A model generated the notes under the pieces. The model was given only the letters and a program-made list of their open reading frames with translations, did no database searches and was not told the origin of the DNA. Of a stretch of 47,511 nt of DNA, positions 1 through 47,511 are shown in pieces. The position numbers and the translations under genes are program-made. The DNA lies in NCBI GenBank assembly GCA_021324365.1, contig JAJPJE010000111.1:1-47511 (forward strand), in the 5' to 3' direction. The first letter of the stretch is position 1; each line of letters starts with the position of its first letter. Source of the stretch: Terriglobia bacterium. GTDB taxonomy: Bacteria; Acidobacteriota; Terriglobia; Terriglobales; Acidobacteriaceae.

Positions 1-755
1 CGCGCTGCGCGCTGCAACCGGTTGAGGATGGTCTGCAATTTTCGATGCAGACGGCGGCTGTTCAACCGGTCTGTCCCGAGCGCCTCTGCCAGCTCCTTCG
101 CCTGAAATCCCTCGTACTTGAACTTCAGAAGGAGTTCGCACTCGGCTTCCGATAGCAGGCCATCATGTATTGCTTGCTGGAGAATCCTCTCCAATGTGAT
201 TGCTTGCTCGAAGGTTGCCGGTTCTTGTGGCTCGACAGTGCCCTCCTTTAGCGCAAGGGACTGCCTTGTCTCGTTGATTGCCCACCGAAAAAGGCATTGG
301 CGAAACCTTCTCGCCAATGCGGCAGGCAAGTGGCCATTGAGGGTCTGCATCTCCGGTGACCTCGCGGTCTCCAGGAAGCACAAAGCCGCCTGTTGCGCGA
401 TGTCCTCGGGACACAGCCCAGGAAATTTTTGGCAAGCCTCCCGATAAACCTTGTGGATAGCGGGCATATAGGCCAGGAGGAGCAATTGCTGCCCGATTTC
501 TTCGAAAGTCCTGTCCGCCATCGAGTCAACCAGCGCATGCAGGATTCCGTTCCAAGCTTTGTGATTCACGGCTTCCGTCCGCTCGTGCTCGTGCAACTGC
601 GCGATCACATCAGCGGGCGAATCGAAGTGGTTCAGAATTGAGTGGTTGCGGGCAAGTGCTTGGAAGTGGGTTCGGGCTGTTTGTGTGCTTAGTGAATTGA
701 GCAGACTTCGCTCAATCTGACAGACGACACATGAGCAATTGTTCTCCTTTTGCAT
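1..755 (-). CDS. RNA polymerase sigma-70-family-like protein, C-terminus cut by the window edge
   Basis: I translated this from the complement because the frame runs off the left edge. It reads open from an ATG at 755 to base 1 (about 251 codons). An AGGAG sits about 10 bases upstream of the ATG. The N-terminus has a small cysteine cluster (CSCVVC, residues 7-12). The middle is helical. The last 50 or so residues read like a region-4 helix-turn-helix (SEAECELLLKFKYEGF, then KELAEALGT and RRLHRKL). It probably acts as an alternative or ECF-like sigma factor, or as a sigma-like regulator. Family assignment rests on the C-terminal HTH only. A second protein of the same general style lies at 4913-5560. 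Confidence 0.6.
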   Translation of the reverse strand, partial: MQKENNCSCVVCQIERSLLNSLSTQTARTHFQALARNHSILNHFDSPADVIAQLHEHERTEAVNHKAWNGILHALVDSMADRTFEEIGQQLLLLAYMPAIHKVYREACQKFPGLCPEDIAQQAALCFLETARSPEMQTLNGHLPAALARRFRQCLFRWAINETRQSLALKEGTVEPQEPATFEQAITLERILQQAIHDGLLSEAECELLLKFKYEGFQAKELAEALGTDRLNSRRLHRKLQTILNRLQRAA

Positions 756-1159
756 TGAGACTTGTCTCCTGAAGGAGGCTCGCGGACAGCCGGACTGACA
801 CCCATGCCGGTCGGCTCGATGTCGTTCTGGCCGCCCATTTCGAATTTCCCCCCTCACTATCTATGAGGCAAAATTTCGGGAAAAACTCACAAACTATTTT
901 CAAAAATCTTCAGCCCCAAATCGGGTCGGCCCGAAAAATAACCGCAAACCGTGCCCAATCAATGTTAAGGACGTAGAGGCGAGATAACAGCGAAGGCTCG
1001 CGAAGAGGGGATATTTTCAGCAAGGTGGACCGAAGTATAGCCTTGGCCGAAGTCTATGCTTCACAGACTGTAAGTCCGACGTGATCGGATTGCCATATCG
1101 CCGTCCGGGCTGACCCGCGCGGATGTGCTTGATTTCGGCAATTGCTGTAGTCTGCGGCA
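756..1159. other. Intergenic region, no gene seen
   Basis: This 404-base gap separates the divergent sigma-like gene and the DNA ligase gene, so it should hold both promoters. I see AT-rich stretches near 840-910 but no convincing promoter pair, hairpin or small gene. The 63-codon frame on the complement (712-903) overlaps the sigma-like gene start and looks like chance. Confidence 0.5.
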
Positions 1160-2152
1160 ATGGCTCGAAGTCGCGAAAGGAATTTCAATTCACTGCCGAG
1201 ACGCAAGGCGGGCTTCATCGAGCCGATGGAGTGTGCTCTCGTGTCGAAGCTCCCGGCAGGACCGGACTGGAGCTACGAGGTCAAATTTGACGGCTACCGC
1301 GCTATCGGCGTGAAAACCAGCCGCGAGTCGATCATCTATTCCCGGAATGGCAAAAACTTTAACAAACGATATCCGCACCTGGCAGAAGCTCTGGGCGACC
1401 TTCCAGCCGATACAGTTGTGGACGGCGAGGTCGTGGCGTTGGACGATTCTGGACGTCCAGATTTTCACGCGCTGCAGCATTTCAAAGCTTCCGCGTCGCG
1501 GATTCACTATTTCGTCTTCGATCTGCTCGTTTTGCGTGAGCGCGATCTCACGAACATGCCTCTCATTAAGCGTCGGGAGCTTATGAAGTCTGTTCTAAAG
1601 CTGCCGTCTGAGGGTATTCGCGTTTCGGAGCAATTCGACATAGCTGCCGAAAACATGCTTTCTGCTGTTCGGAACCAGGGACTTGAGGGCGTGATAGCGA
1701 AGCGTAAGAACAGCCTCTATGAGGCGGGAAAGCGAACCGGCTCGTGGGCCAAGATGCGACTCAGTCGAGGGCAGGAGTTTGTTGTCGGTGGATTTATTCC
1801 AGGGCCTCACGGAATCGATTCGATCATCGTTGGATATTATCGCGGCAAGGATCTCCTTTATGTCGCGCGCGTTCGCAATGGGTTTGTGCCGTCAACTCGC
1901 AGAGTGGTTTACGACAAGCTGAAGCCGCTGGCTATCGACAGATGCCCGTTCGTGAATTTGCCGGAAACAGGACGCGCACGATGGGGCGAAATCTTGGACG
2001 CGGAAAAAATGAAGAAGTGCGTGTGGGTCCGTCAAGAGCTAGTTGCGGTTGTTGAGTTCTTGGAATGGACCGAAGGAGACCGTCTCCGTCACTCCAAATT
2101 CATTTCGCTCCGAGATGACAAGGACCCGCGTGAAGTGGTCAAAGAAGCCTAG
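1160..2152 (+). CDS. ATP-dependent DNA ligase (LigD/LigC-type ligase domain)
   Basis: A 330-residue stand-alone ligase. It seals nicks by transferring AMP from ATP to a lysine and then to the DNA 5' phosphate. The adenylation motif EVKFDGYRAI (motif I lysine) is near residue 43. Further nucleotidyltransferase motifs follow: the DGEVVALD region near residue 92, FVFDLLVL near 122 and EGVIAKR near 175. The C-terminal third (about 205-330) reads as the OB fold. It has no polymerase or phosphoesterase domain, so it is the short form seen beside Ku or in accessory NHEJ and repair loci. No ku gene lies in the window. The upstream RBS is weak; the ATG at 1160 is kept because the FIEPM segment before motif I is usual in the family. 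It ends tail-to-tail with the next gene, overlapping by 4 bases. Confidence 0.9.
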   Translation: MARSRERNFNSLPRRKAGFIEPMECALVSKLPAGPDWSYEVKFDGYRAIGVKTSRESIIYSRNGKNFNKRYPHLAEALGDLPADTVVDGEVVALDDSGRPDFHALQHFKASASRIHYFVFDLLVLRERDLTNMPLIKRRELMKSVLKLPSEGIRVSEQFDIAAENMLSAVRNQGLEGVIAKRKNSLYEAGKRTGSWAKMRLSRGQEFVVGGFIPGPHGIDSIIVGYYRGKDLLYVARVRNGFVPSTRRVVYDKLKPLAIDRCPFVNLPETGRARWGEILDAEKMKKCVWVRQELVAVVEFLEWTEGDRLRHSKFISLRDDKDPREVVKEA

Positions 2153-2736
2153 AGTCGGCCCAGCACACAACGTCGCTGCCGCCCTGCGACGCCGCACCCG
2201 GAATTGCGACGGGAACGGCCAGGTGCGCCCCGAAGGTTCTTCTTATATATGCAGAGGCAGTCTTCGATTTCGGCGGGTGTCAGCCGTGAGAACGCGGAAG
2301 GCAGCACTACCGGATCGAGTGTTAGGCCATGGAACCCCAGGACCGCAGCACCTTCTTTCGTTCCCCTATGCAGATAGACCCGAGTTGGAAACTTTCCAAG
2401 ATACGCGCCGATGCGGTGCGCGATGTCGTACACCATCAGTTCACCGATGCCGTGGACTGAGCCGATCTCGCGTTTAATGATTTCGTGCAACGCGTCGAAG
2501 TCCCGAGCACCTGCAAGGCTTCTCGCCGCAGCCTGCAAGCGCTCCTCGGCGAGTTCGAGCAGCCTTTGAGGAATCAAATATTGGTGCGGGTGCCGCTTGC
2601 CATCAGGAAACTCGCACAGAGCCGCCCTGCGGATTGCTGACGCCCTGCTTCTCTCGCGCCTGAAAGTATCCATTTCCGCGCGAGCATCGTCGCGGTATTC
2701 GAGGATATAGTCGCTGACGATTTCGTCAAAAGTCAC
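2149..2736 (-). CDS. Uncharacterised protein with a helix-hairpin-helix-like segment
   Basis: 195 residues, starting with GTG at 2736; GTGA overlaps the stop of the gene before it, so the two are probably translationally coupled. The segment around residues 92-125 (GSVHGIGELMVYDIAHRIG, then VYLHRGTKEGA) looks like a helix-hairpin-helix followed by a conserved loop, as in DNA-binding or glycosylase-like folds. I do not recognise a characterised family. The last 30 residues are rich in Arg and Gly and run into the ligase 3' end, so the natural C-terminus may be poorly conserved. It is the last gene of a three-gene minus-strand cluster (4170 to 2149). Confidence 0.6.
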   Translation of the reverse strand: MTFDEIVSDYILEYRDDARAEMDTFRRERSRASAIRRAALCEFPDGKRHPHQYLIPQRLLELAEERLQAAARSLAGARDFDALHEIIKREIGSVHGIGELMVYDIAHRIGAYLGKFPTRVYLHRGTKEGAAVLGFHGLTLDPVVLPSAFSRLTPAEIEDCLCIYKKNLRGAPGRSRRNSGCGVAGRQRRCVLGRL

Positions 2737-3461
2737 TGCCGTTCCTGTCCGCGGGGACGCATCAAGGCACGGATTTCCTCATCCTGGAAGGTGCATATAC
2801 CGTTGTCCGCGTTCTTCCAAAAATACTCTGCATGCTTGCTCGGAGCCGCGTTCCATGCCCTGGCAATTGTCGCAACGTCCGGATAGTTCGGGTGAGTTGC
2901 ACTGATCTTCGGGTCATTCGCAGTCAGAAGGAGAAGGTCGAGCTGTACAAGTTCGCCAGTATCAACACATTTCGGCCAATCAATCAAGAGCTGGCCGTTT
3001 TCATCGATCAGGCGACCCTCCTCTTCGGTTTGTGTCACGGTTCCATACTCCGGCTCGCCTCCAACGCGTTCTGACCACGCTTTCAGGAGATCTTTGGGCA
3101 CCTTGCGGTCCGGGTTGCATAAGAGCGCCACACAACCCCACTCTGAAGCAATTCGACCTGACGTCGCACTCGGTTGCTCGGCCTTCCAAAGGGCCTCTGC
3201 TTCAGCGTTCAAATCCGCCGGCGTTGAGATAGTGTGAACGCAACGACGCACCTTCGCATGTCCGGCGCCAGCCCTGCGCGAAAACACCATTGTGTAAGTG
3301 TTGCCTCGCGATTCGGATAGACGGCCGTATCGAATCGGCGCTGTCACGGTTTGGGTCGAGGCTGTCCCTGTATCTAAACGGGCGCTTCGCCATGCTGGCC
3401 GACCCTGTTCTGAATCCCATAGCAGCGAACCAATGATGAGGATTCCGGCGTTCAGTGCCAC
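2733..3461 (-). CDS. Uncharacterised protein with a gamma-glutamylcyclotransferase-like N-terminal motif
   Basis: About 242 residues from a GTG at 3461. An ATG at 3530 is also open, but it would overlap the preceding gene by 65 bases. The GTG sits 4 bases after that gene's stop and has GAAGAGGA upstream, so I prefer it. Near the start, ILIIGSLLWD followed by Arg and Trp residues resembles the YGSL nucleotide/substrate loop of gamma-glutamylcyclotransferase-like folds. The rest (TYTMVFSR, WGCVALLCNPDR, DLLLLTANDP) is not diagnostic. Function is unknown. Its stop overlaps the start of the HhH-like gene. Confidence 0.55.
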   Translation of the reverse strand: MALNAGILIIGSLLWDSEQGRPAWRSARLDTGTASTQTVTAPIRYGRLSESRGNTYTMVFSRRAGAGHAKVRRCVHTISTPADLNAEAEALWKAEQPSATSGRIASEWGCVALLCNPDRKVPKDLLKAWSERVGGEPEYGTVTQTEEEGRLIDENGQLLIDWPKCVDTGELVQLDLLLLTANDPKISATHPNYPDVATIARAWNAAPSKHAEYFWKNADNGICTFQDEEIRALMRPRGQERQ

Positions 3462-3465
3462 GGGC

Positions 3466-4170
3466 TCAGTCCTCTTCAGCCTCAGCAGCTTCAACAGCCA
3501 CAGCCAGCCCTGGTACAAATGACGAAACATCTTGAATCACCACGGATTCCTTCCTCGGAAGATAGTAGTCCCGTACCGTGCGGTAGCGATCTGCAAACTT
3601 CTCAGTGAACTTTTTTCTTAGCGTCTCGTTGCGGCTCAGCACGCTCGACATGGCGCGCCCGCCCTTTAAGAACTTTATGGCATGGTCAGTGCCGAGTACG
3701 TAGAGGTACTTCTTTTTATGGGTCTCATGCTCCGCCATCTCGTAGAAGTCCTTGAAGAGAGAATTCTGGCGGATCGTCTCCGGACCGCCCTGCCAGTGGA
3801 TGAACTTGAATTCCGCGATGCGCAGATTTGTCTCAAGGTCGAAGGCCCGCCCTGTGTTTCCTGCGCCAAGGGAGACGCAGTCAATGACTTCGCCCGGCCG
3901 CAGGATGTGGGGAAGGCACAGAAGTATACCGAGCGTGTGAATCACGACATTGATCTGTCCGGCTAGTTGCTTAATGAGACCGGCTGCCCCGAGGACTTCC
4001 TCCTTGGCTCCACTCGTCGCCAATACAGCCGAGTAGCCGTCCACAGAAACTCCTCGCAGAGTCTTCTCAATCTGATAAATCGTTTGCGTTAGATCCGGGC
4101 CGCGAAAGGTTTGCAGCAGGCGAATAGCATCTGCAACGGCGAGCTGAGGCGGCTTAGGCTGTTCTGCCAT
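3466..4170 (-). CDS. Uncharacterised protein, possibly ClpP/SppA-like fold
   Basis: 234 residues from the ATG at 4170 (MAEQPKPPQL). A longer frame opens at 4269, but its extra 33 residues look non-coding, and AAAGGA lies about 14 bases before 4170. The body has a hydrophobic core (INVVIHTLGILLCLPHIL, then VIDCVSLGAGNTG) followed by DLETNLRIAEFKFIHWQGG and SLFKDFYEMAEHE. The order of a beta-rich core with a GxGxxG-like loop is compatible with a ClpP/crotonase-type fold, but I see no sure catalytic serine, so this is only a suggestion. First gene of the three-gene cluster; the next gene starts 4 bases after its stop. Confidence 0.55.
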   Translation of the reverse strand: MAEQPKPPQLAVADAIRLLQTFRGPDLTQTIYQIEKTLRGVSVDGYSAVLATSGAKEEVLGAAGLIKQLAGQINVVIHTLGILLCLPHILRPGEVIDCVSLGAGNTGRAFDLETNLRIAEFKFIHWQGGPETIRQNSLFKDFYEMAEHETHKKKYLYVLGTDHAIKFLKGGRAMSSVLSRNETLRKKFTEKFADRYRTVRDYYLPRKESVVIQDVSSFVPGLAVAVEAAEAEED

Positions 4171-4342
4171 AAACTGGTAGTGATGCTGTCCTTTCACATG
4201 CCACCAGAACGCAATAGACGAAAGTAGGCGGCTAGGCCGTTCACACCACACGATGCGGAAGTACAACATCTCATAGCTATTTTCAATCCGCGAACTGATC
4301 CTGCCGTGGCGAACAAAAGGCGAATATGATAGCCTTCGGCGT

Positions 4343-4651
4343 ATGGCAGCGCGATCATGCCGCGTAACAATTCAGGATTCAGAAGGCGTGTCACATATTG
4401 TCGAGGTTACAGCGGCTTCTTTATATGAAGCAGTCGCTCAGGGACTGGCGGCCTTCCGTGGAAACGAATGGATCGCGGACTTTGGCGAGCGCTTTGGTGT
4501 GGTGAGGGTCTCGGTTGCTGAGGTCCGCGTTGAGCATGAAGTCAAGCTAAAGGATTTCACGACTTGGTTGGAGAGATCGGGCAGGTCTCCACGAGAGATC
4601 ATTGAGCGTCAGAAAATCAGAGCTATACTCGGCATGCCAGTCACTCGCTGA
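4343..4651 (+). CDS. Small hypothetical protein
   Basis: 102 residues. The pattern (CRVTIQDSEGVSHIVEVTA, then SLYEAVAQGLAAFR, and a C-terminal RSPREIIERQKIRAILG) suggests a compact alpha/beta domain of a kind often seen as orphan genes in accessory DNA. I do not recognise a family with a known role. It stands alone between the divergent minus-strand cluster and the anti-sigma-like gene. Coding is supported by its even composition and lack of a competing frame. Confidence 0.5.
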   Translation: MAARSCRVTIQDSEGVSHIVEVTAASLYEAVAQGLAAFRGNEWIADFGERFGVVRVSVAEVRVEHEVKLKDFTTWLERSGRSPREIIERQKIRAILGMPVTR

Positions 4652-4668
4652 ACCAGCGCGACGCGCGA

Positions 4669-4935
4669 CTATTGTCCAGCTGCTTTTCTACGTTTCAGGT
4701 TCGCCAAAATTTCCATGTAGCGGTTGAAGCACGGCGAGCAACTGGTTAGGTGTTTGCTGGCTCCAGCGTCGCGAGCCTCAACGGGTTGTTCAGCCATCTG
4801 CTGTAGGTCCGAATCCGGCGGACAGCCAACGCGTTGTGGGTTGGGAAACGCTTCTGAGAGGTAGGATTTTGCAAAGCCAAAAAACTCTGCTTCGTTAAAC
4901 TCGTCATTAAATTCAGGTTTTTCTTTCGTCGTCAT
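4669..4935 (-). CDS. Small zinc-finger protein, anti-sigma-like
   Basis: 88 residues. Residues 62-70 read HLTSCSPCF, the HxxxCxxC motif of zinc-binding anti-sigma domains (ZAS family). There is no transmembrane segment, so it would be a soluble form. The gene overlaps the 3' end of the sigma-like gene before it by 23 bases, the usual sigma/anti-sigma arrangement. The inferred role is to hold or modulate that sigma-like partner. The assignment rests on the motif and position; the rest of the protein is acidic and helical. Confidence 0.6.
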   Translation of the reverse strand: MTTKEKPEFNDEFNEAEFFGFAKSYLSEAFPNPQRVGCPPDSDLQQMAEQPVEARDAGASKHLTSCSPCFNRYMEILANLKRRKAAGQ

Positions 4936-5560
4936 CGGCCTCCATTGCTGGCATCAACTGCTCATTTTGAGCGGTTTGGGCAGTAGGTGGCAATGGCTTT
5001 CTTGATCGCACTAGTTTTGCTTTGACGGCTCGCACCGCATTTCGGAATCTCACTTCCGCGGCATGGGCCGAGAGTTCGTGGACGGGTCCGATTTCGTCCC
5101 ACGTGAACCCTTCCAGCCGTCGCCAGCACATGTCCCTCTCCGTAAAGTCGAACCGGGCCAAGCACTCCTTCACCAGAACTTTCATTTCCAACTGACGCGC
5201 CGGGTCAGCCAATCTTTGCGCCAGCGTTTGCCCCTCGACGGCGGCATCCAGAACTGCCAGTTCCTTGTTCTTCAGCCGGTTCACCTCCCGCACGAAAGCG
5301 CGAAAGACATAGCCCGGCAGATTTCGTATGGCTTCGGGTTCGCCGGACGAGTCCCGGCGCGCCATTCGTTGTGATACGTTTGCTGCAACCTCCTCAAGCG
5401 TATTTGCGATGACGGCCAGATCGCCGAGCAAACTCTGGCCATAGTCAAGTGCCTTCGGAAAAATCGTCTCCGCGGCCGCAAGCACCGATGGATCGATTTG
5501 TCTGCCATGCCGATCAACAGAATTGAGCCGAAAAGAACTCGGAGCCGCGCCGCTAACCAT
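4913..5560 (-). CDS. Sigma-70-like transcription factor
   Basis: 215 residues. The central part (GYVFRAFVREVNRLKN, about residues 83-98) resembles region 2. The part from about 125 to 185 (CLARFDFTERDMCWRRLEGF, then TWDEIGPVHELSAHAAEVRF) resembles region 4 with a helix-turn-helix. The length fits an ECF-like factor. The downstream overlapping gene encodes an anti-sigma-like zinc finger. Together with the gene at 1-755, this region has two sigma-like factors within 6 kb. The exact ECF group cannot be told from the sequence alone. Confidence 0.6.
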   Translation of the reverse strand: MVSGAAPSSFRLNSVDRHGRQIDPSVLAAAETIFPKALDYGQSLLGDLAVIANTLEEVAANVSQRMARRDSSGEPEAIRNLPGYVFRAFVREVNRLKNKELAVLDAAVEGQTLAQRLADPARQLEMKVLVKECLARFDFTERDMCWRRLEGFTWDEIGPVHELSAHAAEVRFRNAVRAVKAKLVRSRKPLPPTAQTAQNEQLMPAMEADDDERKT

Positions 5561-6049
5561 TGTGGTTCGTCCCGGAGCCGGTGAAAGATCGCAGGCTCAC
5601 TTTGTGGGTCGTCCTTTGTGGACACCGGAGGAAAACCGTGCGGCGGGTTGCTGACGACCTCAGGCAATGCGCGCAGACGGTCTTCTTGTCTGCGCTTCCC
5701 CACGGGGCTGGGGCGCGAAAGCGCTTAATCGGCGAGAACTACCGCCGTTTTTTTCGAGGTAATATGCTCGCTGCGGCTTTGCGTTGAGTCGGGGACAGAG
5801 CGTCCACGCAAGGCCCCAACGATTCCGTTCATCTGGGCGGCCTTTTGATATATCGAAATATCTACAATGTCAATAGAACCAGCGCAGTCGGCTCGTGTAG
5901 CTCCGAAGTTAACAACTTCTCGGCGATTCGACGTTGTCGCACGTGCGGCCTATTTCCTGAGGTTACGCGCCCGCAAGGCCTTCGCTAGCGACTCCATTCT
6001 TCTAGTCTGCTATATTTCTGCGTCAATCCCGCGCGAGGGGAGAACTTAA
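5561..6049. other. Intergenic region, probable promoters only
   Basis: A 489-base gap between the divergent sigma-like gene and the lipoprotein gene. Two plus-strand frames (5560-5787 and 5867-6049) have no RBS or recognisable sequence and I treat them as chance. An AT-rich imperfect inverted repeat (GATATATCGAAATATC) lies at 5847-5862. A TATATT box near 6010-6016 could be the -10 of the lipoprotein gene. Confidence 0.45.
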
Positions 6050-6481
6050 ATGCTCAATAAGCGGCTGTGGCTACTCCTGCCGATCCTCTCTCTCGCCATC
6101 GTTTCGGCCGCCGGATGCCTCTCGCGCTCAAACGTCTCCGGCGTTTGGAAAGGATCAATCGAATCCACGGACAAGCGCGGACACAAGTGGCAAGGGCCTG
6201 CTGAATTGACACTAAATCAGAATGGAGGCGCCATTACTGGAACGCTCGTTTTCACTCCTCCACAGGCTGGCCGCGTCCAAGTACCGATAACCTCGGGTGT
6301 CGTGTCCAAGGATTCCTTGACGTTTTCAGGCCAAAACAACCTTCCGATGGCGTCCGTGGAGATTACGTTCCACGGCAGCGTGAGCGGCACTACGCTCAGT
6401 GGGACGGCGGACATGACATCTCGCAGCGTAATTCTCGGCCCGGCGACGGAGACCGCTTCGTTGAGCCTTCAAAAGCAATGA
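6050..6481 (+). CDS. Putative secreted lipoprotein
   Basis: 143 residues. The N-terminus is a signal peptide with a lipobox: a basic start, a hydrophobic run, then SAAGC with the lipidated Cys at residue 23. The mature part has alternating beta-strand patterns (SGVWKGSIES, GGAITGTLVF, HGSVSGTTLSGTADM), typical of a small beta-barrel or lipocalin-like domain. This type is common in Acidobacteria, but I cannot assign a ligand. AGGGGAGAAC lies just before the ATG, a good RBS. It is a single gene facing the end of the large defence operon. Confidence 0.75.
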   Translation: MLNKRLWLLLPILSLAIVSAAGCLSRSNVSGVWKGSIESTDKRGHKWQGPAELTLNQNGGAITGTLVFTPPQAGRVQVPITSGVVSKDSLTFSGQNNLPMASVEITFHGSVSGTTLSGTADMTSRSVILGPATETASLSLQKQ

Positions 6482-6561
6482 TTTGAGGCGGATTCCTCTT
6501 TGCGTTGGAAATTCCAATGCGCGCCAAACCACTTGGGGCCTGAGTCTAATTCGATTTTGGG

Positions 6562-9500
6562 CTAGGATTCCTCGAAGCCGTGGTCCTGAAACTTTAGGGT
6601 TCTGCAGTTTTCGGTGACGGTTCGTACGACTTTCTCAGGCACTCCTTGTTGGACCTCAGCTTGGACCTCCAACGTGACGGTAACGCGTGAACCCACCAGC
6701 CCGCTTAAGTGGGAGATCACTTCATCAGCGATACGGCCGGCATCACGTCCAACGCGAGTCGCGTCGAGACAGATACTCCCATGAAAGCGTTTCGGTAAAG
6801 CGGCCGTCGGGCTTGCTCCTGTCGGCACAGCAATATCCGCGACTGGCCTATTTGTTCCGCTGGGCACGGACGATTGAGCCGAAGTGGCTCCAACACCGGA
6901 GGGAGCAGGAGGCTGTTCGGCAGTCTTCTGACGCCTTGCGGCATCTGGTTTTACCAGCAGGCCACTGGCACTGCTCAAATTTACGTTCGCTCCGGTTCGG
7001 AGACCGCGGTAACGGCCCAGTGCTTCATCGTAGCTATCCGCGTACGCGAATGTATCGCTCTCCCACGTAAGCAATGACAGACCGTCTCCGATCCCATCGA
7101 GCAGCACATGAGAATCCACCAGACGCGGCAGATATAGGTACCGTGCAAAATCGTCGAGGAGCTGCTTGATGGCGACGTGCTCTCCGCGCCAGAGTGGGAT
7201 TTTGTCCAATTCCATGCGCAGCACCGTGCCTGCTATTGCTGTCAACAAGAGGTCTCGCTTCCTCAGCTCTTTGCTAGCGCGGACTGCCAGCCCTTCCTGC
7301 CCCGACAATCGGAAAGCTTGCCATTCGATCTCCGCTTGAGGCGTGCTTTGCACAGGTACGAGAAGCCATTGGTATGCCTCTGGCAAACGGGCAGTCACAG
7401 CACCGTCAGCCGATGCTTTTTGGTTCTCCGCCTGTTTCACCTGGTGCGGCGACAGATCGAGCGTCTCTTTCTCGTTGACGATAGAGTCCCATGCCAGATA
7501 GCGTCGCGCCGCTTCATCGAGGTCCTGAAGCCGACTTTGATCGACGGCGAGGAAGACGAGGGTGTTGCGGAACTGCCGCGGCGTGTTGCCGCGCATTTCC
7601 AGAATCGATTTCGCTTGTGTAAGAGCGGGGCTCTTGGGGTCTTTTGTGTACGCGTGCTCAATGCTGAGCACAACTAGCCGTGCATCTGTTTCGTCGGGAA
7701 CGTCTTGGCTTGAGAGGGGCAATGGATGGACGCGACGGAAGTCGCCATGCTGCCTAACGTCCAATCGAATTCGCCTCTCGATTTCCTGAGCAACCTTGTC
7801 CGGCTCGCGCGTGAGCTGATCCGCTCGATCTTCCGCGATCTTCGTAACGGTGGGTTGTGTGGAATACCAGTAGCGAGTGCCATCCGGGTACAGATAGGTA
7901 GCCGCAGCCGCGAGGCGACGTAGGGCATCGCCGAATACTGCTGGAGATTCGCCGGGCATGACGCAGCCGAGCTTTATCCGTCGATCTTCAATTCCCCGGT
8001 GTGCCGCCGTTGCAGTTGGTGCTGACCCCAAATAAATCGTGCGGGCGACACGGCGGCAAGCAGCGTACTTGCCCAAGTTTTGGATTTCGCCGTCTAGACG
8101 AAATGGCAGAGCGTTGGGACCGTCCACATCTTTGTCGATCACTGGCAACCAGTTGTCCGAGAGATAGCGCGTCAACTCAAATTGCACTCGCGGATCATCA
8201 ATCGGAATGTTGGCAGGCAATATGAGCGGATTCCGGTCGCCTTTTGCCCAAAGGCTATGGATCACGGCAGCCATCAGGCGCAGTACGCCTCGCGTGCGCT
8301 GGAATTTCACAAGCGAAGACCAATCGGTATAAAGGCGGTCAAAAATTTCTGGATGAATTGGGTAGGCGTCCTTCATCCTTTTCTCGTAGTCCGATTCGTG
8401 GCACTCCGGCGGGAACTCCTGGTGCTCCTTGCGGTAAAAATCGAAAAACGCCCGCGCCACCGTGTCTCGGGCAACAAACTGCGACTGCTCCACCATCGGT
8501 TCGAATAAGCGACGGCGAACAATCTCAAAGCTCTCCTCTGCGCTGGCTGGCCGCCATGATGTCTCGATCCGCCCTACAGCATTCCTTAAACGATCCAAGG
8601 CAGCCCGACCGCGTTCGCCACCGACTTCAACGTCCTCCGCAATGGCGTGTGGCGATCCTGCCGTATCCGATGCCGGTAAGCTGATGACCAGCAGGCACCG
8701 TTTTGCAGTTTTGGCGCATTCGCTCACTATCTGGGCGAACGTGAAATGCGTTTCGAAGCTCCCACCTGGCAAGTCACTCTGATCGTGTAGCTGCCGCGCG
8801 TAAGCAACCCATTCGTCAATCAGAACCAAGCACGGGCCGTAGTCATTCATCAGTTCGCGAAGGACATCGCCGGGACTCGTGGCCCTTTCGTCGTCTGCCT
8901 GAATGCGCTTGAAGGCCTTTGCTGCTTCTTTGATTCCACCAGCCGCGTAGCCCAGCTGCCACACGAGCTCGCCCCAAAGGGTGCGCACAACAGTGCCGTC
9001 TGCTTTCGTGACCGGATTCCCTGGCGAGATTCTGTTGCCCACCAACACAACCCGATTCACCTTCGGTATCGCAGCCACTTCGGTCTCGGACAGGATTGCA
9101 TCTACTCCTGCCAACTCTGTGGCTTTCGTCCCGGAGAATAAGTGATACAGCGCGAGCATGGAGTGCGTCTTGCCGCCGCCGAAATTCGTCTGGAGTTGCA
9201 CGACGGGGTCGCCGCCCACAGCCGCGAGGCGCTGTACTGCTCCGACCAAAAGGTGCTTCAAGCTGTCCGTCAGGTACGTGCGGCGGAAGAACTCGACAGG
9301 TTTCTTGTATTCATCTGAGCCCTCGCCCAAATGGACTTGCCACAAATCGGCCGCAAATTCGGCCTGCTGGTAACGCCCGCTTGCCACGTCTTTGTGGGGG
9401 CTGACCACTTCGCGCCACGGCTTCAGCGCGCCTGTCACCTGACTTTCGATTGCAGTCCCCGCTGATTTGCGCTTTTCGGTGCGAACCTGCTCGTCGAAGC

Positions 9501-9927
9501 GGACTCGCAGCAGTTCCATTTTTAGTTTCTCAACGTCCTCAGCCTGCGTTGCGGATACCGCTGTCAGAAGCCGACTGGCCGAGTCGAGCGCGCGATAAGC
9601 ATCGTCAGTCGAGAACGGCTTTTGGTGCGCCCACTTGTTGCGTACATCGCGAAGTTCGCTAACGAGCGTGCGCTCGGCTTGTCCGAGCGTCTTCCTGAAC
9701 ACGACATTCCACTGATTCCACATTACCGCGAGCAACGAAGCGGAGTCCCACTGTGGCTGCCCCTTGCCTGTGAAAAGATGCGTCTGTGTATCTGCGACGG
9801 AACTACGGACTTGATCGAGCCACATCTGCGAATGCTGCGCTTTCATTTCGCGTTCAACGAATGGTGCAAGGCCGTCTTTCAGCAGATCGAGAGCCTTTCC
9901 GACACGCTCGTGATTAGTTATCGCCAT
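6562..9927 (-). CDS. DUF499-type AAA+ ATPase with N-terminal Swt1/HEPN-like domain
   Basis: 1121 residues. The first 140 or so form a HEPN-like helical domain of the Swt1 type and include RNKWAH, the R-x4-H motif of HEPN RNases (near residue 92). The ATPase follows. Its Walker A reads NFGGGKTHSMLALYHLF (around residue 247), with the GGGKTH form usual in DUF499, and its Walker B reads CLVLIDEWVAYARQL. The C-terminal quarter holds a low-complexity Pro/Ser/Ala linker and a final alpha/beta domain. It is the last gene of a four-gene operon, 9 bases after the DUF1156 methylase gene. DUF499 ATPases recur beside DUF1156 methylases in defence-type loci. Inferred role: motor or switch of an anti-phage system, perhaps with RNase output. 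Confidence 0.85.
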   Translation of the reverse strand: MAITNHERVGKALDLLKDGLAPFVEREMKAQHSQMWLDQVRSSVADTQTHLFTGKGQPQWDSASLLAVMWNQWNVVFRKTLGQAERTLVSELRDVRNKWAHQKPFSTDDAYRALDSASRLLTAVSATQAEDVEKLKMELLRVRFDEQVRTEKRKSAGTAIESQVTGALKPWREVVSPHKDVASGRYQQAEFAADLWQVHLGEGSDEYKKPVEFFRRTYLTDSLKHLLVGAVQRLAAVGGDPVVQLQTNFGGGKTHSMLALYHLFSGTKATELAGVDAILSETEVAAIPKVNRVVLVGNRISPGNPVTKADGTVVRTLWGELVWQLGYAAGGIKEAAKAFKRIQADDERATSPGDVLRELMNDYGPCLVLIDEWVAYARQLHDQSDLPGGSFETHFTFAQIVSECAKTAKRCLLVISLPASDTAGSPHAIAEDVEVGGERGRAALDRLRNAVGRIETSWRPASAEESFEIVRRRLFEPMVEQSQFVARDTVARAFFDFYRKEHQEFPPECHESDYEKRMKDAYPIHPEIFDRLYTDWSSLVKFQRTRGVLRLMAAVIHSLWAKGDRNPLILPANIPIDDPRVQFELTRYLSDNWLPVIDKDVDGPNALPFRLDGEIQNLGKYAACRRVARTIYLGSAPTATAAHRGIEDRRIKLGCVMPGESPAVFGDALRRLAAAATYLYPDGTRYWYSTQPTVTKIAEDRADQLTREPDKVAQEIERRIRLDVRQHGDFRRVHPLPLSSQDVPDETDARLVVLSIEHAYTKDPKSPALTQAKSILEMRGNTPRQFRNTLVFLAVDQSRLQDLDEAARRYLAWDSIVNEKETLDLSPHQVKQAENQKASADGAVTARLPEAYQWLLVPVQSTPQAEIEWQAFRLSGQEGLAVRASKELRKRDLLLTAIAGTVLRMELDKIPLWRGEHVAIKQLLDDFARYLYLPRLVDSHVLLDGIGDGLSLLTWESDTFAYADSYDEALGRYRGLRTGANVNLSSASGLLVKPDAARRQKTAEQPPAPSGVGATSAQSSVPSGTNRPVADIAVPTGASPTAALPKRFHGSICLDATRVGRDAGRIADEVISHLSGLVGSRVTVTLEVQAEVQQGVPEKVVRTVTENCRTLKFQDHGFEES

Positions 9928-9936
9928 AACGAATCC

Positions 9937-12786
9937 TTAGTTGAACATTCCTGCCTGCTGTGGGCGTGCCTTAGTGTTTTCACGCGCCAAACGCATAATT
10001 TCGGGCCAGCTTTGTACAAGCGCGTTGTAGGATAATGCCTCCTGTGCGCGCTTTTTCCGCTCGCAAATCGTGTAAAGCCGATATCCCAGTTCGCGAGCGG
10101 CTTCCGCCACACCTCCGAGAACAGCGACCAATTCAGCGGCAGCCGACTCGCCGCCCTTCTCAAGTCTACGAACGAGGTGATGGACTGCTTCCCAAACGGT
10201 AAGCCGTGAATCGTTGAGAGGATTCCAATCGGCGGAAAGTTCGTCAGGCCTCAGCAACCGAACCTTTCCGGCTCTCGATTTCAGTATTCCTGCATGCTCC
10301 AAGCCGGAGACACTTGTATTTTTCGCCTTCGAGAGGGTCTCCGCCACCCCGTACTCGCCTTCGCCGAAACCAGACTGTTCGAACCACGCGACCGCCCATC
10401 GGGTATCAGCATCGAAATCACCTTCCTGCTCGGCGAGCACCTCATCGAGCGTCTGATTGATCAGCGCCAGTGCTTCGCGAACCGGGAGCGGTTTACCTTC
10501 AGCATCCAACACTTTCGAGTGGCGCGTATAAATCGCCATACCTGGCCCGATAGCTGCCTGAGCTAAATCCACGGGAGCAATATTGCCGCGCTGAAGATGG
10601 AGCAGCGCTTCGGGCAGCTCGCCCTTCAGAGCGCTTACAAACTCGCGGCGTGTCGCAATGGGTGCAGAAGCTACACGTGGATGGCAGGCGAGAATGATGC
10701 TCGACGCAAGAATGTTTGTATTCGACGTGATCTTGCCGGGACGCTCCGTCCGCATCGGCCACGTACCACTAACCGCGAAACCCGCCCTGATCACGGCGTC
10801 GAGAAACGTCTCCCATCCAGTGCTGGCTGTCCCCTCGTCGGTCTCGCTTTCAGATTGTTTGAACGCATAGTAGATCGTAACGGGAAACGCTGGATGGGAT
10901 TGCTCCGCTAGGCGGTGCATCGCCGCTGTCATCCCTGACAAAAAAAAGGCTTCTGCTTCTGCCTTTCCGCCGTGGCGGTAAGGGATAGCCACGAGTTCTT
11001 CTGCCTTGGGGACCGCTAAAGTCGCGAAGATATCAGGGACAAGTGTCTTGAGGCATCGGCGCAACCAAACGTAGAAGAAATCCGACAGATCAGCGTATCC
11101 AATGTTGTCGTAGTAGGGTGGATCCGTGGAGATCAGCTTTGCAGCGCTGATAGATTGGGTCGCTGCGTCTAATTGAACCGACGTACCGAGCCCTGAAGCT
11201 GGTAACGCAGTAATTGCCTTAACGACCCACTCAAGGCACGCACCGATCCAGTTACCGCATGAATTGCTAAAAGGATTGGCCTCAGCAAAGTCCCAAACCA
11301 TAGGCAGCCCTTGCCGCGCGAAAGTGCCGCGCGTCGCCTCGACTCCATTTCGCCAGCCAACGAGGCTCGACCAAGCATCAGCAGCTCGGCCAATAGCCAA
11401 CCCTAAATAGATTGCGAGTGCATTTGCATATTCCCCCATACCACGACGGTTTTGGTTAATCAAAAGGCCATCCGCTGTTGCACGTTCACGCGCCTCGTCG
11501 AGCAACTCACAGAAGGCATTGAGCGCAGCTAATTGGCGGTTGTTGAATAGGTCGGCGAACGTAGTGAGTCCGTATGGTGGGGTCCAGAGGGCGCGCGGGT
11601 CAGGCGCGAGCTGTGTCTCGGGCCGCCAGCCTGGGTCTGCAGAGGCCACGGTTCGCTCCCAGTCAGAGCTCGCCGGCAGGTATACTCGACCTCTGTCACC
11701 CTCGGCGACAATGGCCATTATCCTTGAGCTCATTCGCCCCGCCTTGCCTTCAGCTTTGATATAGTCACCAGAAATAGGTGAACCGGACATTACGCACTTA
11801 AAATTCGCACCACGTGCGAGTTTCGTTCCACTCTTCGCTTCCTCTGCATTCTTTGGCTTTCCGACCTTGACCGCGAAGCGATAGCCATCCTTTTCGACTA
11901 CCGGTTCGACATAGGCTTCTTTGCCAGGCTTGGTGGAGAGCATGAAAGTCGAAGCGAGTGGCACGTCCACATTGGCGAAAGCTGGGTTCGGGCTTTTTAC
12001 AGTGCGCGCCCACAGCCATGCAATTACAGTGAGCTTACGGCCGACCAGCGGTTTCAAATCAGGGCGGTCCTTCGCCATTTCAGCCGTGACCACGGCCTTC
12101 GGAAACAAGTGGCCGATGCGCTTCTCCGCCTCATCGCGCATCCACTTCCCATAGTAGCGGACGTCTTCCGAGAGACCCTGCGCTCCATTCCAAACCTTGC
12201 CCATTTGTTTCGCTTGTCGCTGTGCTTCTGGATTCACCGGCGGTCTGTCAGCAAATTTCGGCGGAATCTCGATCATCGCCTTATTGATGAGCACCGCAAC
12301 CGGGTTTAGGTCGCTAGCGTATGCCTCTAGTCCGAGCCGCTGCGCTTCCACCGGCAGCGAGCCTCCGCCAGCAAAAGGGTCATGGAACGCCGGAAGTTTA
12401 GTCGGGTCGAAAAGTTCTTTCGCTCTCGGGTGGTCCTTGTTGTCCGCGCAAGCGCGCCGCCAGGATTTCCAAATTTCCTCTCGCGCTACCTTCAAAAATG
12501 TTTCATTCGTAGTGTTTTCCCACTGAACCAGCTCCTTGATGATTCCGAATAGACGCTGCCGCTCTTTTTCCTGCGCCTCTTCGGTCGGGAACGACTCCCT
12601 GACCGCAGACGGATCATCCACCATCTGCGCGAAGATCACCGCACGGGCTGCAGCCAGTGGTCGTCGTGCCCACCAGAGATGCAGCGTGCTCGGATGCCCA
12701 TGCCTAATGGACTTCTCGCGTGCTGACGCCTCGTTGATCGCTTCAAGCGGCAGCGCGACCTCGATTAGCTTTTTGCGACACTTCAT
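9937..12786 (-). CDS. DUF1156-family adenine-specific DNA methylase
   Basis: 949 residues. The N-terminus ([20 protein letters not shown], then [20 protein letters not shown]) is the hallmark of DUF1156. The SAM-binding motif [20 protein letters not shown] is near residue 140, and the catalytic motif [13 protein letters not shown] near 562. DPPY is the (D/N)PPY form of N6-adenine or N4-cytosine methylases; here adenine is most likely. Its start overlaps the stop of the small nuclease-like gene by 4 bases, and the DUF499 ATPase gene follows. Inferred role: modifies host DNA so the helicase/ATPase components can tell self from foreign DNA. Confidence 0.88.
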
Positions 12787-13424
12787 GATGGTTCGCTCAA
12801 TCTCGCAGTTAGGTACAGCAAGGCTCGCGCGCGCAATTCAGCCAACGTGCGTTCGCTCGGCTCATTGATTCTGCCGTCCCCGATGAAACACTCGAAATGC
12901 TCTTCATAAAATCTACTGATCTTGCGCGAGTACAAAGCGTCGGGATCGAATGCTATCTCCGGCCCGCTGGCACCAACCACTGAAATCGCGGGCACCACGC
13001 GAATGCCATCAGCGGACTGATGGAAGATGAACGAATCAGGGGACAGTTCCAACATTTGTTTACACTGTCCGAGCAATCGCGTAAATTCGCGATTACTCAT
13101 CCCACCTGAATCCAGTAGCTTTGCCTGGGCGAGAAATCCCTTCCGCACTTTGAATTCTGGCAGGTCGATGTCCAGTACGCCGACGAAGTCCGCGCCGTAT
13201 GTCTTCTCCTGACTGCCCGGTCCGTGGTCCGTAAGAGTTTTTGCTCTCCAGGTAACGCCTTTCGTTCTGTATCCGTCGATTGATTGCATGATTCGTCCCA
13301 ACAATCTGTCCGTCAGGTGTGGTTCTTGCTCTACCAAGCCGTCTTGCAAATCGGTCACAGCCGAATCGGCAGCCTCGGCGATGCGCCTTGCAGCGCCGCG
13401 GACTAGCCGGCGGTGGCTTATCAC
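12783..13424 (-). CDS. PD-(D/E)XK-like small protein of the DUF499/DUF1156 operon
   Basis: 213 residues. The middle reads [16 protein letters not shown] and then FLAQAKLLD. An Asp followed about 20 residues later by QxK matches the PD-QXK variant of restriction-type nucleases, so it may be the cutting component. The C-terminal half ([16 protein letters not shown]) is not diagnostic. It sits between the helicase and methylase genes with ATGA-type overlaps at both ends, so translation is coupled across all three. The nuclease call is an inference from spacing and residues, with no close family recognised. Confidence 0.6.
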
Positions 13425-16400
13425 GAAGGGCTGCCCGCCCGCTCAATTAGTCCCGCAAGATCGTAATTGACGCTTGTCACACCGAAATCTGGCTCGCGAC
13501 GGAACGGTTGGCGCACGTAATGCACTCGGTGCCCATCAGTCGCTCCGAACTCCACGATGGCTAGAATGTAGTCATCCGGTTTGTTCAGCGAATAGAGAAT
13601 TTCGTTCTTCGTGACGGTCACAGTATCGGCATCCGAGTCGCGCCCTTTCACCTCGATAAAACGCAGTTTGCCGGTTCCCGGAACGCGGCTCTCGATGTCA
13701 TAGCCGTTCTTTTCGTGCTCGCAATCGCGTGGCTCGAATCCAAGGCCGCGCTCCAGTTCCATAACAATTGCACGCGCACGCGCAGCGACCGCTTGCTTAT
13801 CAACTGTCTCCGCTGCCTGTTTGACGACCGGCTTTCCCGTCATCGCGGCGATCAGGCCAGCAGGAACCACCAACACACCACCGAGCACGACTGGCGGCAA
13901 CGGGGAAATCTGCCTTTCCAGCTTCAAATCCTCCATGCGCTTTTCTAATCGGGCCTGAAGTGCGTCGGCTCGCTTGCGGGCTTCGTCGGAATTCAGCCGC
14001 GCGTTCGGCTTGCCTGCCTGCTCCTGCAGTTTCAACTCTTCGGCCCGGTGATCCCAATAGCTGATCTCTTTCGTGAGCCGCTCTTTCACGGCGGCTTCGG
14101 TTCTGGCGATCAAATCCAACTTGCGCGACTTGACCTCTTCGAGATGTTCGGGAACGACTTGCGCGACTGCATAGCTTTGTGCCGTCTGCTCCAAATCGCG
14201 ACTGATCCAGGCGCTTTCTGATCGGCTGAGGAATGCGGCGACATCGGGCTCATCATCCTTCAGTGGCCGGTAGTCGAGATACGGAGCGTAATGCAAGTGG
14301 CGGGTGTTGCCATCCGCGTCTAATTCAACGTAGAGCATTCGCTGGGAGATGACGCGACGCTCCCCTGATCGCGTTACCCCAGCGTCTTGTATCGAATGCT
14401 GAAGGTAGAACAGGATGCGTGGCTTCGCGCTCGGGTCACGCTCGTCCACCAAGACCGCGCCACGCCGGAGTAGATCGCGGTTACGTTCCAGAGTCAGGTC
14501 AATGACAGCGTCGAGGAGAGGATGACCCGGGCAGACGAACGCCGCCAGCGGCTGCCCCTGGGGTGCAATAAGGCTCTTTTCAAATGCGACACGCTCGTAG
14601 CGGGGCAACACTGGTTCGCCGATGCCGATGAGTCGGTCGCGATTGCGGACGGTCGCCGGAGCGTGAGTGATTTCGTACCGCCGCGGCTCGCGCAGTTTTA
14701 TGGAGCCACCCAATTGCTGGAAAGCTTCGAGGAAGAACGATTCGATGTAATGCGGCTGCAGCCGCCGAGCTTCTGCTCGCTCCATCTCTTCGCGAATTTT
14801 ATAGACACGGCTGGCGTCCATTGCGTCATGCGCCAGCGCACGTTCCTCGATTAGTTGCTGAAGCTGACTGCGATCAAAAGCGTGCGATATAACGTGGTTC
14901 AGCCGCGCCCGCACTTCCGGCTGTTCCCCATAACGGATGGCTTCGATCAGAAGCTCACGGAGGGATTTGCCTTCGAATTGAACTTTGCCAAGCACATCGA
15001 ATACCTGCCCGCCCAAGCTGTCGCGAGCTTCCGCGAGCTTTTCGAGAAGCGTGTGATATACGTCGCCTTCGCGAGTTTCTTCTGCCACCAGATTCCACAG
15101 GTGACAAACCTCTGTTTGTCCGATGCGATGAATGCGGCCAAACCGCTGCTCAATTCGGTTAGGGTTCCAAGGCAAATCGTAGTTGACCATGAGGTGCCCG
15201 CGCTGGAGGTTGATGCCCTCGCCAGCAGCATCGGTACCCGCGAGCACCTGCACTTCTGGGTCGTGCCTGAATGATTCCTCAGCCTTTCTACGGTCTTCGC
15301 GGCCCATGCCGCCGTGGATGACGACAATCGCCTGTTTGCGTCCAAGCAGTGTGGCGATCCGGTCATGAAGGTAGTTCAATGTGTCGCGGTGCTCGGTGAA
15401 GACGACCAGCTTTTGGTGCGGCGATGGACTCGGCGGCTCAACTGTGCCCGTAACATATGGAATGGAAGGGCCAGATTCATTCTTTGCTGGCGCAGTTGCG
15501 AAAATCGCGGACAACAAGCTCGCCAATTCGCGCCATTTGGTGTCCGAACCGCTGCGCCGGACAGACATGGCCAGTGCTTCTAGGCGCTTCAGCGTTTCGA
15601 TTTCAGCCTTCAACTCAGTTATCGTGCGCGCGGCAGTTGCCTGATCGAGGATTTCCTCTTGAGCTGCTTCGACTTCGTTGTCTGGGGCATCTTCCAGATC
15701 CTCAACATCCTCGGAGTCGAGAACTGGATATGTCGGGAGGGTTTCCGCGATTGCGGCTCCGCGCTGCAAAACCTCCAATTCGCGCAGGCGGCTTTCCAGC
15801 CGCTCACGCCGTCGCCGGAGCGATTGATAGATTGCTTCTGGCGAAGAGGCCAGGCGACGCTGGAGGATCGTCAATGCGAACCCGACCGTGCCGGCGCGCT
15901 TGTCGTTGTTCAGAGACTCTGCGCGGTTAAATTCTTCCTGGACGTAATCGGTGACCGCTTTGTACAGATGTGCTTCCGCATCGGACAGCTTGTAAGGGAC
16001 GGTGTACGCGATCCGCTCAGGGAACAACGGCGTAGCGTCGAACTTGAGCAAATTTTCCTTTACCATCCGGCGCATCAAGTCGGAAACATCGACGACGTGA
16101 GTGCCGTCGCGGAATTTCCCCTCAAAACGATCCCCATCCAGCAAGGCCATGAATAGCTGAAAATCTTCTTCTTTTCCGTTGTGCGGAGTTGCCGTCAACA
16201 ACAGAAAGTGTCGCGTGAGTCCTGAGAGAAGTTGGCCTAGTTTGTAGCGCTTCGTGTATTTCACTTCACCGCCAAAGAACGTGGCGGACATTTTGTGAGC
16301 CTCGTCGCAGACAATCAGGTCCCAACGACACTCCGGCGCTTGGAGCTTCAGTTGCACGTCTTCGTTGCGCGAGAGCTTATCTAGTCGCGCGATGGCGAGA

Positions 16401-16999
16401 TTTGTTTCGAGGAACCAATTGCCAGTGCGTGCCGCCTCCAACTTGTCGTTGGTGAGGATGTCGAACGGGAGATGGAACCGTTGATAGAGTTCGTCCTGCC
16501 ATTGCTCAGCCAGGCTTCCGGGGCACACCACCAAGCAACGCTGAAGGTCTCCGCGTGCAAGGAGTTCTTTCATCAGAAGCCCGGCCATGATCGTCTTGCC
16601 AGCGCCGGGATCGTCAGCCAGAAGAAAGCGAAGCGGTTGGCGTGGCAGCATCGAATCGTAAACGGCGGTGATTTGGTGGGGTAACGGCTCAACAAGCGAA
16701 GTGTGAACGGCTAGCACGGGGTCGAACAGATGCGCTAGGCGGATGCGATGGGCTTCGGATACCAGTCGAAATTTCGCACCGTCACCGTCAAAGCCCCAGG
16801 GTCGGCCGTGCTCGACAACCTCGATTCGCGGTTCATCATGCCTGTAGAGAAGCTCATTGGCGACCTTGCCATCCGGCGTTTTGTACGTCAGTTCAACGGC
16901 AGTCGAGCCGTACCATTGGACATTGACGACGGTCACAAGGCAGTCTTTCAGGATGCCCTTGACAGTCGCGTTCGGACGGAGATCTTCCAGTCTGTTCAT
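13421..16999 (-). CDS. SNF2/SF2-type helicase with C-terminal DUF3883-like domain
   Basis: 1192 residues. Helicase motifs are clear: motif I DDPGAGKTIMAGLL (near residue 130), motif II CDEAHKMSA (233), motif III LLTATPHNGK (268), and motif VI QRFGRIHRIGQTE (around 630). Regions near 920-1020 look coiled-coil rich. The last 130 residues (GLGFEPRDCEHEKNGYDIES, then LRFIEVKGRDSDADTVTVTK) match the DUF3883 type, a PD-(D/E)XK-like fold with the EVKGR motif. First gene of the four-gene operon; its promoter must lie in 17000-17196, shared with the divergent toxin operon. Inferred role: DNA translocase and sensor of the defence system. Confidence 0.88.
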   Translation of the reverse strand: MNRLEDLRPNATVKGILKDCLVTVVNVQWYGSTAVELTYKTPDGKVANELLYRHDEPRIEVVEHGRPWGFDGDGAKFRLVSEAHRIRLAHLFDPVLAVHTSLVEPLPHQITAVYDSMLPRQPLRFLLADDPGAGKTIMAGLLMKELLARGDLQRCLVVCPGSLAEQWQDELYQRFHLPFDILTNDKLEAARTGNWFLETNLAIARLDKLSRNEDVQLKLQAPECRWDLIVCDEAHKMSATFFGGEVKYTKRYKLGQLLSGLTRHFLLLTATPHNGKEEDFQLFMALLDGDRFEGKFRDGTHVVDVSDLMRRMVKENLLKFDATPLFPERIAYTVPYKLSDAEAHLYKAVTDYVQEEFNRAESLNNDKRAGTVGFALTILQRRLASSPEAIYQSLRRRRERLESRLRELEVLQRGAAIAETLPTYPVLDSEDVEDLEDAPDNEVEAAQEEILDQATAARTITELKAEIETLKRLEALAMSVRRSGSDTKWRELASLLSAIFATAPAKNESGPSIPYVTGTVEPPSPSPHQKLVVFTEHRDTLNYLHDRIATLLGRKQAIVVIHGGMGREDRRKAEESFRHDPEVQVLAGTDAAGEGINLQRGHLMVNYDLPWNPNRIEQRFGRIHRIGQTEVCHLWNLVAEETREGDVYHTLLEKLAEARDSLGGQVFDVLGKVQFEGKSLRELLIEAIRYGEQPEVRARLNHVISHAFDRSQLQQLIEERALAHDAMDASRVYKIREEMERAEARRLQPHYIESFFLEAFQQLGGSIKLREPRRYEITHAPATVRNRDRLIGIGEPVLPRYERVAFEKSLIAPQGQPLAAFVCPGHPLLDAVIDLTLERNRDLLRRGAVLVDERDPSAKPRILFYLQHSIQDAGVTRSGERRVISQRMLYVELDADGNTRHLHYAPYLDYRPLKDDEPDVAAFLSRSESAWISRDLEQTAQSYAVAQVVPEHLEEVKSRKLDLIARTEAAVKERLTKEISYWDHRAEELKLQEQAGKPNARLNSDEARKRADALQARLEKRMEDLKLERQISPLPPVVLGGVLVVPAGLIAAMTGKPVVKQAAETVDKQAVAARARAIVMELERGLGFEPRDCEHEKNGYDIESRVPGTGKLRFIEVKGRDSDADTVTVTKNEILYSLNKPDDYILAIVEFGATDGHRVHYVRQPFRREPDFGVTSVNYDLAGLIERAGSPS

Positions 17000-17066
17000 T
17001 TCTGGTACTTGGAGGGCCCACCGAAGGCCGTCCAGAGTATGCCATAACGCCTCGTCATGCCAACTA

Positions 17067-17181
17067 GTTACGGCGTTCTAGCAAGGTAACGTACCGAACT
17101 CGTTCCGAGGGAACGGAGCCTTGACTGGAGCAGGAGAATCTGTTACTTTAGACGTAACACAAACTGTGTGGCGTTTGTTAC
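17067..17181. promoter_or_regulatory. Divergent promoter region with repeated GTTAC/GTAAC operator elements
   Basis: Between the helicase gene and the toxin gene I see GTTAC at 17067, GTAAC at 17086, GTTAC at 17142, GTAAC at 17154 and GTTAC at 17177. These form two inverted pairs plus one half-site. A perfect inverted repeat CGTTCC-GAG-GGAACG lies at 17101-17115. For the toxin gene, TTGACT (17121-17126) and TACTTT (17144-17149) are 17 bases apart; the -10 lies inside the second GTTAC...GTAAC pair. Binding there would block the promoter, as expected for autoregulation by the XRE antitoxin. Confidence 0.55.
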
Positions 17182-17195
17182 CCGCCGGGGAACGC

Positions 17196-17540
17196 ATGGA
17201 AATCGATGTTGGCCACGATTTACGGTGTGATCTCGAAGATGAAGCTGCTTGCCGACGCTCATATGGCGCCGACATGGCGAAAAAAATCGCTCTGCGGCTT
17301 GCATCTCTACGAGCCGCTGAATCACTGGCTGACTTTTGGCCCCCTAAATCTGGGCCCGAACGGTGTCATAAATTGAAAGGAGACCATGCAGGGACGTTTT
17401 CGGTTGATCTGAAACATCCGTACCGCATGCTGTTCAAGCCCAGAGAAGATCCGCCAGAACTGGACTCTCTGGATGAGCAAGGGTATTGGCAATCGATTAA
17501 GGCGATTACCATTGTCGCAATCGAGGACACTCATGGATAG
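17196..17540 (+). CDS. HigB/RelE-superfamily toxin
   Basis: 114 residues from the ATG at 17196. The frame is open further upstream (17121), but that part overlaps the promoter elements, and CCGGGG precedes this ATG. The core (MAKKIALRLASLRAAESLADF, then LKGDHAGTFSVDLKHPYRMLF) matches the short HigB/RelE-type ribosome-dependent mRNA interferases, ending in a beta-strand KAITIVAIEDTHG. The next gene, an XRE-type antitoxin, starts 8 bases before its stop. This toxin-first order is typical of higBA. Catalytic residues are too variable to assign here. Confidence 0.8.
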   Translation: MEIDVGHDLRCDLEDEAACRRSYGADMAKKIALRLASLRAAESLADFWPPKSGPERCHKLKGDHAGTFSVDLKHPYRMLFKPREDPPELDSLDEQGYWQSIKAITIVAIEDTHG

Positions 17541-18657
17541 CGCTCGACAAACCAAGTTTGAATGGAACGCTGTCCCCCATCCGGGCGAGACAGTTATCGA
17601 GTACCTAGACTTCAACGGATGGTCACAACGTGACCTGGCACGCCGCTCGGGTCTCACCCCGAAGACTATCAGCGAAATCTGTAACGGAAAAGCACCTATT
17701 ACGCCTCCTACCGCTCTAGCCTTTGAAAGGGTTCTCCAGCGACCCGCGCATTTCTGGCTGAACTTGCAGCGGCAGTTTGACGAAGCCGAAGCGAGACGTC
17801 GCGAACTTGCCGCCTCCTCACAATGGACCGCTTGGGTTCGAAATTTTCCCCTCGGCGAGATGAAGCGCCTGAAGTTCTCTCTGCCGACAGGCCGTTCCGA
17901 TGCCGAGGCGCTTCTGAATTTCTTTGGGGTATCTTCTCCCGAAACTTGGAGCTCCGTCTGGAAAGCGTACGAAGTTGCGTATCGCCAGACCCGTAAGCTC
18001 AAGGCGCGTGAGGAAAGCATCGCGGCGTGGCTACGCGAGGTTGAGCTTGTGGCCAGAGACGTAAACGTAAAAGACTTCGATGAGCGAGTATTATCGTCTT
18101 CTCTCAACGAACTACGGCAACTTACCCGCAAACCAGCGGATGCAATTCTTGACCCCATTCAGAAAATTTGCGCGGAAGCTGGTGTCGCGGTCGTTCTCGT
18201 TCCAGAGCTTCCGAATACTGGAATCAGTGGTTGTGTCCGTTGGCTCGCCGACAAGAAAGCTCTTGTCGGACTGACGTTGCGCTACAAGACGGACGACCAG
18301 TTGTGGTTCACGTTATTTCACGAGATTGGTCACATTCTTCTTCATCGAACGAAGCGATCTTTCGTTGTCGATAATGCTGCGGAGGACTTAGCGGACCACG
18401 TCATTGATCCTGAGATGCAAAAGTATGAGACCGAAGCTAGTCGGTTTGCTGCCGATACACTCATTCCTCCTCCAGCTCTATCTGCCTTCATACGCAACAA
18501 AGCCTTCACCAATGAGTCGATTCACGAGTTCGCGGAAAGCGTGGGAGTCGGTCCAGGAATTGTCGTTGGCCGCCTCCAACATGAAGGTCTTTTGGCACGT
18601 CACCAAGGAAATGCCCTCAAGCAGAAGCTCGACTTTGGATTTGTCGGCGAGAGGTGA
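17533..18657 (+). CDS. HigA-like XRE antitoxin fused to an ImmA/IrrE metallopeptidase domain
   Basis: 374 residues from the ATG at 17533, which overlaps the toxin stop. Residues 14-70 form the HigA-type helix-turn-helix (HPGETVIEYLDFNGWSQRDL, then ARRSGLTPKTISEICNGK). A helical linker follows. Residues 210-340 hold the ImmA/IrrE domain with the zinc-peptidase signature FHEIGHILLH (HEIGH at 263-267) and a downstream EAS-F-AAD segment. It should repress its own promoter and neutralise the toxin. The peptidase part may cleave a repressor under stress, as ImmA does, so the module can sense damage. It heads a run of genes with no gap over 41 bases that ends in the Argonaute. Confidence 0.85.
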   Translation: MDSARQTKFEWNAVPHPGETVIEYLDFNGWSQRDLARRSGLTPKTISEICNGKAPITPPTALAFERVLQRPAHFWLNLQRQFDEAEARRRELAASSQWTAWVRNFPLGEMKRLKFSLPTGRSDAEALLNFFGVSSPETWSSVWKAYEVAYRQTRKLKAREESIAAWLREVELVARDVNVKDFDERVLSSSLNELRQLTRKPADAILDPIQKICAEAGVAVVLVPELPNTGISGCVRWLADKKALVGLTLRYKTDDQLWFTLFHEIGHILLHRTKRSFVVDNAAEDLADHVIDPEMQKYETEASRFAADTLIPPPALSAFIRNKAFTNESIHEFAESVGVGPGIVVGRLQHEGLLARHQGNALKQKLDFGFVGER

Positions 18658-19238
18658 TTCACGTGATCGGAAAAATCTTCATCACACGTAGCGGTTACGA
18701 CCCCGAGCGCGGCAAGCATGTGAAGGACCCCTATTTGGGTCCGCACCCAACACTCGGAGCTTGCCGCCCCGATATCCGAAAGCAGCTAAAAAAGGGCGAT
18801 CACGTCTTCGTGATCTCGGGCAAAGTCCCCGACTTCAACCAGTTCGTAATGGGCGGCTTTGAGATCGAAGCAAAAATGCCTGCCATTGAGGCCTATCGGC
18901 TCTATCCCGATTTGCGACTACATCGGCTTGAGGACGGACAGTTGACAGGAAATATCATTGTCACGGCCGATGGCCGGCAGCACGAATTGGACAGTCACTC
19001 TTCTTTCGAGCGCCGCATTCAGAACTACGTCGTCGGAACGAACCCAATCTCGCTTGTGACTCCAGCCGAAATCGCGGAGGGAAGGAAACAAACCCTCGAT
19101 GCGCTCCGAGAGATCCTCCAAAAGAAAGGAAGATCGCCCTTCGAAGTTGTGGGGCGTTTCGGGAGTAGTTTGACGGATAAGCAGATTCTTCAGCTGCGCG
19201 ACTGGCTTGAGGCTGTAAAGCGAGCCGCGAATAACTGA
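18654..19238 (+). CDS. Uncharacterised protein, possible PUA/EVE-like reader fold
   Basis: 194 residues from a GTG at 18654 that overlaps the antitoxin stop (GTGA), so translation is coupled. The N-terminal half (GKIFITRSGYDPERGKHV, then KKGDHVFVISGKVPDFNQFV and MGGFEIEAKMP) suggests a small beta-barrel of the PUA/EVE type, or a nucleotide-modification-associated domain. The C-terminal half is helical. I do not recognise a characterised family. Its position between a TA module and the Argonaute genes suggests a part in the same defence cluster, perhaps recognising modified DNA or nucleotides. That is inference only. Confidence 0.6.
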   Translation: MIHVIGKIFITRSGYDPERGKHVKDPYLGPHPTLGACRPDIRKQLKKGDHVFVISGKVPDFNQFVMGGFEIEAKMPAIEAYRLYPDLRLHRLEDGQLTGNIIVTADGRQHELDSHSSFERRIQNYVVGTNPISLVTPAEIAEGRKQTLDALREILQKKGRSPFEVVGRFGSSLTDKQILQLRDWLEAVKRAANN

Positions 19239-19278
19239 GCAGGCGGAGAAACAAGGTTTCACGTAGTAAGGAGCAGCA

Positions 19279-20469
19279 ATGTCGCGATCTAAAAGGACTC
19301 GCCAATCAGCGCAAACTTCTCTCAGACAGGGAAAGCTTTTTTCATCCAAAACAGAACCAGCTAAGTTACATGTTAGTTCACCGAGCCAATGTCAAATCGT
19401 GGCTGTCGGCAAACGTCGAGACGGAGGGACTCGCTATTGGTGCTTGTTTCACAAGGCTGATGCCACTGCTAAATACGGCAAGCCAGCAAAGTCCTGTCGA
19501 GCTGCGCATATTCCTCCGATTTATCCCGAAGACATCCTAGACCTGGATATCGACAAATATACCGGCGGGATTGCCTTGTGGGGAGCGGTGCCTGCCGTCT
19601 ACGACACTACGCGACTCCCAATGGACCGCGGAATTCACGTCCATGCCCGACGCGCGCCCACGAGCGAAAAGGAGATGGATTGTACGTTTCGCACCGTTAA
19701 AATCCTTGGTAAACGTCTGCCCACCGACGGGATCCTCGTTTGCGAGCTCGATGCGATCTACTACATGGTGAGTTCTGTGTTTGGGTATGAAATGAAGTAC
19801 GTAACCTGCTCCTATTGTGGCTATCCACATTTGGACCGGGATTGGTTCAGCGTCCATCCCCATCGTCGTCATCTGTGTGCTGGGTGTGGCAAACACTTCA
19901 CGGACAACAGTATCGCTGTAGGGAACCCGATTCTAGGTGTACGCACGGCCTGCGGAATCAAACCGCACAAATCCAAACCCTCCGAAAAAACGCTCCGCAT
20001 AAAGCAGGCTGACTATCCAGCGGGGATTCAGATTTGGGGCTCCAATCCTGCGTTCCTTTGGACCAGCGATCGCACCGAAGAGGAGGGCGTCCATGTCCAC
20101 GCCTTCTGCGAGCCTACGGATCAACCAACGCTCGATGAAACATACGGAGAGGTCGTCATCGACGGGGTTCAATTAGACCCCTTGATGGTTCGAGTTTTAA
20201 TGGCGCAAAGCGCTTTGCCATCTCTCAAGGATCGCGTCCTGCCTATTATCTGCCCACACTGCGACGCCTCGCACTTTAGTCTCGGCGAATCTGCATTCAC
20301 GCCTCTTCCAAGGCACAAATGCAACAAATGCTCGCGCCAATTTGCGTCCTCCGGCAAACTCCGCAACACAATTGGCAACCCGCTCCTATCGATTTGCGCG
20401 CAATTGGCTGAGAGCGCGCCTAGACCGCCACAACACCACGAACTTGGTTTATTGAGAGAAACGCTCTAG
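19279..20469 (+). CDS. Zinc-ribbon protein with internal tandem duplication, unknown function
   Basis: 396 residues; AAGGAG lies 7 bases before the ATG. After an N-terminal Cys/His-rich part (C38, C55, H58, C73, H77), two related units follow, about residues 94-225 and 246-372. Each unit has a Gly-Gly/Ala-Gly start followed by WG and NP/VP (GGIALWGAVPA and AGIQIWGSNPA). Each then has a (I/V)HVHA motif (H120/H122 and H272/H274), a zinc ribbon (C177, C180, C200, C203 and C325, C328, C348, C351) and an ending VGNPI or IGNPL. No known family comes to mind. It is probably a nucleic-acid-binding component encoded 34 bases before the nucleosidase-APAZ gene. Confidence 0.7.
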   Translation: MSRSKRTRQSAQTSLRQGKLFSSKTEPAKLHVSSPSQCQIVAVGKRRDGGTRYWCLFHKADATAKYGKPAKSCRAAHIPPIYPEDILDLDIDKYTGGIALWGAVPAVYDTTRLPMDRGIHVHARRAPTSEKEMDCTFRTVKILGKRLPTDGILVCELDAIYYMVSSVFGYEMKYVTCSYCGYPHLDRDWFSVHPHRRHLCAGCGKHFTDNSIAVGNPILGVRTACGIKPHKSKPSEKTLRIKQADYPAGIQIWGSNPAFLWTSDRTEEEGVHVHAFCEPTDQPTLDETYGEVVIDGVQLDPLMVRVLMAQSALPSLKDRVLPIICPHCDASHFSLGESAFTPLPRHKCNKCSRQFASSGKLRNTIGNPLLSICAQLAESAPRPPQHHELGLLRETL

Positions 20470-20503
20470 TGCGAGTCTTTCATGACTGAAGTGAGCGAAG
20501 CCG

Positions 20504-22297
20504 ATGAATCAGCCAATCATAGATATCGGAATCTTAACAATCCGTGATGACGAATTTCGGGCGGTTCTCCAGGCTTTTACCGACGATCACGCTATCTATA
20601 AGGGTCGGCATCGCGAATACGCATTGCGGACAGCGGACGCAGGTCAAGGTGCTCGCTATCGGCTCGCCATCCTTCGCCAGATCGAGCAGGGCAACGGGGA
20701 GGCCCAGGAGGCTGCTCGCGACCTCATTGACGATCTACAACCCTCGCTGCTGCTAGTCGTCGGCATCGCGGGAGGAATGCCGTCAGACGATATCAGCCTC
20801 GGAGATGTGGTGCTCTCAACCCGCATCCTCGATTTCAGCGTCGAGGCGCGCAAGTTCCAGGAGGAGACAACGTACAACGTCGGCGGGGGCCCGATCTCGA
20901 AATCGATAGCCGCTGGTGTTGCGAACCTCGGCGCGCGTGAATCGGAGTTCGAAGATTGGTCCTCTGATTTGCCAGCCAAACCCCATGTGAACCTCGCGCC
21001 AGGAAAATTTTACGGCCCCGAGCGTTGGCGGCGGGATGTGCGGAAAACGCTGCGCGCACACTACGGCAGAAACGTCCCATCACGACCGCCCAGGTTTATT
21101 GCGGGGCCCGTCGCCTCTAGTGACCGGCTTGTGAAAGATCCGAAGGTCCTTTTCCCTTGGATTACGAGCGCCCGTGGCATTCTGGCAATCGAGATGGAAT
21201 CAGCTGGCGTTCATCGCGCCACTCGCGATAGGACTCCGATGCTGTCGATTAGGAGTCTGAGTGACATTGTCGGTTTCAAGCGCCAAGACGCCTGGACCAA
21301 ATACGCTTGCTCCTCCGCTGCCGCCTTTGCTCGCGCGTACCTTCGAACTCAGCCCGTTCCGCGTCGCGGATCGCCGAAACCCGAGGGTGGGTCCGTTCCT
21401 GCCGCGGTTCACGAGGGCTCTAAAGAAGAACCTGGTCTTCAGGCAGCAAAACTGGAGGAGAGCTTTGCGAATTTGATTTCCTTGCGCCATTTTCCTGACT
21501 TTCTTTACGTTGCTCCAACAGAGAGCACGACGCAAAAGCAGGCGTGGTTTCTGCTTAACCAAGGCGTTTCGCGTAAATCTGCCGACTACGTTCCTGGAGC
21601 CTGGACAATTTACGAAAACAACTTGTACAGCTTGGTCGATCCCGAGCGATCACGCCTTAAGAAGATTATCGATGTAGGTGGCTTGGAGCAATTCAACTCC
21701 AGCGAGTGGGCGTTCTCCGATGATGAGAACAAGCGGCGGCTGTTTGTTCGTTTGCTGAACCACGCGCTGCGCGATGATCTCTGGTCGCAAGGCGTTCGAT
21801 ATTACGGAGACCAGGACGTGTACGCTTTCATGGGCCGGCCGGCTGAACCGCCTCGGCGTCTCAACTACGCGAATCTCAAGCTCCGAAGCACGGCGACTGT
21901 GGTTTCGCATTACGAGCACAAAGGGACGAAGGGAAAGCGTTACAAGTACCTGCGCCACGGCGCATTCCAGGGGCGGTTTCGTTTCTTGGGCGGCCAATGG
22001 TATCTGGAGATTACCCCAACCTACCGATTCACTCGCGATGGAAAGGAACTGGATCGGTATCACGCAGATCGCCTATCCGGAATCAAGCGTCTAGAGCGGA
22101 ACCGCTCGGTGTTAAGTCAACTCCTGATCTGGCAAGCGGTTCTTCGGGCACCATGGCCCCGGGCGGATCGGCCTCGGCTGCTCGAGTTCGCGCCGCTAAT
22201 CTCTTTTCAGTTCGAGTCCAGTATCGACGAGAGTTCTTTGACCGCACTAGATGCACCCGCAATCCTTCCCTCGAAGGAAAAGGAGATCGAGGGATGA
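20504..22297 (+). CDS. Nucleoside phosphorylase/nucleosidase domain fused to APAZ-like domain (short-pAgo partner)
   Basis: 597 residues. Residues 5-280 are a PNP_UDP_1/MTAN-type fold. The signs are DIGILTIRDDEF (E17), the phosphate/ribose loop VVGIAGG (85-91), the purine/ribose signature AIEMES (E230, E232) and RSLSDIVG with the catalytic Asp at 254, so the active site looks intact. After a Pro/Gly-rich linker (285-315), residues 316-575 match the APAZ domain of short-Argonaute partners. They show FLYVAPTE, RRLFVRLLNHALRDDLW, then RHGAFQGRFRFLGGQWYLEI, then PTYRFTRDGK and IKRLERNRSVL. APAZ binds the pAgo and guide/target duplex; the N-terminal domain would be the effector that cleaves or phosphorolyses nucleosides, nucleotides or a cofactor. 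Stop and pAgo start overlap (ATGA). Confidence 0.85.
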   Translation: MNQPIIDIGILTIRDDEFRAVLQAFTDDHAIYKGRHREYALRTADAGQGARYRLAILRQIEQGNGEAQEAARDLIDDLQPSLLLVVGIAGGMPSDDISLGDVVLSTRILDFSVEARKFQEETTYNVGGGPISKSIAAGVANLGARESEFEDWSSDLPAKPHVNLAPGKFYGPERWRRDVRKTLRAHYGRNVPSRPPRFIAGPVASSDRLVKDPKVLFPWITSARGILAIEMESAGVHRATRDRTPMLSIRSLSDIVGFKRQDAWTKYACSSAAAFARAYLRTQPVPRRGSPKPEGGSVPAAVHEGSKEEPGLQAAKLEESFANLISLRHFPDFLYVAPTESTTQKQAWFLLNQGVSRKSADYVPGAWTIYENNLYSLVDPERSRLKKIIDVGGLEQFNSSEWAFSDDENKRRLFVRLLNHALRDDLWSQGVRYYGDQDVYAFMGRPAEPPRRLNYANLKLRSTATVVSHYEHKGTKGKRYKYLRHGAFQGRFRFLGGQWYLEITPTYRFTRDGKELDRYHADRLSGIKRLERNRSVLSQLLIWQAVLRAPWPRADRPRLLEFAPLISFQFESSIDESSLTALDAPAILPSKEKEIEG

Positions 22298-23739
22298 AGC
22301 TGCAAATAATCGAAGAGCCCCAACTTTCGTTCCATCAGAATAAATTACATATAGATATTCGCGCGGGTCTTTCCACACATGGAGCTTTCGACAAAGGCAG
22401 CACTGCCGTGCCCGTCCCCATTCGAATCGGTGTAATCGGAACAACTGCTACGGTTGACGGTGTGCGTGACTGGCTTGAACACTGTAAACACGGTGTTACT
22501 TCAGACGAGCGGAAGCTGAAGACCCTTCGTCCGTCGTTTCCGGGAATGACACAAGAAGTCTTTGGAACAACGCTTGAGTTGTCGGACGCGGCGACGCGTG
22601 CAATCACACGTCACGAACTCTCGGCGGCCATGTCCGGCGCCGATCCCTTGCCGCAGATCGTTAAGGTCTTTCTAGATCATGCTCGCGACCTCGCCGGGAA
22701 AAGCGGCCTCCATGTGCTGGTCGTTGCGCCACCGCCAGAGGTATTCGCGCTGGGAGATGTACCGCGCGTCCTGGCACCCGACCCACCCATCGATGAGCTG
22801 CAAGAGCCCGCTCCCGAACAAGAGGCAGCACCACCCTCGAACCAGAACTTCCACGACTTATTCAAGGCACAGGCAATCGATCTCCAGCTGCCTTGCCAGT
22901 TGTCGCGGCCCGATACCTATGGTTCAGCCGCGGGGCGTCTTCGCAACAGGCGCTTGCAAGATAAGGCTACGACTGCCTGGAATTTTCACACGGCTCTCTA
23001 TTACAAGGCAGGCGGCGTGCCTTGGCGTCTTGCTCGACAACCAGCACTCTTAACTACCTGTTATGTCGGAGTGAGCTTCTTCCGCAGCGTCTCCGGCGAT
23101 AAGCTTATGACCAGCGTGGCCCAGGTTTTCGACGAACGCGGTGAGGGGTTGATTGTGCAAGGCGGGAGCGCGAGTTACGACAAAGATGATCGCAGCCCGC
23201 ATTTGTCTGGAGATGACGCCCAGGAATTGCTCGCCAACGGTCTGGCAACTTACCGACGCGAACACAAGACCGTGCCTGCGAGGGTCGTCATGCACAAGAC
23301 CTCCTACTTCAACGCAGACGAAAAGAAAGGATTCAAACAGGCTGCGGAGGACGAGAATCTTGAGGTTCTCGACTTGGTAAGCGTGCGGCGATCAGGGGCA
23401 CGCGTGTTACGTGCTGGCGATTCGCCTATGGTTCGGGGCACGGCGATGTTATTCGATGACAAGTCCGGAATCGTGTATCTGAAGGGCACAGTTCCATATT
23501 TCCAGGTCTACCCCGGTGCCTACATACCCCGCGCAATCGAGTTTGTCCGTGAAGATGGTGAGGCCAGTGCCGCTGATCTCGCACGCGAGCTCGTCGGCTT
23601 GTCGAAACTCAATTTCAACAATACCCAATTCGATTCAGGTGACCCTATTACGGTGCGCGCGGCTCGTCGCGTAGGAGACATTTTGAAACACGTCCCGACC
23701 GGGAAAAAAGTCAATTCGCGGTTTCGTTATTTCACGTGA
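22294..23739 (+). CDS. Short prokaryotic Argonaute (MID-PIWI, catalytically inactive)
   Basis: 481 residues from the ATG at 22294, with AAGGAG upstream. The frame is open earlier, but that part lies inside the partner gene. Length and layout fit a short pAgo with only MID and PIWI. The end of MID reads FHDLFKAQAIDLQLPCQLSR (186-205). PIWI starts with the conserved FHTALYYKAGGVPWRLA (231-247). The slicer positions are lost: CYVGVSFF (256-263) has Ser where active pAgos have the first Asp (GID), and MHKTSYF (333-339) lacks the later Asp. It should bind a small guide and a target and then switch on the nucleosidase-APAZ partner instead of cutting. Confidence 0.9.
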   Translation: MKLQIIEEPQLSFHQNKLHIDIRAGLSTHGAFDKGSTAVPVPIRIGVIGTTATVDGVRDWLEHCKHGVTSDERKLKTLRPSFPGMTQEVFGTTLELSDAATRAITRHELSAAMSGADPLPQIVKVFLDHARDLAGKSGLHVLVVAPPPEVFALGDVPRVLAPDPPIDELQEPAPEQEAAPPSNQNFHDLFKAQAIDLQLPCQLSRPDTYGSAAGRLRNRRLQDKATTAWNFHTALYYKAGGVPWRLARQPALLTTCYVGVSFFRSVSGDKLMTSVAQVFDERGEGLIVQGGSASYDKDDRSPHLSGDDAQELLANGLATYRREHKTVPARVVMHKTSYFNADEKKGFKQAAEDENLEVLDLVSVRRSGARVLRAGDSPMVRGTAMLFDDKSGIVYLKGTVPYFQVYPGAYIPRAIEFVREDGEASAADLARELVGLSKLNFNNTQFDSGDPITVRAARRVGDILKHVPTGKKVNSRFRYFT

Positions 23740-23921
23740 CGCGATTGCCGATTCGGTTGTACCGTCTATCGCCGTACTGAATCCGGAGAGATTACGAGAC
23801 ACCTTGATCGGCTGCATAAGGGCCGGAGCCAGCAGTGCCACCCCTGAGGCTCGATTTTTTCTTATTGCCGCCTTTTGCCGCCGCGAGGAATCGCTAAGTT
23901 ATTGGTCAGAAACAAGGTAAC

Positions 23922-23964
23922 TGGAGCGGGCGATGGGAATCGAACCCATGTCCGAAGCTTGGGA
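23922..23964 (-). pseudogene. 3' half of a tRNA-Gly gene (attachment-site-like remnant)
   Basis: On the complement, the sequence from the CCCAA of the anticodon loop to an encoded CCA matches a tRNA-Gly. It shows a T arm ATGGG-TTCGATT-CCCAT, acceptor 3' strand CGCCCGC, discriminator T, then CCA. The 5' half (GCGGGCG acceptor strand and D arm) is missing upstream. A fragment that begins exactly at the anticodon loop is what tyrosine-recombinase integration at a tRNA gene leaves behind. The acceptor has no G3-U70-type end, so it is not a tmRNA end. Confidence 0.7.
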
Positions 23965-24038
23965 CAGTCAGAAGCCAGCGGGCCTCACATGCCAGTTGGC
24001 CAGCCATGGCTAACATCCTCATGTGTTGTGATGTTGAG

Positions 24039-24059
24039 CATTCGGTTGTGAGCCGAATG
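24039..24059. other. Perfect 7-bp hairpin with 7-base loop
   Basis: CATTCGG - TTGTGAG - CCGAATG. The size matches a tRNA anticodon arm; on the plus strand the loop would carry GTG, and GAGCATTCGG also occurs in the tRNA-Asn piece at the right end. It may be a decayed tRNA part or a recombinase/operator site near the tRNA-Gly remnant. Confidence 0.45.
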
Positions 24060-24637
24060 GTAGGAATTGCGCTGGTTGCAACGCGATCAAGGCACGCCAA
24101 GCAGCTGATCCCATTCAGCCGACCACCTGCAACGGTCTGAAAAACTCTTTCTCGCCTGAGCAAAGATTGTCAGGATATTGGCCCGACGAGCTATCACTTA
24201 CTCCTCGCAGCGCCTTCAAATCACGATACTTCGAGCCCTTAGCCTCTTCAGGTGCCCGTTTAATGCCCAAGTTTTAGCCGCTAGCTCGACAACCTCCTAT
24301 GAATACTAATGAAACGACGGTCTGAGAAACCGTTAGCCCCGGAAGAGTTCAAGGGACCCCATAAACAAATAAGAAGGTTAGGCGCTCAGTAGAGTGCACG
24401 TAGGTCGTCATCAGGATCAGAAGCCCGCGAGGCTTCAGATGTAGGAGCCTCTTCCACTTCAACGAATGGCCGACTTTCAAGCCAAGTGGCCGCTGGGATT
24501 TGGTGCCCGAGCCATGAAGTAATCTGCGAGCTTTCGTACCACGTTCGTAGACGCGTTGATGCCAGAGTTGGGATAACACGATCTAACCTGGCCCCTATTC
24601 AAACCCTTATCCGTGGAACACCAAGTGATCCGAAAGC

Positions 24638-25864
24638 CTAGACCATCTGCAGTTGCAACATCTCTCCAGGAAGCTGGACGATTCTGGGCCTCCGGCCCGG
24701 TTGCGAAGGGGCGATTTCCGGGCGTATGGGCCGCAGGTTGTCTTCGCGTGAAATGGCGTCCACTCGTATTCGCTCCAGTTGGATCCCGAGCCGTCGCTCC
24801 AGCTCGAACACGTCCCGTCGCTGCTCCCTTTGGAACAGTGTCGACGCCGTGCCGCGATTACCCGCTCGGCCCGTGCGTCCGATGCGATGGATGAAATTCT
24901 CGGCGACTTCCGGCAGATCGTAGTTGATCACGTGCGCTATGTTATCCACGTGAATTCCCCGTGAAGCTAGATCGGTGGCCACGAGAACGCGATAATGTCC
25001 CTGCTGAAAGCCCCTGAGCGCCGCCGTGCGCTCCGATTGCGAACGATCACCGTGAATCACGGCGGCGTGAATGCCGTCGCGCTGAAGCTGCGCGGCAATT
25101 CTCTCTGAGCCCCGCTTGGTTCGGGCAAAGACCAGGCACGGTCCTGTCTCGCTCTTTAGCAATTGGCGCAGCGCCTGCGGCTTGGTTTCTGCGGCTACCT
25201 CAAGCGCCTGAAGCCGGACGTTCTCCGATGGCCTCAAGGTTGACCCGAAGGTCAGCCGCACGGGATTCTTGGTGTACTCCTTTACGAGGCGCGCTGTGTC
25301 GCCTTCCATCGTCGCCGAAAAGCACATCGTTTGCCGCTCCTTAGGCAGTGCTGCAACGATTCTGCGAATCGCCGGCCGAAATCCCATATCCAGCATGCGA
25401 TCCGCCTCATCCAGCACCAGCATCCTCAAATTGCTAAACCGAATGAGGCCGCGATCCAGGAAATCTTCCAGGCGACCGGGTGTCGCTACTACCACCCGAC
25501 TCCCTCGGCGCAAGGCTTCCAGTTGCTGATATTCCGACAAGCCTCCGACGATCAAGGCAGCCATGGGAAGGGTCCTGCCGCGCAGGGCATCGTGCTGCGC
25601 CGCCACCTGCATAGCCAATTCGCGGGTTGGCACCAGCACCAGCGCGGCAATTCCATCTGTGCCATTCCGCAGAAGCCTTTCGAAAATGGGAATCAGGAAG
25701 ACCAACGTTTTGCCGGTCCCCGTTTGGGCCGTCGCCAGCACGTCTTTGCCTTCCAGGCCCGGCGGGATCGCCGCGGTTTGCACCGGCGTGGGTTTCACGA
25801 AACCAGCGTGGGAGAGTTGTTCCTTCAGGGAAGGAGAGATTACGAATTCGAGAAAATTTTCCAT
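24638..25864 (-). CDS. DEAD-box RNA helicase (RhlE-like)
   Basis: 408 residues from the ATG at 25864 (MENFLEF); the frame also opens at 25909, but family members start close to the first. All motifs are present: Q motif GFVKPTPVQ, motif I AQTGTGKT, Ia PTRELAMQ, Ib TPGR, II DEAD, III SAT, IV CLVFARTK, V TDLASRGIHV, VI HRIGRTGRAG. It unwinds RNA duplexes in ribosome assembly or RNA turnover, often at low temperature or under stress. The C-terminal tail is short and basic. It is a lone minus-strand gene at the left side of the stress region. RhlE versus other DEAD-box subgroups cannot be settled here. Confidence 0.9.
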   Translation of the reverse strand: MENFLEFVISPSLKEQLSHAGFVKPTPVQTAAIPPGLEGKDVLATAQTGTGKTLVFLIPIFERLLRNGTDGIAALVLVPTRELAMQVAAQHDALRGRTLPMAALIVGGLSEYQQLEALRRGSRVVVATPGRLEDFLDRGLIRFSNLRMLVLDEADRMLDMGFRPAIRRIVAALPKERQTMCFSATMEGDTARLVKEYTKNPVRLTFGSTLRPSENVRLQALEVAAETKPQALRQLLKSETGPCLVFARTKRGSERIAAQLQRDGIHAAVIHGDRSQSERTAALRGFQQGHYRVLVATDLASRGIHVDNIAHVINYDLPEVAENFIHRIGRTGRAGNRGTASTLFQREQRRDVFELERRLGIQLERIRVDAISREDNLRPIRPEIAPSQPGRRPRIVQLPGEMLQLQMV

Positions 25865-26121
25865 TTTGCTTTCTTGCCGGCACACCAAGTCATGCACACA
25901 CATGCGCATGCTGATCTCAATGGCGCAGCTTCTTTTGATTACGCTGAAAACCTACGGAGGAAACTGAGGGCGGGTATTCTCAGGTCAATAACAGAAAAAG
26001 AGAGAACCGCACAACACAACCGCTGTATTAAAGCGCAATAGGAGTTTACCACAACTGTGTTCCAAGAAGCCCGTACTTAAATCTGTATCCAAAATCGCAA
26101 ATCCGGCGCACACTCTTTCGC

Positions 26122-26340
26122 ATGCGCGATCAGATGGATGGTTGGAAGAGCAAACGGGACGATTTGACGATCAAGAGGAACGCGCTATTCAAGAGATATT
26201 CACGGAATCCGAACAACCTTGAACTTGCGGTGGAAATCAAAACGATTGATGACGCCGTCGCAGCCTGCACCGAAAAGATAACGCAGGAAACGCTGTCTCA
26301 ATATAAATCGAAGTCACTGGCAGATGCTTCAAAAAGTTGA
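26122..26340 (+). CDS. Small helical hypothetical protein
   Basis: 72 residues, highly charged and helical (QMDGWKSKRDDLTIKRNALF, later IKTIDDAVAACTEKITQE). No clear RBS. Support for it being real comes from a related, truncated copy at 35945-36052, which keeps the N-terminal pattern QM...DDLT..N.LF.R. Function unknown. Confidence 0.5.
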   Translation: MRDQMDGWKSKRDDLTIKRNALFKRYSRNPNNLELAVEIKTIDDAVAACTEKITQETLSQYKSKSLADASKS

Positions 26341-26394
26341 AACGTGTGACTTCTTGCGCCGGGGTGGGGTTTGCAAATCCTTCCGAAAGAGACA

Positions 26395-26916
26395 ATGAAG
26401 TGCTCGGTCTTTATCGGCACCAGCGTTGATGGATTCATTGCGCGGCGCAACGACGAGCTCGACTTTCTGCCGCCGGGCGGCGGCGAGCCGCACGGCTACA
26501 ACGAATTCATCGCCAGCGTGGACGCCATCCTCATCGGCCGCAAAACCTTTGAGAAAGTCCTCACCATGGGGCCGTGGGCCTACGGCAAGAAGCGCGTGGT
26601 GGTGTTGAGTAGCCGGCCATTGGACCTGGCGGCGGCGAAGGGAGGAAACGTCGAGCAGATGTCCGGCACTCCTGAGGAGATCGTGGCGCAGCTGGAGGCC
26701 AGCGGTGCTCGCCACCTTTATATTGACGGCGGCATCACCATCCAGCGCTTTTTGCGTGTCGGACTCATCCAGCGCCTCATCATCACTCGCGTGCCGGTGC
26801 TTATCGGCGAAGGCATCCCGCTCTTCGGCAGCCTGCCCCAGGACATCAAGCTGCGACACATTGCCACTCACAGCTTTAAGAGCGGCCTGGTACAGAGCGA
26901 GTACAGCGTGGAGTAG
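26395..26916 (+). CDS. Dihydrofolate-reductase-like (RibD C-terminal family) protein
   Basis: 173 residues from the ATG at 26395. It starts MKCSVFIGTSVDGFIARRND, the usual N-terminus of the RibD C-terminal/DHFR-like reductases. The nucleotide-binding part follows (DAILIGRKTFEKVL, VVVLSSRPLDL) and the later segment YIDGGITIQRFLRVGLIQRL fits the same fold, ending with VPVLIGEGIPLF. These proteins bind NADPH; their substrate in such orphan genes is usually unknown. An overlapping frame on the complement is a shadow. GAAAGAGAC lies before the start. Confidence 0.85.
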   Translation: MKCSVFIGTSVDGFIARRNDELDFLPPGGGEPHGYNEFIASVDAILIGRKTFEKVLTMGPWAYGKKRVVVLSSRPLDLAAAKGGNVEQMSGTPEEIVAQLEASGARHLYIDGGITIQRFLRVGLIQRLIITRVPVLIGEGIPLFGSLPQDIKLRHIATHSFKSGLVQSEYSVE

Positions 26917-27265
26917 CCGAATTCAGAGCGGGTGGGAGACTGCAGTACAGAATTTCGATACCACAAAGCCACGGCTTTCGGAGCAGCTAACCTGACCTTC
27001 CGTGAATTCGGGCGTCTCCCTTAAGGACCCGATTGTCTAATAGTGACAGACAGATGCCCATGCGAGTGCTATACTTCACCTGTTTGCAATCTGTTCGGCG
27101 GGATTTGACGAAATCCTGACTTTACAATGGGGCGCCTTTCGAATGGGCGCCCTTTCCTAGCCCCTTCGGACCCCGGAGAAAGCGCGCTTTCCAATCGAAT
27201 TTCCTGTGCAACTCCACACTCAAGTCCAAACTCTTATTCGCTGATATTGTCAGCGTGAAGATCTG
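26917..27265. other. Intergenic region with a hairpin
   Basis: A 349-base gap between two converging genes. It carries the GGGCGCC hairpin described separately. I see no small gene with RBS. Confidence 0.5.
27130..27152 (+). terminator. Possible rho-independent terminator
   Basis: GGGCGCC, a 9-base loop, GGCGCCC, then TTTCCT. It lies between the convergent DHFR-like and STAS genes. It is more than 200 bases from the DHFR-like stop, so the assignment is tentative. Confidence 0.45.
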
Positions 27266-27646
27266 TCACTGTTTTCCTGCTACTGCCGCTGACGCATTGC
27301 TTTGGAGGAAGCTCTCGATCGCCGCTGCTGGGGTATCGAAGACCTCGAAAATGGTCAATAGCCTTGTTATTTGCAGGACTTCGCGGAACTTGTGCCCCAA
27401 CGCGCATAGCCTAATCGACACTCCCTGAGTCTTTGCGCTGACAAACGCCGCAACGAGGATGCCTAGCCCTGCGCTGTCGATGTACGTGACATTAGACATG
27501 TTCAAGACGATCTTCTTCTTTCCCGCCGCGATGAGGCTCTTCACTGCCTCGCGCAGCGCACCGCTCTCTTCCCCAAGAACAATGCGCCCATTCAATCCAA
27601 CCACTGATACTCCGTCAACTTCTTGAATTGTTACCTTGACGCTCAT
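27266..27646 (-). CDS. STAS-domain anti-sigma factor antagonist
   Basis: 126 residues from the ATG at 27646, which has AGGAGAGG 8 bases before it; the longer frame to 27739 would overlap the regulator gene. The fold is a single STAS domain: VTIQEVDGVSVVGLNGRIVL, then KIVLNMSNVTYIDSAGLGIL with the phospho-acceptor Ser in the D-S-A-G-L motif (near residue 58). Such proteins bind anti-sigma kinases, and phosphorylation of the Ser switches partner release. It follows the XRE gene of cassette A by 32 bases, so both are probably transcribed together. In cassette B this position is taken by hflX. Confidence 0.88.
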   Translation of the reverse strand: MSVKVTIQEVDGVSVVGLNGRIVLGEESGALREAVKSLIAAGKKKIVLNMSNVTYIDSAGLGILVAAFVSAKTQGVSIRLCALGHKFREVLQITRLLTIFEVFDTPAAAIESFLQSNASAAVAGKQ

Positions 27647-27678
27647 AAATCTAACCTCTCCTGGGACTGCCTGAGTCC

Positions 27679-28677
27679 TCACATCTTTGTCTTCAGGACC
27701 TTGGTTTTTTTCCGTGGGATCATTTTGCTGTTTGCCCATCGTTGGATCGCTTTTTTCCTGGACTCGAGCTGCATGGCTCTGTCCGAGTCACCGGCGTCCC
27801 GACGTTTGTGCATCACAAGGGCCGAGCCCTCGCTAAAGTGGAGCGGATCTCTCAAGTTCTGTAATTCTCGGTAGTAATAAAGCGGTGTCGGATGCCTTCC
27901 GTTGAACCTTAGCTCTTTCAGAAAGTCGATCTCCTCCTGGGTCGCGCCACCCTCGACGGCCAAATGCTTCAGGAACTCCTTGAGGCCTGGTTGTTCTTCA
28001 GGGCGGACATATTCCTTTTCCACAAACTCAAATTTTTTTGCGTAGCCTGGAATGAGTCTCCGATTCAATACGATTTCCATGCCAAAGGTCGCCAAGTCGA
28101 TATCCCAAGATTCGATCAGCGGGTCCAAAAAAGAAGCGCAGTTCTCAACCGAGATGTTAAAGGCATCCGTGTCCAGGAACTCGAGGATGCCTACGCGCAT
28201 CGCTTCATAGCTCTTGCCGCTGAGGCGCGCTACCGAACGGAGCCAACTTTCACTCTGCAATTCTTCTTTGGCGATTTTCTTTACCACGTCCAAAAGCTTT
28301 TGCGTGACCAGGCGCTCCAGCTCACCAAAGGGCTGCTTCTCAAAGATGGCGCGGACCTGTTTTTCTTTTCCAGGCACACACTTGCGCAGAATCAACTCCC
28401 GGACTTCTTTGAACAATGGTTTGGGCGATTTCTCTAAATTTCGCTTCAATACTTCCTGGCGCTGATGTTCCACAAGATTTGTAAGCCGACCAGTGGGGAT
28501 TTTCAAGAATTTGCCCATCTTCTCGTAGATATCTGTTCGGCTAGGCTCCGGGGGCTGTTTTTTCCCCGTCAGCAGCTGCGAAATGTAGGATTCCGTGACG
28601 GCCGCTGCGGCGGCCAGATCTCGCTGCTCCAGTCTTAGTTCTTCCAACCGCTGTTTGATCAGTAGGCAAACATCCAC
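27679..28677 (-). CDS. XRE-family regulator, cassette A
   Basis: 332 residues from a GTG at 28677 (MDVCLLIKQRLEEL). Residues 1-60 are an XRE helix-turn-helix (EQRDLAAAAAVTESYISQLL). The remainder (FEKQPFGELERLVTQKLLDV, MRVGILEFLDTDAFN, SFLDPLIESWDIDL, LYYYRELQNLRDPLHF) is shared almost motif for motif with the protein at 40315-41202. Compared with that paralogue it has an extra Lys/Arg-rich tail of about 45 residues after DPLHF. It is divergent from the cassette it probably controls; a GTTAAT-type element lies between its RBS region and the shared promoter. Confidence 0.82.
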   Translation of the reverse strand: MDVCLLIKQRLEELRLEQRDLAAAAAVTESYISQLLTGKKQPPEPSRTDIYEKMGKFLKIPTGRLTNLVEHQRQEVLKRNLEKSPKPLFKEVRELILRKCVPGKEKQVRAIFEKQPFGELERLVTQKLLDVVKKIAKEELQSESWLRSVARLSGKSYEAMRVGILEFLDTDAFNISVENCASFLDPLIESWDIDLATFGMEIVLNRRLIPGYAKKFEFVEKEYVRPEEQPGLKEFLKHLAVEGGATQEEIDFLKELRFNGRHPTPLYYYRELQNLRDPLHFSEGSALVMHKRRDAGDSDRAMQLESRKKAIQRWANSKMIPRKKTKVLKTKM

Positions 28678-28738
28678 AGGCGCCCCCGCGCAATTAACTG
28701 GATTTGATTAATCCTGGAAAAATAGTCCCAGATTGGGC

Positions 28739-28767
28739 TTGACACGTCAAGTTAATTAACCTAATAT
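28739..28767 (+). promoter_or_regulatory. Promoter of cassette A with GTTAATTAAC operator
   Basis: TTGACA (28739-28744), a 17-base spacer, TAATAT (28762-28767). The spacer carries the perfect palindrome GTTAATTAAC (28751-28760). A further GGTTAAG follows the -10, and another AGTTAAT lies near 28812. The same layout precedes cassette B (41262) and hsp20 (37331). Confidence 0.75.
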
Positions 28768-28855
28768 GGTTAAGCTCCTCAGGAAACGTACAACTTATCT
28801 GTAACCAACTGAGTTAATCTTGTCCCACTCTTTAGCAGCAACCAAGGAGGTTGAC

Positions 28856-29176
28856 ATGTTTGCACGCAAAGTATCGATGCATTTGAAACCCGGCGGCGCC
28901 GCGGATTTCAAGCAAAAAATCGAGTCCGACGTCATTCCGGTGTTGCGCAAGCAGAAGGGGTTCCTAGACGAAATCACCTTTCTGTATCCGAGCGGGAAAG
29001 AGGTCCACGCCTTTAGTTTGTGGGAAACCGCCGAGGATGCGGAGGCTTACAGTCGCCAAGCCTACCCCGGAGTCGCAAAACTGCTGGCATCCGTGATTGA
29101 GGGTGTACCTCGAGTACAAACCTACGAGGTCCTGAACTCAAGTTTCCATAGGGTGGCGGCCGCGACAGCGGTTTGA
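28856..29176 (+). CDS. ABM-like (dimeric alpha-beta barrel) protein, cassette A
   Basis: 106 residues from the ATG at 28856, directly after AAGGAGGTTGAC. It reads MFARKVSMHLKPGGAADFKQ, then GFLDEITF, AFSLWETAEDAEAYSR and VQTYEV, the pattern of the antibiotic-biosynthesis-monooxygenase-like ferredoxin fold. Enzyme activity is unproven for such orphan members; many bind haem or small aromatics. First gene of the plus-strand part of cassette A, paralogue of 41380-41700. Confidence 0.8.
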   Translation: MFARKVSMHLKPGGAADFKQKIESDVIPVLRKQKGFLDEITFLYPSGKEVHAFSLWETAEDAEAYSRQAYPGVAKLLASVIEGVPRVQTYEVLNSSFHRVAAATAV

Positions 29177-29259
29177 AACTTAGCGGTTTCGCCATTAGAG
29201 GGGGCGGCCTGGTTCGCCCCTTTAGTGCCCAAGCCACACAGCGTCAACAAGAATTGTCT

Positions 29260-30150
29260 ATGTTCATAAGCGCTACAAAATGGGCGAGGGACATCCCCGC
29301 AACGTGTAAAGCGGCCCTGGAAAGCGAGGCCAGCTTCCGCAGGTTAGTCGAAACCGTTGCAACGCCGATATTCGTCAGTTACGGCGGCGCGCTCCACTAC
29401 GTCAATCAAGCCGCAGAAGCAATCACCGGGTACTCGCGAGAAGAACTCTCCTCAATGAATTTCTGGGATCTTGTCTATCCTGAGGGTCGAGAACCAGCCG
29501 GACTCCCTTTGCAACGTGAGGTCAGGATCGTCACGAAAAATGACGAGGAGCGCTGGTTGGAGATTAGCGCGGCAGCCTTTGAGTTTGATGGGGAAGCAGC
29601 AACGCTGATTTCGGCCTTCGACCTTACTGAGCGCAAGAGACTGGAAGCCCAAACCCATCTTTTGGCTTCTACCGATCCCCTCACCGGCCTAGGCAACTAT
29701 CGGCGCCTGATTGACGCCCTGCAGGCGGAGATCGAGCGTTCCGGCCGTACTGGACGACCCTTCGCGATTCTGCTGCTTGACTTGGATGGGCTGAAAAAAA
29801 TCAACGACTGCTACGGACATCTGGTTGGCAGCGAGGCACTGTGCCGCGTCGCCGCGGTGCTCCGTGTATTTGGCCGCTCCATCGATACGGCGGCACGCTA
29901 CGGTGGCGATGAATTTGCGGTCATTCTTCCGGAAATAACAACACCTGCCGCTGCTTGGCACGTGGCGTCGCGCGTCCGTAGTCGGTTAGGACAGGATGGC
30001 CTGGAGCCGTGTCTTTCTGCGAGCGTCGGAGTTGCCGTGTGTCCTCAAGATGGTGAGACGGTTGAGGCCCTGCTGCGCGAAGCAGACCGTAAGCTGTATG
30101 CGATGAAGTGCCGGGACGTCGAGACCGATTCATTGCTCACCGTGACGTGA
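29260..30150 (+). CDS. PAS-GGDEF diguanylate cyclase
   Basis: 296 residues from the ATG at 29260 (MFISATKWAR); the RBS is weak and a TTG at 29173 is the alternative. Residues 30-145 form a PAS domain (SFRRLVETVATPIFVSYGGA, HYVNQAAEAITGYSREEL). Residues 155-290 form a GGDEF domain with DPLTGLGNYRRL, LLDLDGLKKIND and the intact signature YGGDEFAVIL. It should make c-di-GMP from GTP. No RxxD-type inhibitory site is evident before GGDEF. The gene lies inside cassette A and has no counterpart in cassette B, so it was either gained by A or lost by B. Confidence 0.9.
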   Translation: MFISATKWARDIPATCKAALESEASFRRLVETVATPIFVSYGGALHYVNQAAEAITGYSREELSSMNFWDLVYPEGREPAGLPLQREVRIVTKNDEERWLEISAAAFEFDGEAATLISAFDLTERKRLEAQTHLLASTDPLTGLGNYRRLIDALQAEIERSGRTGRPFAILLLDLDGLKKINDCYGHLVGSEALCRVAAVLRVFGRSIDTAARYGGDEFAVILPEITTPAAAWHVASRVRSRLGQDGLEPCLSASVGVAVCPQDGETVEALLREADRKLYAMKCRDVETDSLLTVT

Positions 30151-30207
30151 TTTCGCTGTGCGGATCGGACGCAAGAGTTCTCCGGGAACTTCGACAAAGG
30201 AGCATGT

Positions 30208-30474
30208 ATGGAATTGCTTTGGTGGATTTTGGTGGGATTGGTTACTGGTTGGTCGCCCGGAAAAGCTATGAAGGGCAACGGTTACGGTCCACTGATCGGC
30301 GTTGCCATGGGTATCTCCGGAGCCGTAGCGGGTGGGCTGCTTACAAAATCCGCCGGCTTTAATGGCTACCGAGGAAGTATTGCAGCGACTCTCGCTGCCA
30401 CGACTGGCGCAGCCCTTCTGACGTTGCTCGCGGGTTTCGTAAATGGCAGAAGAATGTACGCTCGGCAAGTCTAG
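30208..30474 (+). CDS. GlsB/YeaQ/YmgE-type small membrane protein, cassette A
   Basis: 88 residues with three predicted membrane segments (LLWWILVGLVTGWSPGKAMK, LIGVAMGISGAVAGGLL, TLAATTGAALLTLLAGFVNG). The GWxxGKxMKGxGYGP motif after the first segment is typical of the transglycosylase-associated/GlsB family of stress-induced inner-membrane proteins. The RBS AAAGGAGCATGT precedes the ATG. Paralogue of 41802-42068. Confidence 0.85.
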   Translation: MELLWWILVGLVTGWSPGKAMKGNGYGPLIGVAMGISGAVAGGLLTKSAGFNGYRGSIAATLAATTGAALLTLLAGFVNGRRMYARQV

Positions 30475-30500
30475 TCCTCACCCAGGCATGGAGGTTTCAA

Positions 30501-31016
30501 GTGTCAGAGATTACTAGCACCAGGACTGTCTTCATCAGAGAAGGCACGCCATTGCCCACAGAGCTTTCGATCGAAAGCGACGCGTTTGTGCCTGGCTGGC
30601 GGCTTGTCAAAATAGATCGGCAAGCGCTAACCCGCGAAATTGAAAGAGCCAACTGGAACTTTTTCTATCTGGCAGGCCAAATCCGGACAATCGTCTTCGG
30701 ACGCGGAGGAGTAGGAAGTCTGCGGCGGGCCATAAAGCGTATTGCGGCTAAGCAGGAAAGCCAATGCTTTAGGTTTAACTCGCTCGAGATTACCAGGATC
30801 ACCTCGATATGGTTTCTAGGCATCCCTCTGACGAGTGTTACCGCACACTCTCGCCATATACAACTCGGTAGCGGTCTGATTACTGCAAAGGATCTGTCTC
30901 GAGGATCGTTAAAGGGGATACCATCCGCGCGAGCTGGCCAGCAGGGGCAGGTGGTCGCAAAACCATACGCGGCAGTTATCTCGAGTTCTGAGAAATTCTT
31001 AGGAGGCGTGCAATGA
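30501..31016 (+). CDS. Unknown protein of the paralogous cassettes (copy A)
   Basis: 171 residues from a GTG at 30501, with GGAGG upstream. Shared with 42213-42596 are TVFIREGTPLP versus TILIRESTLLP, ANWNFFYLAGQIRTIVFG versus ANWTFLCVGREIRTTVFG, and FNSLEITRI versus FNSLEITRV. The copy here has an additional 45-residue C-terminus that is Ser/Gly/Ala rich. No known family recognised. Its stop overlaps the start of the secreted-protein gene (ATGA). Confidence 0.7.
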   Translation: MSEITSTRTVFIREGTPLPTELSIESDAFVPGWRLVKIDRQALTREIERANWNFFYLAGQIRTIVFGRGGVGSLRRAIKRIAAKQESQCFRFNSLEITRITSIWFLGIPLTSVTAHSRHIQLGSGLITAKDLSRGSLKGIPSARAGQQGQVVAKPYAAVISSSEKFLGGVQ

Positions 31017-31684
31017 AAACGATGCGCAGCGCGGTTCTTTGCTTTGTCGTTATGATTCTTACGGCGCCAATGCTCCATGCGCAGGATTTTTCCAAATACC
31101 GGAATTTTTCACTCGGAACAAATCTCGCAGCGGTTCTAAAGCATACGGACCAGAGGTTGCTCGATGTAAAGGCTACCCACGATGGTTCTGTGCTGTTTCA
31201 GGAGTTGACCTGGCATCCGACCGGCTTTGGGGCTTCGTCCCGTTCGGAGGGCGTGGATGAGCTTGTTTTTTCGTTTTACAAAGGCGAGCTCTACAAGATG
31301 GCTGTCACCTACGATCGCGCCTCGACCGAAGGGCTTACGGCGGACGATATGGTGAAATCGATTTCCACGAAATATGGCCCGGCAACGAGCATTGCGCTGG
31401 AGATTGACGCCGACGCGAACGAGCCATATACAATGCGAGGAAAACCAGTCGCTTCTTGGGAAGACTCGCAGTATTCCCTAAGTCTTTTGCGATCTTCGTA
31501 CTCCAATGCCTTTGAGCTAGTCATTTACTCCAAACGAGTCGCTGCAGAAGCGGATGCGGCCCTCGCGCAAGTAGTGAAACTCGACGAGCAAGAAGCTCCC
31601 CAAAAAGCAATCGAGCGTCAGAAGAAGGAAGCGGATGCCATGGAGCTTACTCGGCAAAAAAACCAGAAAAGCTTTCGCCCATAG
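31013..31684 (+). CDS. Secreted protein of the paralogous cassettes (copy A)
   Basis: 223 residues with a cleavable signal peptide (MKTMRSAVLCFVVMILTAP, cleavage after HAQ). The mature part has DFSKYRNFSLGTNLAAVLKH, FSFYKGELYKMAVTYD, STEGLTADDMVKSIS and a charged coiled-coil-like end closing with QKNQKSFRP. The same closing residues and motifs occur in 42747-43421. Probably periplasmic; function unknown. TAGGAGGCGTGCA precedes the ATG. Confidence 0.8.
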   Translation: MKTMRSAVLCFVVMILTAPMLHAQDFSKYRNFSLGTNLAAVLKHTDQRLLDVKATHDGSVLFQELTWHPTGFGASSRSEGVDELVFSFYKGELYKMAVTYDRASTEGLTADDMVKSISTKYGPATSIALEIDADANEPYTMRGKPVASWEDSQYSLSLLRSSYSNAFELVIYSKRVAAEADAALAQVVKLDEQEAPQKAIERQKKEADAMELTRQKNQKSFRP

Positions 31685-31719
31685 TTCCCGCCTTTAGATG
31701 GTAGTAGCCAGGAATTCTT

Positions 31720-31977
31720 ATGGAGGCCCTCTTGCGTGTCTTTTGGGAAAGAACGGGCGTTTTGGGGCCCATTTATCGCTTGGCAGGCCAAGGCCTGAGC
31801 GACGTGGACATTGCGATCAAGCTGAAGCTCACCGAAATCAAAGTCCAGGAATGCGTAGCTTGGATATTGCATTTTCTGAAGCTCACGGACCGGATCGAAC
31901 TCATACAGTACGCATCCGTTCGGGCAATCGCTCCGTGTCCTGGTTTTGGGAATCGGACAGGTCGATCAGCAAGATAG
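31720..31977 (+). CDS. Small LuxR-like HTH protein (copy A)
   Basis: 85 residues from the ATG at 31720. By alignment with the paralogue at 45564, the real start may be the TTG at 31732, which has GGAGG five bases before it and the same following residues (RVFWE). The body GPIYRLAGQGLSDVDIAIKL, KLTEIKVQECVAWILHFL and RIELIQYA is a four-helix GerE/LuxR-type DNA-binding domain without any sensor part. The glycosyltransferase gene begins 8 bases after its stop. Confidence 0.75.
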   Translation: MEALLRVFWERTGVLGPIYRLAGQGLSDVDIAIKLKLTEIKVQECVAWILHFLKLTDRIELIQYASVRAIAPCPGFGNRTGRSAR

Positions 31978-31984
31978 GAAACTG

Positions 31985-34399
31985 ATGTCGGTGCCGAAGA
32001 CAATTTCTCAACTAACGGGTCCAAACGTGCTTGACGTTCCGCACGACCTCAAGGAGATTGAACTTCCATACGGTCATTCCGACGTTGATCTACTGGCTGT
32101 CGAAGAAAGATCTGCACCTCCGATGCATCCACGGCCAATACTGCCAAGCAGGATCGCCGTCGTTGGAAACTATCTACCAAGGAAGTGTGGAATCGCCACC
32201 TTTACGACGGATCTGTGCGACGCGATTCACTCTGAATATAGCGCTACCGAGCTCTTGGCGTTACCGGTCAACGATACCGAAGAAGGCTACAGTTACCCCT
32301 CGCGGATACGATTCGAGCTTTCTCAAGACGATTTAGCCTCGTACCGGCAAGCCGCTGACTTCTTGAATTTTAGCAATATTGATTTGGTTTGCCTGCAACA
32401 TGAATACGGAATTTTTGGTGGACCGGCCGGAGCTCATATCCTGGAACTCATGCGCCGACTAAAGATACCAATTGTTACCACGCTGCATACGGTTCTGCGC
32501 GAGCCAAATCTAGATCAACGCATGGTGATGGAGGAGATTGCGGCTTTGTCGGACCGCCTGATTGTCATGAGCCGACAATCCGCTGATATCTTGGACGAGG
32601 TATTCCTAGTCTCCCCCGAAAAGATCGATCTCATTCCACACGGCATCCCCGATATGCACTTCACCGACCCTAATTTTTATAAGGATGGTTTCGGAACGGA
32701 AGGGAAAGATGTCTTGCTCACGTTTGGATTGCTCTCACCGAACAAGGGCATCGAAAACGTAATCCAAGCTCTGCCTAGCATCCTGTCGCGTCACAGCAAT
32801 GCTGTTTACATGATTTCCGGTGTCACTCACCCGCATGTTTTACGACAAGAGGGCGACAAATATCGATTGTACTTGCAGAAATTGGCGAGAGACCTCGGGG
32901 TTGAAGCCAGTGTGATCTTCCGGAATCGATTCGTCAGCCCTCAAGAGCTCGTGGAATTGATCGCTGCAGCAGACATTTATATCACTCCCTACAAGCACAA
33001 AGGACAAGTCGTTTCCGGGACCCTGGCGTATGCCTTGAGCGCCGGGAAAGCAATCATCTCCACCCCCTATTTGCATGCGATCGAATTGTTGGACGATGAG
33101 CGCGGCGTGCTTGTTCCATTCGATGATCCACAAGCCATTGCCGATAATACGATAGCTCTATTGGACAACGGAACCGCGCGTCATGCGATGCGAAAGCGTG
33201 CGTACCTCTATGGCAGAAACATGGTTTGGGATCGCGTGGCGCAGCAATACATGGGGAGCTTTAAACGCGTGTACAACGAGCGCTTACGGAATCCACGTGC
33301 AACCTTTTCGGCGCAAAACACTGAAAAGGCTCTCGACCGCCTTCCGGCCATCAAATTGGATCATTTGCATCGGATGACAGACGATACGGGAATTCTGGAA
33401 CACGCGGTCTTTGTGGTCCCGAACTATCCGGAGGGATACAGCACGGACGACAATGCGCGGGCACTCATCGTCGCAATACTTCTCGAAGAGTTTGGGAGCA
33501 GCGCTCCAGCCGGTGCCCTGGACCTAGCCTCTCGTTATCTAGCTTTTCTGTGGCTGGCCTTCGACCCAACAAGCAAAAGGTTTCGAAACTGCCTGAGTTA
33601 CGAACGCCACTGGCAGGAGCCCGAAGGCTCCCAAGACAGTCACGGGCGGGCATTGTGGGGACTCGGGACCGTTCTCGGCAGATCCAACGATCCCGGATTA
33701 AGGGGGGCTGCGGGACGTTTGTTTGAGTTAGCCATTCCCGCGGCTGTGGAGTTCAAAAGCCCCCGGGCGTGCGCGTTCGCCTTGCTGGGACTGGAGGAGT
33801 ATCTAGACTCGTTCCCAGGCGACCGGGCCGCGCAGGGCGCTGCAGATGCACTTGCGAATCGCCTACTGAATTCCTACCGCACCATCCATTCAACCGACTG
33901 GAAGTGGTTTGAAAACGGCCTTGCATATTCCAATGCTCGTTTGCCGCAGGCATTGATAAGAGCGGGAATGCGCAGCGGAAGTGATGAGATGGTTTCGACG
34001 GGGCTCGAAGCGTTAGGCTGGCTGACGACGGTTCAACGCTGCGAAATCAAGGGTCACTTCGTACCTATCGGATCGCACGGGTTCTACTCAAAGAAAACGG
34101 AAAAGGCTCGTTTCGATCAGCAACCCGTCGAAGCCTGCGCAGTAGTTTCCGCGTGTCTGCAAGCGTATCGTGCCACGGGAAAGGGCCGCTGGCGGAAAGA
34201 GGCGTGGACCGCCTTCAATTGGTTTCTGGGAGATAACGATCTCCAGATTGCACTCTACGATCCCAGCACCGGCGGATGTCGAGACGGCCTGCATCCGGAC
34301 CGCGCCAACGAGAACCAGGGAGCAGAATCGACGCTTTCTTTCTTGATGGCGCTCCTCGAAATGCGCAAGTTGGAGCAAGGTATGGAGAGCAATTCGTGA
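31985..34399 (+). CDS. GT4 glycosyltransferase fused to an (alpha/alpha)6-barrel-like domain
   Basis: 804 residues from the ATG at 31985, preceded by AGGAAACTG. Residues 50-410 are a GT-B fold glycosyltransferase of family GT4. They show RIAVVGNYLPRKCGIATFTT, HEYGIFGG, LIPHGIPD, TFGLLSPNKGIENVIQAL, and the nucleotide-sugar-binding region SGTLAYALSAGKAII. Residues 430-795 read as an (alpha/alpha)6 toroid (EGYSTDDNARALIVAILLEE, SQDSHGRALWGLGTVL, NGLAYSNARLPQALI). The overlapping next gene is a GH130 enzyme, so the pair probably builds and trims a mannose-containing oligo- or polysaccharide. Substrate is not visible in the sequence. Confidence 0.85.
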   Translation: MSVPKTISQLTGPNVLDVPHDLKEIELPYGHSDVDLLAVEERSAPPMHPRPILPSRIAVVGNYLPRKCGIATFTTDLCDAIHSEYSATELLALPVNDTEEGYSYPSRIRFELSQDDLASYRQAADFLNFSNIDLVCLQHEYGIFGGPAGAHILELMRRLKIPIVTTLHTVLREPNLDQRMVMEEIAALSDRLIVMSRQSADILDEVFLVSPEKIDLIPHGIPDMHFTDPNFYKDGFGTEGKDVLLTFGLLSPNKGIENVIQALPSILSRHSNAVYMISGVTHPHVLRQEGDKYRLYLQKLARDLGVEASVIFRNRFVSPQELVELIAAADIYITPYKHKGQVVSGTLAYALSAGKAIISTPYLHAIELLDDERGVLVPFDDPQAIADNTIALLDNGTARHAMRKRAYLYGRNMVWDRVAQQYMGSFKRVYNERLRNPRATFSAQNTEKALDRLPAIKLDHLHRMTDDTGILEHAVFVVPNYPEGYSTDDNARALIVAILLEEFGSSAPAGALDLASRYLAFLWLAFDPTSKRFRNCLSYERHWQEPEGSQDSHGRALWGLGTVLGRSNDPGLRGAAGRLFELAIPAAVEFKSPRACAFALLGLEEYLDSFPGDRAAQGAADALANRLLNSYRTIHSTDWKWFENGLAYSNARLPQALIRAGMRSGSDEMVSTGLEALGWLTTVQRCEIKGHFVPIGSHGFYSKKTEKARFDQQPVEACAVVSACLQAYRATGKGRWRKEAWTAFNWFLGDNDLQIALYDPSTGGCRDGLHPDRANENQGAESTLSFLMALLEMRKLEQGMESNS

Positions 34400-35418
34400 T
34401 GAGCAGTCTGGCTGCGAAATCTTTTGATAATAAAGCGGTGATGGAACAACACGAGACCCTATTTCGCCGGCATGCCGCCAACCCCATCCTTAGCGGGAAA
34501 GATTGGCCCTACCCGATGAACACCGTCTTCAACGCTGGCGCGACGCTGTTACCGGACGGCTCGACGCTGTTATTGTGTCGCGTGGAGGATCGCCGTGGCC
34601 TTTCTCACCTGTGCGTCGCGCGCTCGGTGAACGGCGTCGATCAGTGGCAAATCGATAGCGAACCGACCCTCATGCCCGACGAGGAGAAATATCCAGAAGA
34701 GTTGTGGGGCATCGAAGATCCGCGCATTACGTACGTTCCGGAACTGAAGCAATATGCCATAGCCTACACGTCATATTCGCGAGGTGGTCCCGGTGTCTCC
34801 CTGGCACTTACAAAAGACTTCCATGCGTACGAAAGACTTGGCGTCGTTATGTCGCCGGACGACAAAGATGCAGCGCTCCTGCCCAGAAGGATCAACGGAC
34901 TGTGGGCGTTGATCCATCGGCCCATGACGCCCCTCGGAGCTCACATCTGGATCTCTTACTCCCCTGATCTGCGACATTGGGGCAACCACAGACTTATGCT
35001 GGAAGCGCGGCGCGGCGCTTGGTGGGATGCGAACAAGATTGGAATGTCGCCGCCACCAATTGAAACCCCAAGGGGTTGGCTTATGATTTACCACGGCGTC
35101 CGAAGGACGCCATCGACTTCCATATATCGGCTTGGGCTTGCCCTCTTCGATACTGAACAACCAGAAAAATGCTTGATTCGAGGAGATTCCTGGATGTTCG
35201 CCCCCAAAGCGGAATACGAACGTCATGGAGACGTTCAGGACGTTGTGTTCCCTTGCGGCTATACGGTTGCGTCCGACGGGGACACAATCAATCTCTACTA
35301 TGGTGCCGCTGATTCGAGCATTGCGTTGGCGCACGGCAGCGTTCGCGGCCTTTTGGCGTGGCTCGACGCGAATGGCCATTCCGACCACGCTCACGATCGG
35401 CGAAAGCGGCATGGGTAG
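34399..35418 (+). CDS. GH130 family mannoside phosphorylase/hydrolase
   Basis: 339 residues from the ATG at 34399, which overlaps the glycosyltransferase stop by one base (TGATG). The frame is open back to 34276, but that part lies inside the upstream gene. Family 130 features are NPILSGKDWPYPMNTVFNAG, the IEDPRIT motif with the general-acid Asp, DKDAALLPRRINGLWALIHR and the five-blade repeats ISYSPDLRHW, MIYHGV and LYYGAADSSIALA. GH130 enzymes phosphorolyse or hydrolyse beta-mannosides. Coupling to a GT4-toroid fusion suggests that both act on the same glycan. Confidence 0.87.
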   Translation: MSSLAAKSFDNKAVMEQHETLFRRHAANPILSGKDWPYPMNTVFNAGATLLPDGSTLLLCRVEDRRGLSHLCVARSVNGVDQWQIDSEPTLMPDEEKYPEELWGIEDPRITYVPELKQYAIAYTSYSRGGPGVSLALTKDFHAYERLGVVMSPDDKDAALLPRRINGLWALIHRPMTPLGAHIWISYSPDLRHWGNHRLMLEARRGAWWDANKIGMSPPPIETPRGWLMIYHGVRRTPSTSIYRLGLALFDTEQPEKCLIRGDSWMFAPKAEYERHGDVQDVVFPCGYTVASDGDTINLYYGAADSSIALAHGSVRGLLAWLDANGHSDHAHDRRKRHG

Positions 35419-35649
35419 CGCATTATCGGTAATCGTGGGTTGGTTACCATGACGAGCTTCGAAAACTGATTTAAGCAACACTTTGAAGTTTCGTGGATAC
35501 CCAAGGAAACGATATTGTTGGCTATAGCCACTCGTAAGGGTGCGAATGTCAAAGTCGCCGGAACTTAGTCAAACAGAGACGGCGCTGTAGGGTGTCCACG
35601 ACGCCCGGCTGAATATTTTCTCGGCCAGCAAATGCCCTTCGGAGAGGAA

Positions 35650-35772
35650 ATGCCGTGCAGTCCGCGCAAGAATGCCATCTGGCTGAGGATGTTTCACGAA
35701 TTGATCGAACTCCTGGAATGCGACCACAACAAGGACCGCCAGCACTTGGATAAGGTGGAGTTCGATGTATAA
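35650..35772 (+). CDS. 40-aa hypothetical protein
   Basis: Short frame from the ATG at 35650, with GGAGAGGAA directly before it. The translation has a basic start and a helical stretch (WLRMFHELIELLECDHNKD). The next small gene overlaps its stop (ATGTATAA). The overlap and RBS argue that it is real. Function unknown. Confidence 0.4.
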   Translation: MPCSPRKNAIWLRMFHELIELLECDHNKDRQHLDKVEFDV

Positions 35773-35902
35773 GGATAAAGCGAGCAGGGATGCCGGCAAC
35801 TGCCCCAACTGCAACAAGCCTTCAGCTTACGGAGCCTTCGATCTGCGTTATCAAGGTGATTGCCATCATCAATTCAGTCTGCGGCCTTTTTTTTTCCACT
35901 AG
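35765..35902 (+). CDS. 45-aa putative zinc-ribbon protein
   Basis: Starts at 35765 inside the end of the 40-aa frame. It reads NCPNCNKPSAYGAFDLRY and then DCHHQFSLRP, so C13, C16, C33 and H34/H35 could bind one zinc ion. Translation would be coupled to the upstream frame. A run of T at 35887-35895 encodes the FFF near its end. Function unknown. Confidence 0.4.
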   Translation: MYKDKASRDAGNCPNCNKPSAYGAFDLRYQGDCHHQFSLRPFFFH

Positions 35903-35944
35903 TACTCTATCTCAATAATCCAGAAAGCCCTTTGTGCTTATTGC

Positions 35945-36052
35945 ATGAATCAGATGGAATGTTTGGAAGAACGAACGGATGATTTGACCCAGAGAAATGT
36001 CTTATTCGAGAGAGGCGTCGCGCTGTACTCGGCGCGTCACGCATTAAAATAG
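35945..36052 (+). pseudogene. Truncated copy of the small helical protein at 26122
   Basis: 35 codons from the ATG at 35945 (MNQMECLEERTDDLTQRNVL). It matches the N-terminal 25 residues of 26122-26340 in pattern and in much of the DNA, then diverges and stops at TAG. It is probably a decayed duplicate, or a short paralogue if expressed. Confidence 0.5.
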
Positions 36053-36071
36053 CAGATAGCACCAGGATCGA

Positions 36072-36467
36072 ATGCAGCAACCACTCGACGATTTTACGAT
36101 CGCCCTCCCGCCCTCGACCGATATGGGCGCTTGCATCTTGAAAGTGTATAGCGACCTAGAGCGACTATGGAGGATGGTCGCGAGGTATGCGATGACCTCT
36201 CCCCTCACGATCACAGTACTCGATAACAAAGCTGAACGCGTGCGGTCGATTTGCGGCAATCATCGTCAAGCCACTAGCTGGGAACTAAAGAACGAAATCG
36301 AGCCGGCCGTGGCGCGTACCGCCGAGTTCCCGCTCACGATACGCGTGCAAGATGCCCGAGGAAATATTTTGAAATTGAGAGTGGAACTCGAACTAGCGGT
36401 GACTGACTCGGTTTGCGTCAGGCCCATATACCTATACTGGGAAAATTGGGGATTTGCACGCCGCTGA
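36072..36467 (+). CDS. Hypothetical protein
   Basis: 131 residues. The pattern (FTIALPPSTDMGACILKVY, SPLTITVLDNKAERV, FPLTIRVQDARGNILKLRVE) is mainly beta-strands and could be a small sandwich domain. No family recognised. A modest RBS (ATAGCACCAGGATCG) precedes the ATG. Confidence 0.45.
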   Translation: MQQPLDDFTIALPPSTDMGACILKVYSDLERLWRMVARYAMTSPLTITVLDNKAERVRSICGNHRQATSWELKNEIEPAVARTAEFPLTIRVQDARGNILKLRVELELAVTDSVCVRPIYLYWENWGFARR

Positions 36468-36490
36468 GCATTTAGCGATAATTTCGTCAA

Positions 36491-36616
36491 ATGGCGAAGA
36501 AGAATTCAGCAGCGGCCAAGAAGCGGACCAAGAAAGAAGGCGAACTGCGAGCGCGCAAACTGGCTGAAGCGCGATGGATTAAGGGGAAAAAGAAAGACAC
36601 CATCCCGAAGTCCTGA
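36491..36616 (+). CDS. 41-aa basic protein
   Basis: MAKKNSAAAKKRTKKEGELR, then RKLAEARWIKGKKKD. Very Lys/Arg/Ala-rich, as in small nucleic-acid-binding or histone-H1-like peptides. It lies 23 bases after the preceding hypothetical gene. No strong RBS. Confidence 0.4.
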   Translation: MAKKNSAAAKKRTKKEGELRARKLAEARWIKGKKKDTIPKS

Positions 36617-36716
36617 CTCGTTCCCAGCGCAATAAGCAGGCGAGAATCCCGTTGCAAATTGCGCAAGATCGGCTCCCGATCCCGAAAGTTCAGCTACGGC
36701 AGGTGTTGGTCCTTAC

Positions 36717-37124
36717 TCATGACTGAGCGACTGCTCCTTTGCCTTTCTCTGTCAGCGCGTAGAAGTCGCCACCCAACGCGTCCAGCATGCCTGCGCGTAC
36801 CAACTCATCAATAGCAGCTAGCACGCGCAGCCGTTCTTCAGGTTCGTTGCCCGCAGCCTCGAAGAGCACATGAAGGTCCAAGCGATCCTGCCCCATTTCT
36901 CCGAATAGTCGCAGAACCCGCAAGGAGAGAGTTGAGTTAGACGTCGCCCCGGATCCGTAGAAGCTGGCGACAACCTGATTCTTCGGTCGGTCGAAGACCA
37001 CAAACTCCCCTTCGTTGTGGTGTGAAAGCTTTTTCGCCAACCACTTTCCCGATTTCAGGTCCTTCGCGGCTTCAATCCAAAGCATCCTACCAGCCGCATC
37101 TCTCTTGAAGATATCGTGTGGCAT
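36717..37124 (-). CDS. Hypothetical protein with winged-helix-like C-terminus
   Basis: 135 residues from the ATG at 37124 (MPHDIFKRDAAGR); the frame is open to 37232, but the extra residues are low in coding character. Residues 60-135 (LSLRVLRLFGEMGQDRLDLH, ERLRVLAAIDELVRAGML, FYALTEKGKGAV) have the pattern of a winged helix ending in the TEKG wing seen in MarR/PadR-like proteins. It might be a regulator; the direct neighbour is hsp20 on the other strand. The family is not recognised. Confidence 0.55.
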   Translation of the reverse strand: MPHDIFKRDAAGRMLWIEAAKDLKSGKWLAKKLSHHNEGEFVVFDRPKNQVVASFYGSGATSNSTLSLRVLRLFGEMGQDRLDLHVLFEAAGNEPEERLRVLAAIDELVRAGMLDALGGDFYALTEKGKGAVAQS

Positions 37125-37285
37125 GGTCTTACGTCCGATGCAAATACGTAGCATCAAAAGTAGTCCAGCGCGTTTGGCCTTGCAAGAGCAGGATTTGGCA
37201 AAAGCTGATGAAGACTGAAAATTAATGGGCATAAAAGGCCGGCGAAACGCCTAAGGCTGCTTCGCCGCGAATCCAACGAGTGACG

Positions 37286-37359
37286 GTTAACTTATAGTGG
37301 TTAAGAATATAAAATGCTGTAAGATGCTACTTGACAAGATGAGTTAAGTAACTTAAGCT
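37286..37359 (+). promoter_or_regulatory. hsp20 promoter with GTTAA-type operator
   Basis: GTTAAC (37286) and GTTAAG (37300) lie upstream of TTGACA (37331-37336); after a 17-base spacer comes TAAGCT (37354-37359). The spacer holds GAGTTAAGTAACTTAAG (37341-37357), placed exactly like the operators in the promoters at 28739 and 41262. Confidence 0.65.
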
Positions 37360-37452
37360 GGCCAAGTACGAATAGAGGCAGACGGCAATCTGAGCTGACA
37401 CGAGTTATCTGAAAATTGCCCTTTGGCCAACTCTTAAATGGAGGGCACTGAA

Positions 37453-37947
37453 ATGAGAACAATCAATCGCTGGGAACAACCGTTCCGCGGGGCTACGACC
37501 CTGCGGGAACAGATCAATCGCGTGTTTGGCGATGTGGTGAGACGCACGGGCGAGGAGTCGAATTTGACCCCTTGGGCCCCGGAGGTCGACATCTACGAGA
37601 CCGAAAATGAACTGGTGGTCAAGGCGGACCTGCCGGATATGAATCCGCAGGACCTGGACATCCGCGTGGAGAACAACATCCTCACCATTCGCGGCGAACG
37701 CAAGTTCGACAAAAAGGTGAACGAGGACAACTACCTGCGCATCGAGCGCAGCTATGGCTCATTCAGCCGCAGCTTTTCGCTGGCGAACTCGGTGAAATCG
37801 GAGGCCATCAGGGCCGATTATCAGAATGGCGTCCTGACGCTAAGCATCCCGAAGCGCGAGGAAGCAAAGCCCAAGCAGATCAAGGTGAACGTGACAACGA
37901 ATCTGATGGGAACGCATGCGATGGCGGCGGTGGGTGGGGCTCGCTAA
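37453..37947 (+). CDS. Small heat-shock protein Hsp20
   Basis: 164 residues from the ATG at 37453, with GGAGGGCACTGAA before it. The alpha-crystallin domain spans about residues 42-140 (PEVDIYETENELVVKADLPD, LDIRVENNILTIRGERK, RSYGSFSRSFSL, ADYQNGVLTLSIPK). It should form ATP-independent holdase oligomers. The short variable C-terminus lacks a clear I-x-I motif; VNVTTNLMG stands in its place. Located within the stress region, with a promoter like those of cassettes A and B. Confidence 0.93.
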   Translation: MRTINRWEQPFRGATTLREQINRVFGDVVRRTGEESNLTPWAPEVDIYETENELVVKADLPDMNPQDLDIRVENNILTIRGERKFDKKVNEDNYLRIERSYGSFSRSFSLANSVKSEAIRADYQNGVLTLSIPKREEAKPKQIKVNVTTNLMGTHAMAAVGGAR

Positions 37948-37982
37948 AGAAAGCGATACGTAGTGCTGGGGGGAACATATCC

Positions 37983-38037
37983 GGGTTTCCCAGGAGTTGG
38001 CTTCGTAGTTGGTTTCCGACTGCTAGCCTGGGAACCC
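37983..38037. repeat. Large inverted repeat downstream of hsp20
   Basis: GGGTTTCCCAGG (37983-37994) and CCTGGGAACCC (38027-38037) can pair with one bulged base; the loop is 32 bases. There is no T run after it, so it may act in mRNA stability rather than as a simple terminator. Confidence 0.5.
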
Positions 38038-38149
38038 TCACCACGTGCCCGTTTGTAGAGTTACGCCCTGAAGAATGTTCATATCCTTGGCTCTGGGGAG
38101 CACACATCGCTAGGGTCGAGCGTGACCAGGGAAGTTGCGAGTTTGAGCC

Positions 38150-38350
38150 ATGACTCCCTCACTTTACGCACTCTTTTTCCGTGTCCGTAGTTTGCGTGGG
38201 TTCGTGCCTGTTTTGCTGAGAAAGTTGCTAGGGATGAAACCACGCGACGACGAGTTCGCGCCACAGCGGATGTGCCCGTCTTGTGGACTCATCACCCCGC
38301 GTTCCAAACGATATTGCTTGGAATGCGGCGAATCTCTCAGACCAGCGTAG
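38150..38350 (+). CDS. Small zinc-ribbon protein
   Basis: 66 residues. After an amphipathic, hydrophobic N-terminal half (FFRVRSLRGFVPVLLRKLLG), the end carries CPSCGLITPRSKRYCLECGE, a CxxC-x13-CxxC ribbon of the zinc-ribbon_2 kind. The N-terminal helix may attach it to the membrane. RBS weak. Function unknown. Confidence 0.55.
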   Translation: MTPSLYALFFRVRSLRGFVPVLLRKLLGMKPRDDEFAPQRMCPSCGLITPRSKRYCLECGESLRPA

Positions 38351-38376
38351 AAGTCGATGCGGAAAGGACAACTAAG

Positions 38377-38688
38377 ATGCCATTCAGTGGAAATTGTCAT
38401 TCGTTCGATTCGTCCACGTTGGATTCTTCGACGTTGAAGGCGCTAAATGATGTCGGGATGGTCTATGGGCTGTTTAAGGAAGACCTGCCATTCCGCCCCG
38501 ACCATTACACCTGTCTGTTTGTGGGACAGACCAACAACTTGAGGGCGCGCCTTCTTGAGCATTACAGCAATCGTTCGATTGCTGGTGTCACACATTTCTT
38601 TGCCGAAACCAGTGCGACCGAACAGCAGCAAAAGCTGCGTGAGAAAGAACTAATCGCTGAATTCAACCCATCCGGAAACAAAAACTAG
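38377..38688 (+). CDS. GIY-YIG-like nuclease domain protein
   Basis: 103 residues from the ATG at 38377, with GGAAAGGACAAC upstream. GMVYGLFKE stands for GIY and LFVGQTNNLRARLLEH for YIG-x(7)-R. The later KELIAEFNPSGN has the Glu and Asn expected at the end of the catalytic core. As a single small domain it resembles UvrC-like or YhbQ-like proteins. Both tyrosines of the classic motif are partly replaced (VYG and LFVG), so activity is uncertain. Confidence 0.7.
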   Translation: MPFSGNCHSFDSSTLDSSTLKALNDVGMVYGLFKEDLPFRPDHYTCLFVGQTNNLRARLLEHYSNRSIAGVTHFFAETSATEQQQKLREKELIAEFNPSGNKN

Positions 38689-38813
38689 CGAGGATTGCTA
38701 AACCGTGGTACGCGCTAAGACATGTACTTGAGGTTCGGATCCCCCCTCCACCAGTCCCTTTGGATTCGACCACATCAGGCCATATAAGCCATTGCAATAT
38801 ATGTAGTGGACGG

Positions 38814-39017
38814 TCACTTTCTCTTCACGAGCGCGAGATACTTACGGTGTTCTTTTGCAGCATCTCGTAGATGTTGAACGAGTTCTCGCAAGGCATGTTT
38901 CTTCTGTTCGTTTTCCAGGTCTGCGATCGTTACTTCCAACCTGCCGGCCCGCTCGTCGATCTTCTTCACTTCATCTTCGAGATAGTCGATATGAGTATTC
39001 CAGGAGTCTTCAACCAC
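38814..39017 (-). CDS. Small coiled-coil protein
   Basis: 67 residues from a GTG at 39017, with GGGGGAGGG before it; the frame is open to 39140, but that would overlap hflX. Nearly all helical with heptad patterns (IDYLEDEVKKIDERAGRLEV, HLRDAAKEHRKYL). It lies 59 bases downstream of hflX on the same strand and may be the end of the XRE-hflX transcript. Function unknown. Confidence 0.5.
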   Translation of the reverse strand: MVEDSWNTHIDYLEDEVKKIDERAGRLEVTIADLENEQKKHALRELVQHLRDAAKEHRKYLALVKRK

Positions 39018-39076
39018 TCTATTGCCCTCCCCCTCGCTGCGTTCCGCCACACCACACACGGAATTCGTCGGAGTTC

Positions 39077-40318
39077 TTACGACGCGAGCCGTCCTTTCAA
39101 CGCAGTAACGGTGCCGGAGTTCGCGTTTACCTTGAGACAAACGCCTTTGTCCTCGTAAGACTCGCTGAGCACGTGCATGTTCTTGCGGATGCCGGCGAGC
39201 ACGCCTTCCTTGCCGTAGGGAACGACGAGCTCGACCTGAGCCATGTCATCGAGAAAGAGACTGACGAGACGGGTGCGAAGTGCCTCGACGTCCTTGGGGT
39301 TCAGCGCGGACATCGCAATGGCCTCGGGGAACTCTTTTTTCAGCAATGCCTTTTGCGAAATATTAACGGCGTCGATTTTGTTTAGAATCAGAAGAGACCG
39401 GAGCTTTCCTGCCCCAATTCCTTCGAGCACTTCTTTCGTCACCTGAATGTGGGAGCGCAACGCCGGATCCGACGCATCCACGATGTGGAGCAGAAGGGAG
39501 GCGTCCAGCGCTTCATCGAGAGTCGACCTGAATGAGGCCACCAGATCGTGGGGAAGATTTCGAATGAAACCAACCGTGTCGGAAACGAGAATCCGAGGTT
39601 GAGTCTCCGGCTGCAACGCTCGCACGGTGGTATCCAGCGTCGCAAACAGCTGATCGGCCACGAGGACTTCGCTCGCGGTGAGCGCTCGCATGACTGAAGA
39701 CTTTCCGGCATTGGTGTAGCCGACGATGGCGACTTTGGGCAAACCATCGCGATGACGACGGCGCTCGGCTTGCTCTCGATGGACCACTTTGAGTTCTCGG
39801 TGCAGCGCGCTGATTCGGTCCCGCACTTCTCGGCGCTCGATCTCGTGAAAGGACTCGCTGACCCCTCGTCCGCCACGTCCCCCACCCTTTCGCTCTTTGG
39901 CCCCCGACACGCTCTCGCGGGGCGCGAGGTACTTGAGCCTTGCCAACTCCACCTGAAGGCGCGCTTCTTTGGTGCGAGCATGCCGATGAAAAATCTCGAG
40001 GATCACGGCCGGCCGATCGTAAACCCCCACGCCGGTCGCTTCTCTAATGTTTCTGACCTGTGTGGGGGTTAGTTCGTGATCGAATACCACGCTTTCGGCC
40101 TTGTAGGGAGCTTTCACGAGCTCGCTCAGCTGTTCCAGTTTTCCCGGACCGATGAGAGACGCGGCCGTAGGGGACTGTAGTTTCTGCGTGAGCGTTCCGA
40201 CGACGTCCCACCGCAGCGTTTCAATGAGTTGCCTCAGTTCCTGAAGCGACGCATCGTGCTCTTCGGCCGGTGTCTTCTGGAGATGCACATCGATAAGGAT
40301 GGTGGCCGGCCTACTCAT
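39077..40318 (-). CDS. hflX: GTPase HflX
   Basis: 413 residues. The N-terminal HflX domain (LTPTQVRNIREATGVGVYDR, LEIFHRHARTKEARLQVELA) is followed by a Gly-rich linker and the G domain. The G domain has G1 GYTNAGKSS, G3 DTVGF and G4 NKID. HflX binds ribosomes and splits stalled 70S ribosomes after heat or antibiotic stress. Its ATG overlaps the stop of the XRE regulator of cassette B (ATGA), so translation is coupled to that gene. This linkage is unusual compared with the common hfq-hflX context. Confidence 0.93.
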   Translation of the reverse strand: MSRPATILIDVHLQKTPAEEHDASLQELRQLIETLRWDVVGTLTQKLQSPTAASLIGPGKLEQLSELVKAPYKAESVVFDHELTPTQVRNIREATGVGVYDRPAVILEIFHRHARTKEARLQVELARLKYLAPRESVSGAKERKGGGRGGRGVSESFHEIERREVRDRISALHRELKVVHREQAERRRHRDGLPKVAIVGYTNAGKSSVMRALTASEVLVADQLFATLDTTVRALQPETQPRILVSDTVGFIRNLPHDLVASFRSTLDEALDASLLLHIVDASDPALRSHIQVTKEVLEGIGAGKLRSLLILNKIDAVNISQKALLKKEFPEAIAMSALNPKDVEALRTRLVSLFLDDMAQVELVVPYGKEGVLAGIRKNMHVLSESYEDKGVCLKVNANSGTVTALKGRLAS

Positions 40319-41202
40319 TTTCGACCCGAATTCTTACCCGGCGGTCGATGGTCCGCTCGAAAATGGAGCGGGTCTCTGAGGCTTTGCAACTCCCGGTAAT
40401 AATAAAGGGAAGTGGGGCGTTTCCCGTTGAACGTCAACTTCTTTAGAAGCTCGATCTCTTCCGTGGTGGCAGTTCCGCTGAGGGAACGATCCTTAAGGAA
40501 TTCTTTGAACCCCGGCTCTGGCTCTAGCTGGCCAGGCCCCGTTTCAACAAAAGCAAATTTCCTGGGATCTCCCGAAGCTATTCTTCGATTTAACACAATT
40601 TCCATACCGAAGGTCGTCAGATCAACGTCCCAGGATTCAATCAGTGGATCAAGAAAGGAAACGCAGTTTTCAGGCGACAAGCTGAAAACGTCTGTGTCCA
40701 GGAACTCCAGGAGGGTAACCCGCATTTGTTCGTAGCTTCGGCCGGCAAGTCGAGCCACCAAGTGCAGCCAGTTTTCGCTGTTCAATTCTTCTTTGACAAC
40801 CTTCTTGACCACGTCCAAAAGCTTTTGTGTAACGAGGCGTTCGAGCTCTCCGAAGGGCTGTTTCTCAAAGATTAGGCGCACCTGCTGTGCTTTATCAGCT
40901 GCGCACTTGCGGAGAATCAATTCTCGAATCTCTGCAAACATCGGCGCGGGCGGGCCTGCCAAGCCTTTCTTCAATTCCTCCCTGCGCTGATGCTCGGCCA
41001 GCTTCGCAAGCCTATCGCTCGGAAGCTTCAAGAACTTCGCCATTTTCTCGTAGATATCTGTTCGGTCAGGCGCGGGAGGCAGCTTCTTGCGAGCCAACAG
41101 CTGGGAAATGTAGGACTCCGTAACCCTCGCGGCGGTCGCGAGATCTTTTTGCTCAAGCCCCAATTCTTCCAGACGTCGTTTAATCACTAAGCAAACGTCC
41201 AC
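40315..41202 (-). CDS. XRE-family regulator, cassette B
   Basis: 295 residues from the GTG at 41202, chosen to match the GTG start of its paralogue; an ATG directly before it (41205) would leave GGAGG only two bases away. HTH at residues 1-60 (EQKDLATAARVTESYISQLL). Shared with 27679-28677 are FEKQPFGELERLVTQKLLDV, LEFLDTDVFSLS, SFLDPLIESWDVDL and LYYYRELQSLRDPLHF. It ends soon after DPLHF, without the long basic tail of copy A. GTTAAT lies between its RBS and the promoter region, suggesting autoregulation. Confidence 0.82.
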   Translation of the reverse strand: MDVCLVIKRRLEELGLEQKDLATAARVTESYISQLLARKKLPPAPDRTDIYEKMAKFLKLPSDRLAKLAEHQRREELKKGLAGPPAPMFAEIRELILRKCAADKAQQVRLIFEKQPFGELERLVTQKLLDVVKKVVKEELNSENWLHLVARLAGRSYEQMRVTLLEFLDTDVFSLSPENCVSFLDPLIESWDVDLTTFGMEIVLNRRIASGDPRKFAFVETGPGQLEPEPGFKEFLKDRSLSGTATTEEIELLKKLTFNGKRPTSLYYYRELQSLRDPLHFRADHRPPGKNSGRK

Positions 41203-41261
41203 CATGGCCTCCAGCAGGATTAACTGCATTACTTAAGTACAAAAATAATCGCAGATTGTAC

Positions 41262-41290
41262 TTGACAATGCAAGTTAATTCACCTAGATT
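41262..41290 (+). promoter_or_regulatory. Promoter of cassette B with GTTAATT operator
   Basis: TTGACA (41262-41267), 17-base spacer, TAGATT (41285-41290). AAGTTAATTCACC sits in the same part of the spacer as AAGTTAATTAACC in cassette A. AGTTAAC follows the -10 and GGTTAAT lies near 41334. Confidence 0.72.
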
Positions 41291-41379
41291 AGTTAACTGA
41301 CTGAGGGACTTGTTCAGAGCCTTAACCATAGGGGTTAATCTGAATCGCTCCTTTGGCATCGAGAACCAAGGAGAGTGTC

Positions 41380-41700
41380 ATGTTTGCACGCAGAGTCTAT
41401 ATGCATCTGAAGCCCAATAGCGTTGCGGAATTTACCCAGAGGCTGGAGAAGGATGTCCTGCCTCTCCTTCGAAAACAGAAAGGATTCCAAGACGAGATCA
41501 CGTTCGTTGGCCAAGGCGGCCGCGAAGCCTTCGCAATTAGTCTGTGGGACAAAGCGGAAAATGCCGAGACTTACAACCGCGGAACGTACCCAGAAGTGAG
41601 CAAGATTCTCGCCACAGTAGTTGAGGGAGCCCCTCAGGTTGAAACCTACGACGTCGCTAACTCGACGTTCCACAAGATCGCCGCTGCTGCCGCGGCCTGA
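41380..41700 (+). CDS. ABM-like (dimeric alpha-beta barrel) protein, cassette B
   Basis: 106 residues from the ATG at 41380, preceded by AAGGAGAGTGTC. It reads MFARRVYMHLKPNSVAEFTQ, GFQDEITFVGQGG, AISLWDKAENAETYNR, VETYDV; the same length as the copy at 28856 and clearly homologous throughout. Predicted single-domain ferredoxin-like fold; reaction unknown. Confidence 0.8.
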   Translation: MFARRVYMHLKPNSVAEFTQRLEKDVLPLLRKQKGFQDEITFVGQGGREAFAISLWDKAENAETYNRGTYPEVSKILATVVEGAPQVETYDVANSTFHKIAAAAAA

Positions 41701-41801
41701 AGCCACCACGCCTTTCGTGTGGATGGGGCGGGCTAAGTTCCGCCCCTTAAGTTGTGCGGCAAAAAGCGCTGAAGCACTCGAGATCTTAAAAGGAGAAACG
41801 T

Positions 41802-42068
41802 ATGTATTTTTTATCGTGGATCATCGTTGGGTTGGTTGCCGGCTGGTCGGCCGGAAAGATTCTCAAGGGTAGGGGATACGGTCCGTTGATGGACATTGCC
41901 ATGGGTATCTGCGGAGCCGTCGCAGGTGGATTGCTGGTGCGCTCCGTGGGTCTTGGCGCCTATCGGAGTGCCAGCTTTACGACTCTCGTTGCCATAATTG
42001 GCGCGGTTCTGCTGACCCTGCTAGCGGGCTTCGTGAACGGCAGAAGGGTTTACGTCCGTCAGCTCTGA
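41802..42068 (+). CDS. GlsB/YeaQ/YmgE-type small membrane protein, cassette B
   Basis: 88 residues with three membrane segments and the GWSAGKILKGRGYGP motif. The C-terminus LLTLLAGFVNGRRVYVRQL is nearly the same as in copy A (LLTLLAGFVNGRRMYARQV). AAAGGAGAAACGT precedes the ATG. Stress-associated inner-membrane protein family. Confidence 0.85.
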   Translation: MYFLSWIIVGLVAGWSAGKILKGRGYGPLMDIAMGICGAVAGGLLVRSVGLGAYRSASFTTLVAIIGAVLLTLLAGFVNGRRVYVRQL

Positions 42069-42212
42069 GCATCCAGGCACAACGAACGCCCGGGATCTTG
42101 GCCCAATCGCATGTAAGGATGCCAGCCGAAGCTATCAAGCTGTTATGAGTTCTGTCGCGAGCCATGGCTATTGTCAATTGATGCGTGCGTTTTCAAGCCC
42201 GAGGAAGCTCGA

Positions 42213-42596
42213 ATGTCAGACAACAACACCGCTGAAACCATCCTCATCAGGGAGAGCACGCTCTTGCCAGCAGGCTTGGCAGTCGTGAGTGAAGTTTTCT
42301 TGCCGCAGTGGAGAGTCGTCAAGAATCTTGATCACTCTACACTGGCTCGAAACATCGAGGGTGCGAATTGGACCTTCCTCTGCGTGGGTCGTGAAATCAG
42401 AACGACGGTCTTCGGTATTGACGACAAAAAAATGATCCTCAGGGCAATCAAGGAAATCTTGGCGAGACTCAAGTCGGAGAAATTCAATTCCTTGGAAATC
42501 ACCCGAGTGGCCTCGGTGGCCTCGAAGCGTTTCTCGGACGTTCGCTATATAACTGTTTCCGGCCAATCGAGGCTCATCCAAAAAGCCCTTGCCTAG
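42213..42596 (+). CDS. Unknown protein of the paralogous cassettes (copy B)
   Basis: 127 residues from the ATG at 42213, with GAGGAAG upstream. Homologous to 30501-31016 over almost its full length but without that copy's Ser/Gly-rich tail; it ends ITVSGQSRLIQKALA. No family recognised. Confidence 0.7.
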   Translation: MSDNNTAETILIRESTLLPAGLAVVSEVFLPQWRVVKNLDHSTLARNIEGANWTFLCVGREIRTTVFGIDDKKMILRAIKEILARLKSEKFNSLEITRVASVASKRFSDVRYITVSGQSRLIQKALA

Positions 42597-42746
42597 TCCA
42601 TGGTAAGGATTTTGTCTCGAGAATGCTTGCTGCTGGGCGGGAATCCGGCTGGGGCAGGGGCGGGGAACAGGGATCACGCAGACGCGGCCATAAAAGTGTC
42701 TACGGCTCTGATTGCGAGTTCTTAAGAATTCGTGGGAGATACAAAA

Positions 42747-43421
42747 ATGAAAACGCTACACAGCTCGATTCTTTGTCTTGTTGTCCTGCTCCTTACGGCG
42801 CCATTGCTTCGTGCGCAGGATTTTTCCAAGTATCGGCACTTTACCCTTGGAATGAACTTGGCTAGATTGCTGGAACGTACCGACCAAAAGATGGCCGATG
42901 TAAAGACGATTCATGGTCGTCCAGCACTAATTCAGGAGCTGACTTGGTGGCCGCCAAGCGCCCCGGCGACATCCCTTCGACCGGAGGGTGTCGAACAGAT
43001 TCTCTTCTCCTTCTACAATGGCGAGCTCTACAAAATTTCCGTGACCTATGATCCACCTTCCACGGAAGGACTCACTGAGCAGGACATGGTGAAGTCGATC
43101 TCGGCGAAATACGGTCGGGCCACAATTGTGGCGCCGGAAATCAATTCGGCGGCAAACGATCGATATGGCTCGAAGCAAACGCCCGTTGCGTCTTGGGAGG
43201 ATGAGCAACATGCCGTCAACCTTGTCCGTTTTTCTTTCAGCGACGCCTTAGGGCTGGTCGTTTTTTCAAAGCGAGTCAACACACAAGCCGAACTCGCTAT
43301 CGGGGAGGCGGTGAAACTCGACGAGCAAGAGGGCCCAAAACGGGAAGCTGATCGCCAGAAAAAACAAAAGGACGACCTAGAAGCGGCGCGGCAGAAGAAC
43401 CAGAAAAGTTTTCGGCCCTAG
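42747..43421 (+). CDS. Secreted protein of the paralogous cassettes (copy B)
   Basis: 224 residues from the ATG at 42747, with GGGAG nine bases before. Signal peptide MKTLHSSILCLVVLLLTAP with cleavage after RAQ. The mature part (DFSKYRHFTLGMNLARLLER, FSFYNGELYKISVTYD, STEGLTEQDMVKSIS) and the ending QKNQKSFRP follow copy A. Probably periplasmic, function unknown. groES follows after 68 bases. Confidence 0.8.
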   Translation: MKTLHSSILCLVVLLLTAPLLRAQDFSKYRHFTLGMNLARLLERTDQKMADVKTIHGRPALIQELTWWPPSAPATSLRPEGVEQILFSFYNGELYKISVTYDPPSTEGLTEQDMVKSISAKYGRATIVAPEINSAANDRYGSKQTPVASWEDEQHAVNLVRFSFSDALGLVVFSKRVNTQAELAIGEAVKLDEQEGPKREADRQKKQKDDLEAARQKNQKSFRP

Positions 43422-43489
43422 TATCGGCCTGGGGTTAAAGAGAGTTACTTGTTCGAGTTTTGGAACGGATTAAATGGAGGTCAACGAAA

Positions 43490-43810
43490 ATGACTGTGAA
43501 TATCACTCCTCTGCATGACCGCGTTCTCGTACGCAGGCTGGAAGGGAAAGAAACCGCGAAGGGCGGCATCATCATCCCGGACACGGCGAAAGAAAAGCCG
43601 CAGGAGGGCGAAGTGATGGCCGCCGGGGCTGGCAAGTTTGAAAAAGGCAACAGAGTGCCTCTCGATGTGAAAGTCGGCGACCGGATCCTATTCGGCAACT
43701 ACACCGGTAACGACATCACGATCGATGATCAGGAATATCTGATCCTCCGCGAAGAGGAAATCCTGGCGAAGGTAAGCGGAATGGCCAAAGCAGCATCGGG
43801 CAAGAAGTAG
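43490..43810 (+). CDS. groES: Co-chaperonin GroES
   Basis: 106 residues from the ATG at 43490, with GGAGGTCAACGAAA before it. [20 protein letters not shown], then [18 protein letters not shown] with the mobile loop between, LKV-like segment [14 protein letters not shown] and the end [13 protein letters not shown]. It caps the GroEL ring. A lysine-ended tail (AKAASGKK) extends beyond the usual end. No CIRCE element (TTAGCACTC-N9-GAGTGCTAA) precedes it. Confidence 0.95.
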
Positions 43811-43866
43811 GTTTGAGATTTCGAAGATCGTGAACGGCAGTAAGCGTCAATCACCCAGGAGGGTGA

Positions 43867-45504
<1,638 letters not shown>

Positions 45505-45563
45505 ACGGCGGTCTATTTGTGCCGCGGCTGGGGTTCGAAGAATCCGATGTGGAGGTTAATCTC

Positions 45564-45767
45564 ATGCGTGTCTTTTGGGAGCAGGTGGGAGCGTTGGGCC
45601 CAGTTTATCGTCTGGTTGGCCAAGGCTTCAGTGATCGTGACATCGCAACGAAGCTGGATCTTACGGAACTCAGAGTCCAGTCTTGCATAGCGTGGATCTT
45701 GCATTTCTTGGGATTCACTGACCGGAACGAACTAATCCGCTATGCTGCAACTCCGACAATAATGTGA
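45564..45767 (+). CDS. Small LuxR-like HTH protein (copy B)
   Basis: 67 residues from the ATG at 45564, with GGAGG 8 bases before. MRVFWEQVGALGPVYRLVGQ, then SDRDIATKLDLTELRVQSCI and AWILHFLGFTDRNELIRYA: a GerE/LuxR-type four-helix DNA-binding domain without a receiver. Paralogue of 31720-31977. It lies after groEL and may regulate the cassette. Confidence 0.75.
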   Translation: MRVFWEQVGALGPVYRLVGQGFSDRDIATKLDLTELRVQSCIAWILHFLGFTDRNELIRYAATPTIM

Positions 45768-45832
45768 AGCGGCAGCGACGGAACATCTTCAGCCTCGAAT
45801 GCCATGAGTCTCATGGTTCAGGAGAAATTCTT

Positions 45833-46207
45833 ATGATTGTCACTTCAGTGGATATTTTGGGCAGGCACCTGAAGCCGCTTTGCTCCCGGGACAATCGCGT
45901 AATGAAGTACGAATCGGGTGGCTCTAAGGCAAATACCGGGGACCGAGCCTCATACCATTGCGGCGTCGAAGGTTGCAGTGTTCGATATAGTTCAACCGAC
46001 GGATATTACATGCTCATTGGAATGCCTGACCACGCGAACCCCGTTGCGGAGCCTGGCGTAAACACTGCTAGGTGCCCTATACATGGCCGCTGGTTGTATC
46101 GCCGATTGAATGTCGACGCAGGACCAGGTGTTGGTTGGAGTTGCGGTGTCGAAGGCTGCGACTATGGTCACAATGCGAACACAAAGGGCGATTGGGTCAG
46201 GTCCTAA
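45833..46207 (+). CDS. Small Cys-rich protein with repeated CGVEGC motif
   Basis: 124 residues from the ATG at 45833, preceded by AGGAGAAATTCTT. Two copies of CGVEGC occur (in YHCGVEGCSVRYSSTDGYY and WSCGVEGCDYGHN), each preceded by a Cys/His segment (PLCSRDNRVM and ARCPIHGRWLY). It is likely a duplicated small zinc-binding unit. Family function unknown. Confidence 0.65.
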   Translation: MIVTSVDILGRHLKPLCSRDNRVMKYESGGSKANTGDRASYHCGVEGCSVRYSSTDGYYMLIGMPDHANPVAEPGVNTARCPIHGRWLYRRLNVDAGPGVGWSCGVEGCDYGHNANTKGDWVRS

Positions 46208-46243
46208 AGGATTCATTCACAAGATAAACAAGGAGGTTTTGTC

Positions 46244-46435
46244 ATGTTTGAACGCAGAGCACCATCGGGAGACGAGATCGCTCGCCGAGCTCATGAGCTG
46301 TACCTTCAACGCGGCGGCGAACACGGAAAAGACGTAGAAGACTGGGTTAGAGCCGAAAAAGAGCTCAGAGAAGGACCTGTCGCGGAACCAGCAAAAACGA
46401 GGCCCGCCCAAAGCGTTCGTAATGCGTCCAATTGA
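46244..46435 (+). CDS. DUF2934 family protein
   Basis: 63 residues; AAGGAGG lies 7 bases before the ATG. The core EIARRAHELYLQRGGEHGKD followed by VEDWVRAEKEL is the DUF2934 pattern. The domain is small, helical and of unknown role, common in Acidobacteria and Proteobacteria genomes. Confidence 0.85.
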   Translation: MFERRAPSGDEIARRAHELYLQRGGEHGKDVEDWVRAEKELREGPVAEPAKTRPAQSVRNASN

Positions 46436-46745
46436 CGCTCCGCCGGTGTGTCTAAATATCACAGTACGCGAAAGCGCGACGCCAATGGGAGACACAATTA
46501 AAACGGAAACCACTTTGGTCGAGGAAGGCGTTCCAGTGCTGGAATCTGTGCGCTTCGAAAACGAGCCCTGGACCTCTTTCTACTTAACGGGCGAAATTGT
46601 TCGAGAATTTCGGAAGGGACCGGAAGGCACAGCACGGACTGAACGGAATGCTCCCGAACGGCTGGAAGATCACAGCTTCGACCAAGAAGCTTCGTCGCGA
46701 ATGGATAACGAAGGGTGCCCCAACGAACCCGGACATCTGCTGTAG
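46422..46745 (+). CDS. Hypothetical protein, possibly a decayed relative of the cassette unknown
   Basis: 107 residues from the ATG at 46422; an inner ATG at 46485 (MGDTIKTETTLVEEGVPV) aligns better with the starts of 30501 and 42213. Later, TSFYLTGEI resembles NFFYLAGQI of those proteins, but about 20 residues between are missing. A second frame (46597-46845) continues with LPNGWKITASTKKLRREW, so a frameshift is possible. Confidence 0.35.
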   Translation: MRPIDAPPVCLNITVRESATPMGDTIKTETTLVEEGVPVLESVRFENEPWTSFYLTGEIVREFRKGPEGTARTERNAPERLEDHSFDQEASSRMDNEGCPNEPGHLL

Positions 46746-46871
46746 GAATCATTCATTGAGGCCCTTCTGGGATACCGCCGCCCGTTTTAAGGAAGGCTCA
46801 CGCCCACAAGCTAAAGGCATTTCGGATAGTGGGTTTTTGACTTAGGTTTTGTTGTCGAGTGGAGGCGAAGA

Positions 46872-47099
46872 ATGGATTATCAACGACAAGTCATTCGGTT
46901 TTTGGAAAAGGAAATTAAGACTTACGCGGCGCTAGCTCTATTCTTCACAAAGAAAGACGTCAAAGAACATGTCCGGGCGGGGGACAAACAAGTCCCTGTA
47001 GGCCCATCGTTCTATAAACAGAGAATGAAAGAGGCCAAGAAGCTTGTGGATGAACTGAGAAAATTGACTGACGCAACGCCGCTGAGCCAAGTTCGCTAG
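46872..47099 (+). CDS. Small helical hypothetical protein
   Basis: 75 residues, GGAGG before the ATG. MDYQRQVIRFLEKEIKTYAA, then FFTKKDVKEHVRAGDKQVPV and a helical end. Charged, soluble, no recognised family. Confidence 0.5.
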   Translation: MDYQRQVIRFLEKEIKTYAALALFFTKKDVKEHVRAGDKQVPVGPSFYKQRMKEAKKLVDELRKLTDATPLSQVR

Positions 47100-47127
47100 A
47101 TCTATCGAGTCGCTGCGGCAGCAATAC

Positions 47128-47157
47128 CCTGAGTGCATACGACTCGCTGCACTCAGG
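47128..47157 (+). terminator. Perfect 10-bp inverted repeat, likely terminator
   Basis: CCTGAGTGCA, a 10-base loop, TGCACTCAGG, then CTTTGAG. It lies 29 bases after the stop of the last gene. The T run is short, so termination strength is uncertain. Confidence 0.55.
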
Positions 47158-47306
47158 CTTTGAGCCTTCCCGACGGGTCGGCAGCGAAATTCCGCATTAC
47201 TAAGTGTTTGCCTCCTACCGCTCCAGCCACCCATGCACGACATCAAAACGCGTCGATTCTCAGAGTCCACAACACTTCGTCACCCTGAAGGCGTGCAGTC
47301 GACGGT

Positions 47307-47327
47307 TTCGGTCCAACTTCGGTCCAA
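47307..47327. repeat. Direct repeat TTCGGTCCAA, two copies
   Basis: Two perfect copies with one base between, 80 bases from the tRNA-Asn piece. Short direct repeats near a tRNA target can be recombinase arm sites, but they could also be chance. Confidence 0.4.
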
Positions 47328-47404
47328 TTCACGAGGATGATTGCGCGACCTTTTCGGCTGTAAGCGACACCAGATGCAGCACTTATTTGATTTTTACTGC
47401 CTTC

Positions 47405-47441
47405 TTAACAGCCGAATGCTCTACCGTTGAGCTACCGGGGA
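47405..47441 (-). pseudogene. 5' half of a tRNA-Asn gene, broken at the anticodon loop
   Basis: On the complement: acceptor strand TCCCCGG, D arm TAGCTCAACGGTAGAGC, anticodon stem start ATTCGG and loop CTGTTAA (anticodon GTT). After this the sequence runs GAAGGCAG and no anticodon 3' stem, T arm or acceptor 3' strand follows in the next several hundred bases. The gene is therefore split exactly at the point favoured by tRNA-targeting integrases. Confidence 0.7.
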
Positions 47442-47511
47442 ACCGCAAAGCGCAGGAGATTAATTTTAATACAGCAGGGCTGCGAATCCAAAATGGAGAA
47501 CCGTTTGGCAG

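Follow-up and report, generated by a model that had tools for sequence, protein, structure and literature searches.

HrcA-CIRCE is a repressor system of groESL and other chaperone genes, in which an inverted repeat lies close to the promoter. Lambdoid CI/Cro regions combine an XRE-class repressor with three operators and back-to-back promoters, and ClgR of the Actinobacteria activates clp genes through an operator of its own. A further repressor, DdrO, is cleaved by its partner protease IrrE (M78/COG2856). In PMC8072749 and PMC5552922, DdrO is described as having an N-terminal XRE helix-turn-helix (HTH) and a three-helix C-terminal dimerisation domain; its site is palindromic and located at or over the promoter, and the stress regulon takes in ddrO itself. 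Neither the XRE regulator presented below nor its site is described among the literature matches listed, which cover few subscription journals.

The window analysed here is the whole stretch of 47,511 nt of contig JAJPJE010000111.1 (forward strand, assembly GCA_021324365.1) from a Terriglobia bacterium (Acidobacteriota; Terriglobales; Acidobacteriaceae). A preliminary description had proposed that three of its promoters, those of cassette A, hsp20 and cassette B, belong to one regulon under XRE proteins, in place of HrcA/CIRCE. Such a replacement is not supported: the genome keeps hrcA and has, some 120 bp ahead of its other groES, a perfect CIRCE, both on contigs other than the window's. The association of HrcA with TTAGCACTC-N9-GAGTGCTAA at the controlled genes, by which the HrcA-CIRCE system is recognised, was not found at the window, and CIRCE at up to 3 mismatches was absent from the window's contig, including its groESL.

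Three promoters in the window

Each of the three promoters does possess the TTGACA, 17-base spacer and -10 ascribed to it, the -10 being TAATAT, TAAGCT and TAGATT. The composite motif TTGACA-N4-RAGTTAA is present exactly, on the + strand, at 28739, 37331 and 41262. A genome-wide search, which had been suggested as a check, returned three exact matches, every one within the window, whereas the reversed pattern gave 0 matches across the 4,444,665 bases (125 contigs, assembly 95% complete). For the window alone with 2 mismatches allowed, three matches were unremarkable (21 of 100 shuffles reach 3); AGTTAA alone was at chance level (12 observed versus 10.5 expected), and simple promoter scans of the region were not above shuffles in richness.

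The GTTAA beside the -35, initially taken for the operator, is a real motif, but merely part of a larger unit. This unit, called hereafter O1, is an 18-bp dyad, TTAACY-N6-RGTTAA, in which N6 is the -10 hexamer. Predicted operators come in sets of up to three, with an O2 dyad about 61 bp upstream and an O3 about 44 bp downstream of O1, and the extra GTTAA copies reported nearby and in the leaders of both XRE genes are real and match these O2 and O3 sites.

Cassette A diverges from the predicted repressor gene XRE-A (27679–28677, − strand, 332 aa). O2-A (TTAACT-GGATTT-GATTAA, 28694–28711) is placed at the XRE-A start, 62 bp upstream of O1-A. The −35 TTGACA (28739–28744, + strand) abuts a reverse TTGACG (28750–28745) facing XRE-A, and the −10 (28762–28767) is central in O1-A (TTAACC-TAATAT-GGTTAA, 28756–28773, + strand). 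O3-A, a degenerate dyad with a 5-base centre (GTAACC-AACTG-AGTTAA, 28801–28817, + strand), is in the leader; it was read from the sequence and is under the O3 score cut. The cassette starts, on the + strand, with a gene for an ABM-like small protein (28820–29176, likely start ~28857, Pfam ABM match under its cut-off), and also encodes a PAS-GGDEF protein (29173–30150, + strand). By eye, the −10 of the reverse promoter of XRE-A is poor.

Cassette B faces the predicted repressor gene XRE-B (40315–41229, − strand), for which the family start corresponds to ~41205. Its −35 (41262–41267, + strand) abuts a reverse −35-like TTGCAT facing XRE-B and is followed by O1-B (TTCACC-TAGATT-AGTTAA, 41279–41296, + strand, −10 at 41285–41290) and, in the leader, by O3-B with a 5-base centre (TTAACC-ATAGG-GGTTAA, 41322–41338, + strand). 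O2-B, at the XRE-B start (41220–41237), is degenerate with the half TTAACT intact, and was likewise read from the sequence, under the score cut. The first gene encodes an ABM-like small protein (41380–41700, + strand), and the distal genes (43460–45504, + strand) are groES (43490–43810, identified by Pfam scan) and groEL (43873–45504, identified from its sequence and its tblastn likeness to the related loci). Because groES is about 2.2 kb downstream of promoter B, we only infer its control by this promoter in the window; the direct case is L072, where groES-groEL come immediately behind an O1 promoter. Cassettes A and B are paralogues (XRE-A and XRE-B share 70% identity over 284 residues), so that part of their likeness is descent.

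The gene at 39077–40318 (− strand), which we take to be hflX (Pfam assigns its product GTPase domains of the HflX type), shares a 4-bp overlap with XRE-B, and the two are probably co-transcribed in the window. This overlap gives local support to the idea that HflX belongs to the regulon, but no HflX relative was found by tblastn in 80 related loci, many of them short.

At hsp20 (37438–37947, + strand, likely start 37453; PF00011, E 1.1e-25), the −35 of the composite match (37331–37336, + strand) precedes a degenerate O1, GTAACT-TAAGCT-GGCCAA (8/12, 37348–37365, + strand, −10 at 37354–37359). The O2 equivalent, TTAACT-TATAGT-GGTTAA (11/12, 37287–37304), stands exactly 61 bp before the O1 position, and an O3-like TGAGCT-GACACG-AGTTAT (7/12, 37391–37408, + strand) 43 bp after it. 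Judged from these spacings, which repeat those of the module, the hsp20 promoter is a worn copy of it. The upstream dyad is kept in L004, L005 and L006 (61 bp), L011 (60 bp) and L015 (10/12, 54 bp); in the first three, O1 scores only 6/12, yet the upstream dyad is near perfect.

At up to one mismatch the O1 dyad occurs in 12 places of the whole assembly, a count not high in itself since the reversed dyad gives 28 matches. Four of the 12 are in the window's contig, from 28694 to 41296, a clustering with a binomial p of 6e-6 for the whole window and of 3e-8 for a 12.6-kb interval, the latter drawn around the sites themselves. On sequence grounds, the three promoters are probably copies of a single portable module for control by a DdrO-like XRE repressor, whose gene stands divergently beside two of them.

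Conservation and distribution of the module

Upstream regions of 77 XRE genes (75 loci and the two in the window) were compared with 3850 dinucleotide shuffles. The −35/O1 layout was present in 62 of the 77 regions, from several phyla, versus 22 shuffles (0.6%), and at a stricter cut in 54 versus one. The distance from −35 start to O1 start was 17 bases in 52 of the 62, 18 in nine and 16 in one. In all 62 the second base of the −10 is A and its last base T, neither of which was used in the search. O2 was detected in 50 of them and O3 in 42, for a null of about 2% each. Relatives' XRE copies have a second −35-like box, in opposite direction and directly abutting the first; the XRE gene and its target therefore appear to have back-to-back promoters. 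A promoter matrix trained on 52 XRE-divergent sites gave 79 hits of at least 20 bits in 832,579 bp, versus 0 for the reversed control; 69 of these hits are XRE-divergent, some overlapping in register. The layout as defined is absent from 15 regions, four of which (L051, L053, L064 and L065) have a matrix hit of 22–44 bits there; the other 11, Gemmatimonadota and Nitrospira members among them, have no matrix hit.

The arrangement is that of a sigma-70-type promoter with its −10 hexamer at the centre of the O1 dyad; most XRE copies add an O2 dyad where the XRE transcript starts and an O3 within the leader of the target, both at favoured distances. An XRE dimer would bind O1, O2 and O3 and block RNA polymerase at the −10, thereby repressing the chaperone cassettes and limiting its own synthesis. 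Stress may weaken the repressor, so that hsp20, the ABM-like cassettes and this groESL copy would be released, which would also let the repressor refill. A dyad over the −10 is a classical repressor position, and repression is the likely sign of XRE control.

It is unlikely that the XRE protein is instead an activator, or a dual regulator like phage CI, needed by the chaperone genes. Where three operators go with overlapping divergent promoters, activation in one direction can be supported, and inverted half-sites fill the −35/−10 spacer as well (AAGTTAATTAACC), but it is the −10 that lies at the centre of the dyad with the highest conservation, and a dimer bound there would obstruct polymerase. 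Moreover, 61 of the 62 regions carry the consensus −35 TTGACA, a count inflated because −35-like boxes belonged to the search pattern, and little help from an activator should thus be needed.

Two other candidates were tried and rejected. Helical phasing as repeated evolution would apply to the O1–O3 distances (42–45 in 25 of 42 sites, 53–55 in 16 and 74 in one); the 44/54 split needs only one change on the XRE tree (40 of 42 rows, leaving out L075, at 74, and the window's B site) and is therefore one event. For the O2 distances, six changes are required and the classes are not clean (46 of 50 rows, leaving out L024, L042, L075 and the window's A site). An RNA thermometer (ROSE, fourU), suggested by eye by the pairing of CCTTGG with CCAAGGAG over the Shine-Dalgarno, was rejected on the 65 of 77 leaders of suitable length: pairing averaged 0.56, versus 0.69 in shuffles, and 22 of the 65 exceed their own shuffle mean.

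Could the likeness be common descent only, an XRE-ABM intergenic region having been duplicated to cassette B and hsp20 and not yet diverged, with no regulon behind it? The paralogy of cassettes A and B, with their 70% identical XRE proteins, agrees with this, as does the hsp20 module, which resembles a copy of that region. Such an explanation is nonetheless distinctly improbable, because half-sites and two of the −10 bases are conserved across several phyla and the flanking and middle bases far less: information per base is 0.8–2.0 bits in the half-sites and 2.0 bits at the second and last −10 positions, versus 0.1–0.3 for the middle three −10 bases and 0.2–0.8 for the bases past the dyad (dyad and −35 columns were used in selection, −10 columns were not). 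The same site also precedes unrelated genes. O1 promoters stand before ABM-like genes, hsp20, groESL or a diguanylate cyclase (GGDEF), and hsp20 is directly behind them in L011, L013, L015 (twice), L020 and L036, as in the window.

Among 396 Acidobacteriota genomes, 16 have the XRE gene and 380 do not. The exact O1 promoter was found in five of the 16 and in none of the 380 (Fisher p = 5.5e-8, or 1.4e-6 leaving out the window's own genome), each time within 115 bp of an XRE match. A looser pattern, with 3 mismatches, was located beside the XRE gene in seven of the 16 genomes and elsewhere in one, with no match in eight; its reversed control matches too in several of the 16. Another regulator acting at these sites, or a sigma factor whose signature they are, with the XRE genes as bystanders, would fit with the XRE gene itself adjoining such a region and with XRE binding being here a prediction, but is highly improbable, because an independent regulator could be expected to have left some of them in the 380 genomes. 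A regulon tied to the XRE family is well supported as a prediction. Of the first proposal, the single XRE-linked regulon is supported, since its site accompanies the XRE gene in different phyla and is found at hsp20, ABM-like, groESL and GGDEF genes; HflX is linked to it only locally, and a replacement of HrcA/CIRCE is not supported.

The XRE proteins of most loci, from several phyla, are 63–75% identical to XRE-B. The gene is sporadic, in 16 of 396 genomes and 14 of 211 genera, and the window's genome is its sole holder within its family in this sample. The XRE tree mixes phyla, with 11 changes for eight groups where the minimum possible is seven. Sporadic presence and mixed phyla suggest horizontal spread of the gene, which binning errors or paralogues may mimic, nearly all rows being metagenome-assembled genomes (MAGs). 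No carriage by mobile elements was found for XRE-B by tblastn (E≤1e-5) in 50,697 phage and 72,556 plasmid records.

Domains of the XRE protein

The Pfam HTH_3 domain is matched by XRE-B with 24.4 bits, for a curated cut-off of 23, and by XRE-A with 22.4, just below it. The N-terminal part has fold matches to HTH domains, DdrO's included, at Z of about 8. The C-terminal domain superposes on DdrO (6ro6) with a Z of 6.7 and 2.1 Å over 54 of 55 residues, a Z below 8 being one that can reflect a common arrangement; the next structures covering this part, other than DdrO, are at Z of about 2.5. Its best five Foldseek rows are all DdrO, none with E≤0.001, the likeness is reached by 0 of 20,000 shuffles, and hhalign gives E 3.7e-5 with a probability of 71%. 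Against PDB sequences, DdrO was not found with the C-terminal piece or its profile alone, and appeared at E 0.87–0.92 only with the whole-family profile. With this reserve, the protein may be described as an HTH, a middle region and a DdrO-like C-terminal dimerisation domain.

The family measures about 290–330 residues, with XRE-B residues ~95–235 separating the two matched parts. Neither the whole model nor its part lacking the HTH gave a Foldseek match with E≤0.001. Helices of the middle region show a weak likeness (Z 2.7–3.4) to HipB and XRE domains, of which no use was made.

The DdrO cut-site stretch RIEL|RGKRP aligns with LRF|KGKRP of the XRE family. An IrrE-like M78 partner was not supported by co-occurrence: M78 (E≤1e-5) is present in 10 of the 16 XRE genomes and 210 of the 380 others (p = 0.62), with no association. 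The M78 protein of the window (17473–18657) is an XRE-M78 fusion inside a separate defence-like island.

Comparison with known systems

On balance, these proteins more likely than not form an undescribed class of chaperone repressors, in which an XRE domain and a DdrO-like dimerisation domain enclose a new, possibly sensing, middle region. The class would carry a portable module of three operators and back-to-back promoters; it would have spread among several phyla of soil bacteria and, by copying, have reached hsp20, groESL, ABM-like and diguanylate cyclase genes, alongside the HrcA system of the same cell. It would give a regulator family, a probable binding site and targets to groups known mostly from uncultured genomes, and connect protein quality control with the repressor fold of DdrO, familiar from the radiation response. 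Site and protein are also found in Acidobacteriaceae bacterium KBS 96 (L072), whose title is not MAG-marked, which opens the idea to bench work. With its abutting −35 boxes and regularly placed operators, the module is a neat natural switch in which to study promoters that exclude each other.

Like HrcA-CIRCE, the XRE module would control chaperone genes through a repeat at the promoter, but protein and repeat differ. ClgR is likewise an XRE-class regulator of protein quality control; its structure came up as an HTH match, and the similarity is confined to the HTH part. With the lambdoid CI/Cro regions the module shares the XRE class, three operators, back-to-back promoters and an expected negative autoregulation, whereas its −35 boxes abut and its target is a chaperone cassette. 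It resembles DdrO-IrrE, of the Deinococcus radiation and desiccation response, in its HTH and C-terminal domain, in a palindrome at the promoter and in having its own gene among the targets. However, DdrO has two domains in about 130 residues and no middle domain, a plan that the XRE family does not fit, with some 130 extra residues between its domains. The predicted operator TTAACY-N6-RGTTAA is 18 bp long, versus the 17-bp RDRM of DdrO (compared by length), and the targets would be chaperones, whereas those of DdrO are DNA repair genes.

A predicted operator dyad centred on the -10

The preliminary description held that three promoters of the window, those of cassette A (an ABM-like gene and a PAS-GGDEF gene), hsp20 and cassette B (an ABM-like gene first, groES-groEL distally), share a GTTAA-type operator in one regulon. 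The composite TTGACA-N4-(A/G)AGTTAA(T/G)T was indeed present at 28739, 37331 and 41262, and these were its only exact matches in the genome assembly (4,444,665 bases); the backwards pattern had none. By itself, the hexamer AGTTAA occurred 12 times in the window against an expectation of 10.5, which is chance level, and promoter-like matches between 28600 and 41500 showed no excess (7 versus 6.9 in shuffles). As a prediction, the regulon idea is largely right. The operator must be redrawn: AGTTAA forms the left flank of a dyad whose central N6 is the -10 hexamer itself.

Relatives of XRE-B, one of the two paralogous XRE genes divergent from the cassettes, were used to define this dyad, called O1. 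Of 142 confirmed candidates, the best 80 were kept as loci. Up to 330 bases were taken upstream of each XRE match and at least about 250 were required; L005, L010, L045, L066 and L079 were too short, which left 75 loci and two window regions. A -35-like box followed by TTAACY-N6-RGTTAA, starting 16–18 bases after the box start and with at least 8 of 12 bases in agreement, was found in 62 of the 77 regions; among 3850 dinucleotide shuffles, 22 had it. With 10 bases required, the figures were 54 and 1. The distance between the two starts was 17 bases in 52 of the 62 regions, and the N6 had A as second base and T as last base in all 62, neither base being part of the search. In the window, O1 reads TTAACC-TAATAT-GGTTAA at cassette A, TTCACC-TAGATT-AGTTAA at cassette B and, in a worn form, GTAACT-TAAGCT-GGCCAA at hsp20.

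Among the 15 remaining regions, four had a promoter-matrix match of 22–44 bits and 11 had none. The O1 layout was not found upstream of the XRE gene in L054, L061, L078, L080, L081 and L083 (Gemmatimonadota and two Nitrospira members), where the operator arrangement seems to differ. Read by eye, these regions show other GTTAAC-type repeats.

The whole module and its predicted target genes

Two further dyads accompany O1. O2, near the XRE gene start, was detected in 50 of the 62 regions (null about 2%), most commonly 61 bases before O1 (19/50). O3, in the target leader, was detected in 42 (null about 2%), lying 42–45 or 53–55 bases after O1 in 41 of them, and typically reads TGAACY-N6-GGTTAT, then CTGAA. 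The window copies O3-A and O3-B are built around a centre of 5 bases, and O2-B has a single good half. Column counts place a GTCAA-type box (TTGAC read the opposite way) directly after the -35 in most regions, and a GATTAT-like -10 lies 17 bases further on. Back-to-back promoters, which probably could not be occupied at once, appear to drive the XRE gene and its target.

The window hsp20 has the same spacings as the XRE genes, with a dyad TTAACT-TATAGT-GGTTAA (11/12) exactly 61 bp upstream of the worn O1 and an O3-like site (7/12) 43 bp downstream. The closest relatives retain the upstream dyad (at 61 in L004, L005 and L006, at 60 in L011), and the L015 hsp20 has a 10/12 dyad at 54. From the sequence, we read the hsp20 control region as a probable copy of the whole module. 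Among 13 hsp20 copies found by tblastn in 12 loci, eight had TTGACA and an O1-position dyad of at least 6/12 (at least 8/12 in five), and three follow an ABM-like gene (L030, L050, L057); no such promoter was found for hsp20 of L061 and L080. A second hsp20 of the window's own genome (G000:C7:60318-60614) matched neither the O1 promoter pattern nor the dyad pattern that were searched.

The loci and window gave 77 distinct promoter-matrix matches of at least 17 bits; a downstream frame was called for 75, and 54 of these start like the ABM-like protein. Pfam placed Hsp20 behind the promoter in L011, L013, L015 (two), L020 (titled as a gammaproteobacterium) and L036, PAS-GGDEF in L032 (start 236 bp after the -35 start), and GroEL in L072, where groES begins right behind O1 and groEL follows. 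Around the XRE genes, tblastn with window proteins (E<=1e-5, 80 loci) detected ABM-like proteins in 54 loci, GroES in 22, GroEL in 17, PAS-GGDEF in 13 and Hsp20 in 12, all lower bounds because many contigs are short. HflX, which the regulon was also said to include, was detected near the XRE gene in none of these 80, often short, loci. At 31946–35418 the window also encodes a GT4 glycosyltransferase-like protein and, after it, a protein of the GH130 family; relatives of each were present in 5 of the 80 loci.

In leaders before the ABM-like start, CAACC-AAGGA-GGTTG (window 28840–28860, for example) could enclose the Shine-Dalgarno sequence in the loop of a small hairpin; the Shine-Dalgarno sequence was sequestered no more than in shuffles. 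By eye, the stem seems changed on both sides in L022 and L024 (GGACC/GGTCC, GACC/GGTC).

Co-occurrence with the XRE gene

The XRE gene was sporadically present, in 16 of 396 Acidobacteriota genomes (own included). In a search allowing up to 2 mismatches, the exact O1 promoter occurred in five genomes, all of them XRE bearers in which it lies no more than 115 bp from the XRE match, and in none of the 380 others (Fisher 5.5e-8; 1.4e-6 without the own genome). Any match at all was seen in 13 genomes: besides these five, G379 has a 1-mismatch match adjoining its XRE gene, and seven XRE-less genomes have inexact matches (G312, one mismatch; G056, G124, G162, G212, G328 and G371, two each). The backwards control matched six genomes, so inexact matches away from an XRE gene are at background level. 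A looser pattern (3 mismatches) matched beside the XRE gene in seven of the 16, elsewhere in one and nowhere in eight, which indicates that divergence or other spacings exist.

By record title, the relatives found come from Acidobacteria, Gamma- and Betaproteobacteria, Nitrospirae, Gemmatimonadetes, Rokubacteria, Methylomirabilota, Krumholzibacteriia and Chloroflexi. The XRE tree mixes phyla, but nearly all its rows are MAGs; no XRE-B match was found in phage and plasmid collections. Elsewhere in the window, a defence-like island (6562–18657) encodes a HEPN_Swt1/DUF499 protein, a DUF1156 methyltransferase-like protein, an SNF2/NOV_C helicase and an XRE-M78 fusion protein (17473–18657). A stretch at about 47390–47450 (- strand) resembles by eye the 5' half of tRNA-Asn and is possibly an integration scar; ARAGORN detected no tRNA gene in the window.

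A probable DdrO-like repressor beside HrcA

In XRE-B, an HTH is followed by a mostly helical middle region (about 130 residues) and then by a C-terminal unit of three helices; the AlphaFold models, built from 43 and 34 family members, reached mean pLDDT 76. When Foldseek was run without the HTH, its five best matches were all DdrO, none reaching E 0.001. VIA-align to the DdrO dimerisation domain gave Z 6.7 (54 of 55 residues aligned, at 2.1 A), a score below 8, which may reflect a common arrangement; the next non-DdrO rows covering this part had Z about 2.5. Sequence comparison points the same way: the ungapped profile score exceeded all 20,000 shuffles. PDB sequence searches with the C-terminal piece or profile did not find DdrO, and the full profile reached it only at E 0.87–0.92. 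By hhalign (E 3.7e-5, probability 71%), 35 columns align and take in the position corresponding to the cut made in DdrO by IrrE, as located in PMC8072749. We regard the C-terminal domain as DdrO-like, with confidence that is good though short of complete.

The analysis shows the sites with their spacings, how they are linked to the XRE gene and which genes follow them; from these we infer XRE binding, repression and autoregulation. An XRE dimer on the -10-containing dyad would shut the promoter. Stress could release it through proteolysis, as in DdrO, through unfolding of the repressor by heat or, as for HrcA, through chaperone titration. Co-occurrence lends no support to cleavage by an IrrE-like enzyme, M78 (IrrE-like) proteases being present in 10 of the 16 genomes with the XRE gene versus 210 of the 380 without.

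Control in place of HrcA/CIRCE, as originally suggested, was not borne out. The own genome has hrcA, with a 3-mismatch CIRCE about 440 bp before the match, and a second groES, which a perfect CIRCE precedes by about 120 bp; the window groESL has no CIRCE. The XRE system therefore stands beside HrcA and does not replace it, and the module is predicted to bring chaperones under a variant of XRE/DdrO-type repression.
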